DNA of 64,000 nucleotides. Source: Sphingomonas bisphenolicum. Its GTDB lineage: Bacteria; Pseudomonadota; Alphaproteobacteria; Sphingomonadales; Sphingomonadaceae. How positions within the stretch are numbered: position 1 is the stretch's first letter; every line of letters begins with the position of its first letter. The stretch lies in NCBI RefSeq assembly GCF_024349785.1, contig NZ_AP018817.1, positions 2,883,501 to 2,947,500 of the forward strand, written 5' to 3'. This document shows positions 1 to 64,000 of this stretch, piece by piece. A program made the position numbers and the translations under genes. The notes below the pieces were generated by a model that made no database searches, was not told the origin of the DNA, and saw nothing but the letters and a program-made list of their open reading frames with translations.

Positions 1-850
1 ACGCCTGCGCCATCACGCGGGCATAGTCCCGCTCATCGCCATCACGGCTCAGGGTCGAAATCGTTACGCTGCTTGCACGCTCGCTCATTCTGGAAAGCGC
101 CGCCGCCACGATCGAAGAATCCAACCCTCCTGATAATGTGAGGATGGGGGCCCGCGAGGTAGATGCCCAGGATGCAACGCAATGATCGACTGTACGGCGC
201 AGCCGCTCGGCAACTTCCTGGCTGTCCCAGAAAAGCGGCTCGGAAACAAAATCCCAAGGGTTCCAGAACTGCCGCGCCAGTGCGTCCCCCTCGCCCAGTT
301 GTACCGCGGTACCCGGAAGCAATTCTGCCACGCCGTCAAATGCCGTCCTGGCCTGTGGCAGGTCCTTGACGGCCAGATAGCGTGGCATCTCCGCCCAATT
401 AATCGACGGTCGGACCAGACCTGCTTCGACCAGAAGCATGATGTCTGACGAGATTGCCCACCCTCCTGGCAGCATCGTGAAATAGCACGGCAGCGCGCCC
501 CCCGGAGAGCGCGCGACGACCATCCTATTCTCAAGCGCCAGCACGGCAACATAGCCGCCCCAATAGCGCTCACCCAAAATCGCGATTGGATCACCTTGGC
601 TCATATCATCGGGAAAGAGCCTGTCGCTCGGCAAGATCCGCGCGGCGGGACCATGGCGCGGGAACACCGGGCCGATCACCACGCCTCGGTCGGCCGGGAG
701 CGTGAGCGATTGCGCGGCACAGGCGGTTAAAAGCGCGCTGCTTTTTCCAAGCAGAACGCTTTGGAACCCGGTGGTCGCGAGAAATTCGGGAGAGAGACGC
801 TCGAGCGGCGCACCGCTGTGATCAATGATTGCGAGGTAGCGTTCGAGCAT
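1..850 (-). CDS. Lasso peptide macrolactam synthetase (C protein), partial at the left edge
   Basis: This is an asparagine-synthetase-B homologue. In lasso clusters such proteins adenylate the side-chain carboxylate of an Asp or Glu in the core and close the macrolactam ring with the N-terminal amine. The ATP pyrophosphatase loop SGGLDSS is at residues 240-246 (bases 113-133), and the glutaminase-like N-terminal half contains GERYWGGYVAV. Asn synthetases begin Met-Cys; here the start is MLERYLA, so the glutaminase Cys is absent, as is usual in lasso cyclases. The ATG lies one base after the stop of the upstream B gene, so the two are translationally coupled. About 283 residues are visible and the C-terminal half is outside the window. 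The family call is firm; the lasso role rests on its neighbours. Confidence 0.9.
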   Translation of the reverse strand, partial: MLERYLAIIDHSGAPLERLSPEFLATTGFQSVLLGKSSALLTACAAQSLTLPADRGVVIGPVFPRHGPAARILPSDRLFPDDMSQGDPIAILGERYWGGYVAVLALENRMVVARSPGGALPCYFTMLPGGWAISSDIMLLVEAGLVRPSINWAEMPRYLAVKDLPQARTAFDGVAELLPGTAVQLGEGDALARQFWNPWDFVSEPLFWDSQEVAERLRRTVDHCVASWASTSRAPILTLSGGLDSSIVAAALSRMSERASSVTISTLSRDGDERDYARVMAQA

Positions 851-851
851 C

Positions 852-1511
852 TCAGATCGCCAGGATCGGCTCAAACGCCGAAATGTTCTCGAGGCGGTCG
901 TTCAAGACCGTATCACCTGTCTGCACCCAACAATGGGCGGAAAAGGGCGATGCGCTGACCCCCAGGACCAGCTTGGCGGGCAACCGGGCCGACAAAGCCA
1001 TGTCCATGAAGGCGATCGAATTGGTCAAACAGTGGTTATTGCGCGGACGCAGCGGCGCCGAGGCCGCAAAGGCGCCCACAATTGGTCCCCATTGGGCCAA
1101 ATCGGAGTAATCCCCACTGGCGGCCCCAAGTCTGTGCGAACGATCGGCAATTCCAGATATGATACTGTCAAAGCGAAGGAACCGCAGGCTCAGCATCGCC
1201 TTGAACTGGGCAAGAATGAACAACAACGTCCTGCTATTCAGGACCTGACTGCACTCAGCCAAGAACTCCCGGCCGGCTGGCTCGATCAAAGCCTGCTGGC
1301 TAAATGGCTCCCCCTCACCTGCGCTCACGAGAATATGGCCGCGCAGCAAGGGCTCGATACCGTCACCATTTTCCTTGTCTCCCAGATATCTCTGGAAAGC
1401 TGCATCCCATTCAGGGCGGAGGCCGAAATAGCGATCAGCCGCAACGTCCAGAAAGATCGTTTTTCCGCCTGTGATGCAGAAGGCCAGCCCGTCCCTCACC
1501 TTGTACCGCAT
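852..1511 (-). CDS. Lasso peptide biosynthesis B protein (RRE fused to leader peptidase)
   Basis: The predicted protein has 219 residues. The first ~80 resemble a PqqD-type RiPP recognition element (MRYKVRDGLAFCI onward) that binds the leader peptide. The C-terminal part is a transglutaminase-like cysteine peptidase that cuts leader from core. Its likely catalytic Cys is in RNNHCLTNS and its His in FSAHCWVQTGD. Proteobacterial clusters commonly carry this fused B form, whereas actinobacteria and firmicutes split it into B1 and B2. An upstream ATG exists at 1535, but AAGGAGG nine bases before the ATG at 1511 favours the shorter start. The gene sits between the precursor and the cyclase. Confidence 0.9.
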   Translation of the reverse strand: MRYKVRDGLAFCITGGKTIFLDVAADRYFGLRPEWDAAFQRYLGDKENGDGIEPLLRGHILVSAGEGEPFSQQALIEPAGREFLAECSQVLNSRTLLFILAQFKAMLSLRFLRFDSIISGIADRSHRLGAASGDYSDLAQWGPIVGAFAASAPLRPRNNHCLTNSIAFMDMALSARLPAKLVLGVSASPFSAHCWVQTGDTVLNDRLENISAFEPILAI

Positions 1512-1540
1512 GGTCAGCCCCTCCTTCGAAGACATGACTA

Positions 1541-1570
1541 AGGCGCGCGCCCCCGAAAGGACGCGCGCCT
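1541..1570 (-). promoter_or_regulatory. Hairpin between lasso precursor and B gene
   Basis: AGGCGCGCG (1541-1549) and CGCGCGCCT (1562-1570) are perfect 9-bp complements separated by 12 bases. The hairpin lies just after the precursor stop and before the B ribosome-binding site, with no T-run following. Hairpins here in proteobacterial lasso operons are thought to raise precursor output over the enzymes by partial termination or mRNA stabilisation. That role is inferred here. Confidence 0.6.
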
Positions 1571-1576
1571 CATCGA

Positions 1577-1708
1577 TCAGTCGTCAGCGATCCCCATCTG
1601 GTTCAGCTGACCACCGGTGAGGTCAAGGACGCCACGGATGGCGCCCTGGGTTTCGACGGAAGCGGCACCCAGATCGACGATATCTTCGTCATGTTCGATA
1701 TTGGACAT
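1577..1708 (-). CDS. Lasso peptide precursor (A protein), 43 aa
   Basis: This is a 21-residue acidic leader, MSNIEHDEDIVDLGAASVETQ, followed by a 22-residue core at 1580-1645. The leader has the Thr at the penultimate position that lasso leaders require. The core starts with Gly and has Asp at position 8, so the predicted ring is GAIRGVLD (Gly1-Asp8 isopeptide) and the tail LTGGQLNQMGIADD. In-frame ATGs also lie at 1714 and 1720. GGAG six bases upstream supports 1708. The acidic C-terminus recalls astexin-2/3-type lasso peptides from Caulobacterales. B and C genes follow directly, so the assignment is strong although the product is untested. Confidence 0.88.
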   Translation of the reverse strand: MSNIEHDEDIVDLGAASVETQGAIRGVLDLTGGQLNQMGIADD

Positions 1709-1769
1709 GTTCATCTCCATCACTGCGCCGCAGGAATTTGCGGCAACGCTGATGGTATGAAAGGACAGG

Positions 1770-1814
1770 CATATATCCGACCATATATGCTCTCATTTTG
1801 GGAGCATATATGCT
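1770..1814. promoter_or_regulatory. Candidate operator and promoter region of the lasso operon
   Basis: CATATATGCTC (1782-1792) and GAGCATATATG (1802-1812) form a perfect 11-bp inverted repeat with a 9-bp spacer, two helical turns centre to centre. A further half-site GCATATAT lies at 1770-1777. The centre, CTCTCATTTTGGGAG (1790-1804), is repeated with two changes at 3030-3044 in front of the regulator operon. The site lies about 75-125 bases upstream of the precursor start and just downstream of the GntR gene, so GntR or XRE binding is likely. No -35/-10 pair was assigned. Confidence 0.6.
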
Positions 1815-1887
1815 TGCTCTCACGGTCGAATCAAATAACACCGCGAGCACCCGATCACAAATCTAGGATTTTGAGGCTTTTCAGGAC

Positions 1888-2511
1888 TTACGTCATTCGT
1901 GTCGCCGCTAAAGAAATTTGGTCAGCGCGTAACAAACGTCGGCGGTGATACTGCCACATCGCGACCCGCGTTGCGTTTCTGTTTCCCGAACGGGTTACAT
2001 TCCATAGCGTCGCGAGTTCCTCACCTTGCCTTCCGATAGGTCCTTCGTTCAACCGGAGGATAGCGAGTCGCTCGCCCGCCTGTACGATCGCATCTAGATG
2101 TTCGGGATTAGGCGAGCAGGACGCCATTAGCGAAAAAAATTCCGCAGTGGCATAGGCCAAGGCCAGGCCGTGCGCCGACCTATTGACGACGAAACCGGGC
2201 GGCGAACCCAATTCTTCCAATCGAACCATCACCTTCACGATCGTCCGGACAAGGTCGGCATGGTAGCTGTAGAGATGGTAAACGTTACGCTTGGTTATTT
2301 CGGGCAAAGCAAACCCACCGCCGCCCTGCGTTTCAACGAGACGCTCGCCCACCAGTCGGTTAAGCGCGTCGCGCACAGGGGATGTGCTCGTCCCAAATTC
2401 GTCGGCGAGTGACTGGACCGTCAACGGTAAGCCGGGCGTGAATTTTCCGGCCATGATCAGCTTTTTGATCTCGCGGTGGATGCGATCAGCGGTGAAAGCC
2501 TCGGGCGACAT
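1888..2511 (-). CDS. GntR-family transcriptional regulator
   Basis: The protein has 207 residues. The N-terminal winged helix-turn-helix (residues ~8-75) has the GntR signature: ...IKKLIMAGKFTPG, then LADEFGTSTSPVRDALNRL and ERLVE. The C-terminal ~130 residues are a helical effector domain of the FadR/FCD sort, more diverged than usual, with no clear metal-binding His set. The gene lies between an XRE regulator and the lasso precursor on the same strand and starts eight bases after the XRE stop. It probably controls the lasso operon and its own transcription. The ligand is unknown. Confidence 0.85.
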   Translation of the reverse strand: MSPEAFTADRIHREIKKLIMAGKFTPGLPLTVQSLADEFGTSTSPVRDALNRLVGERLVETQGGGGFALPEITKRNVYHLYSYHADLVRTIVKVMVRLEELGSPPGFVVNRSAHGLALAYATAEFFSLMASCSPNPEHLDAIVQAGERLAILRLNEGPIGRQGEELATLWNVTRSGNRNATRVAMWQYHRRRLLRADQISLAATRMT

Positions 2512-2519
2512 GACCTGTC

Positions 2520-2939
2520 CTAACCTGCCGAGCCGGCACTGCCCGGCCCTTTGTGTCCATTACCGGGCTGAAGGAATGTCTTGAGGCTGAGATTAGAGAT
2601 GAAATCCACGCATAGCGTTTCCAGCTTTTGCATGTCATCGAGAAAGAAGTGGCGCGGGAAGTGCATGTTATGCTCCAGAAACAGCATTGGAATGATGAGG
2701 TGCGCTGAAGAGAGCCCAAGGGCATGAGCGCATGCGATATGATCATCGACCCGGGCCTTCGGGTTGCCCGACTCGATTTCACGAAGCCACCGCACGCCGA
2801 TCCCGACATCGGCGGCGAGTTGCTTTTGCGTAATGCGATGGCGTTTTCGCCGCTCTTCAATTCGGCGACCGGAGATCGACTTGACCTCGGCCAGTATCGA
2901 CGCCTCCTCTTCGAGGACGCCGCCTTGAGATGAGATCAC
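2520..2939 (-). CDS. XRE-family helix-turn-helix regulator
   Basis: The protein has 139 residues. A Cro/CI-type HTH covers residues ~20-80 (RRIEERRKRHRITQKQLAA, then GIGVRWLREIESGNPKA). A C-terminal helical tail has no recognisable effector domain. It is the first gene of a two-gene operon with the GntR regulator. A near-copy of the lasso operator centre lies about 90 bases upstream at 3030-3044. The DNA-binding fold is clear. Its role in lasso regulation is inferred from position. Confidence 0.8.
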   Translation of the reverse strand: MISSQGGVLEEEASILAEVKSISGRRIEERRKRHRITQKQLAADVGIGVRWLREIESGNPKARVDDHIACAHALGLSSAHLIIPMLFLEHNMHFPRHFFLDDMQKLETLCVDFISNLSLKTFLQPGNGHKGPGSAGSAG

Positions 2940-3029
2940 CAGGGCCTCCCTGATCGCGTCTCAAAGCTCCCATGCACATTCCGACTCGGCCAAAGTCGTG
3001 TGAAATGTGCTGCCGGTCAAATTTTTTGA

Positions 3030-3044
3030 CTCCCATTTTGAGAG
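3030..3044. promoter_or_regulatory. Candidate operator upstream of the XRE-GntR operon
   Basis: CTCCCATTTTGAGAG matches CTCTCATTTTGGGAG in the lasso promoter at 13 of 15 positions on the same strand. Both fit the palindrome CTCYCA-N3-TGRGAG. The changed bases in each copy sit at symmetric positions, as expected for one dimeric repressor site. No other copy was noticed in the window. Confidence 0.5.
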
Positions 3045-3157
3045 TGCGACCGATTTATTCACCTTCCTGTTGCGTGATATAGCGGGAGATCTGCCGCGCG
3101 GCCTTTATTAGGGACCCCGGGAATGGTGTTACACCATCCACAGGAGATTGAACCAAA

Positions 3158-3638
3158 ATGAGGTCTATGCTCGCACGGGCGGGAATTCTGCTGGGGGAGC
3201 GCGTGGTGAGCGCGGCGCGGCTTGCGGGCGGAGATTTGAGCTCGGTGTCACGCCTTACCCTTGCTGACGGTTGGTCGATGATCGCCAAGCGCGGCCGCTG
3301 GTGGAAGAGGAAGCCACCATGCTGACGGCTATCCGTGCTGCGCAGGTTGCGGTCGCGGCAGTATTGGTTGTCGAGAAGGGCCTGTTGCTTCTTGAGGATT
3401 TGCCCGTGTCGGGTCGGATACCACGCTCTTGGGGACATTTGGCCGAGGTTCTCGATCACCGTCATCGCCCCAGTCGGCAGCAAATGAGTTGGGATAAGGA
3501 CTATGGTTTCGGGCCGGTCGCTATCCCCTATCGACGGCGGCCTTGTACGATGCCTGCGGCCTTGCACAGGGATGGCAGGAGCGGCAGCCGGTCTACCGGC
3601 TCTGGCCACTACTGGTCGTTTGCAGGCCGACCCCTTAA
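3158..3638 (+). pseudogene. Fructosamine kinase family pseudogene
   Basis: Three pieces of the family are readable. Frame one from 3158 gives VVSAARLAGGDLSSVSRLTLADGWSMIAK, cut here as the N-lobe of the ATP fold. After a one-base loss near 3288 the next frame gives RPLVEEEATMLTAIRA, LLLLEDLP, WGHLAEVL and DYGFGPVAI. After a large internal deletion a third frame gives ALYDACGLAQGWQERQPVYR and LWPLLV, matching the family C-terminus. The catalytic segment (usual HGDLWSGN and IDPA) is missing, so no kinase can be made. A ribosome-binding site (AGGAG) survives before the ATG at 3158. Confidence 0.75.
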
Positions 3639-3794
3639 TGGCTCAAAACTGGACGGGCGGCTGTCTTTCAAACCGAGTCGAAATCGGTCTGCTGAATGGC
3701 GATCAAGGGTGATCGGAGACGGTCGGCTTCAGGCGAAAATATACGGAACCTCGTCAGTGGATGGTACGCGAAACGCGAATTGCGGAGCTATCAT

Positions 3795-4121
3795 ATGAAA
3801 TTTCGGCCACAAGATAGGCAGGACCGTTCACACCCTATAGACGAATATAGCGTTCCTGATGATGAGGAGATGTTCGCATATCTTGATCTTCCGGTCCAAT
3901 ATCCGTTCTCGCCGTTTCCAAAAATCGTAATATATTTTGAAAATGGAGATGAGCCGCAGAGCTTGATAGAGGCGCTTTACGATCTTCGGGATCGGCTGCG
4001 TAAAGATTTTCACTCCGCAAAGGAGCATCGATCAAGCGAGGCATCAACAGCGGCCGAAAATTTCATAAACATTTCGCGCATAATTCAGCTTCGTAAAATT
4101 ATCGGCAGTAAAGGATCGTAA
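3795..4121 (+). CDS. Hypothetical protein, 108 aa
   Basis: Unrecognised. GGAG at 3784-3787 lies seven bases before the ATG at 3795. The start MKFRPQDRQDRSHPID leads into an acidic stretch (VPDDEEMFAYLD), a hydrophobic strand-like segment (PKIVIYFENGDEP) and charged helices. No signal peptide or membrane segment is seen. Its base composition is more AT-rich than the surrounding genes, which suggests recent acquisition. It lies alone between a pseudogene and a convergent gene. Confidence 0.5.
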   Translation: MKFRPQDRQDRSHPIDEYSVPDDEEMFAYLDLPVQYPFSPFPKIVIYFENGDEPQSLIEALYDLRDRLRKDFHSAKEHRSSEASTAAENFINISRIIQLRKIIGSKGS

Positions 4122-4196
4122 TCCAGCACCGTCAGCTTCGCGGAGGTAATCGAGTGCGAGCGAACGGCAACAAATGGTCGTTTGCGGCTAGGCAGC

Positions 4197-4568
4197 TTAC
4201 TGGCCGTGGTACGGTTCACAAGCGATCCCATCACGATCGCCATCCATATGCGCGCCATAACCGGGCTGGCCGCGATAGATCGGTGCAGCACCCACAGCGC
4301 GAGCAGCAGCGCAATTTCGATAAGACCACGTTGACGCGGTAGCAGCCATGGGAGCCTGCTTCTGAACAGGTGCAAATGCAGCGGCTGCGGGCTGTTGCCC
4401 GTCTAGTTCTGCTGCCGACATCAGGGCATCCCGCTTGATCGTATTGCGTGGCGTCCAGCCTTGCGCGGCTGTTTTAGCCTTTACTTGATCAGATGGCTCA
4501 CGAAACACAAAGCCTCCCGCCAATCCAGCGGCAATGGCTCCAGCGAAGATCAAGATAGGTTGGCGCAT
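4197..4568 (-). CDS. Excalibur calcium-binding domain protein
   Basis: The N-terminus has one hydrophobic anchor or signal segment (MRQPILIFAGAIAAGLAGGF). A variable linker follows, and the C-terminal ~38 residues form an Excalibur domain: YRNCAAARAVGAAPIYRGQP, then DGDRDGIACEPY. That domain has paired cysteines and a DxDxDG-type calcium loop and is common in extracytoplasmic proteins. The function of the whole protein is unknown. The start is uncertain: a GTG at 4613 would add 15 residues, and neither site has a good Shine-Dalgarno sequence. Confidence 0.75.
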   Translation of the reverse strand: MRQPILIFAGAIAAGLAGGFVFREPSDQVKAKTAAQGWTPRNTIKRDALMSAAELDGQQPAAAAFAPVQKQAPMAATASTWSYRNCAAARAVGAAPIYRGQPGYGAHMDGDRDGIACEPYHGQ

Positions 4569-4661
4569 ATCGCTGACATTAATCTGGGTCAGTAAAGGAA
4601 TGGCAAACAGCACAGAAGAAGCCAGCGATGAATTTCTCCGTAATTACAGATGGAGTATTCC

Positions 4662-4961
4662 ATGACCCAATACGCAAATCCTGACCTGACCCAGCGTGAG
4701 ATTGTAGAAAACAACATCCTAGCCATCGAAACCATGCCCGAGCAGGTCGATGAAACCGCAGCAGCCGCAACGGCTCATCTCGACGGCCCGGTCGATTTCC
4801 CGACCGCGCAGTTCATCGGCCAGCATGTGAGTATGCAGAACGGCGCCAAGTTCCAGCTTAACAGCGAACTGACCCGCTTGAAGAACATCATCGCGACATG
4901 GGATGGTACACCGCTGGCACCGCCGGGAACGCCAACGCTAACCCTGACCCCAATGTCATAA
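4662..4961 (+). CDS. Hypothetical protein, 99 aa
   Basis: Unrecognised soluble protein. GGAG seven bases before the ATG supports the start MTQYANPDLTQREIVENNIL. The sequence is polar with no signal or membrane segment and ends in a Pro/Thr-rich tail (PPGTPTLTLTPMS). It runs divergently from the Excalibur gene and towards a minus-strand gene, so it is probably monocistronic. Confidence 0.55.
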   Translation: MTQYANPDLTQREIVENNILAIETMPEQVDETAAAATAHLDGPVDFPTAQFIGQHVSMQNGAKFQLNSELTRLKNIIATWDGTPLAPPGTPTLTLTPMS

Positions 4962-5021
4962 GAGTTAGCCGCGAATTTGGTTTCCCGGCTTTCCCATGAC
5001 TTGCAGCTATATTCATGAATG

Positions 5022-5054
5022 AAAAAAAGGCTCCCCGCTGAAAACGGAGAGCCT
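5022..5054 (-). terminator. Rho-independent terminator
   Basis: Read on the minus strand, AGGCTC (5054-5049) pairs with GAGCCT (5033-5028), extended inward by CCG/CGG with one bulged base on each side, and is followed by seven T residues. It lies 25 bases after the stop of the small membrane protein gene at 5080-5349. Confidence 0.8.
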
Positions 5055-5079
5055 AGTTGTTCGCTACGGGGTCGTGCGA

Positions 5080-5349
5080 TTACTTTTCGCCGTTGTCTTT
5101 CACGCCAACAGTGGGGACTTCGACGGTTTCAGTCTTCGTGCCGACTACGACTTCTTTGCTGTCGAGATCGACCTTGGGCATTTCACCGCCCTTCACGCTG
5201 ACATCAGGCAGCGCACCTTCCTTAACATCGGCGCTCCAAAAGCCAGTGGCGAACAAAACGCCAGCAATGACTATGGCTGCCAACGCAACCCATACCCAGA
5301 CGCTCGTGCCGCTCTTCCGACCCGTCTGATCGTACCGTGTATCAACCAT
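5080..5349 (-). CDS. Small single-pass membrane protein, 89 aa
   Basis: The start is MVDTRYDQTGRKSGTS, followed by one transmembrane segment (VWVWVALAAIVIAGVLFAT, ~residues 18-38). The rest is a charged extracytoplasmic tail rich in Val, Lys and Asp with repeated short strands. GGGAGG lies six bases before the ATG at 5349; the in-frame ATG at 5355 would have no spacing. The family is unknown. A strong terminator follows, so it is probably a single-gene unit. Confidence 0.6.
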   Translation of the reverse strand: MVDTRYDQTGRKSGTSVWVWVALAAIVIAGVLFATGFWSADVKEGALPDVSVKGGEMPKVDLDSKEVVVGTKTETVEVPTVGVKDNGEK

Positions 5350-5463
5350 GACCATCCTCCCAAAATTGTACGGTCATAATTTCCAAAATGTGACTTTGTT
5401 CCGCTTGAGAAACACTCTCAAAAAGCTGAACTCGCCTGCTATCTCGTAGAGGCATTACCCAAA

Positions 5464-5646
5464 TCAGGCACACGCCTTTTCAGGGATAGGATCCGCTACC
5501 GCGTCCGTCGCTTGCAGCGCGATCGCATAGAACTCTGCTAATCTCAGATGGGCTTCCCGAATATGTGGCATCTGGGCTTCTTTGGCCAAACGGCGATTTC
5601 TAGCCATATTTGCTTCGTAGTAGGCACGATCAAATTGGTTCTGCAC
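5464..5646 (-). CDS. Small hypothetical protein, 60 aa
   Basis: A short, helical, soluble protein (MQNQFDRAYYEANMARNRRL, then REAHLRLAEFYAIAL). The amphipathic helical pattern and clean reading frame suggest a real gene of the kind seen as orphan small proteins in sphingomonads. The function is unknown. Confidence 0.5.
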   Translation of the reverse strand: MQNQFDRAYYEANMARNRRLAKEAQMPHIREAHLRLAEFYAIALQATDAVADPIPEKACA

Positions 5647-5906
5647 AGAGCCTCACTTTTCTTCGATGCCGGGAATACGCTGCAACGCAGCAAATGGATC
5701 AGGGACAGGCAAAGCATCCGCGTTAGAGCGGGTGCCGAGCGGGTCGAATGGATCGCTTGACCCAATCAGTCGCCATTTCAAGGTCTTGCTTAAATAGTCA
5801 GTAACCAACCTGTGTGAGGTGCCTACCCCATGAAACTACTCTCTCGCGCCCTCAACGGGGCTTCTAAGCGCGCAAAGGCGCGCTCGGATATTAGAGGAGC
5901 AACGAT

Positions 5907-6119
5907 TTAATCGGGTTTACCCGACAGGATCAACCGTGCCGAACGTAGATAATGCGCAAGTTCGATATCATTGTCCATGAGTCGATCGGCGATATCCTTC
6001 ATGTCGACTGCGTCGGAATCAGGCCGAAACGGTCCCTCTGGTTGCTGCTCGATCACAGCTATGCTGAGGCACAGAGCTTTCTTCACGAGGTGAAGGTCGC
6101 GATCGATGATCTGAACCAT
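5907..6119 (-). CDS. Small hypothetical protein, 70 aa
   Basis: A soluble, mostly helical short protein (MVQIIDRDLHLVKKALCLSI, then KDIADRLMDNDIELAHYLRS). It shares strand and size class with the neighbour at 5464-5646 but not its sequence. A hairpin AGCGCGC-AAAG-GCGCGCT lies just past its stop near 5870-5890 with no T-run. The function is unknown. Confidence 0.5.
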   Translation of the reverse strand: MVQIIDRDLHLVKKALCLSIAVIEQQPEGPFRPDSDAVDMKDIADRLMDNDIELAHYLRSARLILSGKPD

Positions 6120-6220
6120 AGCTAGGTCTCCATAACTATCCGCCCGCTACCATGCGCCGATGTGGCAATCAGGGCTACGGCGGGCGCGATTATTTTAGAG
6201 CCCGCAGCGCCGACCGCCTC

Positions 6221-6646
6221 CTACCGGATCTGCAACGTAAATGCCGTCTCGATCCGTCGATATGCTCGGGCAATCTCACTATCTTCCGAAGCGGACATGA
6301 GCGCGATTGCAGTCGTATAGAGACGGGTAATCGATACGGCGGATCCGCTATCGCCCGACGCTGCCAGATGTTCGATCATTCTCGCAGCGGCGTGGGCCAG
6401 ATCGGGTGACGCGCCCACAAAATGCTCGATCCGCCCTGTCAGCCTGATCACGGCCGGGGCGGAAAGCTCATCGCAAAGCTCCGGACCGTCCAGCGCCTCG
6501 ATCAGCAGCATGGCGACGGTCAGAGTCGCCCCATAGGGGATGAAACGCCTCGCGATGCGCGCCAGCCGGGAATGGCATTCGAGAAACGCGTCAGTTCCCT
6601 CCTCCGATAGATGCAGCCGGTAGGTCCGCGACTTGGGTGTCGCCAT
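6221..6646 (-). CDS. Hypothetical helical protein, 141 aa
   Basis: GGGAGG six bases before the ATG at 6646 sets the start MATPKSRTYRLHLSEEGTDA. The protein is soluble and helical, with internal repeats of the RLARIARRF / RLTGRIEHF type, and no known motif. It is transcribed away from the conjugation operon, so the palindrome cluster at 6723-6779 lies in its upstream region as well. A regulatory role for transfer is possible but not shown. Confidence 0.6.
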   Translation of the reverse strand: MATPKSRTYRLHLSEEGTDAFLECHSRLARIARRFIPYGATLTVAMLLIEALDGPELCDELSAPAVIRLTGRIEHFVGASPDLAHAAARMIEHLAASGDSGSAVSITRLYTTAIALMSASEDSEIARAYRRIETAFTLQIR

Positions 6647-6722
6647 CGATAGCCTCCCTGATTCGCAAAATCCGCATCTCTCCTGACGACCGAATTCGCG
6701 TTTGAAGCTGTCCATGCGCATA

Positions 6723-6779
6723 AAAGCGGCACTGAAATGCCGATTTCGGCACTTCAGTGCCGCTTTCGGCATCTCAGTG
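6723..6779. promoter_or_regulatory. Palindrome cluster upstream of the tra operon
   Basis: AAAGCGGCACTGAA (6723-6736) is the perfect complement of TTCAGTGCCGCTTT (6753-6766). TGCCGA/TCGGCA pairs inside, giving a 21-bp stem with a single mismatch and a 2-base centre. A partial third unit, TTTCGGCATCTCAGTGCC, follows at 6764-6781, so the motif TTTCGGCAYYTCAGTGCC is also directly repeated. It lies in the divergent gap between a minus-strand gene and the first tra-region gene. It could be a promoter/operator or part of an origin of transfer. Confidence 0.6.
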
Positions 6780-6933
6780 CCCTCCCCATTGCGGCGTGTG
6801 CCGCATTGGATGCATCGCTTGGAGCACCCGATCGGAGGTCGAGACGCCGCTCGAAAGAGAGCGAGCCGCCCCGGCCCAGAACGGACCGCGAAGCCAGGCC
6901 GCTCATGCGCCTGACAACAGAGAGATTTGTCCG

Positions 6934-7203
6934 ATGTCAGCATCACGACTGGCCATCATGGCCGGATTGCTCACACTCGCCCCCGCTCCGGGCTCTGCAC
7001 CTGCAGCCCGGAAGGTAGGCCCCATTCAGCCGCCGTCGGCTCCAAAGAAACTGGCGATTGCCCAGATCGGCGCCGATTTCTTCATCGGGCAACCACGCAC
7101 TGCAAAGCCCGCCGAAGAAACCGTCGGCGTCGGAAGCACGGTGAGGATCGATCAGCGCCTCCTCACAGGGAGCCCCCGTCCGAACGCAGGAAGCAATCAA
7201 TGA
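6934..7203 (+). CDS. Small exported protein at the head of the tra operon, 89 aa
   Basis: The protein has a signal-peptide-like start (MSASRLAIMAGLLTLAPAPG, then SAPAARK) and a short Pro/Lys-rich mature part with no known domain. It opens the plus-strand operon and its stop overlaps the next start by four bases (ATGA at 7200). That coupling suggests a role in envelope assembly of the conjugation apparatus. A second ATG at 6958 is possible. Confidence 0.6.
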   Translation: MSASRLAIMAGLLTLAPAPGSAPAARKVGPIQPPSAPKKLAIAQIGADFFIGQPRTAKPAEETVGVGSTVRIDQRLLTGSPRPNAGSNQ

Positions 7204-7976
7204 CCCGGCTTCTCAATCGAACGACCCTGACTGCCGCCTTTTTGATGCTTGGCAGCGCGGCACCTGCACTCAGCCAGGCGCCAGTCGAACCGGACCTTTC
7301 GCAGCTCGCGAGATCCGCTGAGGCCCAACTGCGCGAAAGCTTCGCCAACCTCCAGTTTGAGGGTTTCGCGCCCTCCCCCGTGCATGGCCCACTCTTCCAG
7401 GCCAGCGCCGGCGGCCGCATCCTTTATTACGCGCCGGAAAGCGACCATCTTCTGTTCGCGACCATCTACGACAAGAATGGCGTCAACCTGACGGCCCTGT
7501 CTCAGGATGCGGCGGCTCGAGCCAGGCTCAAGACCCTCGATCAGAGCCAAGCGCTCCTGATCGGACCACCCGGCGCACCGCTGGTCATCGAGTTCACCGA
7601 CCCCGACTGCCCCTATTGCCGCGCGCTCGATCGCTTCTGGGCCGCCAAGGCGGCCGAAGGCAAACCGGTGCGCCGCCAGATCTACTTCGTGTCCGGCATC
7701 CATCCAGAGGCGGCTTCAAAGGCCGAGCACATATTCTGCGCGAAGGACCGCGAAGCCGCGTTTCGCGCCACCTATGCCGGTGAGCCGCCAAAGCCCCTCA
7801 ACCAGTGCGCGGAAGGCGCGGCCCGTGTTCAGGCCCATGCGCAGGCGGTCAAGTCCATGGGCATATCGGGCACGCCGACCCTCATCCTAGACGGTCAGAT
7901 CATATCCGGTTTCAGCCAAGCCGAGATCGAAGCCTGGCTCGCCAAACAGCGGCCGTCAGCGAAGCCCCCGACCTGA
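7200..7976 (+). CDS. DsbC-like periplasmic thiol-disulfide isomerase
   Basis: 258 residues with a signal peptide (MTRLLNRTTLTAAFLMLGSA, cleavage near ALSQA). An N-terminal dimerisation-like region precedes a thioredoxin fold with CPYC at residues ~138-141 (TDPDCPYCRAL) and the cis-Pro motif SGTPTLIL near residue 223. DsbC proteins reshuffle wrong disulfides. In F-type systems a dedicated copy serves the cysteine-rich TraU, TraN and TraH. The coupling to the tra genes fits that role. Confidence 0.88.
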   Translation: MTRLLNRTTLTAAFLMLGSAAPALSQAPVEPDLSQLARSAEAQLRESFANLQFEGFAPSPVHGPLFQASAGGRILYYAPESDHLLFATIYDKNGVNLTALSQDAAARARLKTLDQSQALLIGPPGAPLVIEFTDPDCPYCRALDRFWAAKAAEGKPVRRQIYFVSGIHPEAASKAEHIFCAKDREAAFRATYAGEPPKPLNQCAEGAARVQAHAQAVKSMGISGTPTLILDGQIISGFSQAEIEAWLAKQRPSAKPPT

Positions 7977-8148
7977 TCCCTATTCTGGCGGGCCTCAGGC
8001 TGCATGGCGGCCCAAGGCCTCAAGATGCCGACGACGGCGCCCGATCCCGAGGAGCCACCCAGCCTGTCGTCGGCCGACAGCGAACACCCAGTCGGTGCCG
8101 GCAGGCATGTCTTGGGGCGGCTCCTCTTGTGTCCGGAGACTTAAGCAA

Positions 8149-8478
8149 ATGATCAAACTTGCAAACATGCCGCTCCTGCGCCGCCCGTCTTTTCGGACGG
8201 CCGATGCCGTGGGAACGTTCGTCGCTGCCCTCGCCCTCGCATCGGCCGCCCACGCCTTCCAGGCGCCGGCTGCGGGCGATCTTGGCTACGACATTTACGA
8301 TATCGTGGTGAACCAGGGCGTGAAGGGGCCGCTGGGCTTTGTGGGCGGTGTCGCCGCCTTCCTGTTCGGCGTCTCGCGGCTCTTCTCGAACATCATGATC
8401 GGCATTCCCACGATCGTGGCCGCCGTCTGCCTCATCCGGGCGGACTCCATTCTCCAGACCTTCGGCATGATCGTCTGA
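8149..8478 (+). CDS. traA: TraA-like F-type pilin precursor
   Basis: 109 residues. A long leader ends in ALASAAHA, leaving ~73 mature residues, close to the 70 of F pilin. The mature part has two hydrophobic segments (GFVGGVAAFLFGVSRLF and MIGIPTIVAAVCLI) joined by a short polar loop. Its place directly before traL is the canonical F order. Pilin sequences are poorly conserved, so the call rests on size, topology and position. A second ATG at 8167 is possible. The 170 bases before it hold only a weak long-loop inverted repeat (8027-8035 with 8066-8074). Confidence 0.75.
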   Translation: MIKLANMPLLRRPSFRTADAVGTFVAALALASAAHAFQAPAAGDLGYDIYDIVVNQGVKGPLGFVGGVAAFLFGVSRLFSNIMIGIPTIVAAVCLIRADSILQTFGMIV

Positions 8479-8596
8479 AGACAGGCTCAACGGACCAGCG
8501 CGGGGGCCCAATCGCCCCGCGCCGGACGGAGAGCGAACCGCGCTCTTCGTAAAACCTCACATCTGTTCAGATGTGGGTGAAGCAAGGGAGAAGGGC

Positions 8597-8863
8597 GTGG
8601 ACGAGAGACTTCCACAATTTCTGCACAAGCCGGTCCAGATCCTCTGGTTCGACGCGCAGGAGTTCATCCTCGTGGTCTCCACCATCTTCGTCGCCGTCAT
8701 CGTCGGCGGGCTGGTGGGCTGGTCGCTCCTCGGCGTCCTTCTCCTTTTCATTCCCTGGAAGCGGACGAAGCCCCGCGGCTTCGTGCCCCATCTGGCCTGG
8801 CGCTGGGGTCTGCTGCGCCTCCCCCATTATCCCGGGCCGACCCAGACCCGCTTTTGCGAGTGA
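8597..8863 (+). CDS. traL: TraL pilus assembly protein
   Basis: 88 residues, close to F TraL (91). The start LPQFLHKPVQILWFD is the family signature, followed by a long hydrophobic segment (FILVVSTIFVAVIVGGLVGW and the LLGVLLLFI helix). GGGAGAAGG just upstream favours the GTG at 8597 over a GTG at 8573. TraL is a small inner-membrane protein at the base of the F-type pilus machine. Its stop lies seven bases before traE. Confidence 0.85.
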   Translation: MDERLPQFLHKPVQILWFDAQEFILVVSTIFVAVIVGGLVGWSLLGVLLLFIPWKRTKPRGFVPHLAWRWGLLRLPHYPGPTQTRFCE

Positions 8864-8870
8864 GATCTCC

Positions 8871-9506
8871 ATGTTTCGTCAGAAATCGCCCCAGGAGGCC
8901 GCCGACCCGCTGCTTGGCAAACCAGGAAGCTTTGGCATTCACCGCTATCTCCAGGGATCATCCAACCTGTTCGAGGAGAACAGGCTGCTCAAATTCTCGA
9001 TTGTCGGCCTGTTCGGTATCACCGCCGTGCTGGGGATGGCGCTCTACTCGACGTCCCAGAACCAGCGCACGATCGTCATTCCCTTCGGCGCCAGCGGTGA
9101 TCTCTATGTGACCGGTGGCAAGCCTTCTTCGGCCTATCTGCGCGCCATGACGCGAAACATCGTCGCGCTGTCTGGTACATATTCTGCGCTCTCTGCAGAC
9201 CGGCAGTTCCAGGAGCTGCTCAGCATCGTCCACCCGACCGCCTATAATGGTCTGCGGGATAGCCTGAATGGCGTGCTCGATGAGCTCGCCAACAATTCCA
9301 CGCTATCGATCGCCACCTATATCCGGCCCGATCAGCCTGTCACCTGGACCGATCGCCAGATCCTCGTGCCCGTCGAGAAGATACGCGTCATCGGCGGCGT
9401 CATCCGCAAATTCCGGGGCAATCTGCGCATCCGATACATGATCGATGCCGGGCGCTTCTGGATCCTGTCCCTCACCGAGGAGAAATTCGATGCCGAGCTT
9501 CGGTAA
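8871..9506 (+). CDS. traE: TraE pilus assembly protein
   Basis: 211 residues, related to VirB8-like TraE (188 in F). A cytoplasmic N-terminus precedes one transmembrane helix (LLKFSIVGLFGITAVLGMAL, ~residues 40-60). A periplasmic domain ends FWILSLTEEKFDAEL. Characteristic segments include YLRAMTRNIVALSGTYS and KIRVIGGVIRKF. It acts in the inner-membrane assembly of the F pilus. The last 17 bases overlap traK, whose ribosome-binding site GAGGAG lies inside traE. Confidence 0.88.
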   Translation: MFRQKSPQEAADPLLGKPGSFGIHRYLQGSSNLFEENRLLKFSIVGLFGITAVLGMALYSTSQNQRTIVIPFGASGDLYVTGGKPSSAYLRAMTRNIVALSGTYSALSADRQFQELLSIVHPTAYNGLRDSLNGVLDELANNSTLSIATYIRPDQPVTWTDRQILVPVEKIRVIGGVIRKFRGNLRIRYMIDAGRFWILSLTEEKFDAELR

Positions 9507-10269
9507 CCGAGCGCGCGCGTCTCGCGCTGCCCTAACCCTTCTGCCTCTCATCGCCATGGCCTCGCCGGGACACGCGCAATCGATCCAGGCATTGCCCGAT
9601 CAGACCAGCACGATCCGGCTCTCGAACCGGGACGTCAATCATCTCGTCTGTCAGGGCGGCGAGATCGAGGATGTCAAATTCTCCGCCGAGAAGGGTCTTG
9701 CGGTCGAGAAGGGCGGCGGCGACGCCTGGGTCAAATTCCTCGTCCGCGAAAGCGACGATGGCGGCCAGATCACCCGCAGCTATGTGACGACGCCGTCCGA
9801 GTTCTTCGTCACCTGCAACGGCGCGATCTACCCGCTCTACGCCGAGCCATCCGAAATCCCCGCGCAGACGATCACGCTGGTGCCCGGCGCCCGGCAGCGC
9901 GCCCGTGCCAATGAGGATCTGCTCGCCCCGCTCGCCGAGGAAGATCGTGCGGTCTCGATCACCCTGTCCCTTTTGCAGGATCGGGTGCCGGCGAGCTTCA
10001 CCGAGGTGGCAACCGCCAGCCGGCAAATCACCCTCCCCGCCGCACCCGCGCTGCGCATCACCGAACGCCGCCGCGTCACCATTGAGGGCGCAGGCCTCAA
10101 CGCATCGGAATATCGGGTCGAAGCCACAAGCGACATGGAAGTCGACGAGCGCCTCTTCCTCGATGCGGCGCTCGGCGCCCGGATCTTCAGCGCAACGCTT
10201 GATCGGCTCTCGCTTCGTACCGGGGAGACCGCCCGGCTCATCATTCTGCGCCGGGGAGACGGGCTATGA
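9490..10269 (+). CDS. traK: TraK outer-membrane core protein (VirB9-like)
   Basis: 259 residues with a signal peptide ending near GHAQS. The N-terminal region (SNRDVNHLVCQGGEIEDVKF) and the basic C-terminal part match F-type TraK secretins. These form the outer-membrane core complex with TraV and TraB. The start at 9490 has GAGGAG nine bases upstream. The stop overlaps traB in ATGA. Confidence 0.85.
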   Translation: MPSFGNRARASRAALTLLPLIAMASPGHAQSIQALPDQTSTIRLSNRDVNHLVCQGGEIEDVKFSAEKGLAVEKGGGDAWVKFLVRESDDGGQITRSYVTTPSEFFVTCNGAIYPLYAEPSEIPAQTITLVPGARQRARANEDLLAPLAEEDRAVSITLSLLQDRVPASFTEVATASRQITLPAAPALRITERRRVTIEGAGLNASEYRVEATSDMEVDERLFLDAALGARIFSATLDRLSLRTGETARLIILRRGDGL

Positions 10270-11615
10270 GCGATGAGCGAAGGAATATCCCCCAAGGTCC
10301 AGACGAAACCAGTTCGCCCGCGCAAAGTAGCGGCGCCAGGGGCCGTTCACGGCCGACCCGGCCATCCTCGGCAACGACCGAAAGGAACAACAGCGTCCTC
10401 CAGCTGCGCGGCCCGGCCCTTCTCGATCTGAAGGCACGTTGGGCGACGCTCAGCCCACAGCAGCAATTACGCGCACGCCAGGCCGCGATCGGCGTGCTGG
10501 TCGCCCTGTTCGGCTATGGTCTTTATTCCGCCTCGCACAGCGCGGAGGACACTTCGCCTCAGGCGCCGGCGGCATCTAAGCTCGACATGGGGGCGGGCCT
10601 TCGCGGCGACAGCCTTGAAACGAAGGTGCGCGGCGACCTCAAGAAGATCCTCGATGGGCAGAACCTGCTCGGCGACCGAGTCACGGCGATTGAGGAGGGC
10701 CGGATCGGAAGCGCCGGTCCAGCATCGAGCGAAGCAGCAGTCGGCGACCTCCCCAATGCCATGCCGGGCGATATCCCGGCCTTTCCGCCCAGCCCGACAC
10801 CAAGCGAACTCGAACGTGCCGACGGCAGCCTGCCAGCACCGCCCATGCCGAGCGCGCCGGCTGCTCCGCCCGCGCCGCCGGTCGAACGCCAAGTGGGCGC
10901 GATCGGCGCCGCGACGAGCGCAGTCGTCGCGGAAGGATCGGCTGCTTCAAATGGCGCTAAAAAAAAGACCAGGACAATCTATTTGCCGCCTGGTTTCATG
11001 AAGGCGCGGCTGCTGACCGGGATCGACGCGCTCGCCAGCCGGGACGCGACGAGCAACCCGGAACCGCTGATCGCCCGCGTTCAGGCGCCCGCCGTGCTGC
11101 CCAATGATGTGAAGGCCAACCTCGCTGGTTGTTTTGTCATCGGCAACGCCACGGGGAGCCTTGCCAAGGAGCGCGTCGAGGTCCAGCTCATCTCGCTCTC
11201 CTGCGTCGATTTTGACGAGCGCTCGGTCATTGACCAGCCGATCAAGGGTTTCTTTGTCGATACTGATGGCAAGAAGGGGCTGTCGGGCAAAGTCGTTACC
11301 CGCGCCGGCGCTGCGCTCGCCCGCAGCTTTATCGCCGGCACGATCGCCGGGGTCAGCCAGAGCGTCGAGACCACCTTCGGCAACACCTCGACCTCGGCGC
11401 TCGGCACCGTCCGGTCCCTGGACGCGGGCGATGCGCTCAAGACCGGTGTCGCAGGCGGCCTCTCCAAATCCTCCGACAAGCTCACCGATTTCTACCTCGA
11501 TCTGGCGCGTCAGGCTGGGCCGATCGTCGAGGTCGGCGCTGCCAAGGACGTGGTGGTCGTGATCCAGGAGGGCCTGGCTCTGGAAATCAAACCCACCACT
11601 ACAACCAAATTCTGA
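10266..11615 (+). CDS. traB: TraB core complex protein (VirB10-like)
   Basis: 449 residues. A cytoplasmic Ser/Pro-rich N-terminus leads to one transmembrane helix (AAIGVLVALFGYGLYSA, ~residues 76-92). A Pro-rich periplasmic linker (GDIPAFPPSPTPS and APAAPPAPPVE) spans the envelope, and a VirB10-type beta domain follows (KARLLTGIDAL..., GCFVIGNATGSLAKERVEVQ). TraB couples inner-membrane energy to the outer-membrane channel. Length is close to F TraB (475). Confidence 0.88.
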   Translation: MSDERRNIPQGPDETSSPAQSSGARGRSRPTRPSSATTERNNSVLQLRGPALLDLKARWATLSPQQQLRARQAAIGVLVALFGYGLYSASHSAEDTSPQAPAASKLDMGAGLRGDSLETKVRGDLKKILDGQNLLGDRVTAIEEGRIGSAGPASSEAAVGDLPNAMPGDIPAFPPSPTPSELERADGSLPAPPMPSAPAAPPAPPVERQVGAIGAATSAVVAEGSAASNGAKKKTRTIYLPPGFMKARLLTGIDALASRDATSNPEPLIARVQAPAVLPNDVKANLAGCFVIGNATGSLAKERVEVQLISLSCVDFDERSVIDQPIKGFFVDTDGKKGLSGKVVTRAGAALARSFIAGTIAGVSQSVETTFGNTSTSALGTVRSLDAGDALKTGVAGGLSKSSDKLTDFYLDLARQAGPIVEVGAAKDVVVVIQEGLALEIKPTTTTKF

Positions 11616-11664
11616 TGTCCGCCAAATTCTGATGCCCACTTGCCACCTTCAGGGAGAGTATTCC

Positions 11665-12285
11665 ATGCCAAGCCAGCACTCTTGCGCGACCGCACGCCTC
11701 GCCTGCCCTACCCTTTTTCTCCTGCTCGGCGCCTTGTCCGGCTGCACCACGCTTGGCTCGGCCATGTCGCCCTATCCTGAGAAGTTCAGCTGCAAGAACA
11801 GCGATCACGGCCAGTGCATCCATCCCGAGAAGGCCTATGCCGACGCCGTGGCTGGCCGGGCATCAAAATCCGATCCCAAGGTCACGAACAGCAGCAAGGT
11901 ATCCGGAAGTTCCGGGAACACCGACAAGCGGAGAACCGGCCGCACTTCCACTGCAGATGGCTATGTCGGCTACCGCAGCAGCATCTATCGCGAACTTCAG
12001 GGCCTGGTCGAGGCGCCGGTCACACCGATGCTCCGGCCCGGACGCACGATCCGCACGCTGATCCTGCCTTATGCCGATCGCGATCGGCCCGATCGCCTCT
12101 ACATGCCGCGCTACGTCTATTCGATCCTCGACAAGCCGCAGTGGGTGGTCGGCGATTATCTCGTCAATCCGACCGAGGCAGCCGCACGCGTGCCGATCCT
12201 TGAACAGACCAAGGCCAAGCCCACGCTACCCGATAGCGATATCCCGGCGCCGCCACAGGATCAGGCCCAGGAGCAGGATCAATGA
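11665..12285 (+). CDS. traV: TraV outer-membrane lipoprotein
   Basis: 206 residues. A signal peptide ends in the lipobox LSGC (TLFLLLGALSGCTTLGSAMS), followed by the family segment YPEKFSCKNSDHGQCIHPEKAY with paired cysteines. The C-terminal half (YRELQGLVEAPVTPMLRPG, then IRTLILPYAD) matches TraV. The lipoprotein anchors the TraK ring. GGGAGAG before the ATG at 11665 supports this start over 11632. Its stop overlaps traC by four bases. Confidence 0.87.
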   Translation: MPSQHSCATARLACPTLFLLLGALSGCTTLGSAMSPYPEKFSCKNSDHGQCIHPEKAYADAVAGRASKSDPKVTNSSKVSGSSGNTDKRRTGRTSTADGYVGYRSSIYRELQGLVEAPVTPMLRPGRTIRTLILPYADRDRPDRLYMPRYVYSILDKPQWVVGDYLVNPTEAAARVPILEQTKAKPTLPDSDIPAPPQDQAQEQDQ

Positions 12286-14810
12286 GGGGGCTTGGAACGC
12301 GCCATGGCGGCGGCATGACCATCAAGCGGCTGCGGCAAAGCGTCTCGCGCGACGCCTATTCTGACTTCCTCCCCATGGTGAGCTGGGTCGAGGAAGAGGA
12401 AGCCTTCCTCACGATCGACGATGGCTGTGGTCAGGCATGGGAGCTGGTGCCGTCGGCCTATCTCTTCGCCCATGTCCATCAGGCGCTGCTTGGCCTTCTC
12501 AACATCCAGTTCGGCATGGGCACCGTGGTCCAGCTCCACTGCTTTGCCGATCCGCTGATCGATCAGGCGCTCGACGCCTATCTCGACCTTAAATCCCGGC
12601 TCGATCCGCTCGTCCAGGCATCGGCCAGGCGCACGGCGCAATATCTGCGCGACGGCACCGAAGGACTTTCCGCCCTTAACGGCATTCCCATTCGCAATTT
12701 CCGCGTGCTGCTCGCGATCAAGTCGAGGAAACCGCTGGGCGCGGACCTGCGCCGTCAGATCGAGGAGCAGCTCTCCAAACTCGGCATTGTTCGCATGGCC
12801 CCCGAAGCGCTGGTGAGCTTCTATCGCCGGATCTTCAACGGCGCCTTCGATCCCGCGCCCGGCGTCTTCGCCAGTGGGACCGCTGACAATCCCGCGCGCC
12901 CGGTCCGCAAGCAGATCATCGATGCGGGCCCGGACCTGCTGTTCGACGGCCCGGAGCTTTACTTCGGCAACCAGGTCGCCCGCTGCCTGACGCCAAAGTC
13001 GCCCGCGCGCCGGGTGACCGCGGAGCGCTGCAATCGGCTTTTGGGTGGCATGCGCGGCGCGGCGGAGGATAGCGACCAGATTGGTGGCCCCTTCCTCTAC
13101 ACGCTCAACATCCTGTTCGATCATTCGGCCTTCGAAATCCACAAGCGCGCGCAGATCCTTTCCGCGCAAAAGGCCGCCGGCAGCTTTGCCGTCGAGGTCG
13201 GAAAGCAGATCGAGGAGATTGGTTGGGTGCTGGATGAAGCGGGCAACAGCCGCTTCGTCACCGTCATTCCCACCGTCTGGGTGTTCGGCCGCGACAGCGC
13301 CCAGGCCCGCGAAATGGCCGCTCGCGCCAAGCGCCTTTGGGAGAGCGAACCCCTCCCCTGGATGATGCAGGAGGAGAGCTATCTCAATCCCATCCTGCTA
13401 CCGATGAGCCTTCCCTTCGGCTTTTACCCTGAGCGCCGGACGCTGCGGATGCTGGAGCGCGATCTTCCGATGCCGGCCAAGGCGGCGGCGCTGCTGGCAC
13501 CGGTCCAGACGGACTTTCGTGGCGGCGGGCGCCCTGCCCTTCTCTATGTCGGGCGCAAGGGCCAGCTCATCACGCTCGATCTCTTCGACCCGCGCATCAA
13601 CAATTATAATTTCATCGTGTCGGCCGAGAGCGGCGCGGGCAAGAGCTTCCTCCTCAACAATCTCTGCCTGCAATATTATGCCCAAGGCGCGCTCATCCGT
13701 ATCATCGATATCGGCGGTAGCTACCGGAAACTCTGCACCCTCTGCTCAGGCCGCTATATCGACATTGGCGAGGAAGCGCTGGTCCTCAACCCCTTCGATA
13801 TGGGCTTTGCGCTCGATGGCGACGACCGCCAGTCGGCCATCTCCATGGCGGTCGCGATCGTCGCGGAAATGGCCAATGCCGCGACCCGCAAGGGCGTCAC
13901 GACGTCAGAATGGAACCTGCTCAAATCCGCCGTCCAATGGACGATCGACAGCGGGCGGGCGGAAGCGGGCATCGACGCGGTCCGGGACTGGCTTGGCGCC
14001 TATCCCGCCGGTGCCAGCCATGACCTAGACAAGGTCGACCATCTCGTCCCCGTTGCGCGTGAACTCGCCTTCAACCTGCGCGATTTCGGCAGTGCGGGGG
14101 CCTATGGCCATTTCTTCAATGGGCCCTCGACCTTCGACATCTCCGCCGACGAATTTGTCGTGCTCGAACTCGAACGTTTGAAGGCCATGCCGGACCTCTT
14201 CAACGTCGTCGTCATGGTGGTCGTGAATGCCGTGAGCCAGGAACTCTACCTCTCCGCCCGCGACCGACCGCGATTTGTCCTCTGCGATGAAGCCGCCCAG
14301 TTCATGACCCGGACCGATGGTCAGGATCTCTCCCGCCTCGCCGAAGTGTTCGGCCAGGGCTACAGGCGCGCGCGCAAATATCAGGGGAGTTTCGGCGTCG
14401 TCCTCCAGTCGATGAACGACCTGCTGCTGTTCGGCGGCACGGGCCAGGTGATCCTCGAAAATGCCGCGACCCGCTTCCTGCTCCAGGGCTCGACCTATGA
14501 ACGCGCGGTCGAGAACAAGATCCTGGATTATTCAGGCTTCGTCCTCGATCTCCTGAAGTCGGTCCGGAACAACAAGCCGCATTATTCCGAGGTCTTCATC
14601 GACTCCCCGCTCGGGCTCGGCATTGCCCGCCTCGTCGTCGATCCCTTCTCCTACTGGATCAACACGAGCGCTCCCCAAGAGGTAGCCGCCTTCGAAGCGC
14701 GTCTGCGCGCCGGCCTCTCGCCGCTTGAAGCGGTCTGCGATCTCGCCGGCGTCGATCCTGCGGAATTGCTCAGCTCGCAAAGATCCCACCCGTCGCAGGA
14801 GCAGTCATGA
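12282..14810 (+). CDS. traC: TraC type IV secretion ATPase (VirB4-like)
   Basis: 842 residues, near F TraC (875). The Walker A motif SAESGAGKSFLLNN is near residue 450 and the Walker B RFVLCDEAAQFM near residue 663. VirB4-type segments GQGYRRARKYQGSFGVVLQS and a C-terminal FSYWINTSAP (the usual WxxTSxP element) are present. It powers pilus extension and retraction at the inner membrane. AGGAG lies eight bases before the ATG at 12282, which couples to the traV stop; the ATG at 12315 is less likely. Confidence 0.93.
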   Translation: MRGLGTRHGGGMTIKRLRQSVSRDAYSDFLPMVSWVEEEEAFLTIDDGCGQAWELVPSAYLFAHVHQALLGLLNIQFGMGTVVQLHCFADPLIDQALDAYLDLKSRLDPLVQASARRTAQYLRDGTEGLSALNGIPIRNFRVLLAIKSRKPLGADLRRQIEEQLSKLGIVRMAPEALVSFYRRIFNGAFDPAPGVFASGTADNPARPVRKQIIDAGPDLLFDGPELYFGNQVARCLTPKSPARRVTAERCNRLLGGMRGAAEDSDQIGGPFLYTLNILFDHSAFEIHKRAQILSAQKAAGSFAVEVGKQIEEIGWVLDEAGNSRFVTVIPTVWVFGRDSAQAREMAARAKRLWESEPLPWMMQEESYLNPILLPMSLPFGFYPERRTLRMLERDLPMPAKAAALLAPVQTDFRGGGRPALLYVGRKGQLITLDLFDPRINNYNFIVSAESGAGKSFLLNNLCLQYYAQGALIRIIDIGGSYRKLCTLCSGRYIDIGEEALVLNPFDMGFALDGDDRQSAISMAVAIVAEMANAATRKGVTTSEWNLLKSAVQWTIDSGRAEAGIDAVRDWLGAYPAGASHDLDKVDHLVPVARELAFNLRDFGSAGAYGHFFNGPSTFDISADEFVVLELERLKAMPDLFNVVVMVVVNAVSQELYLSARDRPRFVLCDEAAQFMTRTDGQDLSRLAEVFGQGYRRARKYQGSFGVVLQSMNDLLLFGGTGQVILENAATRFLLQGSTYERAVENKILDYSGFVLDLLKSVRNNKPHYSEVFIDSPLGLGIARLVVDPFSYWINTSAPQEVAAFEARLRAGLSPLEAVCDLAGVDPAELLSSQRSHPSQEQS

Positions 14811-15154
14811 TGCGCAATTCTCCCGCCCAGCCGCCACACGCCAAGCCATCTGGCCCACAGCTGGACCTTGATCTTGATCCAACGATCGAAGCCCTCATCG
14901 AGGCGCGGGCCGCGAGCCTCGCCCAGCACCAGGCCCTGTTCTGGCGCTTCCGGCTCGTGACGATCGAGACACTGATGATGGGCGCGCTCATCCTCTGCGC
15001 CGGGCTCGCTTTGCACCAGCCTGCGGCGATGGTGCTGCGCGCCGCGATCATGGTGTCGGCCGGCTGCTTTGCGAGCGGCATGCTGCTCATCGGCCTTACC
15101 GGCGCTTTCGACCGCGGACTTGATCATTTCACTCGCTGGCGGCGCGGCCAATGA
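14807..15154 (+). CDS. Two-helix membrane protein in the tra operon, 115 aa
   Basis: A hydrophilic N-terminus rich in Asp/Leu (PQLDLDLDPTIEALIEARAA) is followed by two predicted membrane helices (TIETLMMGALILCAGLALH and AAIMVSAGCFASGMLLIGLT) and a basic end. It overlaps traC by four bases and the next gene by four bases. F has TrbI at this position, but TrbI has one N-terminal membrane helix, so homology is not evident. Function unknown, but the tight coupling points to a transfer role. Confidence 0.7.
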   Translation: MMRNSPAQPPHAKPSGPQLDLDLDPTIEALIEARAASLAQHQALFWRFRLVTIETLMMGALILCAGLALHQPAAMVLRAAIMVSAGCFASGMLLIGLTGAFDRGLDHFTRWRRGQ

Positions 15155-15390
15155 GCGGCATCCTCACCTCTTCCCCCGCCCATGGTCCGGTCCGCCTGCT
15201 GCTCGGCACGCATCTCCTGTTGCTGATTCAGACGATGCTCGTGCTCCAGGCATCGGATTCGCTGCCGATATCCCTTCGCCTGTTCATCTGCGTGACGGGC
15301 GTGCTCGGCCTTGCCGCGCTGATCGTCGCTGTGTGCGGGGAGCTTGATGACGAGGGCAGACCATGGTGGGCGAAGCGCCATGTCCGCTGA
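15151..15390 (+). CDS. Small two-helix membrane protein in the tra operon, 79 aa
   Basis: Two hydrophobic helices (PVRLLLGTHLLLLIQTMLVL and LFICVTGVLGLAALIVAVCG) are separated by a short polar loop, with an acidic-to-basic C-terminal tail (ELDDEGRPWWAKRHVR). It overlaps the previous gene by four bases and traW by 11. No family is recognised. Confidence 0.65.
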   Translation: MSGILTSSPAHGPVRLLLGTHLLLLIQTMLVLQASDSLPISLRLFICVTGVLGLAALIVAVCGELDDEGRPWWAKRHVR

Positions 15391-16009
15391 AATCCGCTTC
15401 CCGGACCGAGCGCGCCACGCGCTTCTCGGTGCGCTGATGCTGGGCCTCGCCAGCCAGCCGGCACAGGGCGCGACCTCGACGATTGGCCGCACCTGGCCGA
15501 TCGCTGAGCCCGACGCCATGAGCGAAATCGAGGCACGGGTCGCCAATGCGCCTGACATGGCCGCGAAGTTCGGCCCGCGCGCCAACTGGTCGGCGCTCAA
15601 GGCCGCGTCGCTGGGGCCAGCTCCAGCCGATCGGACGCGGAGCATCATTCCCTTCTACACGGTCGATGAGGAGATCCGCCTGACTGACGGCCGCGTCCTC
15701 TATCCAAGGGGCTTCACCTTCAATCCGCTGGACTATGTGTCACTCCCCCAGCGCCTCGTCATTGTTCATCCGCGCGATCTTAGCTGGGCGCTCAAAGCAG
15801 CGCGCTTCACCGATTTCATCCTACTGACCGCTGGCGATGCGCTCGAACTCTCCGAACGCACCGGCCGCCCGCTCTTTATCCTGGAGGAGCGCGTGAAGGA
15901 GAGGCTCGGCCTCACCGTCGCGCCGGTCATCGTCGCGCAGGAAGGGAATAAGCTCGTCCTGCGTGAATATGCGCCGGAGCGTCCCGCGCATCGGAGCGCC
16001 TGGCCATGA
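15380..16009 (+). CDS. traW: TraW pilus assembly protein
   Basis: 209 residues, as in F (210). A signal peptide (ARHALLGALMLGLASQPAQG) is followed by the TraW segments IGRTWPIAEPDAMSEIEARV, PFYTVDEEIRLTDGRVLYP and GFTFNPLDYV. TraW acts in the periplasm with TrbC and TraU during pilus assembly. The stop overlaps the traU start. Confidence 0.9.
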   Translation: MSAEIRFPDRARHALLGALMLGLASQPAQGATSTIGRTWPIAEPDAMSEIEARVANAPDMAAKFGPRANWSALKAASLGPAPADRTRSIIPFYTVDEEIRLTDGRVLYPRGFTFNPLDYVSLPQRLVIVHPRDLSWALKAARFTDFILLTAGDALELSERTGRPLFILEERVKERLGLTVAPVIVAQEGNKLVLREYAPERPAHRSAWP

Positions 16010-17019
16010 ACCGCAAGACCCTCATCCGCGCCGCCGCCTTATCGCTCGCGGTTGCGCTCGGCTCTGCCAGCGCGCCGGCGCAAGCGTCCAAATGCGAGGC
16101 CGGAACCATCTTCAATCCGCTCACCAAGGTGCGCTGGACCTGCATTTTCCCAATCACCATCGGCGGCGTGCGGGTCGGGAGCTTCGATAAACTGGACAAG
16201 GAGCTCGACGCTCAGTCCGCGTCCAAGCCGCTATGCGCCTGTCGCAAAGGCTCCACGTTTTGGTTCGGCGTGAAGGTGAGCTTCTGGTCACCCAACCGCA
16301 TGATCGATGTGGTGACTGAGCCCGGCTGCATGATGGCGCTGGGCGCTGATCTCTTGCCGACTGGCGGCAAGCTCCAGGGGAGCCAGTCGTCCATCGCCGA
16401 TGGCACCAACAGCCAGAAAATGTTCGCGCAGATACATTATTATATCTCGCCGGTCTGGAAGATGCTCGACATGTTCACCGACCTGCCGTGCATCGAGGAT
16501 GACGGGTTCGACGTCGCCATGATCACCGAGTTGCTGCCGACCTGGCAGTCGGGAACGCTGGGCGCGATCATCCAGCCCGAGGGCATTCTCTTCGGCAATC
16601 CCGCCGCGGGCCTTGCCTGCATGGCGGACAGTGCAGCGGCAGCTGCCGGCAAGGTGCTCGATCCGCTCTTCTGGTGCATGGGCAGCTGGGGCGCCACCTA
16701 CCCGATCGCGGGCGACATCCATTTTGGCGACAGCGTCGAGGCCTGGGCAGGACTTGCTGCGCGCGGGACCTTCATGATGGGACGCCTTGGCGCGCTCACC
16801 ATCAGCTCGGCCGACGGCTGCTCGTTCAAGGCCCAGCCCGTCTGGACCAAGAGCCGCTACAAGCTCCAGATCATGGAGCCGGTCAAAGGCGGCAAGTGTG
16901 TCAATATCGGGCGTCCGGGCGCCCTCTGGTCGAGCGGCAAACATGCGCCGGGCAAGGACAATGCCCAGTTCATGTCCTTTGAAAAAGTGATCTGCTGCGC
17001 GGGAGTGTCCACCCCGTGA
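16006..17019 (+). CDS. traU: TraU mating-pair stabilisation/pilus assembly protein
   Basis: 337 residues (330 in F). A signal peptide ends near PAQAS, followed by KCEAGTIFNPLTKVRWTCIF, CACRKGSTFWFGVKVSFWSP and MIDVVTEPGCMMALG, all diagnostic. About ten cysteines need disulfide formation, explaining the operon's Dsb-type genes. TraU is a periplasmic protein for DNA transfer and pair formation. Confidence 0.93.
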   Translation: MNRKTLIRAAALSLAVALGSASAPAQASKCEAGTIFNPLTKVRWTCIFPITIGGVRVGSFDKLDKELDAQSASKPLCACRKGSTFWFGVKVSFWSPNRMIDVVTEPGCMMALGADLLPTGGKLQGSQSSIADGTNSQKMFAQIHYYISPVWKMLDMFTDLPCIEDDGFDVAMITELLPTWQSGTLGAIIQPEGILFGNPAAGLACMADSAAAAAGKVLDPLFWCMGSWGATYPIAGDIHFGDSVEAWAGLAARGTFMMGRLGALTISSADGCSFKAQPVWTKSRYKLQIMEPVKGGKCVNIGRPGALWSSGKHAPGKDNAQFMSFEKVICCAGVSTP

Positions 17020-17379
17020 ACCAGAGACATCCCCCATCCCCGCTGCGATCAATGAGCATTCCAAATGGTCTGCCCGCCACAGCCATACTGGCACGTTCGA
17101 TCGCGGCGAGGGCGGAGCGACGCTGTCCCCCCACAGTGTCGCTCCAACCCCCATTTCCCTCGCGCGCCCGATGACCGCCAGATCGGGCCCACGCGAGGGA
17201 AAGGTCAGCACGGTCGGTGAACCCCCTGCTCGGATTGGGTGCCTACCCTCTCTAGCGCCCGATCCGATATCGGCCGTGCTGACCACCTTCGATGGCCGCG
17301 CCTGCTTCTGTGCTAAAGCCAGCGGGCATGCCTTCCGTCTGGCCGCTATCCCGGATCTCGGTCTGCCTGGAGGCTTCCA
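17020..17379. other. 360-base gap between traU and traN
   Basis: This is the only sizeable break inside the otherwise overlapping tra operon. A 70-residue frame at 17171-17383 ends in an ATGA overlap with traN but shows no domain, signal or convincing ribosome-binding site. Upstream of it are only short frames. No terminator or promoter was recognised. The stretch may be a decayed gene or a spacer from an insertion or deletion. Confidence 0.4.
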
Positions 17380-19311
17380 ATGACGAGGACCATCCTCATC
17401 ATCCTCATGGGCAGCGTAGCGCTCGCGCCGCAAGGCAGCCAAGCGCAAGATATGGAGGCACGCGCCCGCACGGCGGCGGCTGCTTCGCGAACGAAGTCGG
17501 GCGACAGTGACGCGATCATCAGCAATTACGTCAATCCGGGCCTGGCCGGCGAGACAATCAGCACCGTCGACGACAGCCGCACCTTCGCCACCAATCTGGC
17601 TTGCCAGCGGAGCGCGACGATGCTCGAGCTGCTGGTCCAACCCGGCGCGACCGGCGACATCACGCATTTGAGCATAGCGCGCGACAGCAATCTCGACGGC
17701 AGCTTCGATCAAAATCTGACCCTTCCCGTCCCGGTCTCGGGCATCTGCGCGAACGGCATCGTCTCCTGCGATGCTGGAAGTTGGAACAACTGCACCCCCT
17801 TCCAATGGGATGTAGCGTCGTCCGGCAGCCTCAAGCTCAGCCAAGTGCCGCTGCCCGACCTTGCCGCCTGCTACTGTATCAATGCGAGTTGCGGCAGCAA
17901 CCTGGTGCTCGGCAACCTCAATTCGGTCCTCAAGGATCTTGGCGGCGGCATCATCGGTGCGCTCACCACGGCCGATCCCCGGATCGGGGTGGCGCAGGCA
18001 AGCATTGAAGGGCCTGTCATCCGTTATGTCGGCGCCCAGACGACGGCCTGTTCAGCGTCCCCGTCGCTATCTTCCACCAGCTATCGTGCCGATCCAACCG
18101 CGATCAGCGGGGACGCCAGTGCGAGCGCGCAGGCAAGCAGCGTGTTTCAAGCGCTGGCCGGTTCTGCGTCGGCCACCGGCAAGGCCGAGGTTACGCGCAG
18201 TTGCTCGATCGATCGGGAGATCAGCGTCAAACCCTGGGACTATGACGACATATTGGGCGTTGCCGGAGCGGTGACCTCCGTCACCGCCTGCGGCACCGGT
18301 TGCCGCCGCTATCAGATCCGCGGTTCCGGCACCTGCGGCAGCGTCCCGCCCATTCATACAGCCACCTTCGATCCGATCGCGCCGGCACGCATCGTCTCGG
18401 CCCGGATCGTGGAAATGGGCGCGGACGACTGGGTCCAGGCACGGGTCAATGGCCAGATTGTCGGCTATGCCGGAAAGCGCCCCTGGACGGGCGAGGCCCT
18501 GCCCTCTGGTGACTGCCGGATCAGCGGCGATCCCTATTATAATCGCACCGCGATCGACATCACGCCCCAGCTGCGCGCCGGTGCCATGACGGTCGGCGCC
18601 CGCGTGCGGGCCGGCGGCGATGGTAATTGGGGCTATGTCACGGTCGAGGTTCAGGTCGACACGGCCTGCGAGGTGTCGGAACGGCTGGTGGATCTCTGCG
18701 CTGGCTATGCTCAGGACGCGGCGTGCAGGCTGGACAGCGAGAGCGACGATGGCGTCACGACCTTTTCCAATGGCGTGAATACGGGCCTTAAACCCTTGGC
18801 CAAGACCCGATTGTTCGGCACGGGCAATTGCACGTTCCAGTATAGCCGGGACTTTTTCGAGCGGGATCGTCGCTATAAATGCCTGATTGATAGCGGTGAG
18901 CTCAGCGCGCCCGATCTGTCGCGCAGCGCCTATATCATCGACCATTCGACCGAGACCCTGCTCGCTGATCGCACCCTGTCGAGCGACGGGACGATTTCGA
19001 CCTCCACCCGTGCCTTTACCCTGCCCGATCGCGTGACGGTCCCGGCCTGCGAGCCGATCTGCAAGACCCGCGCGCCCAAGGCCAATAGCGACGTTGCGAT
19101 CTCCGGTGTGGTTGGGGCTAGCCAAAATGATCCGGCGGGCTGGAACAGCTTCTATCATAGCTGCACCGCGGACAATGTCTGTCCCATGGGTGAAGGCGAG
19201 GAACTAGTCACCGCCTGCGGCTGCCTTGATGATTTTCCTGAAGCCGCCGTCATGATGCAGACCGTGCGCCTCGCTGGCTCCGACCTTGCCTGCACTGCGG
19301 GGACGCCATGA
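17380..19311 (+). CDS. traN: TraN-like mating-pair stabilisation protein, N-terminal/large part
   Basis: 643 residues with a signal peptide (TILIILMGSVALAPQGSQA). It is a cysteine-rich exported protein with Gly/Ser-rich stretches; TraN-type signatures include SCSIDREISVKPW, DDWVQARVNGQIVGYAGKRP and a C-terminal ACGCLDDFPEAAVMMQTVRL. TraN is an outer-membrane adhesin that recognises recipient cells. The usual TraN C-terminal region is not here but in the next gene, which starts in an ATGA overlap. Central segments are typical of the variable, recipient-binding part. Confidence 0.8.
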   Translation: MTRTILIILMGSVALAPQGSQAQDMEARARTAAAASRTKSGDSDAIISNYVNPGLAGETISTVDDSRTFATNLACQRSATMLELLVQPGATGDITHLSIARDSNLDGSFDQNLTLPVPVSGICANGIVSCDAGSWNNCTPFQWDVASSGSLKLSQVPLPDLAACYCINASCGSNLVLGNLNSVLKDLGGGIIGALTTADPRIGVAQASIEGPVIRYVGAQTTACSASPSLSSTSYRADPTAISGDASASAQASSVFQALAGSASATGKAEVTRSCSIDREISVKPWDYDDILGVAGAVTSVTACGTGCRRYQIRGSGTCGSVPPIHTATFDPIAPARIVSARIVEMGADDWVQARVNGQIVGYAGKRPWTGEALPSGDCRISGDPYYNRTAIDITPQLRAGAMTVGARVRAGGDGNWGYVTVEVQVDTACEVSERLVDLCAGYAQDAACRLDSESDDGVTTFSNGVNTGLKPLAKTRLFGTGNCTFQYSRDFFERDRRYKCLIDSGELSAPDLSRSAYIIDHSTETLLADRTLSSDGTISTSTRAFTLPDRVTVPACEPICKTRAPKANSDVAISGVVGASQNDPAGWNSFYHSCTADNVCPMGEGEELVTACGCLDDFPEAAVMMQTVRLAGSDLACTAGTP

Positions 19312-20396
19312 GACAGCGGATCATATTCGGACTGCTGAGCGCCGCACTCGTGGCAGTCAGCATCCCTGGGCCTGCATGGGCAGCCCAGCTCTGCGCGGCG
19401 GATCTGAACGGCAATGGCGATGCGGCTGACGAAGGCGAGATGGCGAGCTGCGTCGCCATGGCCGGCGGTGCCACGCAATGCCTGATCCAGCAGACAGCCT
19501 GCGTGGCCGACGCCGCAGGCGCCTATAGGTGCCCGCTCGGGGACGATCATCAATGCCTCGTTCCTGCAGCAGGCGGAACGCCGACCTGCTCGCCGGTCGC
19601 CTGCATCGACACCGCGCTCAATCCGGTCGAGGATGAGCTTCTGGTCGACGACGCAGGTCCGGACAATGACGGCCCGGTCGACGCCGACGGCAACTGTCTC
19701 GGCACGATCGAGATATTCGGTGGCCGGGCGCTGCGCTGCCATCAGCCTGGCGCCAGCGTCACCTTCCAGAATTGCTGCAAGGACCGGGACAAGATCGTCA
19801 AGGACGGCATGGGCGGTTCGGTCAGCTCGATCACCACCAAGATCGCGATCGCCAAGGGCGTGTTCACCGGCGCAAAGGCCGCCTATCTCGCCTTCAAGGC
19901 AGGTGCGACGGCAGGCCAGGCGGCCAGTGCCGGCGCCAACGCCATCATTGTCGGCCTCGATCCCACATCCATCGCGATCAGCCTGGCCATCAATTTCATG
20001 ATGGAAGTGCTGCTCCAGGGTTGCGACCAACAGGATATGGAAACCGGCATGCTGCGCGGTTCGGGCATGTGCCACGAGGTCGGCACCTATTGCTCCTCCT
20101 CGATCCTTGGCATCTGCATCCAGAAGGCGCGAGGCCATTGCTGCTTCAACACCAAGCTTGGCCGCATCATCCAGGAGCAGGGCCGCCCACAACTCAGCGC
20201 TTTCAACGCCATGGGCTGGGGCACACCCAAGCAGCCCTATTGCCGGGGCTTTACCGCCGAAGAATTTCAGGCGCTCGACTTCAGCCGAATGGATCTCTCG
20301 CAATATTATGAGGAGATCGAGGCGCGCGCCCAGTCCGGCATCCAGATCGACATGGAGGAGAAGATCGATGCCTATCTGCGCACCGTCAATCCCTGA
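19308..20396 (+). CDS. TraN C-terminal-domain protein with its own signal peptide
   Basis: 362 residues. A signal peptide (IIFGLLSAALVAVSIPGPAW) precedes a Cys-rich N-terminal part. The C-terminal ~190 residues match the end of TraN proteins: FQNCCKDRDKIV, GSGMCHEVGTYCSS, GICIQKARGHCCFNTKLGRI and WGTPKQPYCRGFTAEEFQAL. It is coupled to the preceding TraN-like gene by a 4-base overlap. Either TraN is a two-subunit protein here or the genes arose by splitting of one longer gene; both reading frames are intact. Confidence 0.8.
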   Translation: MRQRIIFGLLSAALVAVSIPGPAWAAQLCAADLNGNGDAADEGEMASCVAMAGGATQCLIQQTACVADAAGAYRCPLGDDHQCLVPAAGGTPTCSPVACIDTALNPVEDELLVDDAGPDNDGPVDADGNCLGTIEIFGGRALRCHQPGASVTFQNCCKDRDKIVKDGMGGSVSSITTKIAIAKGVFTGAKAAYLAFKAGATAGQAASAGANAIIVGLDPTSIAISLAINFMMEVLLQGCDQQDMETGMLRGSGMCHEVGTYCSSSILGICIQKARGHCCFNTKLGRIIQEQGRPQLSAFNAMGWGTPKQPYCRGFTAEEFQALDFSRMDLSQYYEEIEARAQSGIQIDMEEKIDAYLRTVNP

Positions 20397-21231
20397 CAGC
20401 CATATGGCCCCGCTCATGCTTGCGCTCGCGCTTGTCAGCGCCGCGCCGGGGCAGGCACGGGAGACCCAACCGGCAGACGAAGGGACGTCCGCCATGGAGC
20501 GCCTTCGCGAAGCCAAGGCCAGCGTTACTTCAGCGGCGCACGCTGGGCCTGACAAGATCCCCATCCCCTCCCCGGCTCTCAAACGACGGGCCTTTGACGC
20601 CATGCGGAAACGGCGGGTCGATCCACGGATGGAGGCGCAGGCGCGAGCGGCGCAAATCCAGGCAGCCAATGCGCTCGCCGTAGAGCAACAGGCCATAAGT
20701 ACCCGGCTTCATCAAGCGTTGGGTTTGGCGCCACCCGATGGCGCTCCGACGCCGGCACACGCAGCTTCGAATACCCCTACCAAAGCCTGGGTGCCGCTGC
20801 TGTTCGCCTCCTCGTCCATGCCGATCGAAACGTTGCGCACCTACGCCCGGCAGCTCGAACGGGTCGGCGGAGTCATCGCCTTCCGCGGAGTGCCCGGTGG
20901 TCTCACCAAGATTGGTCCCATGGCCGAGCTCACTGCACGGATGCTGCGCGTCGATCCCGGCTGCGAAGGTCCGGCCTGCGCGATGCGGAACGTCCAGGTG
21001 GTGATCGATCCGATCCTCTTCCGCCAGCATAGCATAGCCCGCGTACCCGCCCTCGCCATGGTGCCCGGCGACCCCACCCAACCCTATTGCGAGCGGGAAG
21101 ACGAGACCGCGGGCCGCGCCGCCCATCTCGTCCTGGGCGATGCAGCGCTTTCGGGCTTGCTGGATGAATATGCCCGCCTCGGCGGCAAGGAGGAGGTGCG
21201 AGATGCTTCGGCTCGTCTGGCTGGCCGCTAA
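20368..21231 (+). CDS. trbC: TrbC-type pilus assembly protein
   Basis: 287 residues. The C-terminal half matches F-type TrbC: WVPLLFASSSMPIETLRTYA, FRGVPGG and VQVVIDPILFRQHSIARVPA. A hydrophobic segment after the first ten residues (MAPLMLALALVSAAPGQA) serves as signal. GGAGGAG lies seven bases before the ATG at 20368, inside the previous gene; an ATG at 20404 would begin directly at the signal. TrbC works with TraW in the periplasm. The protein is longer than F TrbC (212) because of a helical, charged N-terminal insert. Confidence 0.85.
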   Translation: MPICAPSIPDSHMAPLMLALALVSAAPGQARETQPADEGTSAMERLREAKASVTSAAHAGPDKIPIPSPALKRRAFDAMRKRRVDPRMEAQARAAQIQAANALAVEQQAISTRLHQALGLAPPDGAPTPAHAASNTPTKAWVPLLFASSSMPIETLRTYARQLERVGGVIAFRGVPGGLTKIGPMAELTARMLRVDPGCEGPACAMRNVQVVIDPILFRQHSIARVPALAMVPGDPTQPYCEREDETAGRAAHLVLGDAALSGLLDEYARLGGKEEVRDASARLAGR

Positions 21232-21802
21232 CCGGCTTTTCCACGGATTGAAGATGCTCCCGCGCGAGGCCGCGCTGGCGCTCGGCGGCGCGGTCGGCGA
21301 TCAGAGGGCGAATCCCAGGCGCTTCTGGCTGACGCTAGGCATCACTCTCCCGCTGGCCACGCTCACTTGGCACGCGATCCCTGCCGTGACCATCGTCATG
21401 AGCCCGTCGATCGACGCCTGGGCCGTGCGCTCTGCGCCTGGGGCAATCCACAAGGGCGATCTCGTCATGTTCGCACTGTCCCATCCGATCGCCGGTCCCC
21501 GCCCCGTCAGCGTCACCAAACGGGCGATGTGCATGCCAGGCGAGCGCCTGCGCGAGGTCGAGCGCCATTCAGTCTTCGATGGCAGGGTCACAAACAGCAG
21601 CTATTATTGCGGAGATCTCCTGCTGGGCATCAGCCGCCCCATGGGCCGTAATGGCCAGCGCCTCGATCATCTGCGCTGGGGCGATCGGAACATTCCTGCA
21701 GGCTTCGTCTATGTGGGCTCCGATCATCCCGAGGGCTTTGACAGCCGCTACTTTGGCCCAGTGCGGATCGAACGTCTCACTCGCATGGAGCGGGTGCTGT
21801 GA
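21203..21802 (+). CDS. TraF-type S26 signal peptidase (conjugal pilin processing)
   Basis: 199 residues. A membrane anchor (FWLTLGITLPLATLTWHAIP) is followed by the S26 serine motif MSPSIDAWAV (Ser near residue 68), the lysine motif VTKRAMCMPGE (Lys near 106) and the family C-terminal block GDRNIPAGFVYVGSDHPEGF and SRYFGPV. Related IncP TraF cleaves and cyclises pilin; here it probably matures the TraA-like pilin. It overlaps trbC by 29 bases with AAGGAGGAGG upstream, and the next gene by four. Confidence 0.85.
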   Translation: MLRLVWLAANRLFHGLKMLPREAALALGGAVGDQRANPRRFWLTLGITLPLATLTWHAIPAVTIVMSPSIDAWAVRSAPGAIHKGDLVMFALSHPIAGPRPVSVTKRAMCMPGERLREVERHSVFDGRVTNSSYYCGDLLLGISRPMGRNGQRLDHLRWGDRNIPAGFVYVGSDHPEGFDSRYFGPVRIERLTRMERVL

Positions 21803-22653
21803 GGCGGGGCATCGCCGCTGCCGCGATCGCGCTGGCGGCCGCCACCGCATCGGCAGACGCGCAGCCCAACGGCGGCCCCAAACTCGGCTACTGGTGGTAC
21901 GCCCCCAAACCCGCGGACCCCGGCGAAGCGGGCGAGGATCAATTGCCTCCGGCGCCCGTCATCCCACCGATGACCGAGCTCGCCAAATGGAGCCCGCCCC
22001 GGATCGCCAAGCTCATTACCGAGCAGCGCGACTATGCCGCCACGGTGCTGACGGTCGATGCCGTCGCTGATTTCTGGCGTCTGCAGGATTTTGCTAGGCG
22101 CAAGGCGCGCGCCTTCGCCGGCGTCACCCAACTCGCCATGCTCACCCACCCGGAACTAAGCGCCCGCTCTGCCTATCCGGTGGTAGGCGACGCGCGCGAC
22201 GCCATGGGCGCGCAGAAAGATGCCACCCGCCGCGCCTATCTCCGGTCCAAGGGGGGCGAGTTCGCGCTCATCATGTTCTCAAGGTCCAGCTGTGGCTATT
22301 GCCGCGTCCAATGGCCGATCCTCCAGCGCTTCCAGGAGGAGATGGGCTGGCAGGTCAGCAGCCAGGATCTCGATCGCAAACCAGAGCTGTCCAGCCGCTT
22401 TGGGGTCAACGTGACGCCCACGACCATGGTGATCCGCCGTGGCTCATCGCAGCGCATGGTGATTGCCAATGGCGTCGAGGCCTATCCCAATCTCATCCAG
22501 ACAGCCTATCAGGCCGTAAAACTGCTCTCGGGCGACATTCGCCCCGAGCAATTCCTGACCGGCGCCGGCGAAGAGAATGGCTTCTTCGACGCGCTCGCCA
22601 ATGGTCCGGTTGCGGCCAGTGACCCGGCCGTCAGCCAGGGCGCTCAGCCGTGA
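21799..22653 (+). CDS. traF: TraF (F-type) thioredoxin-fold conjugation protein
   Basis: 284 residues from a GTG that overlaps the previous stop (GTGA). A signal peptide is followed by KLGYWWYAPKP, the usual start of mature TraF, and a thioredoxin fold with CGYC (SRSSCGYCRVQWPILQ, near residue 163) and cis-Pro TPTTMVIR. F TraF itself lacks the CxxC pair while homologues often keep it, so this copy may be an active oxidoreductase for TraU, TraN and TraH. Confidence 0.88.
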   Translation: MRRGIAAAAIALAAATASADAQPNGGPKLGYWWYAPKPADPGEAGEDQLPPAPVIPPMTELAKWSPPRIAKLITEQRDYAATVLTVDAVADFWRLQDFARRKARAFAGVTQLAMLTHPELSARSAYPVVGDARDAMGAQKDATRRAYLRSKGGEFALIMFSRSSCGYCRVQWPILQRFQEEMGWQVSSQDLDRKPELSSRFGVNVTPTTMVIRRGSSQRMVIANGVEAYPNLIQTAYQAVKLLSGDIRPEQFLTGAGEENGFFDALANGPVAASDPAVSQGAQP

Positions 22654-23240
22654 GATCAGCAGTCATGTTCTTGGCAGCTGCGGTGCCTGCAGGCACTACC
22701 ACAGCGATCGCCGTGGGGCCGCCGAGCCCAGCCGATGCCGCACGCGCTGCCGTCCATCCGGTCAGCACCGAGCAAGCAATGAAAGGCTGGCTCGACCGCG
22801 TTCCGCGCACAAGCGTCTTTCCGCCCGACTTCGAGGCCACCCTGCGAGGCCAGGGCGCCGCCTATGTGGTCGAAATGAGCACGGCGCCCGGCTGCCTCCC
22901 CTGCGGCGATCTCTGGACCAAGCTTGGCGTGATGAAGGCCCGCTATGGCTGGACCGCCCGAACCATCTCGACCCAGGAAGCGATGATCCGGTCCGGCCGC
23001 CTCAGCCTCCCCTGGGTCGGGCACCCTGTTGCCTGGGTCCGGCCGCTGGCCGACCCCAATCGCATCATACCGGTGGCCATTGGCACCGATCACTCGGTCA
23101 ATATCAGCCGCAATCTCTACCTGGCGGCCAAGATGCAGACGGGCGTGCGCGTGAGTGTAGGGGTGCGCGCCATGTCCAAGTTTACCGGGATCGTCGGTGT
23201 GCCGGCGTCCTCGCCATCCACCCATCGTCGGAAAGGCTGA
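22650..23240 (+). CDS. Second thioredoxin-like conjugation protein (TrbB-like)
   Basis: 196 residues from a GTG overlapping the traF stop. A short hydrophobic N-terminus (SAVMFLAAAVPAGTTTAIAV) exports it. A CxxC motif (TAPGCLPCGDLW, near residue 81) is followed by a domain matching thioredoxin-like conjugation proteins; F TrbB is a disulfide isomerase at the equivalent point. With the DsbC-like protein and TraF it is the third disulfide enzyme of the operon. The TrbB name is tentative. Confidence 0.65.
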   Translation: MRSAVMFLAAAVPAGTTTAIAVGPPSPADAARAAVHPVSTEQAMKGWLDRVPRTSVFPPDFEATLRGQGAAYVVEMSTAPGCLPCGDLWTKLGVMKARYGWTARTISTQEAMIRSGRLSLPWVGHPVAWVRPLADPNRIIPVAIGTDHSVNISRNLYLAAKMQTGVRVSVGVRAMSKFTGIVGVPASSPSTHRRKG

Positions 23241-23290
23241 GCAATGGCGGGCCCAGTCAATCCCACCCCTTCACCCCATTGGAGTCCGCC

Positions 23291-24754
23291 ATGCGCCACG
23301 CCCCCACCCCCTGCCGTTCGCGCCTGAAGATCAAGGCGTTCTTCCGCCGGTTCACCGCGTTCCTCACCCTCTGCGCTGCCACCTGCGGCATGACGCCCGC
23401 CCCCGCTGGGGCACAGAGCTGGGCGGAGCACTGGTTCGACAATGTCACCTATACCAGCCCCGGCAGCTTCGAGGATCAGACGCGGGGCTATGTGACCGCC
23501 GGCGGCATGTCAGGCCGGATCGACGTCCATAACGACTATCTCACGAGCCTGACGCTGCCTAAGGTGAAGGCAGGCTGCGGCGGCATCGACATGTTCCTTG
23601 GCGGCATGTCCTTTCTCGATCCCGACTATCTGGTCGAGAAGCTCGAAAGCATCCTGCAAGCGGCCCCCGCAGTCGCCTTCCAATATCTGCTCGAAACGCT
23701 CGATGAAAAAATGGGAAACATCATTTCCAAGATGGAGGCGGCCACCAATTACCTGAATTCCATCCAGGTGAACGACTGCCGCCTCGCCAACCGCATGGTC
23801 CAGATCGCCAGGGGTGACGACAATATGTCCGGCATCATCGAGGAGATGACCGGCTACAAGTCGGTCAAGGAAGGCTATGCCAAAAGCTATCAGCAGAGCC
23901 GCGAGAAAATCCAGTCGAATGGCAATAATCCGACCGAGGATCTGCGCGATGCGCTGGCCAACTGTCCGGCTGAGGTGACGGAGATATTCCGGACCGGATC
24001 GCTCCTCTCCCACGCCGCAAGCCGGGTCGGCGCGGCCGACTGGGCCGCCGTCATGCGCGCGCGCGTGGGCGACGTCTATATGCGCTGGGACGCGACCGAC
24101 AAGGTGCCGCTCTTCTCTGCCATTCCGGCCTGCGCCGGCCAGGATAGCGAATCCTCCGACGACTTCCTGAGCGGCCGCGTCATGCGGCGTGCGCTGGGCA
24201 TCCCCGCCACCAGCGCCGACTGCACGCGCGACGGAGCCAAGGGCGCCCTCACTCTCACCCGCGAACGCATGACAACGATCGCCGAGAAGATCCGCACGCG
24301 CGCAGCGCTCCAGGCAGAGGAGCGCCAGTTTGTCGCCAACGTCCGGACCCTCCCTGTCTATCGCATGCTGGAGTGGGGCGTCCGCCAGGATGTGGTAGAC
24401 TCGGTCATTGCCGATACCGACGAACTGGTGGCGCTGACCCTCGCCTATCAGATGCTGAATGACCTCACCCGCACCATTGATTTCGCGCTGACCAACGCCG
24501 AGCGCGGCACCAATGCGGCAGGCGCGGCGGATAGCAGCAACGCCAATATCTGCCAGACGCGGATCCTCACCAAGGGGATCGAACAGCTTCGCGACCTACG
24601 CGAAGAGGTGCTGCGGCAGCGCTCGCAGATGCGCCAATCCTATATGGCAGCGCTCGAGGCAGCGAACCTCTCGACCAACTATGCCGGCCTCGTCCGCCAG
24701 CGCGACCGGGACGCCCGCGACGCCGCCGGCACCGCCACCAACCGCAATCGCTAA
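23291..24754 (+). CDS. traH: TraH pilus assembly/mating-pair protein
   Basis: 487 residues (458 in F). A signal peptide (FTAFLTLCAATCGMTPAPAG) is followed by FDNVTYTSPGSFEDQTRGYV, KAGCGGIDMFLGGMSFLDPD and NDCRLANRM, typical of TraH. The C-terminal third is a coiled coil (GIEQLRDLREEVLRQRSQMR). TraH forms an outer-membrane-associated complex with TraF, TraU and TrbB for pilus extension and retraction. Confidence 0.92.
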   Translation: MRHAPTPCRSRLKIKAFFRRFTAFLTLCAATCGMTPAPAGAQSWAEHWFDNVTYTSPGSFEDQTRGYVTAGGMSGRIDVHNDYLTSLTLPKVKAGCGGIDMFLGGMSFLDPDYLVEKLESILQAAPAVAFQYLLETLDEKMGNIISKMEAATNYLNSIQVNDCRLANRMVQIARGDDNMSGIIEEMTGYKSVKEGYAKSYQQSREKIQSNGNNPTEDLRDALANCPAEVTEIFRTGSLLSHAASRVGAADWAAVMRARVGDVYMRWDATDKVPLFSAIPACAGQDSESSDDFLSGRVMRRALGIPATSADCTRDGAKGALTLTRERMTTIAEKIRTRAALQAEERQFVANVRTLPVYRMLEWGVRQDVVDSVIADTDELVALTLAYQMLNDLTRTIDFALTNAERGTNAAGAADSSNANICQTRILTKGIEQLRDLREEVLRQRSQMRQSYMAALEAANLSTNYAGLVRQRDRDARDAAGTATNRNR

Positions 24755-24769
24755 AAGGGAGACTTTCCC

Positions 24770-27700
24770 ATGCGCCTTGTCGTTCGCCTCATTGCGATCC
24801 TGACCAGCCTTGCACTCGCTGAGCCGGCCCTTGCTCTGGAAGCCAGCTTTCATAGCTATGATGGCTTTGCCGAGACAGTCGATGCCTTTCGCCTCGTCTC
24901 GATGATCTTTGCCGATCCGCGCTACGAGACGCTGGTGCTGATCGTGGCGGTGGTCGGCATGGCGTTTGGAGCCGTGCTTGCCATGGTCCGCGGCACAGGC
25001 ATGGGACTTGTTGCGTTCGGCTTCCAGATGCTGGTCGGGATCGGCATGTTCGTCGGCCTGGTCGCAACCACCGGCACAGTCCATGTCTATGACCGCGTCC
25101 GCAATGCCTATCAGCCGGTGGGAGACGTTCCCAACCTCATCGTGCTGGTGGCGGGCGTCACCAACATGATGGAACGGGCGCTGGCCGAGACGATCGACGA
25201 CAATACGCTCGATCCCCATGCCAAGCTGGAGTTCGGCGCGGGAGGTCATGCCTTCGATCTGTTCCTGAACGCTGTCTCGCCGCGCGGCCCCATGACCGAC
25301 AATTTCCTCGATGCGACGGTCAAGGACTATGTCCGCCAATGCTATCCGGTCGCCCGCGTGTCGCCGGCCTATGGCGTCGATGATGACCAGCTCTTCCACG
25401 CCAGCACCGACCTTCCGTCCGCGTTCGCCGCCATGGCCGGGCCATCGACGTTTAGCACTGTCTTCACAACGTCGGACAAGGGCGGCACGACGGTCAGCTG
25501 TCAGGAAGCCTGGGAGCACATCGCCGATCGCCTGTCAGACCCTGCCATCTTCGAAAGCTATTCGGCGCAGGTCTGCGCCCGCACCGGCTATGATGTCGCA
25601 AAGGCAGACCAGCTCGCGCGCTGTCGCAGCAATCTAGGCGAAATGGGCGACATGATGATGGGCACGCCCCTCACTGCCCAGGCCTTCCTCACCAATATCC
25701 TGCTCGGCAATAGCGTAGGCGATGTCCTCTTCGAGGATAGCCCGGCGACCGCCTCGCGCGTGATGGCGAACCGGGCCGTCATTTCGAGCGGTCTTGCGAC
25801 CATGTCGACCGCCAACGAATGGTTTCCAACGATCCGCGCTGTTGTCTTCGGCATCATGCTCTTCATGGTCCCGGTCGCGCTCCTCTTCATCCTGACGCCC
25901 ATCAACCTGCGGGTCGCGAGCTTTGCGCTTGGGCTTTTCGTCTTCGTGGCGCTGTGGGGCGTGATCGACGCCGGCATCTACCAGTTGACCCTTGGACGGG
26001 CAACCGCGACGCTGGCCGAGATGCGGGCCAATCATCTGGCCGCCAACGCCTGGATGCTGGCCCCCTCCTCCGCCATGAAAGCGCTCGCCATATTCGGCAG
26101 CTTCCGCACGGCAGGCGCCGGTCTTGCCGGCGCCTTCGTGTTCACGGTGTTCCGCTTCTCGGGCAATGTCTTCTCGTCCTTCACAGGCGGATCGCTAGGC
26201 GTCACGGCGCAGGCCTCCTCCGCTGCGGCGACGGTCTCAACATCGGAAGGCTATGCGTCAGCGCTGGAAGCCCAGGCATCTGCCGCCGGCACCAGCACTC
26301 GCCGCGGTGCCGCTTCCTCATTCGGCGACTTTGGCGCCCGCTCTAGCTTTGGAGCAACGCGCAGCTTCGGCGCCGCCGGCGCCGTCGAGGGCGCGCACGG
26401 GGGCGTTCCTGGCCAAGCCGCGCTAGGTCTGGGCGGGATCGACGCTGGCCGCGAACTGGGTGGTCTCGCACCAGCGCTCGCCGGCCGCGACCTCGCCGAT
26501 CCATCGGTCAAAGGCGCGTTCCAGGCAGCGGCCGCGACGGGCGCCATCCACAATTTCGCGGAGAAGGATGCACTTCGGAAACTTGGGACAGATCACTTCG
26601 GCGCAGGTCAGGGCGGCGAGAAGGCTTTTGCCGCCTTCACCCAGAATCTTGTCCAATGGCGCGCCTTTGGCGACACGCGCGCCTATGACATGATGATGCA
26701 GAGCGCGAGCCGGCATTTCGAGCGTGCGGGTTATTCTCCACAAGATGCGGCGCTCAAAGCCAGCGGTGTGATTGCGCAGGCGCAAGCCGATCCGACCTTC
26801 GCGAAGCTCATCGCCAACAGCTTCTCTCAAGGTGAAATGCTCAAAAACGAACTCACCGCCGCGCAGACGCAGGTCGGTGCAATGGAAGGACGGCGCGACT
26901 ATGCCGGCGACCGGATTGCTGCCGTCGAGCGCGACAATGTCGCGACCGAACAGGCGCGGCGTACGGGCGGCAACGAGGGACAGCGGTTCGCAGCCCGGAT
27001 GCTTGGCCTGCCGGTAGATGAAATGAACCGCCGCATCTCTTTCATCAACGCCCTCTCCGGCGAAGCGCGCTCTACTGCCATCAGCCAACTCTCCCGCGCC
27101 ACTGGCCGCAGCGAAGCGCAGGTCATGCATGCGCTGGAGACCTACAGGGCTTCAAGCGAGGTTGGGACTGCCGATGGGGCAACCGCGGAGGCGTCGCGGG
27201 AAGGTGCAAGCGTCTATGGGCGATCCCGCGAGGCTGCCGGCTATGACTTTGCCGAGCGGTCAGGCAAGCTCGACGCGCAGCGTGAGGTCGGTCATGACGG
27301 GACACGCAGCGCCGCCAGGATCGGAGAGCAGCGCAGGCAATCGGAGAATTTCGGCTTTGCGGAAGGTGCTGCCGCCGCCGGCATGTCGACGCGTCAGGCA
27401 GCCCGCCTCGACAGCTTCATCCGAGCGCTGTCGGATGGGGCAGGAAACCAGGTCGACATGGCCGAGGGCGGCGCTGACGGCATAGCTGACCGCGCGCGCA
27501 ATTCCAGGATCACCGGCATCGTCGACAAGGAGCGCCTGTCCCGCGTGCAATCGTTGCTCAAGGACAACGGCATTGAGATGACCAAACGACAGATTGCCAT
27601 GGATCAGAACGGAGATTTCAGCCTTAATCTGACGCCTGCGACGGCAGCCCAGATGTGGAAGGCTGGGCTTCTCAATGAGAGCCAACTCGGTGCTGTCGCC

Positions 27701-28495
27701 AATGGCGGCCATGCCCGCTTCAGCCTCGCCCACAATGACCTTCTCGTCTCAAGTAGCGCAGGGTTCGAGAAATCGGCTCGAAACGACACCAGCACGAGGT
27801 TCGAGGCCGGCAAACAGGCAGGTCCAGACACAATCGAAAATTTCATGGGCGGGGGTGACGAAGGCAAGGCGGCAATGGCCAATTGGTTGCGCGGCAGCTT
27901 CGAGATGGACCGGAAGGGCAACTGGCGCTTGAAGCCACAGGTTGCAGACACGCTGCAGCGCGACGTACAGGCTGTTGTGGCACAGACCGGGTGGGAACGT
28001 GCTATCGCGAGGACCGCGCAGGATCAGAATGCATTTCAAATATCGGTGAACGGAGAAGTGTCAGGGGGGACCGGTGCAAAAGGCCAGACCAACAAACCCA
28101 GACGAAGTGGAGCAGCGTTCGGTCAAACTGGCGGCTCGCTGGGCATTTCGACCCAGGAGGCAGGATTGACCAGCGAAATCGCAAGCGCCCAGCTCAACGT
28201 TATGAATTTCGACGTACGCCAAGCTCTGGCTAATGCCGAGCGATCAGCCGCTAGATCAGCTAATCCTACGGAAGCATTCTCCAAACGCCTGGCAGAAGAA
28301 GTCCTTGGGCCGAATGGGCTGCGGAACAAGTATCTCAGCGAGGCTGACAGCGCCCGGGGAACAGCTGACTTAACAGCTCCTATAACGTCTATCGAGCAAA
28401 GTTCATTGCTCAAAAGCGGCCGATTTTCAACCGATCTGAAGAATGGCCCCTTCGACCGAAATTCGACATTCAAGAAGAGTGACGGTGCCGAATAA
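24770..28495 (+). CDS. traG: TraG mating-pair stabilisation/pilus assembly protein
   Basis: 1241 residues (938 in F). The N-terminal ~460 residues have several membrane helices (TLVLIVAVVGMAFGAVLAMV, MGLVAFGFQMLVGIGMFVGL, VVFGIMLFMVPVALLFILTP). A long soluble C-terminal half is rich in Ala, Gly and Ser with helical repeats. In F the N-terminal part assembles pili and the C-terminal part takes part in mating-pair stabilisation and entry exclusion. It is the last gene of the operon; TraD does not follow. The last ~150 residues use more A/T-rich codons. Confidence 0.9.
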   Translation: MRLVVRLIAILTSLALAEPALALEASFHSYDGFAETVDAFRLVSMIFADPRYETLVLIVAVVGMAFGAVLAMVRGTGMGLVAFGFQMLVGIGMFVGLVATTGTVHVYDRVRNAYQPVGDVPNLIVLVAGVTNMMERALAETIDDNTLDPHAKLEFGAGGHAFDLFLNAVSPRGPMTDNFLDATVKDYVRQCYPVARVSPAYGVDDDQLFHASTDLPSAFAAMAGPSTFSTVFTTSDKGGTTVSCQEAWEHIADRLSDPAIFESYSAQVCARTGYDVAKADQLARCRSNLGEMGDMMMGTPLTAQAFLTNILLGNSVGDVLFEDSPATASRVMANRAVISSGLATMSTANEWFPTIRAVVFGIMLFMVPVALLFILTPINLRVASFALGLFVFVALWGVIDAGIYQLTLGRATATLAEMRANHLAANAWMLAPSSAMKALAIFGSFRTAGAGLAGAFVFTVFRFSGNVFSSFTGGSLGVTAQASSAAATVSTSEGYASALEAQASAAGTSTRRGAASSFGDFGARSSFGATRSFGAAGAVEGAHGGVPGQAALGLGGIDAGRELGGLAPALAGRDLADPSVKGAFQAAAATGAIHNFAEKDALRKLGTDHFGAGQGGEKAFAAFTQNLVQWRAFGDTRAYDMMMQSASRHFERAGYSPQDAALKASGVIAQAQADPTFAKLIANSFSQGEMLKNELTAAQTQVGAMEGRRDYAGDRIAAVERDNVATEQARRTGGNEGQRFAARMLGLPVDEMNRRISFINALSGEARSTAISQLSRATGRSEAQVMHALETYRASSEVGTADGATAEASREGASVYGRSREAAGYDFAERSGKLDAQREVGHDGTRSAARIGEQRRQSENFGFAEGAAAAGMSTRQAARLDSFIRALSDGAGNQVDMAEGGADGIADRARNSRITGIVDKERLSRVQSLLKDNGIEMTKRQIAMDQNGDFSLNLTPATAAQMWKAGLLNESQLGAVANGGHARFSLAHNDLLVSSSAGFEKSARNDTSTRFEAGKQAGPDTIENFMGGGDEGKAAMANWLRGSFEMDRKGNWRLKPQVADTLQRDVQAVVAQTGWERAIARTAQDQNAFQISVNGEVSGGTGAKGQTNKPRRSGAAFGQTGGSLGISTQEAGLTSEIASAQLNVMNFDVRQALANAERSAARSANPTEAFSKRLAEEVLGPNGLRNKYLSEADSARGTADLTAPITSIEQSSLLKSGRFSTDLKNGPFDRNSTFKKSDGAE

Positions 28496-28688
28496 CATAA
28501 AATGGGTGCGACGGATTCATCGGGCTCCCAATCCAGTTAGAACCTGAGGCGGGGTCCAGCGGATCGAACTCGCGCAGCATGCCAGAAGGACTATTGCGCA
28601 TTTGGCTGGACGCGGAAGCCGCCAAAATCGCGAAAGGATAGGCTTGTGGCGGTCCTTACAATGCGGATCGCCATGATCTTTTTGACCT

Positions 28689-29387
28689 ATGGCTGAAACA
28701 CCCATGGAGGGGTCGACCAAACCCGCGTCGCTGAGTCACAGGCCAGGTCTGCTCATTCTGGACATGGTCAACTGCTTCGATTTCGAAGGCGCTGAGGATC
28801 TCGAACCATCAGCCTTGGCAGCGGCGCGACACATCCACAGGTTGCGCGGCGAGTTTCATGATCGCGGTTGGCCGGTCATCTACGTGAACGACAATTTTGG
28901 CGAGTGGCATGCAGAACCTTCCAGCCTTGTCGCCCGTGCGCTGGAAAAGCTCAATGCGGTCACTGAATTGCTGAAGCCAGGACCGAGCGATTATTTCATC
29001 ATCAAGCCGCAATTTACCGGCTTCTACGCGACGAACCTGTCGGTCCTTTTGCCGCAGATTGGCGTCAGCAGGCTGGTTCTGAGCGGGATCGCAACGGACA
29101 TATGCGTCCTGTTCACGGCGGCGGACGCCCATATGCGCGACTATGATCCTTGGGTGCCGCGGGATGGCGTCGCTGCGGAGAATGAAAAACGCGGGCAGTG
29201 GGCTTAGGAAATCATGGCGCAAAGCATGGGCGCGCAGACCTCGGCCACCTCCGACCTTACAACCGACGAATGGCTCAATAACCTAAAGCGTAAAGCCTGT
29301 TCGTGCCCGCGTCGCTACAGGCGGGGCATTAGCCGACAACCGGAGCAAGTGGCCAATGAACAGGCGCGAGCTGGCTCTCGTCGCTAG
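28689..29387 (+). pseudogene. Isochorismatase-like cysteine hydrolase, interrupted by an amber codon
   Basis: The first 172 codons encode an isochorismatase-fold hydrolase with the catalytic Asp (GLLILDMVNC), Lys (FIIKPQFTGFYATN) and Cys (GIATDICVLFTAADA). A TAG at 29205-29207 interrupts the C-terminal part. The same frame continues with EIMAQSMGAQTSATSDLTTD and EWLNNLK, the normal family C-terminus, until TAG at 29385-29387. A single base change (for example TTG to TAG after QWA) explains it. A 172-residue product would lack the last helix. The tail of the frame overlaps the patatin gene. Confidence 0.75.
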
Positions 29388-30417
29388 TGGCAAGCACATG
29401 CAGCCCCGGCTGACCCGGCGGAAGCCCCGTGATCTCGAGCTGGCTCAATGCCCGATGGACTGTATCGAATCCCGCCTGCCAACGCCGCGCCACCGATCTG
29501 GGGGAAAAGTCGAACGCCTTGAGACTGACCTCATCTGTCTGGTCCGCGTAGCTCAGATGCAGCAGCGTGACTGATGCGGCATCACCATGACGCGTGCGTT
29601 CGGCGAACAGCGCCTGCCATGCAGCGATCGCGCGGCGGCTCTGGGTCGCGAACATCAAATCCTGTGCGCGGGTAGCCGTCTCCCCTAGCGTCTGCGGGCG
29701 CCGCGCTCGCAAGGGCAGCAGGTCGATCGCGATGCAGAGCAGTGGTCGGTCCTGCGGTTGGGCCAAAACCGCGTCGAGTGGCAGGTTGATCGAAATACCG
29801 GCATCGCCGAGCAAGCGCCCTCCAATCTGCACCGGCGAATAAACCGGAAGCAGCGCTGTGCTGGCTCGGATATGCTGGGCGCCTATCGAAACGCTTGAAC
29901 TGTCAAAAACCACATCCTCGCCGCTCTCGATGTCGACTGCGGTCGCGAAATAGCGGGTGCCGCCCGTGTTGAGCCGCCCGAAGTCGATCAGCGTTTCTAG
30001 GGTCGTCTCTAGCGGGAGTGCATCGTAAAGGCTGGAGGGCTCGGAGTTGCCGAATGGGTTGAACCACGGCCCGTAAAGCGTGCGCGGACTAAACATGCCT
30101 GGCTGGCCCAGTGCCAGCGAGGCGAGCGCTGATTGTGTGCGGCGTGCTTCCTCGGCGGGTTTGAAGTCGAGCGTCGGGTTGGTACTGTCGCCAGCAGGCC
30201 GCCACAACGTCTCGAGCGCGGCACGGCGTCGATCGGGCGGATTGCCGCCGATGATCGCCCCGTTGACCGCGCCGACAGATGCGCCGGCGATCCAGTCTGG
30301 CGCCACGCCATGATCCTCGAGGGCACACCATGCCCCAGCCTGGAAGGCGCCGAGCGCATTACCGCCACTGAGGACCAGCGCGATGCGATGGTTGGCGAAG
30401 ATGGAGAGGCTCTGCAT
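29329..30417 (-). CDS. Patatin-like phospholipase
   Basis: 362 residues from the ATG at 30417; an ATG at 30456 would add 13. The oxyanion motif SGGNALGAFQAGAW, the nucleophile elbow GASVG (Ser near residue 49) and the catalytic Asp in LGDAGI (near residue 207) are all present, so the Ser-Asp dyad is complete. The family cleaves acyl chains of phospholipids or polyhydroxyalkanoates. No signal peptide is seen, so a cytoplasmic or membrane-associated enzyme is likely. Confidence 0.9.
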   Translation of the reverse strand: MQSLSIFANHRIALVLSGGNALGAFQAGAWCALEDHGVAPDWIAGASVGAVNGAIIGGNPPDRRRAALETLWRPAGDSTNPTLDFKPAEEARRTQSALASLALGQPGMFSPRTLYGPWFNPFGNSEPSSLYDALPLETTLETLIDFGRLNTGGTRYFATAVDIESGEDVVFDSSSVSIGAQHIRASTALLPVYSPVQIGGRLLGDAGISINLPLDAVLAQPQDRPLLCIAIDLLPLRARRPQTLGETATRAQDLMFATQSRRAIAAWQALFAERTRHGDAASVTLLHLSYADQTDEVSLKAFDFSPRSVARRWQAGFDTVHRALSQLEITGLPPGQPGLHVLATSDESQLAPVHWPLAPVVG

Positions 30418-30756
30418 TCTATCGCTAACGCTTGGTCGGGGAGATGGTGTCAACATTGGCGACAGTTACCCTGAAAAATTGCCTGGTTCATATAAGCGCC
30501 AGGAACACCCCCCCTATGTCCGGTTAAGTGCCAGATCATTCAGGGATAACCTACATTAAATCTGGGTTTCATTTATTCGCGACGCCATCTCGATCGTCGG
30601 AAATGTGATCAATGTTTGACTTATGTAAATAGAAAATGCGCAAGATAAGCCCATAATAACTACAGCTCTCTAGCGAGGTCATTGTCATCCCCATGGTTAT
30701 GTCACTTCCCGGCGAGAGCGGTAGGATTCGTCTATATCCGTGAAAATGGAGGTTCG
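30418..30756. other. Intergenic region with one weak GGAAC element
   Basis: This is the shared upstream region of the patatin gene (minus) and a small plus-strand gene. It holds a GGAAC at 30502-30506 followed after 16 bases by GTT, one base short of the EcfG spacing seen elsewhere here. An AT-rich block lies at 30540-30660. No RNA gene or clear promoter pair was recognised. Confidence 0.35.
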
Positions 30757-30963
30757 ATGCTAACAGCGGAGATCACAATATATTGCAAAGATGGAGACGC
30801 TGTATGGCGTCAGATCAAGGTGGTTCCAGACGTCATGTCGGGTTTGGACTACTTATGTGCCATTCGCAGCACGGTCATGTCAGTCTACGAGACAAAAGGA
30901 GGCCATATGATCGATCAGCATCTACACGATCCAGACCGTGCGTTTGCAAATGATTCGGCGTAG
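30757..30963 (+). CDS. Small hypothetical protein, 68 aa
   Basis: GGAGG four bases before the ATG at 30757 sets the start MLTAEITIYCKDGDAVWRQI. It is a soluble protein with an alternating strand pattern at the N-terminus and His/Asp-rich end. No family recognised. Confidence 0.55.
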   Translation: MLTAEITIYCKDGDAVWRQIKVVPDVMSGLDYLCAIRSTVMSVYETKGGHMIDQHLHDPDRAFANDSA

Positions 30964-31412
30964 GGATCCTCTGGTAAAACGCATAAGAACATGATTTCTT
31001 ACGTTAAGGCGGTGTCGTCACCTGCTTTCGACGCCCAGACCTTGCCCCCTCGTCGGAAGAACAGAGGATTGGTATCATCAACGCCTCCTTAACGTCGCCG
31101 GCGAATCAGTCAGTTACCTTTCCTGTACCCAATTCGGCGCATTCCGGGCGTAGCGACGCGCACAGCCTCGATAAGGATCCGGCGGCGGGGGCGTGAGATC
31201 GCAATCAGGACCCTTAGGTGAGCGCGCGGATGCCTTGCCGATGGCCAGATTAATCTGCGCTATCATGATTGTGGGGGTAATCTGGCGCCTCAACTGACAA
31301 TCGCATTAACCTATGTTGCTTTGGGACATTCCTTGGGAACAGGGCGATGGGCGTCCGGTTGTTCCCAAGATACCGAAGGTTTGCCGGTTTATCCCGATCA
31401 GGAGACTTGCCC
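30964..31412. other. 449-base intergenic region before the hemerythrin gene
   Basis: No coding potential was seen. GCCAGATTA (31244-31252) and TAATCTGGC (31278-31286) form a perfect 9-bp inverted repeat with a 25-base spacer. A GGAAC-N16-GGTT element lies at 31336-31360, listed separately. The rest shows no recognisable RNA gene. Confidence 0.4.
31336..31360 (+). promoter_or_regulatory. Putative EcfG-type (general stress) promoter
   Basis: GGAAC at 31336-31340 is followed after exactly 16 bases by GGTT at 31357-31360. The alphaproteobacterial general stress sigma factor EcfG recognises GGAAC-N16/17-cGTT. The element ends 52 bases before the hemerythrin start. The same spacing and -10 sequence occur at 47823-47847. 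Confidence 0.5.
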
Positions 31413-31958
31413 ATGTCGATCATCGACCGCTTCATAGCCGCTGTCACGCCGCCTGAAAGTGCGGAGGCCCGCCTGGAGGCGCGTACCAAGGCAACTAACG
31501 CGGCCATGCCGGGAGACTGGCTGGACCAGATATTGCAACATCATATAGACCTTGAAGATGCGTTTGCCGACGTCAAGGCGACAACCGACGTGGCGTCGCG
31601 CACTGTTGCGACAAAGTTGCTGGGCGTGCTGCTGACCGGCCATGCGATCGCAGAGGAAGCAATCATCTACCCCGCGCTCGCCCAAGGCGGCGAAAAGGCG
31701 CATGCCGGCATTGGCTATGACGAGCAGGCGATGGTCAAGGTGCAGATGGCGCTGCTCGAGAAACTCGATCCGATGAGCAAGGATTTCATCGACAAGCTCG
31801 AGCATATCGAGGGTGCGGTCAAGCATCACATGTATGCCGAAGAGGGTAACTGGTTTCTGGATCTCAAGGAGACGACTCCTGTTGAGGACCAAACGCTGAT
31901 GACGAAACGCTATGCCGAAGAATATGCCCGCTATGTCGGCGCTGATGCACCGTCCTGA
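31413..31958 (+). CDS. Hemerythrin-domain protein
   Basis: 181 residues. The His/Glu spacing fits a hemerythrin HHE four-helix bundle: LQHHIDLEDAF, TGHAIAEEAIIYPAL and VKHHMYAEEGNWFLDL. Such proteins bind a di-iron centre and handle oxygen, NO or iron. AGGAGA seven bases before the ATG supports the start. A putative EcfG promoter lies upstream and a strong terminator directly downstream, so the gene is probably transcribed alone under stress control. Confidence 0.85.
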   Translation: MSIIDRFIAAVTPPESAEARLEARTKATNAAMPGDWLDQILQHHIDLEDAFADVKATTDVASRTVATKLLGVLLTGHAIAEEAIIYPALAQGGEKAHAGIGYDEQAMVKVQMALLEKLDPMSKDFIDKLEHIEGAVKHHMYAEEGNWFLDLKETTPVEDQTLMTKRYAEEYARYVGADAPS

Positions 31959-31966
31959 GCCATCCA

Positions 31967-31995
31967 GGGGCCGGCGACAAGCCGGCCCCGTTTTT
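31967..31995 (+). terminator. Rho-independent terminator after the hemerythrin gene
   Basis: GGGGCCGGC (31967-31975), loop GACAA and GCCGGCCCC (31981-31989) form a perfect 9-bp GC stem followed by GTTTTT. It lies in the 41-base gap between two convergent genes. Confidence 0.9.
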
Positions 31996-31999
31996 GATC

Positions 32000-34249
32000 C
32001 TATTCTGCCGCGATGGCCGCCTCGTCCTTTACCGCTGCTGCCAGGCGGGTCGCGTGCCGGCGGTAGGTCGCCAGCGCCTGACCAACAACCTGGTCCATAT
32101 TATAATAGCGGTAGGTCGCAAGGCGGCCGACGAACAGTACGTCAGACGTGGCGAGCGCAAGCGCCTCATAGCGTTTAAACAACGCTTCATTTTCCGGGCG
32201 GGGAATGGGATAGTAGGGATCACCTTCCGCGCAGGGATATTCATAGGTGACGCTGGTCTGCCTGGCCCTCTGTCCGGTCAGATGTTTATATTCAGTAACC
32301 CGCGTGTATGGCACGGCTTCCGAGGGGTAATTGACCACAGCGACATCCTGCAGCCACTCCTGGTCCAGCGTTTCATGCCGGAAATCGAGTGAGCGATAGG
32401 GCAGCTTACCATAACAATGCCCGAAATATTCGTCGATCGGTCCGGTGAAGACGAGCGTGCCGAAGTCGATCCGGTCGCGAACCTCCTCAAAGTCCACGCC
32501 GAGTTCAACCTCGATGAGATCATGGTCCAGCATCGCCGCGAACATTGCCGTATAGCCCTGTGCAGGCATCGCCTGGAAGCTGTCGGTGAAGTAGCGATCG
32601 TCCGTGTTCACGCGGGTCGGCACCCGCGCGGTCACGGACTTGTCGAGCTCGGAAGGATCCATGCCCCACTGTTTGCGGGTATAGCCGCGAAAAAAAGTCT
32701 CATAGAGCTCGCGGCCTACCTTTGTGATCACGACGTCCGCAGAAGTTTTGATCGGCGAAACCGGTTCGGCGCGGTCGGCAAGATAGGCCTCGGCCTCTTC
32801 GTCAGTGTTGAGTTCCAGATCGTAAAGTCGATTGAGGGTCGTGCGGTTGATCGGCATGGGTACCTTCACGCCGCCGATATCGGCCAGCACGCGATGCTCA
32901 TAGGGACGCCACTGCGTGAAGCGCGACAGATACTCCACGATATCCTGGCTGTTGGTGTGAAATATGTGTGGTCCATAACGGTGCACAAGAATGCCCGCCT
33001 CGTCATGATGGTCAAAGGCATTGCCCCCGATATGGTCGCGACGGTCGATCACCAGAACCCGTTTGCCGCTGTCGCGAGCAAGGCGCTCGGCCATAACAGC
33101 GCCAGCAAAGCCAGCACCTACGACCAGATAGTCGTAATAGACGCTGCTCATCGGCACACGGGCGACCAGGACGTCATCGATGAGGAGCGTCATTGCGTCT
33201 ACGACCTTCTCCCACGACTGATCTGAAAGCGCCGCATCAGCTTGCGCGCGCCAGCCGGCGTCCTGGTCCTGCCGGCTCGATATGATGGCGCGCTCGCACG
33301 CCTGGACAAAAGCTCCTGCGTCGCCTGCAATTTCCACGCCGGTAAGGGCGCCATAATTGAGCGCGACGTCAGTAATCGGTGTGGAAACCACCGGCAGCCC
33401 GGCCGCGAGATATTCAGGGGTCTTGGTAGGTGAAATAAAGCGCGTTGAATCGTTGATCGCAAAGGGCATCAAAGCGACGTCCCAGTTGGCGACGATCTGA
33501 GGCAATTCCTCATAGCGCTTGCCACCCAGCCAATCGATATTGGGTCGCATGGGAAGTTCAGCCGGATCGATCTTGATCACCGGTCCCACCATGATGAGCG
33601 ACCAGTCAGGCCGGGCGTCCGCGAGCGCGGCGAGCAGATCAAGATCCATGCGTTCGTCGATGACGCCATAAAAGCCGAGGCGCGGCGCCGAACGCGCCGC
33701 AAGCGGCTGCCGCTGCCCGCGTGCGCGGCCGAAATGAGCGACGTCGACGCTCGATGGGAAAGCGTGGACCGACGGGTGGCGGGTCCGCTTCGCCTCGTAG
33801 AGGCTATGCCCGCCGGTGAAAACAAGGTCTGCCGCATCGAACAGTTCGACCTCAAGATCGGCAAGCTGCGTGGGTGCAAAGCGAAAGTTGGCGAGTTCGT
33901 CCATGCAGTCGTAGACTGTGCAGTCAGCGTCCAGATGGCGCGAGAAACGCAGCATCATCGGTGTGTAGTACCACCGAATGAGCGAGGCCGGGGCCTTCGC
34001 TAGTTGGGTGTCAAGTAACTGTTTGAGTGCCGCGTCCCGCGCCTGATCGTCGAGACCGTCGGGAAGATGCGGAACCGCCACAAGGATATTCGGGCCCTGC
34101 TCGCGCAGTTCAAGCCATGCCTCTCCTGCGCCGCCTACGGGCTCTTCCCAGAACAGAACGGGCCATTTCGCCGCGAGCCGGGACATCAGATGCTGAGGGC
34201 GCTGGAACACGAAGTCCCACCGGAGATGGGAGAAACAGACCAGCGTCAT
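32000..34249 (-). CDS. Fusion of a glycosyltransferase and UDP-galactopyranose mutase
   Basis: 749 residues. Residues 1-~365 are a GT-B-type glycosyltransferase-like domain (MTLVCFSHLRWDFVFQRPQH, IDWLGGKRYEELPQIVANWD, SPTKTPEYLAAGLPVVSTPI). Residues ~372-749 are UDP-galactopyranose mutase: FAD motif YLVVGAGFAGAV, then RRDHIGGNAF, GPHIFHTNSQDIVEYL and the C-terminal DQVVGQAL. The mutase makes UDP-galactofuranose; the attached transferase may use it or modify the same glycan. The gene is divergent from a second fusion enzyme at 34428, suggesting one surface-polysaccharide pathway. Confidence 0.88.
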   Translation of the reverse strand: MTLVCFSHLRWDFVFQRPQHLMSRLAAKWPVLFWEEPVGGAGEAWLELREQGPNILVAVPHLPDGLDDQARDAALKQLLDTQLAKAPASLIRWYYTPMMLRFSRHLDADCTVYDCMDELANFRFAPTQLADLEVELFDAADLVFTGGHSLYEAKRTRHPSVHAFPSSVDVAHFGRARGQRQPLAARSAPRLGFYGVIDERMDLDLLAALADARPDWSLIMVGPVIKIDPAELPMRPNIDWLGGKRYEELPQIVANWDVALMPFAINDSTRFISPTKTPEYLAAGLPVVSTPITDVALNYGALTGVEIAGDAGAFVQACERAIISSRQDQDAGWRAQADAALSDQSWEKVVDAMTLLIDDVLVARVPMSSVYYDYLVVGAGFAGAVMAERLARDSGKRVLVIDRRDHIGGNAFDHHDEAGILVHRYGPHIFHTNSQDIVEYLSRFTQWRPYEHRVLADIGGVKVPMPINRTTLNRLYDLELNTDEEAEAYLADRAEPVSPIKTSADVVITKVGRELYETFFRGYTRKQWGMDPSELDKSVTARVPTRVNTDDRYFTDSFQAMPAQGYTAMFAAMLDHDLIEVELGVDFEEVRDRIDFGTLVFTGPIDEYFGHCYGKLPYRSLDFRHETLDQEWLQDVAVVNYPSEAVPYTRVTEYKHLTGQRARQTSVTYEYPCAEGDPYYPIPRPENEALFKRYEALALATSDVLFVGRLATYRYYNMDQVVGQALATYRRHATRLAAAVKDEAAIAAE

Positions 34250-34427
34250 CAGGCTAGACTTTCTAGATTGGAGTGAGTGCTCAGAGCAGGATGAACGAGC
34301 AATTAGTGCGGACGATCCACAAAAAAGGCGTAACTTAACCCGTGTTTATAAGATTATTGCGCCGCATCCGTGCGGACGCGCTTATGATGTCAAGCCACCA
34401 GGGGTGATCCCCGCCTGGGTTACTATT

Positions 34428-36572
34428 ATGACAGGATGGCCTATCAATCTGCCTCTTCCATTAATGCAGCCAACTCTTTGGGGCGGGGTCGAATGCACGA
34501 TCAGTCGAACTGGCGATGCCTATCTCGACCAGGCGGTTCTGAGCGGGCACAATAGCCGTGCAGACGATCTCGATCGCTTCGCGGCATTGGGCATCACCGC
34601 TTTGCGCTATCCGCTTTTATGGGAAAGCTTCGCGCGGTCCGCCGACCCTGGTGCGCTCTGGGCCTGGCATGACGAACGGCTGGATCGGCTGCGGCGTCTT
34701 GGCGTGCAGCCGATCATTGGTCTCATTCACCATGGCAGCGGTCCAACCGGCACCGATCTTCTGGCCCCCGATTTTGCATCCGGGCTCGCCGCGCATGCGC
34801 AGGCTGCGGCTATTCGCTATCCATGGGTCCGCGACTGGACGCCCGTCAACGAGCCGCTCACGACGGCGCGCTTTGCCGCACTTTATGGGCATTGGTATCC
34901 TCATGAGCGGGACGAAAGCAGCTTCTGGCTTGCCCTTGTCAACCAGATCGACGCGATCCGATGGGCGATGATGGAAATTCGCGCAATCGTCCCCAATGCC
35001 CGACTGATCCAGACCGAAGATCTGGGACATAGCGACGCCACACCGCAGCGCGGCGCCCAGGCCGCGTTCGACAATAAGCGACGCTGGGCGTCCTGGGACA
35101 TGCTGACAGGCCGCTTCGTGCCAAGCCATAGTCTCTGGGAACATGTTGCAGCCTGCGGTCTGGGCGATCGGCTGCAAGCGATCGCACAGACGCCGTGCCG
35201 GCCTGATATATTGGGGCTCAATCACTATCTGACGAGCGATCGCTTCCTCGATCATCGGCTTGAGCTGTACCCGCCAGCCAGCCATGGCGACAGCGGCGCG
35301 GGGCCGCTCGCCGATGTGGAGGCAGTTCGTGTGGTCGAAGACCCGCCAGGGCTGGCAGGCGCAGCCAGAGCCTGCTGGGACCGCTACGGCATTCCGATAG
35401 CATTTACCGAAATCCACAATGGCTGCACGCGCGAGGAGCAAATGCGATGGCTTTGGGAGGCATGGACAACTGCGAAAGGATTGCGCCGCGAAGGCATCCC
35501 GATCGAAGCTGTCACGGCCTGGAGCCTGCTTGGTGCGCAGGATTGGGACAGCTTGCTCACATCTCCTGCAGGCCATTATGAAAGTGGGGTGTATGATATC
35601 CGGGGAGCCCGCCCCCGAGAAACCGCCCTTGTCCCGCTCATGCGACAGCTTGCTGCTGGCTTGGCCCCTGATCACCCGGTGCTTTCGCGTCGCGGATGGT
35701 GGCGCCGGCATGACCCGCTGCTATCGACGCCTTCGCGGCCGTTGCTCATCACAGGAGCGACCGGGACGCTCGGTCAAGCATTTGCGGGCGCGTGCCACCT
35801 CCGGGGCATAGACTATGTGCTGACCGGGCGGGAGTTGCTGAACCTCAATGATTTTGCATCCATTCATAGCGCATTGGACAATCTTTCTCCCTGGGCGGTC
35901 ATCAACTGCGCAGGCTGGGTGCGTGTCGATGAAGCCGAACAGCGGGCAGAGGACTGTTTAGCAGTTAATGTCAGGGGTAGTGTCGCTTTGGCCAAAGCCT
36001 GCCGCGATCGCGACATTCATTATACCGGTTTTTCCAGCGATCTGGTTTTCGACGGTTTTGCTGGTCGCGCCTATGTCGAGAGCGACGCTCCAGCGCCGCT
36101 GAATGTATATGGGCGCAGCAAGGCTCAAGGCGACGCTGCGCTTGAGGAGATTGGCGGACGGACACTCGTCATCCGAACCGCTGCTTTCTTCTCACCTTAT
36201 GACCGGCAGAATTTTGCGATCCATTGCGTCGATGCCCTGCGCGAAGGCCTGCCGTTCGCGGCGGCCAGCGATATCATCGTTTCGCCCACCTATGTCCCCG
36301 ATCTGGTGCGTGCGACGCTCGATCTTATCATCGACGACGAAACGGGCCTGTGGCATCTCGTGAGCGAAGGCGCCCTTTCCTGGTTCGATTTTGCCAGCGC
36401 GCTCGGAAAAAGGATGGGATTTCCGCTTACCTCGATCGATGCGAGGCCAGCCGATAGCATGGATTGGGTTGCACAGCGTCCGCAGTATGCGCCCCTTACC
36501 AGCGAGCGTGGATTGATCATGCCCGACATAGGATCGGCGATCGACCGGTTCGCCGCGACATTGGGTGTTTGA
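34428..36572 (+). CDS. Fusion of a GH1-like glycosidase and an RmlD-like sugar-nucleotide reductase
   Basis: 714 residues from the ATG at 34428; a GTG at 34404 and an ATG at 34464 are alternatives. Residues 1-~425 resemble family 1 glycosidases, with acid/base WTPVNEP (~residue 141) and nucleophile region FTEIHNG (~327). Residues ~433-714 are a short-chain dehydrogenase of the dTDP-4-dehydrorhamnose reductase type: LLITGATGTLGQAF, FSSDLVFDG and YGRSKAQGD. Hydrolase and reductase halves are both complete by motif. Its divergent partner is a glycosyltransferase-Glf fusion. The joint substrate is unknown; a glycan made or trimmed with a 6-deoxyhexose is possible. Confidence 0.85.
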   Translation: MTGWPINLPLPLMQPTLWGGVECTISRTGDAYLDQAVLSGHNSRADDLDRFAALGITALRYPLLWESFARSADPGALWAWHDERLDRLRRLGVQPIIGLIHHGSGPTGTDLLAPDFASGLAAHAQAAAIRYPWVRDWTPVNEPLTTARFAALYGHWYPHERDESSFWLALVNQIDAIRWAMMEIRAIVPNARLIQTEDLGHSDATPQRGAQAAFDNKRRWASWDMLTGRFVPSHSLWEHVAACGLGDRLQAIAQTPCRPDILGLNHYLTSDRFLDHRLELYPPASHGDSGAGPLADVEAVRVVEDPPGLAGAARACWDRYGIPIAFTEIHNGCTREEQMRWLWEAWTTAKGLRREGIPIEAVTAWSLLGAQDWDSLLTSPAGHYESGVYDIRGARPRETALVPLMRQLAAGLAPDHPVLSRRGWWRRHDPLLSTPSRPLLITGATGTLGQAFAGACHLRGIDYVLTGRELLNLNDFASIHSALDNLSPWAVINCAGWVRVDEAEQRAEDCLAVNVRGSVALAKACRDRDIHYTGFSSDLVFDGFAGRAYVESDAPAPLNVYGRSKAQGDAALEEIGGRTLVIRTAAFFSPYDRQNFAIHCVDALREGLPFAAASDIIVSPTYVPDLVRATLDLIIDDETGLWHLVSEGALSWFDFASALGKRMGFPLTSIDARPADSMDWVAQRPQYAPLTSERGLIMPDIGSAIDRFAATLGV

Positions 36573-36781
36573 AGCGCAGACTTAACCTGCGTCATCACGA
36601 TTTGCCGGACCGGCAAGCAACATGCGCAGAGTTCGTCCGTTTGGTCGATGCGCATTCGCTCTGCTGATGCCGCCATTGGGCACGCCAAGTTCGCCGATCG
36701 CTTTCTGAAAGACAGACTTGGCGTCAAGCCGACACGTGCAGAACGGCTCCCGCCCCTGCTCTCAGAATCAAAGGCCCTCCG

Positions 36782-36976
36782 ATGACAGACGCTATAAACC
36801 CTACGATCGCACAAACGTCGCCAGGCATTGCCAGCGCCGAAGAGGGACTTGTCATTCTTGACGGTCCCGCCGGCGTAGCGGTCACCCTGACCCCAGAGGC
36901 GGCCGTGGGCACTGGAAAAAGTCTGATTGCCGCCGCGGCAGCGGCGATGACCCAATCGCCTGAAGGTCCGGAGTAA
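36782..36976 (+). CDS. Small hypothetical protein, 64 aa
   Basis: A soluble small protein with VILDGPAGVAVTLTPEAAVG followed by an Ala-rich helix. This pattern resembles small orphan proteins I associate with sphingomonads. No Shine-Dalgarno is evident before the ATG. It lies alone between two operons. Function unknown. Confidence 0.5.
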   Translation: MTDAINPTIAQTSPGIASAEEGLVILDGPAGVAVTLTPEAAVGTGKSLIAAAAAAMTQSPEGPE

Positions 36977-37113
36977 AGCCGCACTGGCAGAAATATGCTG
37001 ATCCGATCTTGCGGCCAGCGGCGCGCCAAAGCCTATTATGATCCCGCTTCGGTGAATAGATTTGCTGTGCATCCCACATCTGACGAATTTTGATGGTCAG
37101 GCGGCGCTAATTT

Positions 37114-38037
37114 TTAACGCAACAACAGCCTTTTGCGCGAGAGATCATTGCGTATCGTAGTCGCGGCGACCCCAGCTTCACCCATCGCATGGCTGATCTG
37201 ATCCAGGCCCCTGACTACATCACCTGCGGCATAGAGCCCAGCTACACTTGTACGCTGATGGGCGTCAACGATGATGCAGCCCTCATCGGTAGTCTCTGCG
37301 CCGAGCATCACGGCAAGCTCCGAACAAATGACCGATCCAAGCGCGGGATAAACGGTATCGAAGTAAAATTTATCTCCGGCCACAGGAACGACTATTGTCT
37401 CTCCATCGATTTCCAGAGACGCGGTTGGGCCGTCCTGCGCAATAATGCCTGCCTCGTGGAGCCGTGCCTGCTCCACTATGCTCAAATCATGGCCGCCATC
37501 CGCGGCGATTAGGGTGACGTCTTTTGAATACATGCGCAGGAACAGGGCCTCATTATGACCGTGAGCCTGCGAACCGATAACTCCGATACGCCTGTCGGTG
37601 ACCTCGTAGCCATCGCAGATCGGGCAATAGCGAAGCAACCCGCGCGCGAGCGCTTCATCATGAACTTCCGGCGCCATATCGGGCGGATTGTTTACGACGC
37701 CGGTAGCAAGGAGGATGCTATGCGTACGCAACGTCTCGTCGCCGATGCGAGCTACAAAAAGATCCCCTTCCCGCTCAATCGTCTCCACTAGCCCCGAACG
37801 TACCGTCGCGCCAAACTCGGCTACCTGCTGGCGCATGAGGCGCAACAACTCTTTGCCGGAAATACCCCCAGGATAGCCTGCATGATTGCGTGTACGCGGG
37901 ATGAGCGACGCTCGACTATTACCGGCGTCGACGATCTCGACGCGCAAATGGAAACGCGCAAGGTAGAGCGCCGCGGTGAGACCGGCAGGTCCAGCACCGA
38001 TCACCAGGCAATCAAAGATATTGGTGTGGGCGGACAT
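37114..38037 (-). CDS. Thioredoxin-reductase-like FAD/NAD(P) oxidoreductase
   Basis: 307 residues with the TrxR layout: FAD motif [27 protein letters not shown], redox-active CPICDGYE (near residue 140), NAD(P) motif [18 protein letters not shown], where the usual GxGxxA is altered, and the FAD-binding [20 protein letters not shown]. It is the last gene of the minus-strand operon with CinA and the HWE kinase. Partner thioredoxin is unknown. The altered NAD(P) motif suggests a TrxR-like paralogue rather than housekeeping TrxB. Confidence 0.88.
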
Positions 38038-38106
38038 TGGTCAGGCTCCATTGCGCGGCCGATCTCAAGTGCGTGGCAGGCATCGTCTGCCAGTGGGGTC
38101 GCAAGA

Positions 38107-38430
38107 TCATTGCGACAAATATTGACGATTTGCCCATCCGCGCCGTCGATCCGCGCGGAAGTCCGGCACCCGCCGGAAAGATGTCAATGAGGCAGCCACC
38201 GGCATGTCAGCGATATAACCAATGGAGTCCATCTGTGCCGCAAATCCCCCCGATGTCGACCGCATCGCCTTTGCGCAAAAAAGGGCGGGGTCGCCGGGCA
38301 GAAGGGCAACAGGCGCCCCCGATACCGCTTCAGCCTCTTGGTCGTCGTCCGCCAAATAGAGAAAGTCACCTACACGAAAACCCGCAGGAAGCACGAGCAC
38401 GGGATCTCCAGGTCCGCGAGAAATACTCAC
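38107..38430 (-). CDS. Hypothetical protein coupled to cinA, 107 aa
   Basis: A GTG start overlaps the cinA stop (GTGA at 38430-38427), giving MSISRGPGDPVLVLPAGFRV and GDFLYLADDDQEAEAV, a central ALFCAKAM segment and a basic tail. No membrane segment or known domain. The four-base overlap and same strand argue that it is a translated part of the operon. Function unknown. Confidence 0.45.
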   Translation of the reverse strand: MSISRGPGDPVLVLPAGFRVGDFLYLADDDQEAEAVSGAPVALLPGDPALFCAKAMRSTSGGFAAQMDSIGYIADMPVAASLTSFRRVPDFRADRRRGWANRQYLSQ

Positions 38431-39044
38431 GGAACGTGGTTCCCGCCGGTCTCGGCAGATGCTGCAGGCCAATCTCCTTCGGCAGGAAGCGGCACGCAGT
38501 TTCGTGCAACGGCTCGGCGCATCATCTCCAGCGCCGTCCGTAAAGAACTGATCCGCGCTGCGCCACGGCCGATGTCGCCGAGATGTCTCTCCGCATGAAC
38601 CGATTGCCCGCCGCGACAGGCGGTTGCAAAATGAACCAGGCCGGCCTCCTCACCTTCAGGCGCTGCGCTGGCATAGCCGGTGATCGCTATGGCGATGTCC
38701 GCTAGAGAATGGGAGAGCGCTCCCTCGGCCATGGCGATGGCGACGTCCTGGCTGACAGCGCCGCATTCATCAATTTGATGATGGCGGACGCCGAGCAGTT
38801 CGCATTTGGCCTCATCGCTATATACAATGAAACCGCGATCAAAAGCGTGACTCGCGCCTTCGATATCGGTGAGTAGAGACGCCAGGAGTCCGCCGGTACA
38901 GCTTTCTGCTGTCGTCAGCTTCAGACCGAGGCGGCATGCTTCTGCAAGAACGTCGGCGGCCGCCTTCTCGATATCGTCGGGCAAGATTGGCGACAGCGTC
39001 TCTGCATCTTGACCATCCGGCCGCCCCACATCAATATCAGTCAT
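38427..39044 (-). CDS. CinA-family protein (nicotinamide-nucleotide amidohydrolase domain)
   Basis: 205 residues containing only the C-terminal CinA/PncC domain: LKLTTAESCTGGLLASLLTD, FDRGFIVYSDEAKCELLGV, GAVSQDVAIAMAEGAL and AITGYASAAPEGEEAGLVHF. This domain deamidates NMN in pyridine-nucleotide salvage. The start MTDIDVG overlaps the previous stop by eight bases, and AAG-rich sequence precedes it. Compared with stand-alone PncC it has extra N- and C-terminal tails. Confidence 0.85.
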   Translation of the reverse strand: MTDIDVGRPDGQDAETLSPILPDDIEKAAADVLAEACRLGLKLTTAESCTGGLLASLLTDIEGASHAFDRGFIVYSDEAKCELLGVRHHQIDECGAVSQDVAIAMAEGALSHSLADIAIAITGYASAAPEGEEAGLVHFATACRGGQSVHAERHLGDIGRGAARISSLRTALEMMRRAVARNCVPLPAEGDWPAASAETGGNHVP

Positions 39045-39306
39045 TCTTGCGCTCAAGCTCTCGGCTGGCGCGACCCACGGCGTCCTGAGCGGCTCGGCTA
39101 TCATCCTGCTCGCCCTTGCGCGTCATGGCGGCAGGATCATAATTCGAAGGGATTGCCCCGCCGCTGATCGGATCACGGTCGGGTTCGCGGTCAAGAGTGT
39201 CGCTTGGTTGGCGCGCTGCGCCTTCAGGCTGGTTCTCCGTCGATAGATTGGGATTGCGCGTTCGTCGGGTCGGCATATCCCTTTTTGTACGATGGGCATT
39301 TGTCAT
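39037..39306 (-). CDS. Small charged disordered protein, 89 aa
   Basis: A highly hydrophilic protein rich in Arg, Asp, Glu and Pro (TRRTRNPNLSTENQPEGAAR, DREPDRDPISGG) and probably disordered. It lies between the Crp/Fnr gene and cinA on the same strand and overlaps cinA by eight bases. Small hydrophilic proteins of this type recur in this window's stress block. Function unknown. Confidence 0.6.
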   Translation of the reverse strand: MTNAHRTKRDMPTRRTRNPNLSTENQPEGAARQPSDTLDREPDRDPISGGAIPSNYDPAAMTRKGEQDDSRAAQDAVGRASRELERKND

Positions 39307-39320
39307 GATGCACTCCTGCT

Positions 39321-40097
39321 TCAGGGCGTCGGGGATTCCGCACGCTCATGTCCATTCGAATGCGACGAACGGTCACCGCGATAGAAGGAGGACGCGCGCA
39401 ACCGTTGATGGCCGCATTTGCGACGCAATGTGCTCCAGCCATGAAGTTCAATCATCCCGCCCTTCCATGTCAGCATTCCTGCTTGGCGTGCCGACTGGAG
39501 CACGCGGTTCACATGGACAGGCGTAAGGCCAACCGCATCTGCTAACATTTCCTGCGTGACGGGAATGGCAAATTTTCCAGCTTGTGCAAGGCCGGCCATC
39601 TCATGACGCTCCAGCAATTCAAGGAGGACATCCGCGACCCTCTCCTGGGCAGTAAGCCGACCAAGCCGCGACACCTGCCCGTAAAGAAAGGATTTTTCTA
39701 TATATCGGCTGGTCGTGTAGGCTGCAGCCAAGCTTGGAGAGACGTCGGGGTCGGGACCATCACAAATAACAAGGTCCGTAACTGCGGTAAGATTGGCCAC
39801 AGCCAATTGATCTGCCGCCTGCGTAAAGATGAGATCGCCAGGTAAAAGAAAATTGATGATCTGACGCCGCCCGTCTTCCATCACGCGCGTGCGGGCTGCC
39901 CACCCGTTCAAAATGAGCGTAACGCGCGGTGCGACCTCTCCTTCAGTCTGAAATTCAGTTCTCGCTGAAACCGTCCTTGCCCTGGCCACAGCTGCATTCA
40001 GGGCGGACATGGCGGTTTGGTCAAGGGGGGCGAGCGCATTCAACCGCACGAAAGCGCCGTGTATGATGTCGCTTGCTGCAGGTGCGGCGCCGTTCAT
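39321..40097 (-). CDS. Crp/Fnr-family transcription regulator
   Basis: 258 residues. A cyclic-nucleotide-binding-like domain (residues ~15-135, with VMEDGRRQIINFLLPGDLIF) and a Crp-type HTH (~150-225: GRLTAQERVADVLLELLERH, VTQEMLADAVGLTPVHVNRV). No Fnr-type N-terminal Cys cluster is present, so an oxygen-sensing FeS centre is unlikely. The C-terminal ~30 residues are a basic Ser/Arg-rich extension. It is coupled by ATGA to the upstream receiver gene. Confidence 0.88.
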   Translation of the reverse strand: MNGAAPAASDIIHGAFVRLNALAPLDQTAMSALNAAVARARTVSARTEFQTEGEVAPRVTLILNGWAARTRVMEDGRRQIINFLLPGDLIFTQAADQLAVANLTAVTDLVICDGPDPDVSPSLAAAYTTSRYIEKSFLYGQVSRLGRLTAQERVADVLLELLERHEMAGLAQAGKFAIPVTQEMLADAVGLTPVHVNRVLQSARQAGMLTWKGGMIELHGWSTLRRKCGHQRLRASSFYRGDRSSHSNGHERAESPTP

Positions 40098-40468
40098 GCG
40101 CCCCTCCTCTCAAGCAGGCCCTCAATTATCTGGACGACCTGCGTCACGCAGAAAGGTTTCGAGATACGCGGTATGTTCCGATATTCTTCCGGCATCGACC
40201 AACCATCATAGCCGGTCAGAAATATGTACGGCGTATTGCGGTCCGCGAGACTGTCCGCCAGTGGATAGGAGTTGCTACCGGCTAGATTGACGTCCAGAAT
40301 TGCAACGTCCAAGTTTCCACTCTCTGCCAGACGCAAGCCGCCGACCAAGTCGCCAACCGGGCCGATGATGTGAGCGCCCTCGGCCGCAAGAGCCTTCTTT
40401 AAGTCGGACGCGATGAAATATTCGTCCTCGACGATCAGGATATTTTTGTTTTCCAACACGTCCTTCAT
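40094..40468 (-). CDS. Single-domain response regulator receiver
   Basis: 124 residues, only a receiver domain. The acidic pair in ILIVEDEYF, the phospho-acceptor Asp in VAILDVNL (near residue 56), Thr in IFLTGYDG and Lys in ISKPF are all present. There is no output domain, so it is a relay or inhibitor like the FixT/Sma0114-type partners of HWE kinases. Overlaps of four bases with the kinase gene and the Crp/Fnr gene tie the three together. Confidence 0.88.
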   Translation of the reverse strand: MKDVLENKNILIVEDEYFIASDLKKALAAEGAHIIGPVGDLVGGLRLAESGNLDVAILDVNLAGSNSYPLADSLADRNTPYIFLTGYDGWSMPEEYRNIPRISKPFCVTQVVQIIEGLLERRGA

Positions 40469-41619
40469 GACAGGTGCTCCGATAAAGGCTGCTTCCTTCG
40501 GTTCCCGTCAGGTAAAGGCACGATGATCGAACATTGGACGCCTCCTGGGAGGAATTCGAGGCGGGCTGATCCACCTAACCGATAGGGAATGGCCTCCTCG
40601 ATCAGTTCACGTCCAAAGCCTTCATGGCGGGGCGCCATATCTATGGCCGGCACCCCTTCCTCCCTCCAAAGAAAAGACAGTATTGGCGCTGCGTGACCGT
40701 TGCGTTCGATCTGCCACGTCACCGACAGCTTTCCAGTCTCGACCTTGAACGCTCCATATTTAACGGCATTTGTCGTCAGTTCATGGATTGCCAGGCCCAT
40801 GGTCTCGAACATATCGGACGGTAGTCGCACATCCGGGCCGTTGATCTCGAGATTGGGTCCTTCCTGAACGCCGACGCTGACCAGCTCGTCGCGTAGGAGG
40901 TTCTCGAAATCGGCGGTTCCGTCCGCGCTCTGCGTGACGATCACCTGCACGCGGGCCAGCGCGTCGAGCCGACCTCTGAAATGATCGGCGATCTCCTCAA
41001 AAGCTGTTCCGGTCTCGACGCTTCGCGAGAATATCGATCGCACGACCGTAAGAATGTTACGCACACGGTGCTGTAATTCGGCCACCACCAGATTGAGTTG
41101 CTTGCCGCGCTCTTCCAGCGCCGCTTCGGCTAGCATGCGTCGGGTCGTATCGACGATCGTGACCAGAACACCGGCTACGGAACCGTCCGCCTCTATAATC
41201 GGGCTGTAGGTCAGGCTGAGCCAAATGTTCTGTCGAACGCCATGGCGAACCAAAGGATACAGGCCGTTTTCGATCGTGACGGTTTCGCCCGCAAAGACGC
41301 GCCCATAAATCAACTCGTTGATGTGCCAGACTTCCGGCCAGCAAATCTGATTGGATATGCCAAGGCCTGAAGGGTGCTTATCGACCATGAGGTCAGCGTA
41401 ACCATCATTGTAAATCTGAAGCAGATCCCGGCCCCATAAAATGATCATGGGAAAGCCATGGCTGAGCAACATTTCTACCGTTGAACGCAAGAGCGCAGGC
41501 CAATGACCAGCGGGCCCAAGACTGGTCTCGGACCAGTCGCGTTCGCGTATATATCTCGCCATGTCTGCCCTAGAAAATGGCCAGTTTTCATTTGCCGCAG
41601 TTGCCATGCCTCGTCCCAT
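40465..41619 (-). CDS. PAS-containing HWE-family sensor histidine kinase
   Basis: 384 residues from 41619; an ATG at 41607 is also possible. A PAS domain (residues ~25-175, with FPMIILWGRDLLQIYNDGYA and VTIVDTTRRMLAE) precedes the HWE kinase core: phospho-acceptor His in LVVAELQHRVRNILTVVRSI, the N-box IHELTTNAVKYGA, and the hallmark WREEGVP (WxE motif) with GFGRELIEE. No membrane segments, so a cytoplasmic sensor. HWE kinases feed the alphaproteobacterial general stress response; the downstream receiver is its likely partner. Confidence 0.88.
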   Translation of the reverse strand: MGRGMATAANENWPFSRADMARYIRERDWSETSLGPAGHWPALLRSTVEMLLSHGFPMIILWGRDLLQIYNDGYADLMVDKHPSGLGISNQICWPEVWHINELIYGRVFAGETVTIENGLYPLVRHGVRQNIWLSLTYSPIIEADGSVAGVLVTIVDTTRRMLAEAALEERGKQLNLVVAELQHRVRNILTVVRSIFSRSVETGTAFEEIADHFRGRLDALARVQVIVTQSADGTADFENLLRDELVSVGVQEGPNLEINGPDVRLPSDMFETMGLAIHELTTNAVKYGAFKVETGKLSVTWQIERNGHAAPILSFLWREEGVPAIDMAPRHEGFGRELIEEAIPYRLGGSARLEFLPGGVQCSIIVPLPDGNRRKQPLSEHLS

Positions 41620-41759
41620 TCGAGCGTACGCCCTGTACAACGCATCATGTTGCCTAAACGGCGCGGATATTTGCAAAAAGGCTGCGTCCCACCGGCTGGA
41701 AGGTTCTTCCCTGACGAAGGAACGCCGGCCTGACCCAGCGACGAGGTGCCTGTTCGCCC

Positions 41760-42182
41760 TCATGGCTTGGACTGCGCGTCCTCATTGTCGAACTGATGCG
41801 GCTTGGCATGACCATGTCCGCGCAGATAGCGCGCATCGATATCGGCGATTAGCTGTTCCGCGTCCTCTCCCGCTTTGAAGCGGATAAGCGCATCGATCTT
41901 TGCCTCGAGGCGATCGTCATTCTCCTTCGACGCCGGCGAGCCCACATAAAGAAAATAGGCCAGCCCCACCACCTGCCAGAGAAGCTGGAGAAATTCGGAC
42001 TGCCAGTTTTCGAATGTGTCTCGTCCCATTTCAACCAGATAGGGTGATAATGCGACTTGCTCACCATGGCTCTGGGCGTCGTTCACATAGGCATACCAGC
42101 CGAATATCCAGTGACCGGCGATCGACAGCGCGAAGAAGGCAATGGTGATCCACGCATAGGCATATTTCTTTCCAAAGCTCAT
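41760..42182 (-). CDS. DUF6766-type membrane protein
   Basis: 140 residues. Two membrane helices (AYAWITIAFFALSIAGHWIF and FLQLLWQVVGLAYFLYVGSP) are joined by a polar loop with NDAQSHGEQV and RDTFENWQSEF. A C-terminal cytoplasmic tail carries ENDDRLEAKIDALIRFKAGE. I assign DUF6766 by recall of that pattern. The family is unstudied. It heads the minus-strand operon and lies 140 bases before the kinase. Confidence 0.75.
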   Translation of the reverse strand: MSFGKKYAYAWITIAFFALSIAGHWIFGWYAYVNDAQSHGEQVALSPYLVEMGRDTFENWQSEFLQLLWQVVGLAYFLYVGSPASKENDDRLEAKIDALIRFKAGEDAEQLIADIDARYLRGHGHAKPHQFDNEDAQSKP

Positions 42183-42443
42183 CTCGGATCCGTTTCGTCG
42201 GTTGGCGGAACGTAAGTTCCCTATCCATTTCCCCCTTACAGGAACGTCTGCAGCGCTGTTCGACGATCGCGAAAGCTACATAAAGCTGATCCATGTGAAT
42301 CTTGGTCCCGGAGTTGCGTACTCCGCGCAGATCAGGCCTCAATGTGACGGACCGTTCGTTAAACTGGGTTATCTAGCACGCGCTTTTGCCGGACACGTTT
42401 TCATGGTCGCGTGCTTTCTCTCGCAAGCGATCAAGGAGCCGTC

Positions 42444-42671
42444 ATGAGTTTTCGAAAGAACCGGGCACAATTGCTGGTTGGCGTGTCGATCATGGCGACC
42501 GGCCTATTGCTGGCACTCGTGATCCTCATTTCGCAGGTGGTCGGGATGCTTCCAACCCCAGCTCTTGTCATTGTCGCATTGGCATTGGGGAGCGTTGCAG
42601 GACCCTTAATTGCTCTGCTTTCTTCAGTCCGCCACGTGCCAGACAAGAGCGGTCCCACTCAGGCGCTCTGA
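42444..42671 (+). CDS. Small membrane protein, 75 aa
   Basis: Two hydrophobic helices (AQLLVGVSIMATGLLLALVI and ALVIVALALGSVAGPLIALL) with short polar ends. AAGGAG six bases before the ATG supports the start. It directly precedes the Mn catalase gene on the same strand with a 49-base gap, so it may be co-transcribed. Function unknown. Confidence 0.6.
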   Translation: MSFRKNRAQLLVGVSIMATGLLLALVILISQVVGMLPTPALVIVALALGSVAGPLIALLSSVRHVPDKSGPTQAL

Positions 42672-42720
42672 AACGAAATATCCCAATTGCCTTCCCCCCG
42701 TCTCACAGGAGAGCCCTACC

Positions 42721-43677
42721 ATGTTCATGCATAATAAAAGGCTGCAATATACCGTACGGGTTGCCGAGCCCAATCCTGCACTGGCGTCGCTGCTGCTCGA
42801 ACAATTTGGCGGGCCAGATGGCGAACTTGCAGCAGCCATGCGCTATTTCACGCAAGGTCTGGCCGAGGACGATCCCGGCCGAAAGGACATGCTGCTCGAT
42901 ATCGCCACAGAGGAACTGAGCCACCTCGAGGTGATCGGATCGATTGTCGCCATGCTGAACAAGGGCGCCAAGAGCAATCTCTCAGAAGCCTCGATGGAAG
43001 AAGCCGACCTCTACCTTTCGCTCAACGCAGGCGGCAACAGCCACACCCAATCGCTTCTTTATGGCGGCGGCCCCTCGCTTACCAACAGTTCAGGCGTGCC
43101 CTGGACGGCGGCCTATATCGACAGCAGAGGCGATCCCACATGCGACCTGCGCTCCAATATTGCAGCCGAAAGCCGTGCAAAGATCGTCTATGAGCGGCTA
43201 ATCAATATTTCCGACGATCCGGGAATCAAGGACGCGCTGGGCTTCCTGATGACGCGCGAGATCGCGCATCAGAAAAGCTTCGAGAAAGCGCTCTATTCGA
43301 TCAAGGACAATTTTCCGCCCGGAAAGCTGCCGGGCCTCACCCCTTACGCCAGCCTCTATGTCAACGCGTCGCAGGGCGAAGGGGACACAAGTGGTCCGTG
43401 GAATGACGGCGAGCAGTGGGATCGCCTCGAGGATGTTGAGGGCAATATTCCACTGGATGGTGGTGACGGGCAAGCGTCCGTCTCCCTGGGCGACCAGCAG
43501 ATGGCCGACTATGCCGCCATGACCGGACGTCTCCAAAGTGACCCTACGCTAAGTCCCGTCACCGGAGCCGACCTGGGTGCAGGACCAGGTGCCGGCAAGC
43601 TCAGCGACGAGGATCTCGGCGGCGCGGCGGACATGGCCGATGCGAAAGCGCAGGCCCAGGCCAAAAGCCCGCTCTGA
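42721..43677 (+). CDS. Manganese catalase
   Basis: 318 residues. Di-Mn ligand helices are visible: LAAAMRYFTQGL, DIATEELSHLEVIGSIVAML, NIAAESRAKIVYERLI and MTREIAHQKSFEKALY, supplying the Glu and His pairs of the family. The enzyme dismutates hydrogen peroxide without heme. The C-terminal ~60 residues (ADLGAGPGAGKLSDEDLGGA) are a low-complexity tail. AGGAG lies upstream. DUF892 and ZIP transporter genes follow in the same direction. Confidence 0.92.
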   Translation: MFMHNKRLQYTVRVAEPNPALASLLLEQFGGPDGELAAAMRYFTQGLAEDDPGRKDMLLDIATEELSHLEVIGSIVAMLNKGAKSNLSEASMEEADLYLSLNAGGNSHTQSLLYGGGPSLTNSSGVPWTAAYIDSRGDPTCDLRSNIAAESRAKIVYERLINISDDPGIKDALGFLMTREIAHQKSFEKALYSIKDNFPPGKLPGLTPYASLYVNASQGEGDTSGPWNDGEQWDRLEDVEGNIPLDGGDGQASVSLGDQQMADYAAMTGRLQSDPTLSPVTGADLGAGPGAGKLSDEDLGGAADMADAKAQAQAKSPL

Positions 43678-43700
43678 TCCATCTTCGAGGAGGAAAGCAC

Positions 43701-44213
43701 ATGAACGAAGATACCGTCCGCCATATGTTTATCGTCGGCCTGCGAGATGCACATGCCGTCGAGCACCAGGCACTGGGCATCATGGACCGACAGATCGAAC
43801 ATCTCGCACAATATGCCGAGGTCGAAGCTCGACTTCGCATCCACAGGGGGGAAACCGAACGCCAGATCGAAAGGCTGGAATCGATATTGGACAACTTTGG
43901 GGAAAGTCCCTCGGCGCTGAAAGATGCAGCGTTGAAGCTGGGCGGCAGCGTCGCAGCCCTCTCTCATGCGCTCGCGCCCGACGAGATCATCAAGAACAGC
44001 CTCGCCAACTATGCTTTCGAAAATTACGAGGCGGCTGCCTACAAGGCGCTGATCGCCATGGCCAAGACAGGGGGCTTTGAAGCAGCGATCCCCAAATTAG
44101 AGGAAAGCCTCCGTGAGGAGCTTGCGATGGTAGCCTTCCTGGACGAAACCTTGCCGCTCATTGTCGAGAAGTTTCTTGCTCTGCGCAGTGAAGGGGAGCA
44201 GGCCAGCCATTGA
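43701..44213 (+). CDS. DUF892 (YciE/YciF-like) ferritin-like protein
   Basis: 170 residues forming four helices with Glu/His positions of the ferritin-like DUF892 family: RDAHAVEHQALGIMDRQIEH, IHRGETERQIERLESIL, YAFENYEAAAYKALIAMAKT and LREELAMVAFLDETLP. YciE/F proteins are stress-induced and bind metal. GAGGAGG lies before the ATG. The gene is 23 bases after the Mn catalase and its stop overlaps the next gene in TTGA. Confidence 0.82.
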   Translation: MNEDTVRHMFIVGLRDAHAVEHQALGIMDRQIEHLAQYAEVEARLRIHRGETERQIERLESILDNFGESPSALKDAALKLGGSVAALSHALAPDEIIKNSLANYAFENYEAAAYKALIAMAKTGGFEAAIPKLEESLREELAMVAFLDETLPLIVEKFLALRSEGEQASH

Positions 44214-44976
44214 CTGGGGGCCAATCGCAAATCCTTGCAGGAACGATCGCAAGTCTTCTGGCGGGCGGAGCCACTGCGCTCGGCGGTCTTCCCATCCTCG
44301 GAATAGGCCGCAGCGCTACCCGCTATCAGGCAAGCATGCTGGGATTTGCGGCGGGCGTCATGCTCGCCGCGTCCTTTTTTTCTCTTATCGTGCCAGCCAT
44401 CGACATCTTAAACCGACAAGGCGCCGGGTCATGGTCGGCAGCCATAACGGCGCTGGCGTGGTGCTAACGGGCGGCATATTCATGATGCTGATTGGTCGCT
44501 ATTCGATAGAGAGCTTCACGCATGGGGCTGAAGTCGATCGTGTCGGGCACCGGATCTGGATGCTCGTGGTCGCGATCACGCTGCATAATGCGCCTGAAGG
44601 TCTGGCCGTAGGCGTGAGCTATGCGCGGGACGCGGGCGGACAGGGCTTCGCTACCGCTCTTGGTATCGGCATCCAGAATATCCCCGAGGGACTGGCTGTG
44701 GCAAGTGTGCTTTCGATGCGGTACCGGCCCCTGGTCGCCTTTATTGGTGCGCTTCTGTCGGGACTGGTCGAACCTGTCTTTGGCTTCCTTGGCGCGCTCC
44801 TGGTCCATGAGTTCGTCCTGGTGCTGCCGCTCGCTCTATGCCTGGCGGCAGGTGCGATGCTAAGTGTCGTGATGGAGCAGATCGCGCCTGAACTGGCTGA
44901 CGAAGGCCAGCAAGCGCACGCAGCATTGCTGGCCGGCCTTGCCGTCATGCTCTGTCTCGATATCGCCCTGGGCTGA
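44210..44976 (+). pseudogene. ZIP-family metal transporter with a frameshift
   Basis: The first frame, from a TTG overlapping the previous stop, encodes helices one to three (AGTIASLLAGGATALGGLPI, MLGFAAGVMLAASFFSLIVP) and stops at 44465-44467. The rest of a ZIP transporter reads in the -1 frame: VVLTGGIFMMLIGRYSIESF, the metal-site helix ITLHNAPEGLAVGVSYARDA, IGIQNIPEGLAVASVLSM and the last helices to 44976. A one-base deletion near 44450-44462 explains this. Both HNxPEG and QNxPEG motifs are intact. It could be a sequencing error or a recent loss; the neighbouring Mn catalase makes Mn import the likely original role. Confidence 0.8.
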
Positions 44977-44992
44977 AGACCTTACGAGACAT

Positions 44993-45202
44993 TCAATGGT
45001 TGTTGCGGTCCTGATTGAGGTAGGCAGCTACCGCAGCATACCCATGACCGACCGCTTCCACTGCCTGCTCAAGTTCGTCTCGACTGGCTCCAAAATGACT
45101 CCGCCAATAGTCCGTTTCATCGGAGCGATCGATACAGACATATTTGCTGTCGGCCGGGATGGCCGCAGGATCAAGGTCGGATCCGCCCTCATGCGTGCCC
45201 AT
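44993..45202 (-). CDS. DUF3606 family small protein, 69 aa
   Basis: The segment YWRSHFGASRDELEQAVEAV followed by GHGYAAVAAYL is the DUF3606 pattern, a short helical domain of unknown function often near stress genes. The start MGTHEGGSDLDPA lies three bases after the stop of the next upstream gene, so the two form an operon. Confidence 0.75.
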   Translation of the reverse strand: MGTHEGGSDLDPAAIPADSKYVCIDRSDETDYWRSHFGASRDELEQAVEAVGHGYAAVAAYLNQDRNNH

Positions 45203-45205
45203 CGA

Positions 45206-45361
45206 TCAACTGCCCGGCTCGACATTGACGGGGGGCGCCAGCGGGTTGCCGTTGTCGCCCTTGTCCATGTCATCCTTCTTCTTCTTCTCGTTCTTATCAT
45301 CCTTGCGCGCTGAGGATGGCTTGAGGTCGCGATCATTCGGTGCGTGCTTTTCCGAAGCCAT
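45206..45361 (-). CDS. Small lysine/aspartate-rich protein, 51 aa
   Basis: MASEKHAPNDRDLKPSSARK is followed by an alternating Lys/Asp/Glu block and ends PLAPPVNVEPGS. It is very hydrophilic and probably disordered. AGGAAGG lies six bases before the ATG. Three bases separate it from the DUF3606 gene. A GGAAC-N16-CCTT element lies upstream (45416-45440, minus strand), a poor EcfG match. Confidence 0.6.
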   Translation of the reverse strand: MASEKHAPNDRDLKPSSARKDDKNEKKKKDDMDKGDNGNPLAPPVNVEPGS

Positions 45362-45582
45362 GAAACCTTCCTTTCCTGTTCAAGCTGAAGAAAGAAGGCA
45401 GCACTCTGGCCTAGGTTCCGGACAACAGAACGTGGCGCTAATCTACTTTGCTATCGCCGCATCGAAGGGGCCGGTCGGAACAATGCGGCTATCCATCGCA
45501 ATATCGAGGCCTTCCCAACATACATCAGTGCGCTCTCATATAGATCATCCACAAAGGCCCTGTCGGGGAACAGGGGAATATC

Positions 45583-46209
45583 ATGTCTGTTCAATTCGAG
45601 ACCGCGCGCCCGGTAGCTTTATTTAAGCCGCACCAGATCATCCGAAAGGAGCAAGGGGCGTTATTCCGGATCCAGGAGGGGTGGGCCTGCCATTACGCCT
45701 TGCTGCCGGACGGACGTCGACAGATCATCACTCTGTATCTGCCAGGGGATATCTGCGACCCGCGCTGGGTGACAGGATCGGATGAGCCCGAGGAGGTTCT
45801 GACGCTTACCGCCATAAAAGCGTCGCCCCTGTCCAACCGGCTGATCGATGGCGATGATGCCGAAAGGCGTGAATTCTGGCGAGCGTTGTCCGTTATCGAG
45901 AGGCGCCAGCGCCGCTGGCTCCTGACTTTGGGCCGTCGTTCCGCAGGTGAGCGAATAGCCTATCTGTTTCTCGAAATTTATGAGCGGATGCGTCGCGCCG
46001 GTTTCGCATATGGCCAGCAATGCGCTTTCAACCTCACCCAGACCGAAATTGCCGACCTGACCGGTCTTACATCCGTGCATGTGAACCGGACCATTCAGGG
46101 CATGCGTACCCGCGGCCAGATTGAGCTTGATGGACGATGGCTTCGGATCCCCGACCCGGATTTGCTGCGCCAAGTCGCTGCTTTTCACGCGGATGAGGTG
46201 GTCGAATAA
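45583..46209 (+). CDS. Crp/Fnr-family transcription regulator
   Basis: 208 residues. A cNMP-binding-like domain (LFRIQEGWACHYALLPDGRR, QIITLYLPGDICD) and a Crp-type HTH (RSAGERIAYLFLEIYERMRR, LTQTEIADLTGLTSVHVNRT). There is no FeS cysteine cluster. It differs in sequence from the regulator at 39321. It probably controls part of the stress block. A GGAAC motif at 45567 overlaps the start codon and was not accepted as its promoter. Confidence 0.87.
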   Translation: MSVQFETARPVALFKPHQIIRKEQGALFRIQEGWACHYALLPDGRRQIITLYLPGDICDPRWVTGSDEPEEVLTLTAIKASPLSNRLIDGDDAERREFWRALSVIERRQRRWLLTLGRRSAGERIAYLFLEIYERMRRAGFAYGQQCAFNLTQTEIADLTGLTSVHVNRTIQGMRTRGQIELDGRWLRIPDPDLLRQVAAFHADEVVE

Positions 46210-46392
46210 CCCGTTCCACACCGTTCCAACAGCGTGACTGAAACCGCAAACTGAGACCTTCTGCAGCAAGCGTCCTCATAAAGCGGCATAGGCCTAACAT
46301 ATGTGACTCCACCTCCGCAGCAACCTGGCCGGATCGAGCATTGTCTTGATGCCGCGCCTATGTGCGCTGGATTTGCGAGGAGGCCAGGACCG

Positions 46393-46554
46393 ATGACGCG
46401 GAAAACCGAACATGCCGAGCAGGATCCCGCGGAGGGCACCGACGATCGGCCTCCGCTTGGTCCCGGCAGCCCCCGAAGTGTGGAGCGACCCATCAGGGCG
46501 CGCAATGACGAAGCACCCGACAATGCTCACCCAAGCCCATCGAAACGCGGCTGA
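46393..46554 (+). CDS. Possible small disordered protein, 53 aa
   Basis: GGAGG lies ten bases before the ATG at 46393. The product MTRKTEHAEQDPAEGTDDRP is followed by Pro/Arg/Asp-rich sequence with no hydrophobic core. It resembles the other tiny hydrophilic proteins of this block and precedes the DUF892 gene by 34 bases. Without homology evidence it could be chance. The 180 bases before it hold no other feature that I recognise. Confidence 0.35.
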   Translation: MTRKTEHAEQDPAEGTDDRPPLGPGSPRSVERPIRARNDEAPDNAHPSPSKRG

Positions 46555-46588
46555 GCATCTTTTCACCCTATCAGAAAAGGATTTCATC

Positions 46589-47089
46589 ATGGCTGACAAG
46601 ACACTCGACGACCTTTTCCACGATACGCTTCGCGATATCTTCTATGCGGAGAAGAAGATCCTCAAAGGCCTTACCAAGATGGCCCGCGCGGCGCAGTTGC
46701 CCGAACTCAAGGCGGCTTTCGAAAAACATTATGATGAGACCGAAGGACAAGTTGAGCGGCTGGAAAAGGTTTTCGACATCATCGGCAAGCGCGCCCGCGG
46801 CAAGACCTGTCCGGCGATCGATGGCATATTAGAGGAAGGCGACGAAATCGCCTCTGACTATAAGGGCACCTCCGCGCTTGACGCCGGGCTGGTGTCCGCG
46901 GCCCAGGCCGTCGAACATTATGAGATCGCGCGGTACGGCACGTTGCGTCGCTGGGCGCAGATGCTGGGCCTGACCGACGCAGTGTCCCTGCTTGAAGCGA
47001 CGCTTGCGGAAGAGAGCGCCACTGATGAAGCGCTCAGTGCGCTTGCGGAGCAGATGGCGAATGAGAAGGCCGCTGACGCTGCGGCCTGA
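46589..47089 (+). CDS. DUF892 (YciE/YciF-like) ferritin-like protein
   Basis: 166 residues with the family pattern LDDLFHDTLRDIFYAEKKIL, KALTKMARAAQ-type helix, FEKHYDETEGQVERLEKVFD, VEHYEIARYGTLRRWAQMLG and LLEATLAEESATDEALSALA. Glu/His residues match a ferritin-like metal site. It is closer to canonical YciE than the copy at 43701. A hairpin follows the stop, so it is probably transcribed separately. Confidence 0.88.
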   Translation: MADKTLDDLFHDTLRDIFYAEKKILKGLTKMARAAQLPELKAAFEKHYDETEGQVERLEKVFDIIGKRARGKTCPAIDGILEEGDEIASDYKGTSALDAGLVSAAQAVEHYEIARYGTLRRWAQMLGLTDAVSLLEATLAEESATDEALSALAEQMANEKAADAAA

Positions 47090-47096
47090 TCAGTCC

Positions 47097-47121
47097 GGCC
47101 GGACGCTTGTGGCGTCCGGCC
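47097..47121 (+). terminator. Likely terminator after the DUF892 gene
   Basis: GGCCGGACGC (47097-47106) and GCGTCCGGCC (47112-47121) form a perfect 10-bp stem with a 5-base loop, eight bases after the stop. The following T-run is short (GTAGTTT). Confidence 0.65.
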
Positions 47122-47213
47122 GTAGTTTCTGAAGTCCGCTGCTAACCCGCCATGTTGTCCACACCACATCGGACGACCTGGTCGAGCAAGGCATATTTCC
47201 GGAGATCCACGTC

Positions 47214-47726
47214 ATGAAGCCTGTGCAATTGAGCCAGGGACTCGGCATTTTTTCCATAGGCCTTGGAGCGGCGGAGCTCTTTGCTACCAGGCGCATCGCC
47301 AACCTTCTTGGACAGAATGATCGGCCAGTCCGAGCCGTGCTCCGCGTCTTCGGCGTTCGTGAGGTCGTCGCCGGCGCCGCTCTGCTGGCAGCTCCCGCGC
47401 ATTCCGCCCGGATGTGGAACCGCGTGTTGGGGGATGCGCTTGATCTGGGCGCCCTGGGCCTGGCTATGATCAGGTCGCCAAAGCGGCCTGCGCTGTGGGG
47501 CGCTGTCGCTTTTGTCGGGGGCGCAGCCATAATTGATATCTGGGTAGCGCGCCAGCTGGACGAGCAGGCGGGCGCACTGCTTCCAGCATCCGGCAACGCC
47601 TTTTCAGCGCAAACCGATCGAGGCCCGTCGACTTCGGGCGAGAGTGGCCATCCCACTACAATCGAACCTGAGGATATGCCTCTCGTCGAGGCGCCTGAGG
47701 TAAACCCGCGACCGCCTCATGGTTAG
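47214..47726 (+). CDS. Hypothetical membrane protein, 170 aa
   Basis: Hydrophobic helices include LGIFSIGLGAAELFATRRIA, FGVREVVAGAALLAAPAHSA and PALWGAVAFVGGAAIIDIWV, suggesting three or four passes. A polar C-terminal tail is rich in Ser, Glu and Pro. It precedes an SRPBCC gene, a pairing I associate with such proteins in related stress loci. Function unknown. Confidence 0.7.
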   Translation: MKPVQLSQGLGIFSIGLGAAELFATRRIANLLGQNDRPVRAVLRVFGVREVVAGAALLAAPAHSARMWNRVLGDALDLGALGLAMIRSPKRPALWGAVAFVGGAAIIDIWVARQLDEQAGALLPASGNAFSAQTDRGPSTSGESGHPTTIEPEDMPLVEAPEVNPRPPHG

Positions 47727-47822
47727 CAGATGATAGTTCAGTGCAAGCGAGGCCTAAGCCGGGCAAGATGACTTACACAGATTAGTGGCGCGCCGCTTTT
47801 GAGCGTTTCGGCCAGAAGCGGT

Positions 47823-47847
47823 GGAACGGCCTGGAAGCGCCGTGGTT
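47823..47847 (+). promoter_or_regulatory. Putative EcfG-type (general stress) promoter
   Basis: GGAAC (47823-47827), exactly 16 bases, then GGTT (47844-47847), matching the alphaproteobacterial general stress consensus GGAAC-N16/17-cGTT. It ends 29 bases before the GTG of the SRPBCC gene and would drive the SRPBCC, zinc dehydrogenase and DUF4142 genes. Confidence 0.55.
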
Positions 47848-47876
47848 GACCACAGCATCCAGACAAGGAGATAGAC

Positions 47877-48467
47877 GTGGACGACAGCAGGACGTCGGCG
47901 CGTGATGACGCGCCGCTGAGCACATCCAAGCATGCCGACAGGATCGAGGATGCGACCCTCTCCCTCGTGGAGGCCAAGGGTGATAGCCTGTCGGGCAAGA
48001 CCGTCACCATCAATCGGACGCGCCAGGAGCTATATGACTACTGGCGCGCGCTCGAAAATCTCCCGACCTTCATGGAAAATGTCGAACGGATCGAGGCTCT
48101 GGGCGAAAACCGCTATCATTGGGTGGTGAAGGCGCCTGCTGGCACGACGGTCGAATGGGTCGCTGCGATCACGCAGGACATACCCGGCGAAGTCATAGCC
48201 TGGGCTTCGGAAGATGGTGCGGACGTGCCCAATAGTGGTCGCATCGATTTCCGCGACGCGCCCGGCGACCGTGGCACCTGGGTGACGGCGACCATTCTTT
48301 ATGATCCGCCGGGCGGCATCATCGGCAAGCTGGTCGCGAAGCTCTTCCAGCGCGAACCCGCAATCCAGGCCCGACGCGACCTGCGCCGGTTCAAGCAACT
48401 GATGGAAACCGGCGAGATCGCGACCGGCACCCGCACCCAAGCACAATTTGCCGAGGAGATGGACTGA
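47877..48467 (+). CDS. SRPBCC (START-like) family protein
   Basis: 196 residues from a GTG. The core [60 protein letters not shown] and [15 protein letters not shown] fits a polyketide-cyclase/START ligand-binding fold. The C-terminal helix ([20 protein letters not shown]) is also typical. The ligand is unknown. An EcfG-like element lies upstream, and the stop meets the next start in TGATG. Confidence 0.82.
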
Positions 48468-49660
48468 TGCGCGCTTTGACATGGCACGGGAAGCACGACG
48501 TTCGCGTCGACACGGTAGACGATCCGGAAATCCTCAATCCACGCGACGCGATCATCAAGATCACTTCGACTGCCATCTGCGGATCGGACCTCCATCTTTA
48601 CGACGGCTATATTCCAACGATGCAGGCCGGCGACATTTTGGGTCATGAGTTCATGGGCGAGGTCGTCGAAACCGGCCCCAAATCGACGCTGATAAAAGGT
48701 CAGCGGGTCGTGGTGCCGTTTACTATCGCCTGCGGTTCCTGCTTCCATTGCACCAAGCATCAATATTCGGCCTGCGACAATGGGCTGCCTGCCGACAATC
48801 AGGATATTGCCCAGGCCGCCTATGGTCAGCCCATGTCCGGCTTGTTTGGCTACAGTCACATGACCGGCGGCTATGCCGGGGGCCAGGCGGAATATGTGCG
48901 CGTCCCCTTTTCTGACGTCGGGCCGATCGTGATCCCGAACGGCATTGAGGACGATAAAGTGCTGTTCCTGTCCGACATCCTGCCAACCGGCTGGATGGCA
49001 GCCGAGAATGCGCAGATCGAGCCCGGCGATACAGTCGCGGTCTGGGGTTGCGGCCCGGTCGGCCTGTTTGCCGTGCAATCCGCGTTCCTGATGGGCGCGG
49101 AGCGCGTCATCGCCATCGACCATTTCCCGCATCGGCTGGAGCTGGCGCGTAAATTTGGCGCTGAAACCATCAATTTCGAAGAATCCAAAACCTATGATGC
49201 GCTGATGGAAATGACCGGCGGCATCGGTCCTGACGCCTGTATCGATTCTGTCGGTCTCGAGGCGCATGGCTTCTTTGCCGACAATGTCTGGGACCAGATC
49301 AAGGTATCCACCTTCACCGGCACCGACCGCACCCATTCGATCCGCCAGGCGATCCTTGCATGCCGCAAGGGCGGACGTGTTTCGATGCCGGCGGTCTATG
49401 GCGGCTTCGCCGATAAATTTCCGCTGGGTGCTTTCATGGAGAAGGGGCTGACGCTCAAGACCGGTCAGACCCATGTGCAGCATTATATGCCTGCGCTCCT
49501 GAACGCGATCATGGAAGAGAAGATCGATACGACCTTCCTGATCAGCCACCGCATGCCGCTCGAGCAGGCGGCCGAGGGCTACAAGCTGTTCCACGACAAG
49601 CAGAATGAAGTGACGAAGATCGTCCTGAAACCGGGTATGGACCTAGCGCAGGCGGCATGA
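48467..49660 (+). CDS. Zinc-dependent alcohol/formaldehyde dehydrogenase family
   Basis: 397 residues of the medium-chain dehydrogenase family. The catalytic zinc site is at [10 protein letters not shown] and [10 protein letters not shown], and the structural zinc cysteines at [15 protein letters not shown]. The NAD-binding motif is [15 protein letters not shown]. Length and the insertion with [15 protein letters not shown] are those of glutathione-independent formaldehyde-dehydrogenase-like enzymes. The actual aldehyde or alcohol is not known. The gene is coupled to the SRPBCC gene. Confidence 0.9.
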
Positions 49661-49671
49661 GGAGATAGAAG

Positions 49672-50259
49672 ATGTCATACAGCAAATTCTTCACCATAAG
49701 CATAGTGCCAGCGCTGTTGCTTACGGCCTGCGACGACAAGCCGGGCGCTGCCCGGGCCGGCGATCCCGCCACGTCGAATGCCGCTGCATCGGACAGCGCG
49801 ATGGCGCCGGCAACATCGACGCCTACCGTCTCACCGCAAAGCGCTCCCGATTATCTGACGCTGGCCGGCGCAGGCGACCTGTTCGAGATTGAATCGTCGA
49901 AAGCCGTCCTTGAAAAAACGCGAAATTTCAAGATCCGCGACTTCGCCCAAATGATGGTAAAACAGCATCAAGGCTCGACCGCAAAGCTGAAGGCTGCGGC
50001 GTCGCAGGCGAAGCTCACAGTCCAGCCGCCTATGTTGATGCCGGATCAGCAGTCCATGCTCGACCGCATCAAGGCAGCATCTGCCGACAGTGTGGATGCA
50101 GCATATCTCGCTGCTCAGAAGAGTGCGCATCAGGAGGCGCTGGCGCTGCATCAAGGCTATGCCGCTTCCGGCGAAGTTGCTCCGTTGAAGCAGGCGGCTT
50201 CCGAAATTGTCCCGGTAGTTCGCAGCCATGTCGAAATACTCGGCAAGCTGGGGTCGTAA
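49672..50259 (+). CDS. DUF4142 lipoprotein
   Basis: 195 residues. A signal peptide with lipobox LLLTAC (Cys near residue 20) is followed by an Ala/Ser/Pro linker and the DUF4142 helical domain: YLTLAGAGDLFEIESSKAVL, IRDFAQMMVKQHQGSTAKLK and AYLAAQKSAHQEALALHQGY. The conserved His residues recall ferritin-like bundles. It lies 11 bases after the dehydrogenase stop. An envelope stress role is likely but unproven. Confidence 0.85.
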   Translation: MSYSKFFTISIVPALLLTACDDKPGAARAGDPATSNAAASDSAMAPATSTPTVSPQSAPDYLTLAGAGDLFEIESSKAVLEKTRNFKIRDFAQMMVKQHQGSTAKLKAAASQAKLTVQPPMLMPDQQSMLDRIKAASADSVDAAYLAAQKSAHQEALALHQGYAASGEVAPLKQAASEIVPVVRSHVEILGKLGS

Positions 50260-50270
50260 GGAAAATTCTT

Positions 50271-51053
50271 TTGGCAAAATTCGCAATCATCACTGGCGCA
50301 TCAACTGGCATTGGCTTCGAGCTTGCGCATCTCGCTGCGCAGGACGACTACGATCTACTCGTAGTGGCGAACGAATCGCTGATCGATGCAGCCGCCACCG
50401 ATTTCCGTCGTCATGGCGTCAATGTACAATCACTTGAGGCTGACCTGTCCACCTTGGAGGGCGTGGACCGACTGCTGGACGCGGCGGGTGGTCGGCAGAT
50501 TGATCTGCTCTGCGCTAATGCCGGCAAGGGGCTGGGCCATGGCTTTCTGGAGCAGGAGGTGGCTGAATGGCGCCGAGTGATCGACACCAACATCACAGGC
50601 ACCCTCTATCTGCTGCAGAAAGTCCTCAAACCCATGGTCGCGCGCGATGACGGCAAGGTGCTGATAACCGGGTCGATTGCGGGTTTCATCCCCGGCAGCT
50701 TCCAGGCGGTCTATAATGGTTCGAAGGCGTTCATAGACAGTTTCGCCGACGCAATCCGCAATGAGATCAAGGAAGCCAAAGGCGTCACGGTCACAACCTT
50801 GATGCCCGGTCCTACGGAGACCGAGTTTTTCGACCGGGCGCAGATGCTCGACACCAGCGTCGGGAGTCAGAAAAAGGACGATGCGCTCAGGGTCGCCAAG
50901 GATGGTTGGGATGCTCTGCTGGCGGGCAAGGCGCATATCGTATCCGGCTGGAAGAACAAGCTCCAGGCGGCCGCTGCACATGTGACGCCCGCTGCCGTGC
51001 TCGCCGAGCAGCATCGCGCGATGGCCGAACCTGGATCTGGAGAAAAGCAATGA
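50271..51053 (+). CDS. Short-chain dehydrogenase/reductase
   Basis: 260 residues from a TTG. The cofactor motif ITGASTGIGFELA, the NAG motif CANAGKG, catalytic Ser in ITGSIAGF and YxxxK in YNGSKAF are all present, so the enzyme should be active. The C-terminal AGKAHIVSGWKNKLQAAAAH resembles DltE-type SDRs. Substrate unknown. It overlaps the next gene in ATGA. Confidence 0.87.
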   Translation: MAKFAIITGASTGIGFELAHLAAQDDYDLLVVANESLIDAAATDFRRHGVNVQSLEADLSTLEGVDRLLDAAGGRQIDLLCANAGKGLGHGFLEQEVAEWRRVIDTNITGTLYLLQKVLKPMVARDDGKVLITGSIAGFIPGSFQAVYNGSKAFIDSFADAIRNEIKEAKGVTVTTLMPGPTETEFFDRAQMLDTSVGSQKKDDALRVAKDGWDALLAGKAHIVSGWKNKLQAAAAHVTPAAVLAEQHRAMAEPGSGEKQ

Positions 51054-51247
51054 GCGACAAGACAGACCCCCGCGAAGATTCAGAGACGCCGCGCGGTCCG
51101 GGCGGCGATACCCTGCCCGGTCGTGAGAAGGCAGATCCGCGGACTGGCGGCGCCCAGCCGCAGGAGGATGTCGAGGATCGGCCTAATGTCGGTACCGTGA
51201 CGCCCGAAGATTATCCCAAGAAGGACCGGGACGACTCACGGCCTTGA
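51050..51247 (+). CDS. Small charged protein, 65 aa
   Basis: MSDKTDPREDSETPRGPGGD and a Pro/Asp/Arg-rich remainder (TVTPEDYPKKDRDDSRP). It is wholly hydrophilic and likely disordered. The ATGA overlap with the SDR gene supports translation. Function unknown. Confidence 0.6.
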   Translation: MSDKTDPREDSETPRGPGGDTLPGREKADPRTGGAQPQEDVEDRPNVGTVTPEDYPKKDRDDSRP

Positions 51248-51257
51248 GGAGGTATCT

Positions 51258-51412
51258 ATGCAACCCGGCTCCTATCGTCGGCCCATCCCGTACAAAATCG
51301 GCGTCGTGCAATCATGAGGATGCGCAAGCAGGCTTACGAAGATAGTGCGGGGTTGCGCAAACTCAACGGCTCCTCGCTGCACGATTCCACGATAGCGGGC
51401 CTGCCCGCTTGA
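51258..51412 (+). other. Two overlapping mini-ORFs ahead of the second SDR
   Basis: A strong GGAGG five bases before an ATG at 51258 opens a 19-codon frame (MQPGSYRRPIPYKIGVVQS). An ATGA overlap at 51314 opens a 32-codon frame that ends in TTGA at the SDR start at 51409. They may be a leader that couples translation of the SDR, or remnants. No homology was recognised. Confidence 0.3.
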
Positions 51413-52410
51413 AGTCGTTTCTCAAGCCACTTGGCGAACAGGTGATGGTCATCACTGGCGCGAGTTCCGGCATCGGCCTGCTCATTGCGCATAGCGCAGC
51501 GAGCCATGGGGCGAAGGTCTTTCTGATTGCGCGCAATGGCGAGGCCCTGGCTAGGATTGTTCACGATATTGGTGCGCGCGGCGGCATTGCGGCCTTCTCT
51601 GTCGCCGATGTGGGCGACGCATGTGCGATCGATGCCGCGGCTGATCGAGCCGTCGAGTGCTTCGGTCGTATCGACTCTTGGATCAACAATGCCGGTGTAG
51701 CGATTTACGCTCCGCTTCTTGATACACCGGACGACGAGCATGCGAGGCTCTTCTCTACCAATTATTTCGGGACGGTTCATGGCTGCCGGGCTGCGGTCCG
51801 GCATATGCGGGCGACCGGTGGCGCGCTGATCACGGTGGCATCGATAGCATCCGATATGGCTTCCCCGATATTGGGCGCCTACGCCGCTTCCAAACATGCG
51901 GTAAAGGCCTATGTCCGGTCGCTGCGTATCGAATTGCGCGCGCAAGGCGCGCCCATTGCCGTCACATTGATCAAGCCGTCAGGAATGGCGACGCCAATCG
52001 GCATGCATGCTGCTAATCATCTGGATGGCGAAGCGCTCGTCCCGCCGCCGGCCTATGATCCGCAGCTGGTCGCCGATACCGTGCTGTTCTGCGCGCAGCA
52101 TTACCGGCGCGAGGTAACGGTAGGCGGGATTGGCCGCGCTCAGGCCCTTTTGGCGAGCCATTGTCCGACACTGTTCGAACGGCTGGCGCCGTTGGTCATC
52201 CCGCTGCTGTCAACAAAAAAACGACCCAGGACGATGCTCCATGCGCTGGAGGTAACTCAATCGGATGGACATGCCCGATCGCCGCACGAAACAGGTCTGG
52301 CTGCAAGCCCTTATACCTCTCTTATATTACGCCCACGTCTAGGCGCCCTGCTCGGCCTTACTCTGTCCGGCGTTGCTTTGGCGCTTTTCCAGGCAGTTCG
52401 TCGCTCTTGA
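51409..52410 (+). CDS. Short-chain dehydrogenase/reductase with C-terminal membrane anchor
   Basis: 333 residues from a TTG. The Rossmann motif ITGASSGIGLLIA, NNAG, Ser in VASIASD and YAASKHA (YxxxK) are intact. The last ~25 residues (LGALLGLTLSGVALALFQAV) form a predicted membrane helix, so the enzyme is tail-anchored. It is unrelated in detail to the SDR at 50271. Substrate unknown. Confidence 0.85.
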   Translation: MKSFLKPLGEQVMVITGASSGIGLLIAHSAASHGAKVFLIARNGEALARIVHDIGARGGIAAFSVADVGDACAIDAAADRAVECFGRIDSWINNAGVAIYAPLLDTPDDEHARLFSTNYFGTVHGCRAAVRHMRATGGALITVASIASDMASPILGAYAASKHAVKAYVRSLRIELRAQGAPIAVTLIKPSGMATPIGMHAANHLDGEALVPPPAYDPQLVADTVLFCAQHYRREVTVGGIGRAQALLASHCPTLFERLAPLVIPLLSTKKRPRTMLHALEVTQSDGHARSPHETGLAASPYTSLILRPRLGALLGLTLSGVALALFQAVRRS

Positions 52411-52427
52411 CATCTTTGACCGGAACC

Positions 52428-52793
52428 TCAGTGCAGCATTCGGCGCAATGTGGGCACCAGCCTTCGGACGAGGTCGGGCTTCGAAATCAGGGGCGCGGCA
52501 GGATGGGCATGGACGGCTCGATGATCGAATGCCCCTGCACAGAAAACATAGGGGATGTCATAGAGATCGAGGTCGTCTGCCAGAAGACCGGAATCGCCTT
52601 GCCCCAGACGCACGTCGAGCACCGCTCCTACAGGCATCTCATCCGCCACTGCGGCGATACCGTCGGCCAGAGTGGCGTGGGGACCATCAACGACATAATG
52701 CGCGTCTTCCAGGAGTTCAGCGATCATTGCTCCAACTGCCGGATCGTCCTCGACCAGCAGAATTCTGCGGTCGCCGCTATATTCATCGGTCAT
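52428..52793 (-). CDS. Single-domain response regulator receiver
   Basis: 121 residues. RILLVEDDPAVG supplies the acidic pocket, AVLDVRL the phospho-acceptor Asp (near residue 60) and LISKPD the conserved Lys. The usual Thr/Ser position reads FCAGAF, an Ala/Gly replacement that could weaken signalling. There is no output domain. It follows the di-iron-type enzyme gene by five bases on the same strand. Confidence 0.82.
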   Translation of the reverse strand: MTDEYSGDRRILLVEDDPAVGAMIAELLEDAHYVVDGPHATLADGIAAVADEMPVGAVLDVRLGQGDSGLLADDLDLYDIPYVFCAGAFDHRAVHAHPAAPLISKPDLVRRLVPTLRRMLH

Positions 52794-52798
52794 GTAGC

Positions 52799-53686
52799 TT
52801 ACTCAAGTCCAAAATGGCCGCGATAGCGCTCGAAACAGCGGGCGCCGCATCGCAAGCGAATTAACGCGCCTTCGGCCATAGCCGTAGCGCGCCGGGGATC
52901 TTCTGCAACCAGTGGCCGTATTGCCTCGTCGTTCCAGTCTCGGCTATGCTTCACGTCGAGAACGGCGTGAAGGTCGAAATAGCGCCGCTCGCTGCCAGAC
53001 AATCCGATCCTCCGCAGACCGCGGGCTGTATGGGCTGAGCGGTCCGGCGCAGTCAGTTCAATAACACCCAGCGCTCCGACACTGTGCCAGGCATAGGCAC
53101 GCAGAGACGCCATCGCTGTCATGGCGTTTGCCAAAGCCAGGCTTTCCCACACTGTATTTTCGATGCGTGTATCGAGGTCAAGGATGTCGACCAGTTGCCC
53201 AAGCATGGGTCCATGCATGCCCTTGGGATTACCTCGTCCCATCTCGTCCCAATAATTGCGTGCCAATTCCAGCTTAGCGCGCGCGGGCAGCTTCACCTGC
53301 GTCAGCGCAACGAGATCGTCGAACCCCGCCTCCCCGGCTGTCTCCTGGGACAGGAACCAGCGCAACTCGTCTCGGCTCGCCTCATCAGCAAGCCAGGGGA
53401 AAAGGCGATCCTGTTGCCCGGGTCCGATAGCCTTTAGCTGTTCGAACCAATCAATAAACCCGTCGGCATCGGTCGGTGCCTCGGCGGCTTCCTCGATCAC
53501 CTCTTCCCGCAATTCCTCCAGAAAGGCATGCTGTAATCGCTGCATGGCAATATCGTCGCCGAATGAAGCGGGAGACATATTCTGAGGAAATGCCGGTGCC
53601 AGCCGTCGCCTGTTCCAATAACTGAGTTCTTCCTGAAAAGGCTGATCAAGAAACTGCGGGATGTGATGTTTAAGCTGTGTCGCCAC
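52799..53686 (-). CDS. Iron-containing redox enzyme family (heme-oxygenase-like di-iron fold)
   Basis: 295 residues from a GTG with GGAAGG upstream. A helical protein whose segments FLEELREEVIEEAAEAPTDA, WFLSQETAGEAGFDDLVALT, ELARNYWDEMGRGNPKGMHG, and YFDLHAVLDVKHSRDWNDEA match heme-oxygenase-like di-iron enzymes, supplying Glu/His ligands. Such proteins oxidise varied small molecules. Role unknown here; its receiver-domain neighbour suggests regulated stress use. Confidence 0.72.
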   Translation of the reverse strand: MATQLKHHIPQFLDQPFQEELSYWNRRRLAPAFPQNMSPASFGDDIAMQRLQHAFLEELREEVIEEAAEAPTDADGFIDWFEQLKAIGPGQQDRLFPWLADEASRDELRWFLSQETAGEAGFDDLVALTQVKLPARAKLELARNYWDEMGRGNPKGMHGPMLGQLVDILDLDTRIENTVWESLALANAMTAMASLRAYAWHSVGALGVIELTAPDRSAHTARGLRRIGLSGSERRYFDLHAVLDVKHSRDWNDEAIRPLVAEDPRRATAMAEGALIRLRCGARCFERYRGHFGLE

Positions 53687-53805
53687 GGGGGTGCCTTCCG
53701 ATAGATATATCTAGAAAGCCGAAGGCCTCATAACCGTTCCAGAAAATCCCACTGATCAAGATCAACCCTCATAGTATCGCCACTGACCTGCCCCCATATT
53801 TCTCA

Positions 53806-54759
53806 GTGTCTGATCCGAAATTAAGGTGAGTGGTATCAGCAGGTTAGCTTGACGGCGTGACCTGTCATTGATTCATGGGTTTTGCGAAAAACTACCGAGG
53901 ATCAACGATGTGGACCGATACCACTCGCGCGCTTCATGCGCGACGCGGGCTGATTTTGCCAAGTGATTTGACGAATGCCGAGTGGTTGGTGCTGGAACCG
54001 CTGCTGCCATCAGCCTCGCATGTGGGGCGGCCCCGCAAATGGCCGATGCGCCGGATTGTCGAAGCGATGCTTTACCTGCTGCGTGGTGGCTTGCCATGGC
54101 GGATGCTGCCCCCATGCTTTCCGCCGGTCTCGACGGTGCGACGCTGGTTTTACCTCTGGCGCGACAACGGCCTGTGGCTGACGATGAACCATGTGCTGCT
54201 CATGGCTTCGCGCGAGATGACAGGCCGCGAGGCCTCTCCGTCGGCGGGTGTGATCGACAGCCAGAGCATCAAAACCACGCAAAGTGGTGGTCCTTGTGGC
54301 TATGACGCTGGCAAGAAGGTGAAAGGCCGCAAGCGCCATATCCTGACCGACACCGAGGGAAACCTGGTGCATGCCGTGATCCACACCGCTGACATTCAGG
54401 ACCGCGATGGTGCGCCGATGGTGCTGCGCGAAATCATCGGGCGCTTTCCGTGGCTGCGGCACGTCTTCGCCGATGGCGGCTATGCTGGCGACAAACTCAG
54501 GGGGGCTCTGCGGCAAATGGGGAAATGGACCGTCGAAATCATCAAGCGATCAGACACGGCCAAAGGCTTTGAGGTGCTGCCCCGCCGATGGGTTGTCGAA
54601 CGCACGCTGGCATGGCTCAACCGGAACCGACGCCTCGCCAGGGACTTCGAGCAAACCATCGCATCGGCAACCGCGTGGCTCTTCATTGCATCCATTCAAC
54701 TCTTCACCCGCCGCATCGCAAGGGCATCAAATCACGCCGGATAATTATGAATCAGACAC
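53806..54759 (+). mobile_element. IS5-family insertion sequence, 954 bp, with TCA target duplication
   Basis: The ends GTGTCTGAT (53806-53814) and ATCAGACAC (54751-54759) are perfect inverted repeats, continuing imperfectly (CCGAAATTA against TCATAATTA inward). The trinucleotide TCA flanks both sides (53803-53805 and 54760-54762), a TNA-type duplication typical of the IS1031 group. The element encloses one intact transposase. It inserted between the di-iron enzyme promoter region and the methyltransferase gene, breaking no recognisable gene. Confidence 0.85.
53908..54744 (+). CDS. IS5-family DDE transposase
   Basis: 278 residues from the ATG at 53908; an upstream ATG at 53875 would add 11. 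The DDE domain shows SAGVIDSQSIKTT (first Asp), FADGGYAGDKL (second Asp) and RRWVVERTLAWLNRNRRLAR (Glu in the Y-x2-R-x3-E-type signature). A DUF4096-like N-terminal domain (LTNAEWLVLEPLLP) is present. The frame is intact, so the element may be active. Confidence 0.93.
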   Translation: MWTDTTRALHARRGLILPSDLTNAEWLVLEPLLPSASHVGRPRKWPMRRIVEAMLYLLRGGLPWRMLPPCFPPVSTVRRWFYLWRDNGLWLTMNHVLLMASREMTGREASPSAGVIDSQSIKTTQSGGPCGYDAGKKVKGRKRHILTDTEGNLVHAVIHTADIQDRDGAPMVLREIIGRFPWLRHVFADGGYAGDKLRGALRQMGKWTVEIIKRSDTAKGFEVLPRRWVVERTLAWLNRNRRLARDFEQTIASATAWLFIASIQLFTRRIARASNHAG

Positions 54760-54779
54760 TCAGTCGACCCGCATCTCGG

Positions 54780-55349
54780 CTAACGTGGTGGGTTCGTCGC
54801 CCAATAAAGGTGACAGGGTGGAATGTTCCACCATTCATAGTTCCGCCGGAGCAACACGAGATGGCGTTCAATTAGCGGCCGGATGACAGTGCGCATCTGA
54901 TAGGCGGCGAACATGCCGGACGGCGCAAGTGCAGACGCAGTCTCGGCCATGATCGCCTCGGCCTCACCTGGTTTAAGAGTCGAGAAGGGCAGCCCGCTCA
55001 GGATCAAATCCGCCTCATCCAGATTACGCTCCGCCAGATGCCGTGCCACATCGCCCGCCGACCCTTTGACAACGATCAGCCGTGGATCGGCGATTGCCGA
55101 ACGCAGCTTTTTGACAAATTCCTCGCCAGTATCGATCGCAAGAAGTCTTGCGCCGGGACGCATCCGCTCGAGCATGGCAAAGGTGAACCGGCCGCTCCCC
55201 GGACCATATTCGACGGCGATCGTCACCTTCGACCAGTCGACGGGTGCCAGCATATGGCGAACCATACGCACGGATGCAGGAAAAGCCGATCCAACCATCG
55301 AGGGATGGCGTAAAAATTCTGTAGCCGCGACTAATCCTGTATCTTTCAC
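54780..55349 (-). CDS. Class I SAM-dependent methyltransferase, PmtA-like
   Basis: 189 residues from a GTG with GGAGGAG seven bases upstream. The N-terminal EFLRHPSMVGSAFPASVRMV and SAM motif I VEYGPGSGRFTFAML, then LIVVKGSAGD and ADLILSGLPFSTL, match phospholipid N-methyltransferase PmtA-like proteins. PmtA methylates phosphatidylethanolamine towards phosphatidylcholine. Length fits. Farther upstream ATGs exist but lack a good ribosome-binding site. Confidence 0.82.
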   Translation of the reverse strand: MKDTGLVAATEFLRHPSMVGSAFPASVRMVRHMLAPVDWSKVTIAVEYGPGSGRFTFAMLERMRPGARLLAIDTGEEFVKKLRSAIADPRLIVVKGSAGDVARHLAERNLDEADLILSGLPFSTLKPGEAEAIMAETASALAPSGMFAAYQMRTVIRPLIERHLVLLRRNYEWWNIPPCHLYWATNPPR

Positions 55350-55491
55350 TTTCGAACTCCTCCGTTCCCGACCATGGGTGAACATCCGTCCACCCACACC
55401 CCTCACTTAGCCAACCCGAAGTCATTGCTGTTCTATACAATTTGCGGCATATTCACGATTGGCGGGCAGACCTTCTGGATGAAGGTTCGCC

Positions 55492-55764
55492 ATGAAGTCT
55501 GATATATCTGAATGCTCTGTTGACGCGACGATTGCTTCGGACGCAAGCACGACCCCCAGGAAGGATCGCCGGACAGACCGGCTCCTGCGGAAACCTGAGG
55601 TTACCGCAAGAACCGGGTTGTCCGTTTCGGCTGTCTATCGGTTGGAAAGAGCCGGCCGCTTCCCTTGCCGCCGCCGCATAGGATTGCGCTCCGTCGCTTG
55701 GTATGAAAGCGACATCGAGGAGTTTATTGCAGATCCTCTAGGCTACCGTTCAGGTACCGGCTGA
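55492..55764 (+). CDS. AlpA-like excisionase/transcription regulator
   Basis: 90 residues. A winged MerR-type HTH at residues ~28-80 (DRLLRKPEVTARTGLSVSAV, YRLERAGRFPCRRRIGLRSV, AWYESDIEEFI) matches AlpA, which in P4-like elements activates int or aids excision. It converges on the integrase gene and overlaps its 3' end by 41 bases. The N-terminal ~25 residues are unstructured. Confidence 0.85.
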   Translation: MKSDISECSVDATIASDASTTPRKDRRTDRLLRKPEVTARTGLSVSAVYRLERAGRFPCRRRIGLRSVAWYESDIEEFIADPLGYRSGTG

Positions 55765-57055
55765 CCACGTCCTGCGCTGGGTCGAGACCATGTGTTATGA
55801 GGTCGGCCCAAATCTGGATGAGCGTCCCCCGCGGCTTGCGATAGCGAGATCGGTTGTACGACCATTCCGATGCGGACACCCCCGGCGGAACATGAGCGAG
55901 TACCAAATCGATCACGATACGGTCTCCATCCCGCTCGAGTTCGGCCGCCCGCTCATTCATGATGGTCGAGAATGACGATCTCCAGCCGTGGGGCACCATC
56001 ACATTCTTATATCGCCCTCCTCCCATGCGTTTGTACATAGTGCTTAGTGCCGCATCGGACATCGGCTCTCGCCATGATTTCGAATTTGGAAAGAGGAGTG
56101 CAAAGCCGCCCGTCAACGGCCGCAGCGCGCGGAGCACCTCAACGGCCTGATGTGGCAGCGGCACGTCATGTCCGAAAGCTGGATTGCCTTTGTCCTCTAC
56201 GTCGAGCTTCATACGGCCTGCAGGGATACGCCAGATGGGTGCATTCGGTATTGCGTCGGGATTATCCCAATCGATGCCTTCGAATTCGCTCCAGAGGGCG
56301 GTTCGCAACACCCCCACCCGGACCAGGGTCAGCGCCAGAAGACGGGAGGCGAGCTTGACGGTCAGGCTCGAGGTAGATCGATCCACGGCCTTCTGAAATT
56401 CCAGGGTCTCAGGCACTTCTGTAAGCGCCGGCTGCTTCGATCCTCTGCGCGCCGGCTTGAGCGCATCCTTTATCTCGTCGATCTCCAGCAGGATCGCATG
56501 TTCGACGAGCCCCTCCCCCTTCGCGCGCCGGAAGACACTTTTTATGTAGCCACGGACGCGCTTGGCGGTTTCGATGGAACCCCTCGCCTCGATCTTCCGG
56601 AGCGCACGCAGAATGGGCGCGCTCTCGATCTGGCCGATCGGATGATTACCGAACAGGGGATAAAGGTCGCGTTCAAATCGGTGGCGAACCCGCTTGGCGT
56701 TCGAGAGCGACCAGATCGGCTCCTGGTCGGCTAGCCATTCTTCGGCAAGCTTCCTGAAGGTTATCTTCGCTGCCTCAATCCTGGCGATCTTGGCCTTTTG
56801 CTTCTCCAGCGCCGGATCCTTGCCTTCAGAGACGAGCTTGCGTGCCTCGTAATGGGCCTCCCGTGCAGCGACGAGTCCCATCTCCGGATAGCGGCCAAGG
56901 GTAAGCGTCTTTTCCTTGGGCCCGATCCGATATCGGTACCGCCAGAATTTTCCGCCAGCCGTGGTGACGTAGAGAAAAAGCCCTTGAGAATCAGCCAGCC
57001 GATAATCGGCCGTCTGAGGCTTGGCATTCTTAATTTCGACGATGGTAAGCGACAT
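55724..57055 (-). CDS. P4-type tyrosine integrase
   Basis: 443 residues. An N-terminal DUF4102 arm-binding domain (YRLADSQGLFLYVTTAGGKF, LTLGRYPEMGLVAAREA), a SAM-like core-binding domain and a catalytic domain follow. The first Arg lies in LVRVGVLRTALWSEF, the box II HxxR in PHGWRSSFST, the third His in VLAHVPPG and the nucleophile Tyr in EWSYNRSRYRKPR. The box I Glu of the usual RxGEL is Val-Leu here. It is transcribed away from the tRNA-Ile gene, 162 bases from its 3' end, the standard arrangement of islands integrated into tRNA genes. Confidence 0.92.
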   Translation of the reverse strand: MSLTIVEIKNAKPQTADYRLADSQGLFLYVTTAGGKFWRYRYRIGPKEKTLTLGRYPEMGLVAAREAHYEARKLVSEGKDPALEKQKAKIARIEAAKITFRKLAEEWLADQEPIWSLSNAKRVRHRFERDLYPLFGNHPIGQIESAPILRALRKIEARGSIETAKRVRGYIKSVFRRAKGEGLVEHAILLEIDEIKDALKPARRGSKQPALTEVPETLEFQKAVDRSTSSLTVKLASRLLALTLVRVGVLRTALWSEFEGIDWDNPDAIPNAPIWRIPAGRMKLDVEDKGNPAFGHDVPLPHQAVEVLRALRPLTGGFALLFPNSKSWREPMSDAALSTMYKRMGGGRYKNVMVPHGWRSSFSTIMNERAAELERDGDRIVIDLVLAHVPPGVSASEWSYNRSRYRKPRGTLIQIWADLITHGLDPAQDVVSRYLNGSLEDLQ

Positions 57056-57216
57056 GAGATTATGCCCTCAAATCGGCCCGCCATGCCCGCTATTATGCCC
57101 GCAGATTCGCTGAACTGTCCTGGTCTGTCCTGACCTGTCCTGAACAGCAAAATGCTGATAAACCCCTGCTTTATAAGGATTTATCATAGCATCTGAACTG
57201 TCTTGAAAGCAATATT

Positions 57217-57255
57217 TGGTGGGCCCGGCAGGACTCGAACCCGCAACCTAGCCGT
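57217..57255. other. Candidate attachment site at the tRNA 3' end
   Basis: P4-type integrases recombine within the 3' part of tRNA genes and restore the gene on insertion. The intact tRNA 3' half next to the integrase is therefore the expected att core. No second copy of this stretch was seen between 1 and 57 kb, so the far end of the element should lie left of the window. Exact crossover limits cannot be set here. Confidence 0.4.
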
Positions 57256-57292
57256 TATGAGCGGCCAGCTCTAACCATTGAGCTACAGGCCC
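57217..57292 (-). tRNA. tRNA-Ile (CAU anticodon, lysidine type)
   Basis: A 76-base cloverleaf with encoded CCA. The acceptor stem GGGCCTG pairs with CGGGCCC, the anticodon loop is CTCATAA with stem CCG/CGG, and the T arm contains GGTTCGAGTCC. The CAT anticodon could read Met, but the body matches alphaproteobacterial tRNA-Ile2, in which C34 is modified to lysidine. It is not the initiator, which has a C1-A72 mismatch. Confidence 0.93.
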
Positions 57293-57317
57293 CACCTCCG
57301 CTGCCGATTAGGCAGCA

Positions 57318-58355
57318 TCACGCCGCTTGGCAAGCCTGTCCGCGCACGGGAACGGCGGCAATGAGTTCATCCAGGCTGGCGGCGGCAACGCCGCGGCGGG
57401 CCAGATGTGCCAGTACGCCGTCCCACCAGCCGTAAAACACCGTCCGATCGCTTTCATCGCGCACATAAGGCGTATGCCCCGGCTCCAGCGTCGGCGAATG
57501 GAAGCTGAAATTCAGCACGCGAACGCCCTCTTCGATCAGCGCGTCGATCGCCGCAATCGCCTCATGCAAAGGAACGCCTTCGGGCGTCAGCGGAATGCGG
57601 CTCAGCATCCTGGCGCGCGACAAGGCCCCTGCGAGCGGCCCCATGGCCTGCGCGGCGCGGTACAGACGCTCGCCGCCCCCGCGCAACAATCCGGCAAAGG
57701 CGGTGGACAACGGCAGTTCGATCAGCGACCGGCCCGGCCCCGCCCAATAGGGAATTTGCGGCAGGCCGTGAAAGTCCGGACCATGTTGATGGCTATAGTC
57801 GAACCGACTGCGCACCGAACTGTCGAGCCGGAAACCCGCCTCCTCCAGCAGGCGCGCGCTGTTGGGGCCGACGCCGTAGCGCCCGGCGCGATAGGCGATG
57901 GGGCGTCGACCGAACCGCTCCTCGATACGCTGGCACAGCGCCTCCAGCTTGGCGCGTTCGACCGCTTCGGGGAGAAAACCGACATAGCTGTTGGCCGCGT
58001 TCACATCCTCGACATGCGGCGGGTTCACCCAGGGATGGAGATGCGCGCCGATATCGGCCGCGCCATCATTCACCCATTGCCCCATCATCGCGGCGGCTGC
58101 ATCGCTGTCGATCACCGGATAATCGGTGACATAGATGGGCTTGACCCCGGCAGCAGCAAAATAGGCCTGACCACGCGCCATGCCAGCCAGCGCCGTGACG
58201 CGATTGCTGGCGCGGCTGAACGGCGCGTCCCAGTCAAACTCCTCCTCGGTGTCGACGAACAGGATGAAGCGCGTGCCGAAGGCGGGGTCGAGCGCAATCA
58301 GGTCCTGCGCCAGTGGCGGCCGGAGCAGATTGCCATCATGAAGTTGAGCCATCAT
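57318..58355 (-). CDS. Polysaccharide deacetylase family protein (WalW-like)
   Basis: 345 residues. FVDTEEEFDWDAPFSR at the N-terminus, DIGAHLHPWVNPP (metal-site His pair), YRAGRYGVGPNSARLLEEAG and FSFHSPTLEPGHTPYVRDES fit NodB-like deacetylases of the WalW type found in polysaccharide loci. No signal peptide is seen. The substrate is unknown. This is the first chromosomal gene right of the tRNA. Confidence 0.82.
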   Translation of the reverse strand: MMAQLHDGNLLRPPLAQDLIALDPAFGTRFILFVDTEEEFDWDAPFSRASNRVTALAGMARGQAYFAAAGVKPIYVTDYPVIDSDAAAAMMGQWVNDGAADIGAHLHPWVNPPHVEDVNAANSYVGFLPEAVERAKLEALCQRIEERFGRRPIAYRAGRYGVGPNSARLLEEAGFRLDSSVRSRFDYSHQHGPDFHGLPQIPYWAGPGRSLIELPLSTAFAGLLRGGGERLYRAAQAMGPLAGALSRARMLSRIPLTPEGVPLHEAIAAIDALIEEGVRVLNFSFHSPTLEPGHTPYVRDESDRTVFYGWWDGVLAHLARRGVAAASLDELIAAVPVRGQACQAA

Positions 58356-58416
58356 GCCACATCCCTATCGGCCAATGGTTGCGATAGGGTTTCCCTGTCC
58401 CTCCAGGTTTGGCCCG

Positions 58417-60270
58417 TCAGGCGTGGTCTGCCAGATCGCTGGCAAGCGCGACGGCGGGGATCGTCAGCAGCAGCCGCGCCGGCTCGATCGCCAGCCCGCC
58501 ACCGCATGTGCCGGCCAGCCCGCGGATCAGCCGCAACGAAAAGCCCAACCCCAGCAACGGTCCATCGACCCAGTCGCCACTGGCGTCGTAGCCCGGGTCG
58601 AGCAGTTGCGCTTCGTCCATGCCGATCAGGGTGGATGGGCGGTCGACTGCGAACACCACCCGTCCAGCCGCGCCATCCGGCTGAAACCAGCAGGCGCCGG
58701 TGACGGCCTCACCCGCCGGCGCAACCGAAATAGCGGTACGCAGCAGATGCTGCACCATCCGCTCGCCCTGCACCGGATCGATCCGCACCTGCGGCAGTCC
58801 GGGCGCGACGGCGATGTCGATGCCGACGGCGCCCTGATCCGCAAAGCGCGTTGCGACCTGCGTCACCAGCAGCGCGGGGTCGATCAGCTGGGGCATGGTC
58901 GCACCATCGCCACGCGAGACCCTCGCCGCCAGATCCAGATCGTCGAACGCGGCGAGCAGGTGGCGCGCATCGACCGCGATCTTGCCCGCCATGTCGCGAT
59001 ACTGGACGCCGGCAGCGCCGAACAGTTCCTGTTCGATGATCTCGGCAAAGCCCAATATGGCGTTCAGCGGCGTGCGCAATTCGTGGACCAGTTGCCGCAG
59101 CGAGTCCGCCGAAAGCCCGGCGATGGCCATGGCCGCGGGCTTCGGTTCGCTGGCGACTTCATGCAGGAAGGGGCGACGCGCCTGTCCGCGATAGCCCTGG
59201 AAACGCCCGGAGCGCGGATCGAAAAACGGCGTGGCGGACAGCCGCCACTCGCCCGCCATCGCCCCGCCGACGATCGTATAGCGTCCGTTCTGGAATCCGC
59301 TGCGACGCGTGAAGGCGCCGGCGACATAGGCGTCGGGTCCGCTGCCCCCCTCCAGCGCGACATCGCCAAGCATCAGGCCGATCAGCGCCGCGCGCGGCCC
59401 CTGGTCGATCCACAGGATCACGCCTTCCGCATCGGTTTCGAACGCGAACTCGCGGGGCGCGGCCTCCCTGACGGGGAAGGCGTCGGCATTGGCGGCCTCC
59501 GGCGGCTTGCGCGTGCTGGTGAACCGCGCGATCCGGTCGACCAGATTGCGGATCTGGCTTTCGTCGCCCGGCTGCGGACGCAGCGGCGTCACCGTCGCGG
59601 AAGCCTTCGGCTCGATCGGCGACGGATCGGGTTCCGCCCGCATCTCCTGCGTCAGGATCATGTCGCTGTCGCCGACCATGTCCGGCCGTGCGGTAGACAG
59701 CACCAGATCATGCGCGCCAAAGGCTTCCAGCGCCTGCCGGGTCTTCGGACCTATGTCACGCCGGCCGCGCAGCACGCCGCGCGCCGTGGGCGTCAGGTGC
59801 GGCAGCAGTTCGACCCATGCGGCCTCCGGCAGTTGGGCGCGCGCAGCGGCGGCGGCGGCGATCGAGGGCCGGTCATTGGCGAAGAAGGCGACCAGGCTGG
59901 GCGAACGCAGACGGCCGCCCAGTTCCACCACGGTCGCGATTCGCTGCGTTTCGGTCAATTGTGACTGGAGAGTGGACAGCCGTTCGAGCAGCGCCCCTCG
60001 ATCCTGCGCCGCCATGGCGATCCGGTCCGGCCGATCGTGCTGGGCCAGGAGATCGACACATTGGCGCCACAACGTCACCGCGCCCAGACCGCTACGGTCT
60101 TGCGCCGCCAGCACTGTCTGCATGAGATCGTTGAAACGCACCAAAATCCCCAAATCATGCGGGTTGAAAGCCTGCGCCCCGCAGCGCGCCGATACGGCCC
60201 CGATCATCGATAGGCGCTCAACGCGGAAAGGAAAAGGCCCCGATGCCGCGAACGAAAGCGATCGTCGCAT
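58417..60270 (-). CDS. PAS-containing sensor histidine kinase with degenerate ATPase domain
   Basis: 617 residues from the ATG at 60270; 60207 (MIGAVSARC) is an alternative. A helical N-terminus, a PAS-like region (~residues 275-360), then an intact H-box LVHELRTPLNAILGFAEII (~residue 395). The ATPase part looks altered: the N-box reads ERMVQHLLRTAISVAP without the usual Asn, and the G1 DxGxG is replaced by VDRPSTLIGMDE. A G2-like GLGFSLRLIRGL remains. It is divergent from the Lrp gene. It may act as a phosphatase or relay rather than a kinase. Confidence 0.8.
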   Translation of the reverse strand: MRRSLSFAASGPFPFRVERLSMIGAVSARCGAQAFNPHDLGILVRFNDLMQTVLAAQDRSGLGAVTLWRQCVDLLAQHDRPDRIAMAAQDRGALLERLSTLQSQLTETQRIATVVELGGRLRSPSLVAFFANDRPSIAAAAAARAQLPEAAWVELLPHLTPTARGVLRGRRDIGPKTRQALEAFGAHDLVLSTARPDMVGDSDMILTQEMRAEPDPSPIEPKASATVTPLRPQPGDESQIRNLVDRIARFTSTRKPPEAANADAFPVREAAPREFAFETDAEGVILWIDQGPRAALIGLMLGDVALEGGSGPDAYVAGAFTRRSGFQNGRYTIVGGAMAGEWRLSATPFFDPRSGRFQGYRGQARRPFLHEVASEPKPAAMAIAGLSADSLRQLVHELRTPLNAILGFAEIIEQELFGAAGVQYRDMAGKIAVDARHLLAAFDDLDLAARVSRGDGATMPQLIDPALLVTQVATRFADQGAVGIDIAVAPGLPQVRIDPVQGERMVQHLLRTAISVAPAGEAVTGACWFQPDGAAGRVVFAVDRPSTLIGMDEAQLLDPGYDASGDWVDGPLLGLGFSLRLIRGLAGTCGGGLAIEPARLLLTIPAVALASDLADHA

Positions 60271-60343
60271 AGTGGGACAATTGCATTGCCCTGAAACATT
60301 ATTATGATGGCTTGCATAAACAGGACAGGAAATAAGCGAAATA

Positions 60344-60817
60344 ATGGCCGGCCCCAATATCGACGACATCGACATGCAGATCCTGGGCGAACTGCAACAG
60401 GACGGCAGGATGACCAATGTGGAATTGGCCCGCAAAGTCGGCCTGACCGCGCCGCCGTGCCTGCGCCGCGTACGTGCGCTGGAGGAAGCGGGGGCGATCA
60501 AATCCTATCATGCCGTCGTCGATCCGGCTATGCTGGGCTATACCATTACCGTTTTCGCCATGGTCAGCCTGAAGAGCCAGGCCGAAGCCGATCTCAAGGC
60601 GTTCCAGGATCATGTCGCATCGCTGCCCGAAGTGCGCGAATGCCACATGCTGAACGGCGAAATCGACTTCATCCTGAAAGTGGTGGCGCGCGACCTGCAA
60701 AGCTTCCAGCAATTCCTGACGTCGAAGCTTACGCCTGCGCCCAATGTGGTCAGCGTCAAGACATCGCTGACCATCCGCACGTCCAAGAACCAGCCCGGCG
60801 TCCCCCTGCCCGTCTGA
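60344..60817 (+). CDS. Lrp/AsnC-family transcription regulator
   Basis: 157 residues. The HTH DDIDMQILGELQQDGRMTNV, ELARKVGLTAPPCLRRVRAL, and the RAM effector domain (AMVSLKSQAEADLKAFQDHV, GEIDFILKVVARDLQSF) are full length. Effector is probably an amino acid. It is divergent from the kinase with a 73-base gap. Confidence 0.93.
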   Translation: MAGPNIDDIDMQILGELQQDGRMTNVELARKVGLTAPPCLRRVRALEEAGAIKSYHAVVDPAMLGYTITVFAMVSLKSQAEADLKAFQDHVASLPEVRECHMLNGEIDFILKVVARDLQSFQQFLTSKLTPAPNVVSVKTSLTIRTSKNQPGVPLPV

Positions 60818-60845
60818 ACCGGGCAGCGGAACAGGCCGGCGTGCG

Positions 60846-62093
60846 TCAGCCGGCCTTGCGATCCTGATGCTGCGCCCAGGCAGTCCAGAAGCCGGCGATC
60901 GCAGTCCATGGGCCACTGACCTGCGCCAGCGTCGCCTGGGCATTGGGCAGGTCGCCGGACCGCGCCAGCGCCACGCCCAGCCGCGCATTGGCGTGCCCGG
61001 CATCGATCCCGCCCTTGGTCAGCGCCAGCCGATATTGTTCGACGGCCTGCGGAAACTGTCCCAGCGAGAAATAACTGTCCGCGACGGCCAGCGCGTCCTT
61101 GCCATTGCTTGCCGTCGTCGCCTTCTTGGCCATGGCGGGCAAGGCGGCGATTTCCTTGGTCGCCTTGGGCGTGACGCTCTTGAGCAACTGGCTGGTCACG
61201 CTCTGGGTCGGCGTGAGCTTGCCCGCCTTGCGGCCGGATTCGATGATCGCCTTGGCTTCGGAATAATAGCCTGATTTCTCGGCCGCCTGCGCATAGGCCT
61301 GATAGTCCCGCTCGCTCGCCATCGCGCCATTGGCCGCCTGCAGGCGATAGAGGTCGAGCTGCAATTGCGGTTCCAGTTCGGCGGCCGACTGGTAGTTGAC
61401 CAGAGCGGAGCGCCATTCTTCCTTGCCATCCTGCTGGTTCAGCCGGTCGCGGTAAAGCTGCCCGACTTCGGTCCAGTCGCCAGCCTGATAGGCCATGGCG
61501 ATGGCGCGATCGGTCCAGGCCAGCGGCACAGGCTGTCCCGACGCCTTCTGCCGGGCAATCACCTCCTGCACGAAGGGGCGTGCTTCCTTGGGCTTGTTAC
61601 GGCGCAGAGCGATGTCGGCACGCAACATGGTCGCGTCGATGCCGTCATAGCCCAGCGTCTTGGCATAATCGAGCTGGGCGGTGGCATCCGCATAGTTGCC
61701 GACCATGTAGGACAGATAGCCTGCGACATAGCGCAACCGCGGCGCCTCGCTGCGCGGCAAAGCCGTGGTCTTGAACATGTCGGTCAGGGCGATGCGTTCG
61801 GCCTGCACGTCGCGGCGTTGCGCCGCAAGCTGAAAGCGCATCCCGGCCGCAACATAGGATTCAAAATCATTGGTGGGGCTGAGCGATGCAATGCGCGCGC
61901 CAGCCGTCGTCCCATCGCGTGCCTTCAAGGCGGCTTCGGCAGCCTGGGCTGCGGCACGGAAACCGTCGGACATGACGATCGGCGGACCAGCCACGATCGG
62001 CTGCTTCTTTGCCGCCACCGGGGTTGCCACAATCGCCACGGTCGCCGCCAGCGCCGCCATCGGCAGGCGGGAAATCTTGATATCGATGCGCAT
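60846..62093 (-). CDS. Exported TPR-repeat protein
   Basis: 415 residues. A signal peptide (LPMAALAATVAIVATPVAAK) is followed by helical tetratricopeptide-type repeats throughout (YLSYMVGNYADATAQLDYAK, ADSYFSLGQFPQAVEQYRLA, ARLGVALARSGDLPNAQATL). GGGGGAG upstream supports 62093 over 62162. It is a diverged tandem copy of the next gene. Function unknown; a periplasmic scaffold is likely. Confidence 0.75.
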   Translation of the reverse strand: MRIDIKISRLPMAALAATVAIVATPVAAKKQPIVAGPPIVMSDGFRAAAQAAEAALKARDGTTAGARIASLSPTNDFESYVAAGMRFQLAAQRRDVQAERIALTDMFKTTALPRSEAPRLRYVAGYLSYMVGNYADATAQLDYAKTLGYDGIDATMLRADIALRRNKPKEARPFVQEVIARQKASGQPVPLAWTDRAIAMAYQAGDWTEVGQLYRDRLNQQDGKEEWRSALVNYQSAAELEPQLQLDLYRLQAANGAMASERDYQAYAQAAEKSGYYSEAKAIIESGRKAGKLTPTQSVTSQLLKSVTPKATKEIAALPAMAKKATTASNGKDALAVADSYFSLGQFPQAVEQYRLALTKGGIDAGHANARLGVALARSGDLPNAQATLAQVSGPWTAIAGFWTAWAQHQDRKAG

Positions 62094-62123
62094 GGGCCGC
62101 CCCGGCTCCCCCAGAATAAAGTC

Positions 62124-62160
62124 ATTAAAACCTGTGGGCGCGCGACAACCGCGCGCCCAC
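62124..62160 (-). terminator. Terminator between the two TPR genes
   Basis: On the minus strand GTGGGCGCGCG (62160-62150) pairs perfectly with CGCGCGCCCAC (62144-62134) around a 5-base loop, followed by AGGTTTTAA. It lies ten bases after the stop of the gene at 62170 and probably limits read-through into the second TPR gene. Confidence 0.75.
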
Positions 62161-62169
62161 ACCGGCTAA

Positions 62170-63444
62170 TCAGGCGCCCTTGGTGCCCAGATAGGCAAGC
62201 CACAAACCGGCGATCTGCTTGCGCGAACCGGCCTGCACCGCTTCGAACGCGACCTTGGCGCCGGCATTATCGCCGCCCAGTGCCTTGGCGATGCCGAGGC
62301 GCGAGTTGATCTCGTCCGCTTCCACGCCGCCCTTCTGCTTGGCCAGTTCGAACATCGCCGCAGCCTTGGCATAGTCGCCATAGCCGAGATAGGCGTCGCC
62401 GGTGGCGGCGGCGATCTTGCCGTTGGCGGCCTTTTGCGCGTCGGCCTCAGCAGCGCCCAACGTACTCTTGTCGCCCGCGATCTTTGGCACGGCGGTCTGA
62501 TAGACGTCGGCGCCCTGGGTCGCGCTCAGCACGCCCTTGGACCGGCCGGCGTCGATCGCCGACTTGACCTCGCCATAGATGCCGGTCTTCGACGCCATTT
62601 CGGCATATTCGGTATAGTCCGCCGCGATGACCAGGCCGCCGGAAATCGACAGGAGACGCAGAACGTCAAGATTTTCGCGGTTCGAAATATTGGGGTTGGC
62701 GCGCTGGAACAGGCGCACCAGCGTCCGCAGATTCTGGCCGCTGGGTTCCGCCTGATAGGCCATCTTCGCCCATTCCGTCACGTCGGGCAGCTTGGCCGCC
62801 TCCGCGCGGCTGACGCCGATCTGATACCATTGGGCCGGAACCTGCTGCCCCGACGCCTTCATCGCGTCGGCCGCGGCCTTGAGCGCGGTCAGGCCCTGCT
62901 GGTTGAAGCCACGCGCCGGCTCGACCGAACCATTGCCGGTGCCGGCCTTGCCGAAATAGGCCTGGGCGATGGTGGGCTGCACCGATTCCGCCTTGTAACC
63001 GGCGGCAAGCGCCGCCTGGCCGCGCTGGATCGCGACGTCGTAATTCTTCGCCTGCATCGCCTGGTCGGCAGCGATCGCGTTGAACTGCCCAGCCTGTTCG
63101 GGCGGGGTCAGGCCGCTGTCGAGCATCTGGTTCAGCGCCTCGCTCTGCAATGCCGTATCCTTGGCGGCGATCGATGTGTTCAGCTTGATCGCGCCAATCT
63201 GATATTTGTCGTCATTGGATGTGGCCTTGCTGTCGGCTTCGGCCAGCGCAGCCTTGGCTCCGGCGAAATCCTGCCCTTCGGCGGCCTTCTGCGCGGTTTG
63301 CAGCGCTTTGATGACGTCGGGCGAAACATTGAGCTTCGGGCCGGCCTTCTTTTCTTCCTTCTTCGCGGCGAAGGCGGGCGCGCTGATCGCGCCGCCGGTC
63401 ATTGCCAAAGCCAGCACGAGCGCCACCGGGGTAACAAAACGCAT
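62170..63444 (-). CDS. Exported TPR-repeat protein
   Basis: 424 residues. A signal peptide (FVTPVALVLALAMTGGAISA) ends near AFAAK. The body is Ala-rich helical repeats (GDAYLGYGDYAKAAAMFELA, SRLGIAKALGGDNAGAKVAF) parallel to those of the neighbour at 60846, with the same C-terminal GLWLAYLG-like end. AAGGAG nine bases upstream favours the ATG at 63444 over 63453. Function unknown. Confidence 0.78.
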   Translation of the reverse strand: MRFVTPVALVLALAMTGGAISAPAFAAKKEEKKAGPKLNVSPDVIKALQTAQKAAEGQDFAGAKAALAEADSKATSNDDKYQIGAIKLNTSIAAKDTALQSEALNQMLDSGLTPPEQAGQFNAIAADQAMQAKNYDVAIQRGQAALAAGYKAESVQPTIAQAYFGKAGTGNGSVEPARGFNQQGLTALKAAADAMKASGQQVPAQWYQIGVSRAEAAKLPDVTEWAKMAYQAEPSGQNLRTLVRLFQRANPNISNRENLDVLRLLSISGGLVIAADYTEYAEMASKTGIYGEVKSAIDAGRSKGVLSATQGADVYQTAVPKIAGDKSTLGAAEADAQKAANGKIAAATGDAYLGYGDYAKAAAMFELAKQKGGVEADEINSRLGIAKALGGDNAGAKVAFEAVQAGSRKQIAGLWLAYLGTKGA

Positions 63445-63723
63445 GATCCTCATCTCCTTTGCGCGCCTGATTGGGGGACAACAGGCGACCTTTCGCGGTT
63501 GAGCGCCGATTAGGGGGCGGCGCGTGAACGGCCATTGAACAAGCCGATATCGTCGGATTTTGCAACCGTTATACAGCCGCTTCGTTCCACTTGCGAACAT
63601 ATCCCCTCCCCATACCGTCTTGGTTGCACATGCGGGCGCGCGTACGCGCGCGAGGGGTGACAGATTTGTTTCGCTCGGCTAGGGGTTGAGTAACAGAATC
63701 CATCCTGAAAAAAGAGAATCGCA
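63445..63723. other. Divergent region upstream of gyrA
   Basis: 279 bases between the TPR gene and gyrA. It contains a perfect 16-bp palindrome GCGCGCGTACGCGCGC at 63636-63651. No RNA gene was recognised and no promoter pair was assigned. Confidence 0.4.
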
Positions 63724-64000
63724 TTGACCGACGAGACTGTCCTCGCCGACCCTTCGGACATCAGCCCCATCTCCATCGTAGACGAGATGAAGGCAAGCTA
63801 TCTCGACTATGCCATGTCCGTCATCGTGGCCCGCGCCCTCCCCGATGTGCGCGACGGGTTGAAGCCGGTGCATCGCCGCATTCTCTTCTCCGCCCAGGAA
63901 TCGGGCTTCGTCTACAACCGTCCCTATCGCAAGTCCGCGCGCCTCGTCGGTGAGGTGATGGGTAAATATCACCCGCACGGCGACAGCTCGATCTACGACG
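63724..64000 (+). CDS. gyrA: DNA gyrase subunit A, partial at the right edge
   Basis: The first 92 codons from a TTG encode the GyrA N-terminus: [36 protein letters not shown], and [25 protein letters not shown]. The quinolone-determining positions equivalent to E. coli Ser83 and Asp87 are Ser and Asp, the susceptible state. Gyrase introduces negative supercoils. The rest lies outside the window. Confidence 0.95.

Follow-up and report, generated by a model that had tools for sequence, protein, structure and literature searches.

Organization of the lasso peptide locus

The region analysed here, referred to as the window, is a stretch of 64,000 nucleotides (G000 C1:2883501-2947500), and a further stretch that reaches to the left of it, L002, was included. 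The genes of a lasso peptide cluster lie across the left border of the window (Table 1). The precursor gene A, the gene for B and the cyclase gene C are all adjacent on the minus strand, in agreement with a first-pass annotation of this DNA that had described them as contiguous. A longer ORF is readable for A from position 1723; the NCBIfam benenodin model begins at its Met6, and thus the shorter ORF is the likely gene. Its product passes the cut-offs of both the Pfam Subterisin (PF24178, 1.7e-14) and NCBIfam benenodin (NF033522, 5.5e-16) models and, as judged from these matches, is a member of the benenodin/subterisin family. No additional family precursor and no additional B-type protein were found in a search of the own genome (one of each in all), and thus there is no second cluster of this family.

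The predicted core, GAIRGVLDLTGGQLNQMGIADD, comprises 22 aa behind a 21-aa leader. There is Thr at -2 and Gly at position 1, Asp8 is the sole acidic residue in positions 7-9, and the core lacks Cys. Recomputation gave a mass of 2195.1005 Da after loss of one water, which reproduces the value of 2195.10 Da calculated before. The core had also been described as apparently new. This holds insofar as the core string was absent from the PMC literature searched; on the other hand, an identical 43-aa precursor is present in public DNA of Sphingobium limneticum DSM 25076 (locus L033), in which the one differing residue lies upstream of Met6, and the 90%-identity cluster of the precursor protein contains 12 sequences on 37 contigs. 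A core search of 397 family genomes returned this genome only (genome G028, which also has the core, was evidently outside the sample). Two precursor variants were each seen on a single contig (P0003 and P0004), one minus three residues near the leader end and one with the core replaced past residue 8; they are either assembly errors or decaying copies.

The proposed fusion in B is supported by an NF033537 match above its cut-off and by the predicted fold, in which the RRE occupies residues 9-74. Cys169 and His201 are invariant among 15 aligned B proteins, and a comparison of the B sequence with PDB chains gave no match. The cyclase has 605 aa in all, the whole gene being located at L002 12057-13874 with its remainder left of the window. 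It scores below the cut-offs of the lasso-specific NCBIfam cyclase models, and its matches in PDB are restricted to beta-lactam synthetase and a hydroxyamidotransferase.

An isopeptidase and a TonB receptor had been expected to the left of the window, and both are present in L002, together with FecR and an ECF sigma factor. The isopeptidase reached 703 bits with NF033523 (cut-off 400) and matched the AtxE2 structure 5txc at 1.7e-115; its gene overlaps the 3' end of C by 28 bases. The absence of an ABC transporter noted at first extends to the 17 L002 proteins scanned with Pfam, which represent the larger ORFs. The phased repeats upstream of A may be the operator or promoter, and AT-rich repeats akin to them were seen by eye ahead of many precursors among the 30 of the family that were inspected. 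Helically phased ATATAT/TTATAA repeats precede precursors both with and without GntR. No support was obtained for an operator that the tra genes would share with the lasso genes, as the half-site CGGATATA occurs only once more in window 1-28600, at 9318 inside traE.

Table 1. Features of the lasso peptide locus and its surroundings, in window coordinates unless L002 is given
Feature	Position	Strand or orientation	Basis or remark
ECF sigma factor	L002 5782-6354	convergent with A-B-C	profile match
FecR	L002 6320-7384	convergent with A-B-C	profile match
TonB receptor (STN, plug, barrel)	L002 7469-10042	convergent with A-B-C	profile match
AtxE2-type isopeptidase (E)	L002 10042-12084	convergent with A-B-C	NF033523, 3.4e-211
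Lasso cyclase C, 5' part	1-874	-	PF00733 (Asn_synthase) 5.2e-29, above cut-off
B, fused RRE and leader peptidase	852-1535	-	NF033537 3e-18, above cut-off
Lasso precursor A	1577-1708	-	43 aa from Met6; PF24178 and NF033522 matches, translation
Stop codon of A	1577-1579	-	translation
Core of A	1580-1645	-	translation
Leader of A	1646-1708	-	translation
Phased ATATAT repeats upstream of A, candidate operator/promoter	1770-1814	-	23 and 12 bp apart, by eye
GntR regulator, member of the conserved shell	1888-2511	-	PF00392 1.1e-17; trees
HTH_31/HTH_3 regulator adjoining GntR	2520-2939	-	relatives in many fetched loci
DsbC-like disulfide isomerase, start of tra region	6927-7976	+	PF10411, PF13098
traE, traK, traB (TrbI), traV, traC	8571-14810	+	profile matches
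traU	16006-17019	+	PF06834 4.5e-96
traN, S26 peptidase, traF, traH, traG	19308-28495	+	profile matches
Tyrosine-integrase-like protein beside tRNA gene	55724-57055	-	PF13356 1.5e-25, PF22022 1.9e-24
tRNA-Met, possible attachment site	57217-57292	-	

GntR, the TonB receptor and FecR/sigma stand in the order published for isopeptidase clusters, whose architecture is near-constant according to passages of a review (PMC9266682). The clusters described in these passages (astexin-2/3, benenodin-1, sphingopyxin I and subterisin) likewise have GntR before A, B and C, an isopeptidase, a TonB receptor and a sigma/anti-sigma pair, with no ABC transporter seen there; the present locus differs from them in its core, and neither a recurrent position next to F-type transfer genes nor a mosaic of shell and cassette, both described below, is mentioned in these passages. 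The sphingocin cluster of Sphingomonas BPH, as presented in sections of PMC11006600, also shares a 22-aa core that ends in DD and follows a leader ending in -ETK (-ETQ here), the lack of a D gene and an adjacent isopeptidase and TonB receptor. However, its core is different, and E and TonB are called divergently transcribed in that text, whereas the 87 linked loci in our sample are convergent. The locus is almost certainly a complete isopeptidase-type class II lasso locus; as a cluster it is unremarkable, with the published isopeptidase-lasso layout and a core that is absent from the literature searched.

Distribution and proximity to a conjugation region

Family precursors were searched (E up to 0.001) in 94 genomes of the genus, which was taken as Sphingobium, and were found at 104 places in 53 of them; a lasso isopeptidase was present in 51 of the 94. 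An isopeptidase lay within 12 kb of 87 precursors, convergent in every one of the 87 cases, and 17 precursors were without it, so the association of the two genes is not due to chance.

To the right of the lasso genes, an F-type conjugation region with F-type T4SS genes occupies 6.9-28.5 kb of the window, and a coupling protein is encoded at C1:2769728, 137 kb from traH. Many TraK relatives of the ORF at 9445-10269 carry a stop codon within the aligned segment, which none of the matches starting at query residue 26-35 does; judging from these alignments, translation of TraK probably begins about 27 codons downstream of the ORF start. The DNA between the tra genes and the integrase-like gene (28.6-55 kb) is cargo-like, with genes for a Mn catalase, a UDP-galactopyranose mutase, an HWE kinase, a ZIP transporter and a transposase. 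As to a possible integrative conjugative element, a search for flanking att direct repeats with a 21-mer of the 3' part of tRNA-Met gave one genome copy only. Two TIR-domain proteins, possibly defence genes, are encoded about 15-20 kb left of the window (L110 13411-14421 and 16521-17498).

With the TraK of the window as query, 93 matches were obtained in 56 of the 94 genomes. A TraK match lay within 20 kb of 58 of the 104 precursors, upstream and on the opposite strand (divergent) in all 58, and the distance was 4.1-5.0 kb in 54 of these (7.7 kb in the window). The other 46 precursors either had no TraK match on their contig (36) or had one from 29 kb to megabases off (10). In turn, 56 of the 93 TraK genes had a precursor within 20 kb and 37 had none; the TraK-linked loci are related, and these counts do not represent independent events. 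A syntenic relative of the GntR of the window was present in 42 of 56 fetched genus loci, and TraK linkage was seen in 33 of these 42 loci versus one of the 14 without it (Fisher p 3e-6), the nine syntenic-GntR loci without a near TraK being partly accounted for by contig ends.

This TraK linkage replaces a linkage based on traH, whose figures rest on the traH matches listed. There, at least 41 of the 104 precursors had traH within 45 kb, upstream and divergent, and one more had it at 41.9 kb in another orientation. Among the matches listed for few-contig genomes, 10 of 27 chromosomal-type traH genes were without an isopeptidase within 45 kb; the chance estimate for this comparison (0.9) is rough and assumes one 4.5-Mb replicon per genome. 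For at least 14 of the 41 traH-linked precursors a relaxase was found within 200 kb among the relaxases listed, in all 14 cases on the side away from traH and on the strand of the precursor. One of the linked loci, L065, is on a contig of 1,247,975 bases (G044 C2). In addition, 15 named loci (L034-L048) were inspected: tra genes were present in three (S. terrigena, a Sphingopyxis MAG and Sphingobium AS12), and no tra gene was found in up to 10 kb upstream of the other 12 (eight Sphingomonas, two Novosphingobium, one Sphingobium and one Sphingomonadales MAG). Thus, the link to tra genes characterizes a single branch and does not extend to the whole family. That a lasso module recurs beside an F-type conjugation region in this genus can be stated with high confidence. 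Among the titles and abstracts listed in searches of the open-access literature, none joins lasso clusters with conjugative elements or with cassette exchange.

The DNA of G028 (taken as S. limneticum) is 99.8-100% identical to ours from -3972 to about 6.9 kb. Further right, identity is 89-97% to 8.4 kb, 100% at 8.4-11.9 kb and then 75-93%, and a chromosomal acc stretch of the same genome shows 86-90%. Such a near-identical tract compared with the chromosomal level points to a recent exchange of the tract between species. At window 6405-6413 the matches of G028 contigs C55 and C76 both break off, 127 bases from a contig end, an indication that a repeat is inserted there in G028. Isopeptidase relatives (E up to 1e-50) are present in 17 plasmid records and a precursor, 59% identical, in one, the Sphingobium sp. 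V4 record NZ_CP081002, which is conjugative by PLSDB prediction. A piece of the S. yanoikuyae plasmid record NZ_CP115457 (386470-387159) matches isopeptidase residues 21-258 only, 80% identical, and is probably a relic. A C-terminal isopeptidase fragment that adjoins a TraK fragment at G077 C1:714220-715324 is perhaps a relic of an element of this kind.

Probable exchange of a specificity cassette between loci

Comparison of the loci separates a shell, consisting of GntR, the leader, FecR, sigma and the N-terminal part of the TonB receptor, from a cassette, consisting of the core, B, C, the isopeptidase and the TonB barrel. Pairwise identities were calculated for the 52 of 69 loci that had all genes and the syntenic GntR (17 were dropped; 1326 pairs). 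In the 169 pairs in which at least one gene reaches 50% identity, identities of GntR, FecR and sigma intercorrelate at 0.80-0.92 and those of B, C, E and TonB at 0.89-0.97, whereas correlations across the two blocks are 0.62-0.71. L063 and L079 share 100% identity in sigma, 89% in GntR and 86% in FecR versus 34% in B, 39% in C and 40% in E; their DNA is 90% identical up to the precursor, then only two short pieces (80 and 104 bp) align, and identity is 93% again from inside the TonB gene over 8.4 kb. The same pattern was observed for L081/L102 and L087/L098, with two and four short pieces, respectively. The window resembles L067 in GntR, FecR and sigma (80, 70 and 81%) but less so in B, C and E (43, 51 and 51%), for which L067 and L064 reach 62, 64 and 68%.

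Phylogenetic trees are in conflict in the same way. Those of GntR, sigma and FecR unite the window with L067 and reject L067 with the L064 group (p-AU 4e-5, 0.02 and 0.001), and those of C, E, B and TonB residues 291-857 reject the window with L067 (p-AU 4e-5, 6e-6, 9e-4 and 1e-39); these AU tests used LG+G4 without mixture, and the p values are post hoc, the clades having been picked after viewing the identity tables. For TonB 1-290 alone, the test failed to discriminate between the trees. The nearest shell partner and the nearest cassette partner differ in 32 of the 52 loci, some of them near-ties among close relatives. Out of 21 pairs with a conserved shell (sigma at least 80%, FecR at least 65%, GntR at least 70%), E is at most 56% identical in five and at least 75% in 16; most pairs that conserve the shell thus keep the cassette too. 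L069 combines leader DNA and a GntR (93%) of the L064 type with exactly the core of L057. L069 is no clean swap: it also departs from the L064 group in FecR (54%) and sigma (66%), its grouping with the L064 loci being rejected by sigma (p 0.03) and that with the L057 group by FecR (0.001).

The borders of the exchanged part are recurrent. In L063/L079, L081/L102, L087/L098, L067/window and L064/L069, the most likely left break is offset from the leader/core junction by +5, -2, +9, +7 and +3 nt, respectively, with DNA identity dropping from 0.75-0.88 before it to 0.40-0.55 after it; in L087/L098, weak similarity continues through the core. The right break falls at TonB residue 278-308 (window numbering), past the plug (Pfam 133-246), in the first four of these pairs and in L039/L040, which is a weak pair, alignable in DNA nearly throughout and with a change-point gain of 10. 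For L064/L069, since FecR and sigma differ, either the break on the right has another position or several events took place. TonB residues 1-290 exceed the rest of the receptor in identity by a mean of 24.6 points in five pairs with the same shell and different cassettes, versus -0.6 in 17 control pairs, and the contrast thus goes beyond conservation of the plug.

It is very probable that a specificity cassette has been exchanged between loci while the regulators were kept. If there had been no exchange and B, C, E and the barrel merely evolved faster than the regulators, which fits the lesser constraint on core and enzymes in many peptide systems, the trees would not conflict both ways, since differences in rate cannot move branches. 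Rate-only divergence is rejected on the basis of the conflicting trees, and with the exact L057 core behind an L064-type leader and GntR and the abrupt changes in L063/L079 DNA (90%, then pieces of 80 and 104 bp, then 93%) standing against it too, this explanation is very improbable. The exchanged part appears to be whatever must fit the peptide, namely the core, two enzymes, the isopeptidase and the receptor barrel, and the kept part, consisting of the promoter, GntR, the leader, FecR, sigma and the end of the receptor that serves signalling, appears to be generic. It is hardly possible for GntR to read the core sequence, because it is 89-93% identical beside different cores (L063/L079, L087/L098 and L064/L069).

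Possible role of the locus

B would cut the leader off behind Thr-2/Gln-1 and C would link Gly1 to the side chain of Asp8, which would close a ring of 8 residues around a threaded tail of 14. The mature peptide would exit the cell, re-enter through its own TonB receptor, be opened by its own isopeptidase and report via the STN domain, FecR and the ECF sigma factor. In our opinion, the observations are best explained (at a probability of roughly 0.6) by an isopeptidase-type locus that encodes a private peptide, secreted and then taken up again, that exchanges its specificity cassette and that is carried and spread by conjugative DNA. As the exchanged part is the one that fits the peptide and the kept part is generic, a private re-imported peptide best explains the pattern, even though private re-import with signalling, taken by itself, has somewhat less than an even chance of being correct. 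The most likely purpose would be private self-recognition, in which uptake and opening of the peptide are restricted to carriers of the same cassette. A more elaborate version, in which the lassos are identity signals of the conjugative DNA itself, is rather improbable: the peptides would be secreted, read via TonB, FecR and sigma and erased by the isopeptidase, the linked HTH and GntR regulators would couple this readout to the expression of the lasso and tra genes, allowing the element to sense whether neighbours already carry its own type, and types would switch by a core-to-barrel cassette swap at the two module borders.

The locus may also be passive cargo at a stable place beside the tra genes, in which case the link would be uninformative on function. 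The 14 of 56 genus loci without the syntenic GntR, 13 of which have no near TraK, are in line with this, as are most of the named Sphingomonas and Novosphingobium loci, which have no tra gene near; however, all 58 linked precursors agree in side and strand, and 54 of them in the 4.1-5.0 kb spacing, across diverged elements, and we consider passive carriage a serious possibility that is nevertheless doubtful. A bacteriocin-like module, whose lasso harms importers without the isopeptidase while carriers are immune by linearising it, would benefit the element by favouring carriers. The recurrence of the clusters beside transfer genes and the travelling of E with the biosynthetic genes (C/E identity correlation 0.97, 169 pairs) would suit such a module, and competition would favour exchange of specificity, but known isopeptidase-type lassos are described as lacking antimicrobial activity, astexin-1 excepted, in passages of PMC9266682, which makes this role unlikely.

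We judge it just as unlikely that the peptide is a siderophore-like scavenger that binds a metal or nutrient outside and is re-imported and opened to release it. The combination of FecI, FecR and a TonB receptor with an STN domain is indeed the layout of siderophore uptake. The pyoverdine system also uses a TonB receptor and sigma/anti-sigma regulation, and its locus is not known to be linked to conjugation genes. As reported in parts of PMC11366639, the pyoverdine locus of Pseudomonas, which also concerns a secreted peptide, likewise diversifies by replacement, with its biosynthetic set wholly replaced by horizontal transfer, although the product is an NRPS siderophore there and a ribosomal peptide here. 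On the other hand, the core is without Cys or His, its acidic groups beyond the ring Asp8 are two C-terminal Asp only, and the genes of shell and cassette include none for assimilation.

If the preferred reading is true and a swappable specificity cassette travels with conjugation genes, its function would be directly testable: locus pairs that share their regulators but differ in the peptide amount to domain swaps made by nature, and a phenotype could be sought in mating assays. An insertion in a lasso B gene has been reported, in sections of PMC11006600, to abolish a phenanthrene phenotype, and this phenotype would be open to rereading if that locus also sits on mobile DNA. In addition, the position of the break at the leader/core border suggests that a foreign leader and promoter can serve a core accompanied by its own B, C and E, and such modularity of leader and core, if true, would be useful for engineering.
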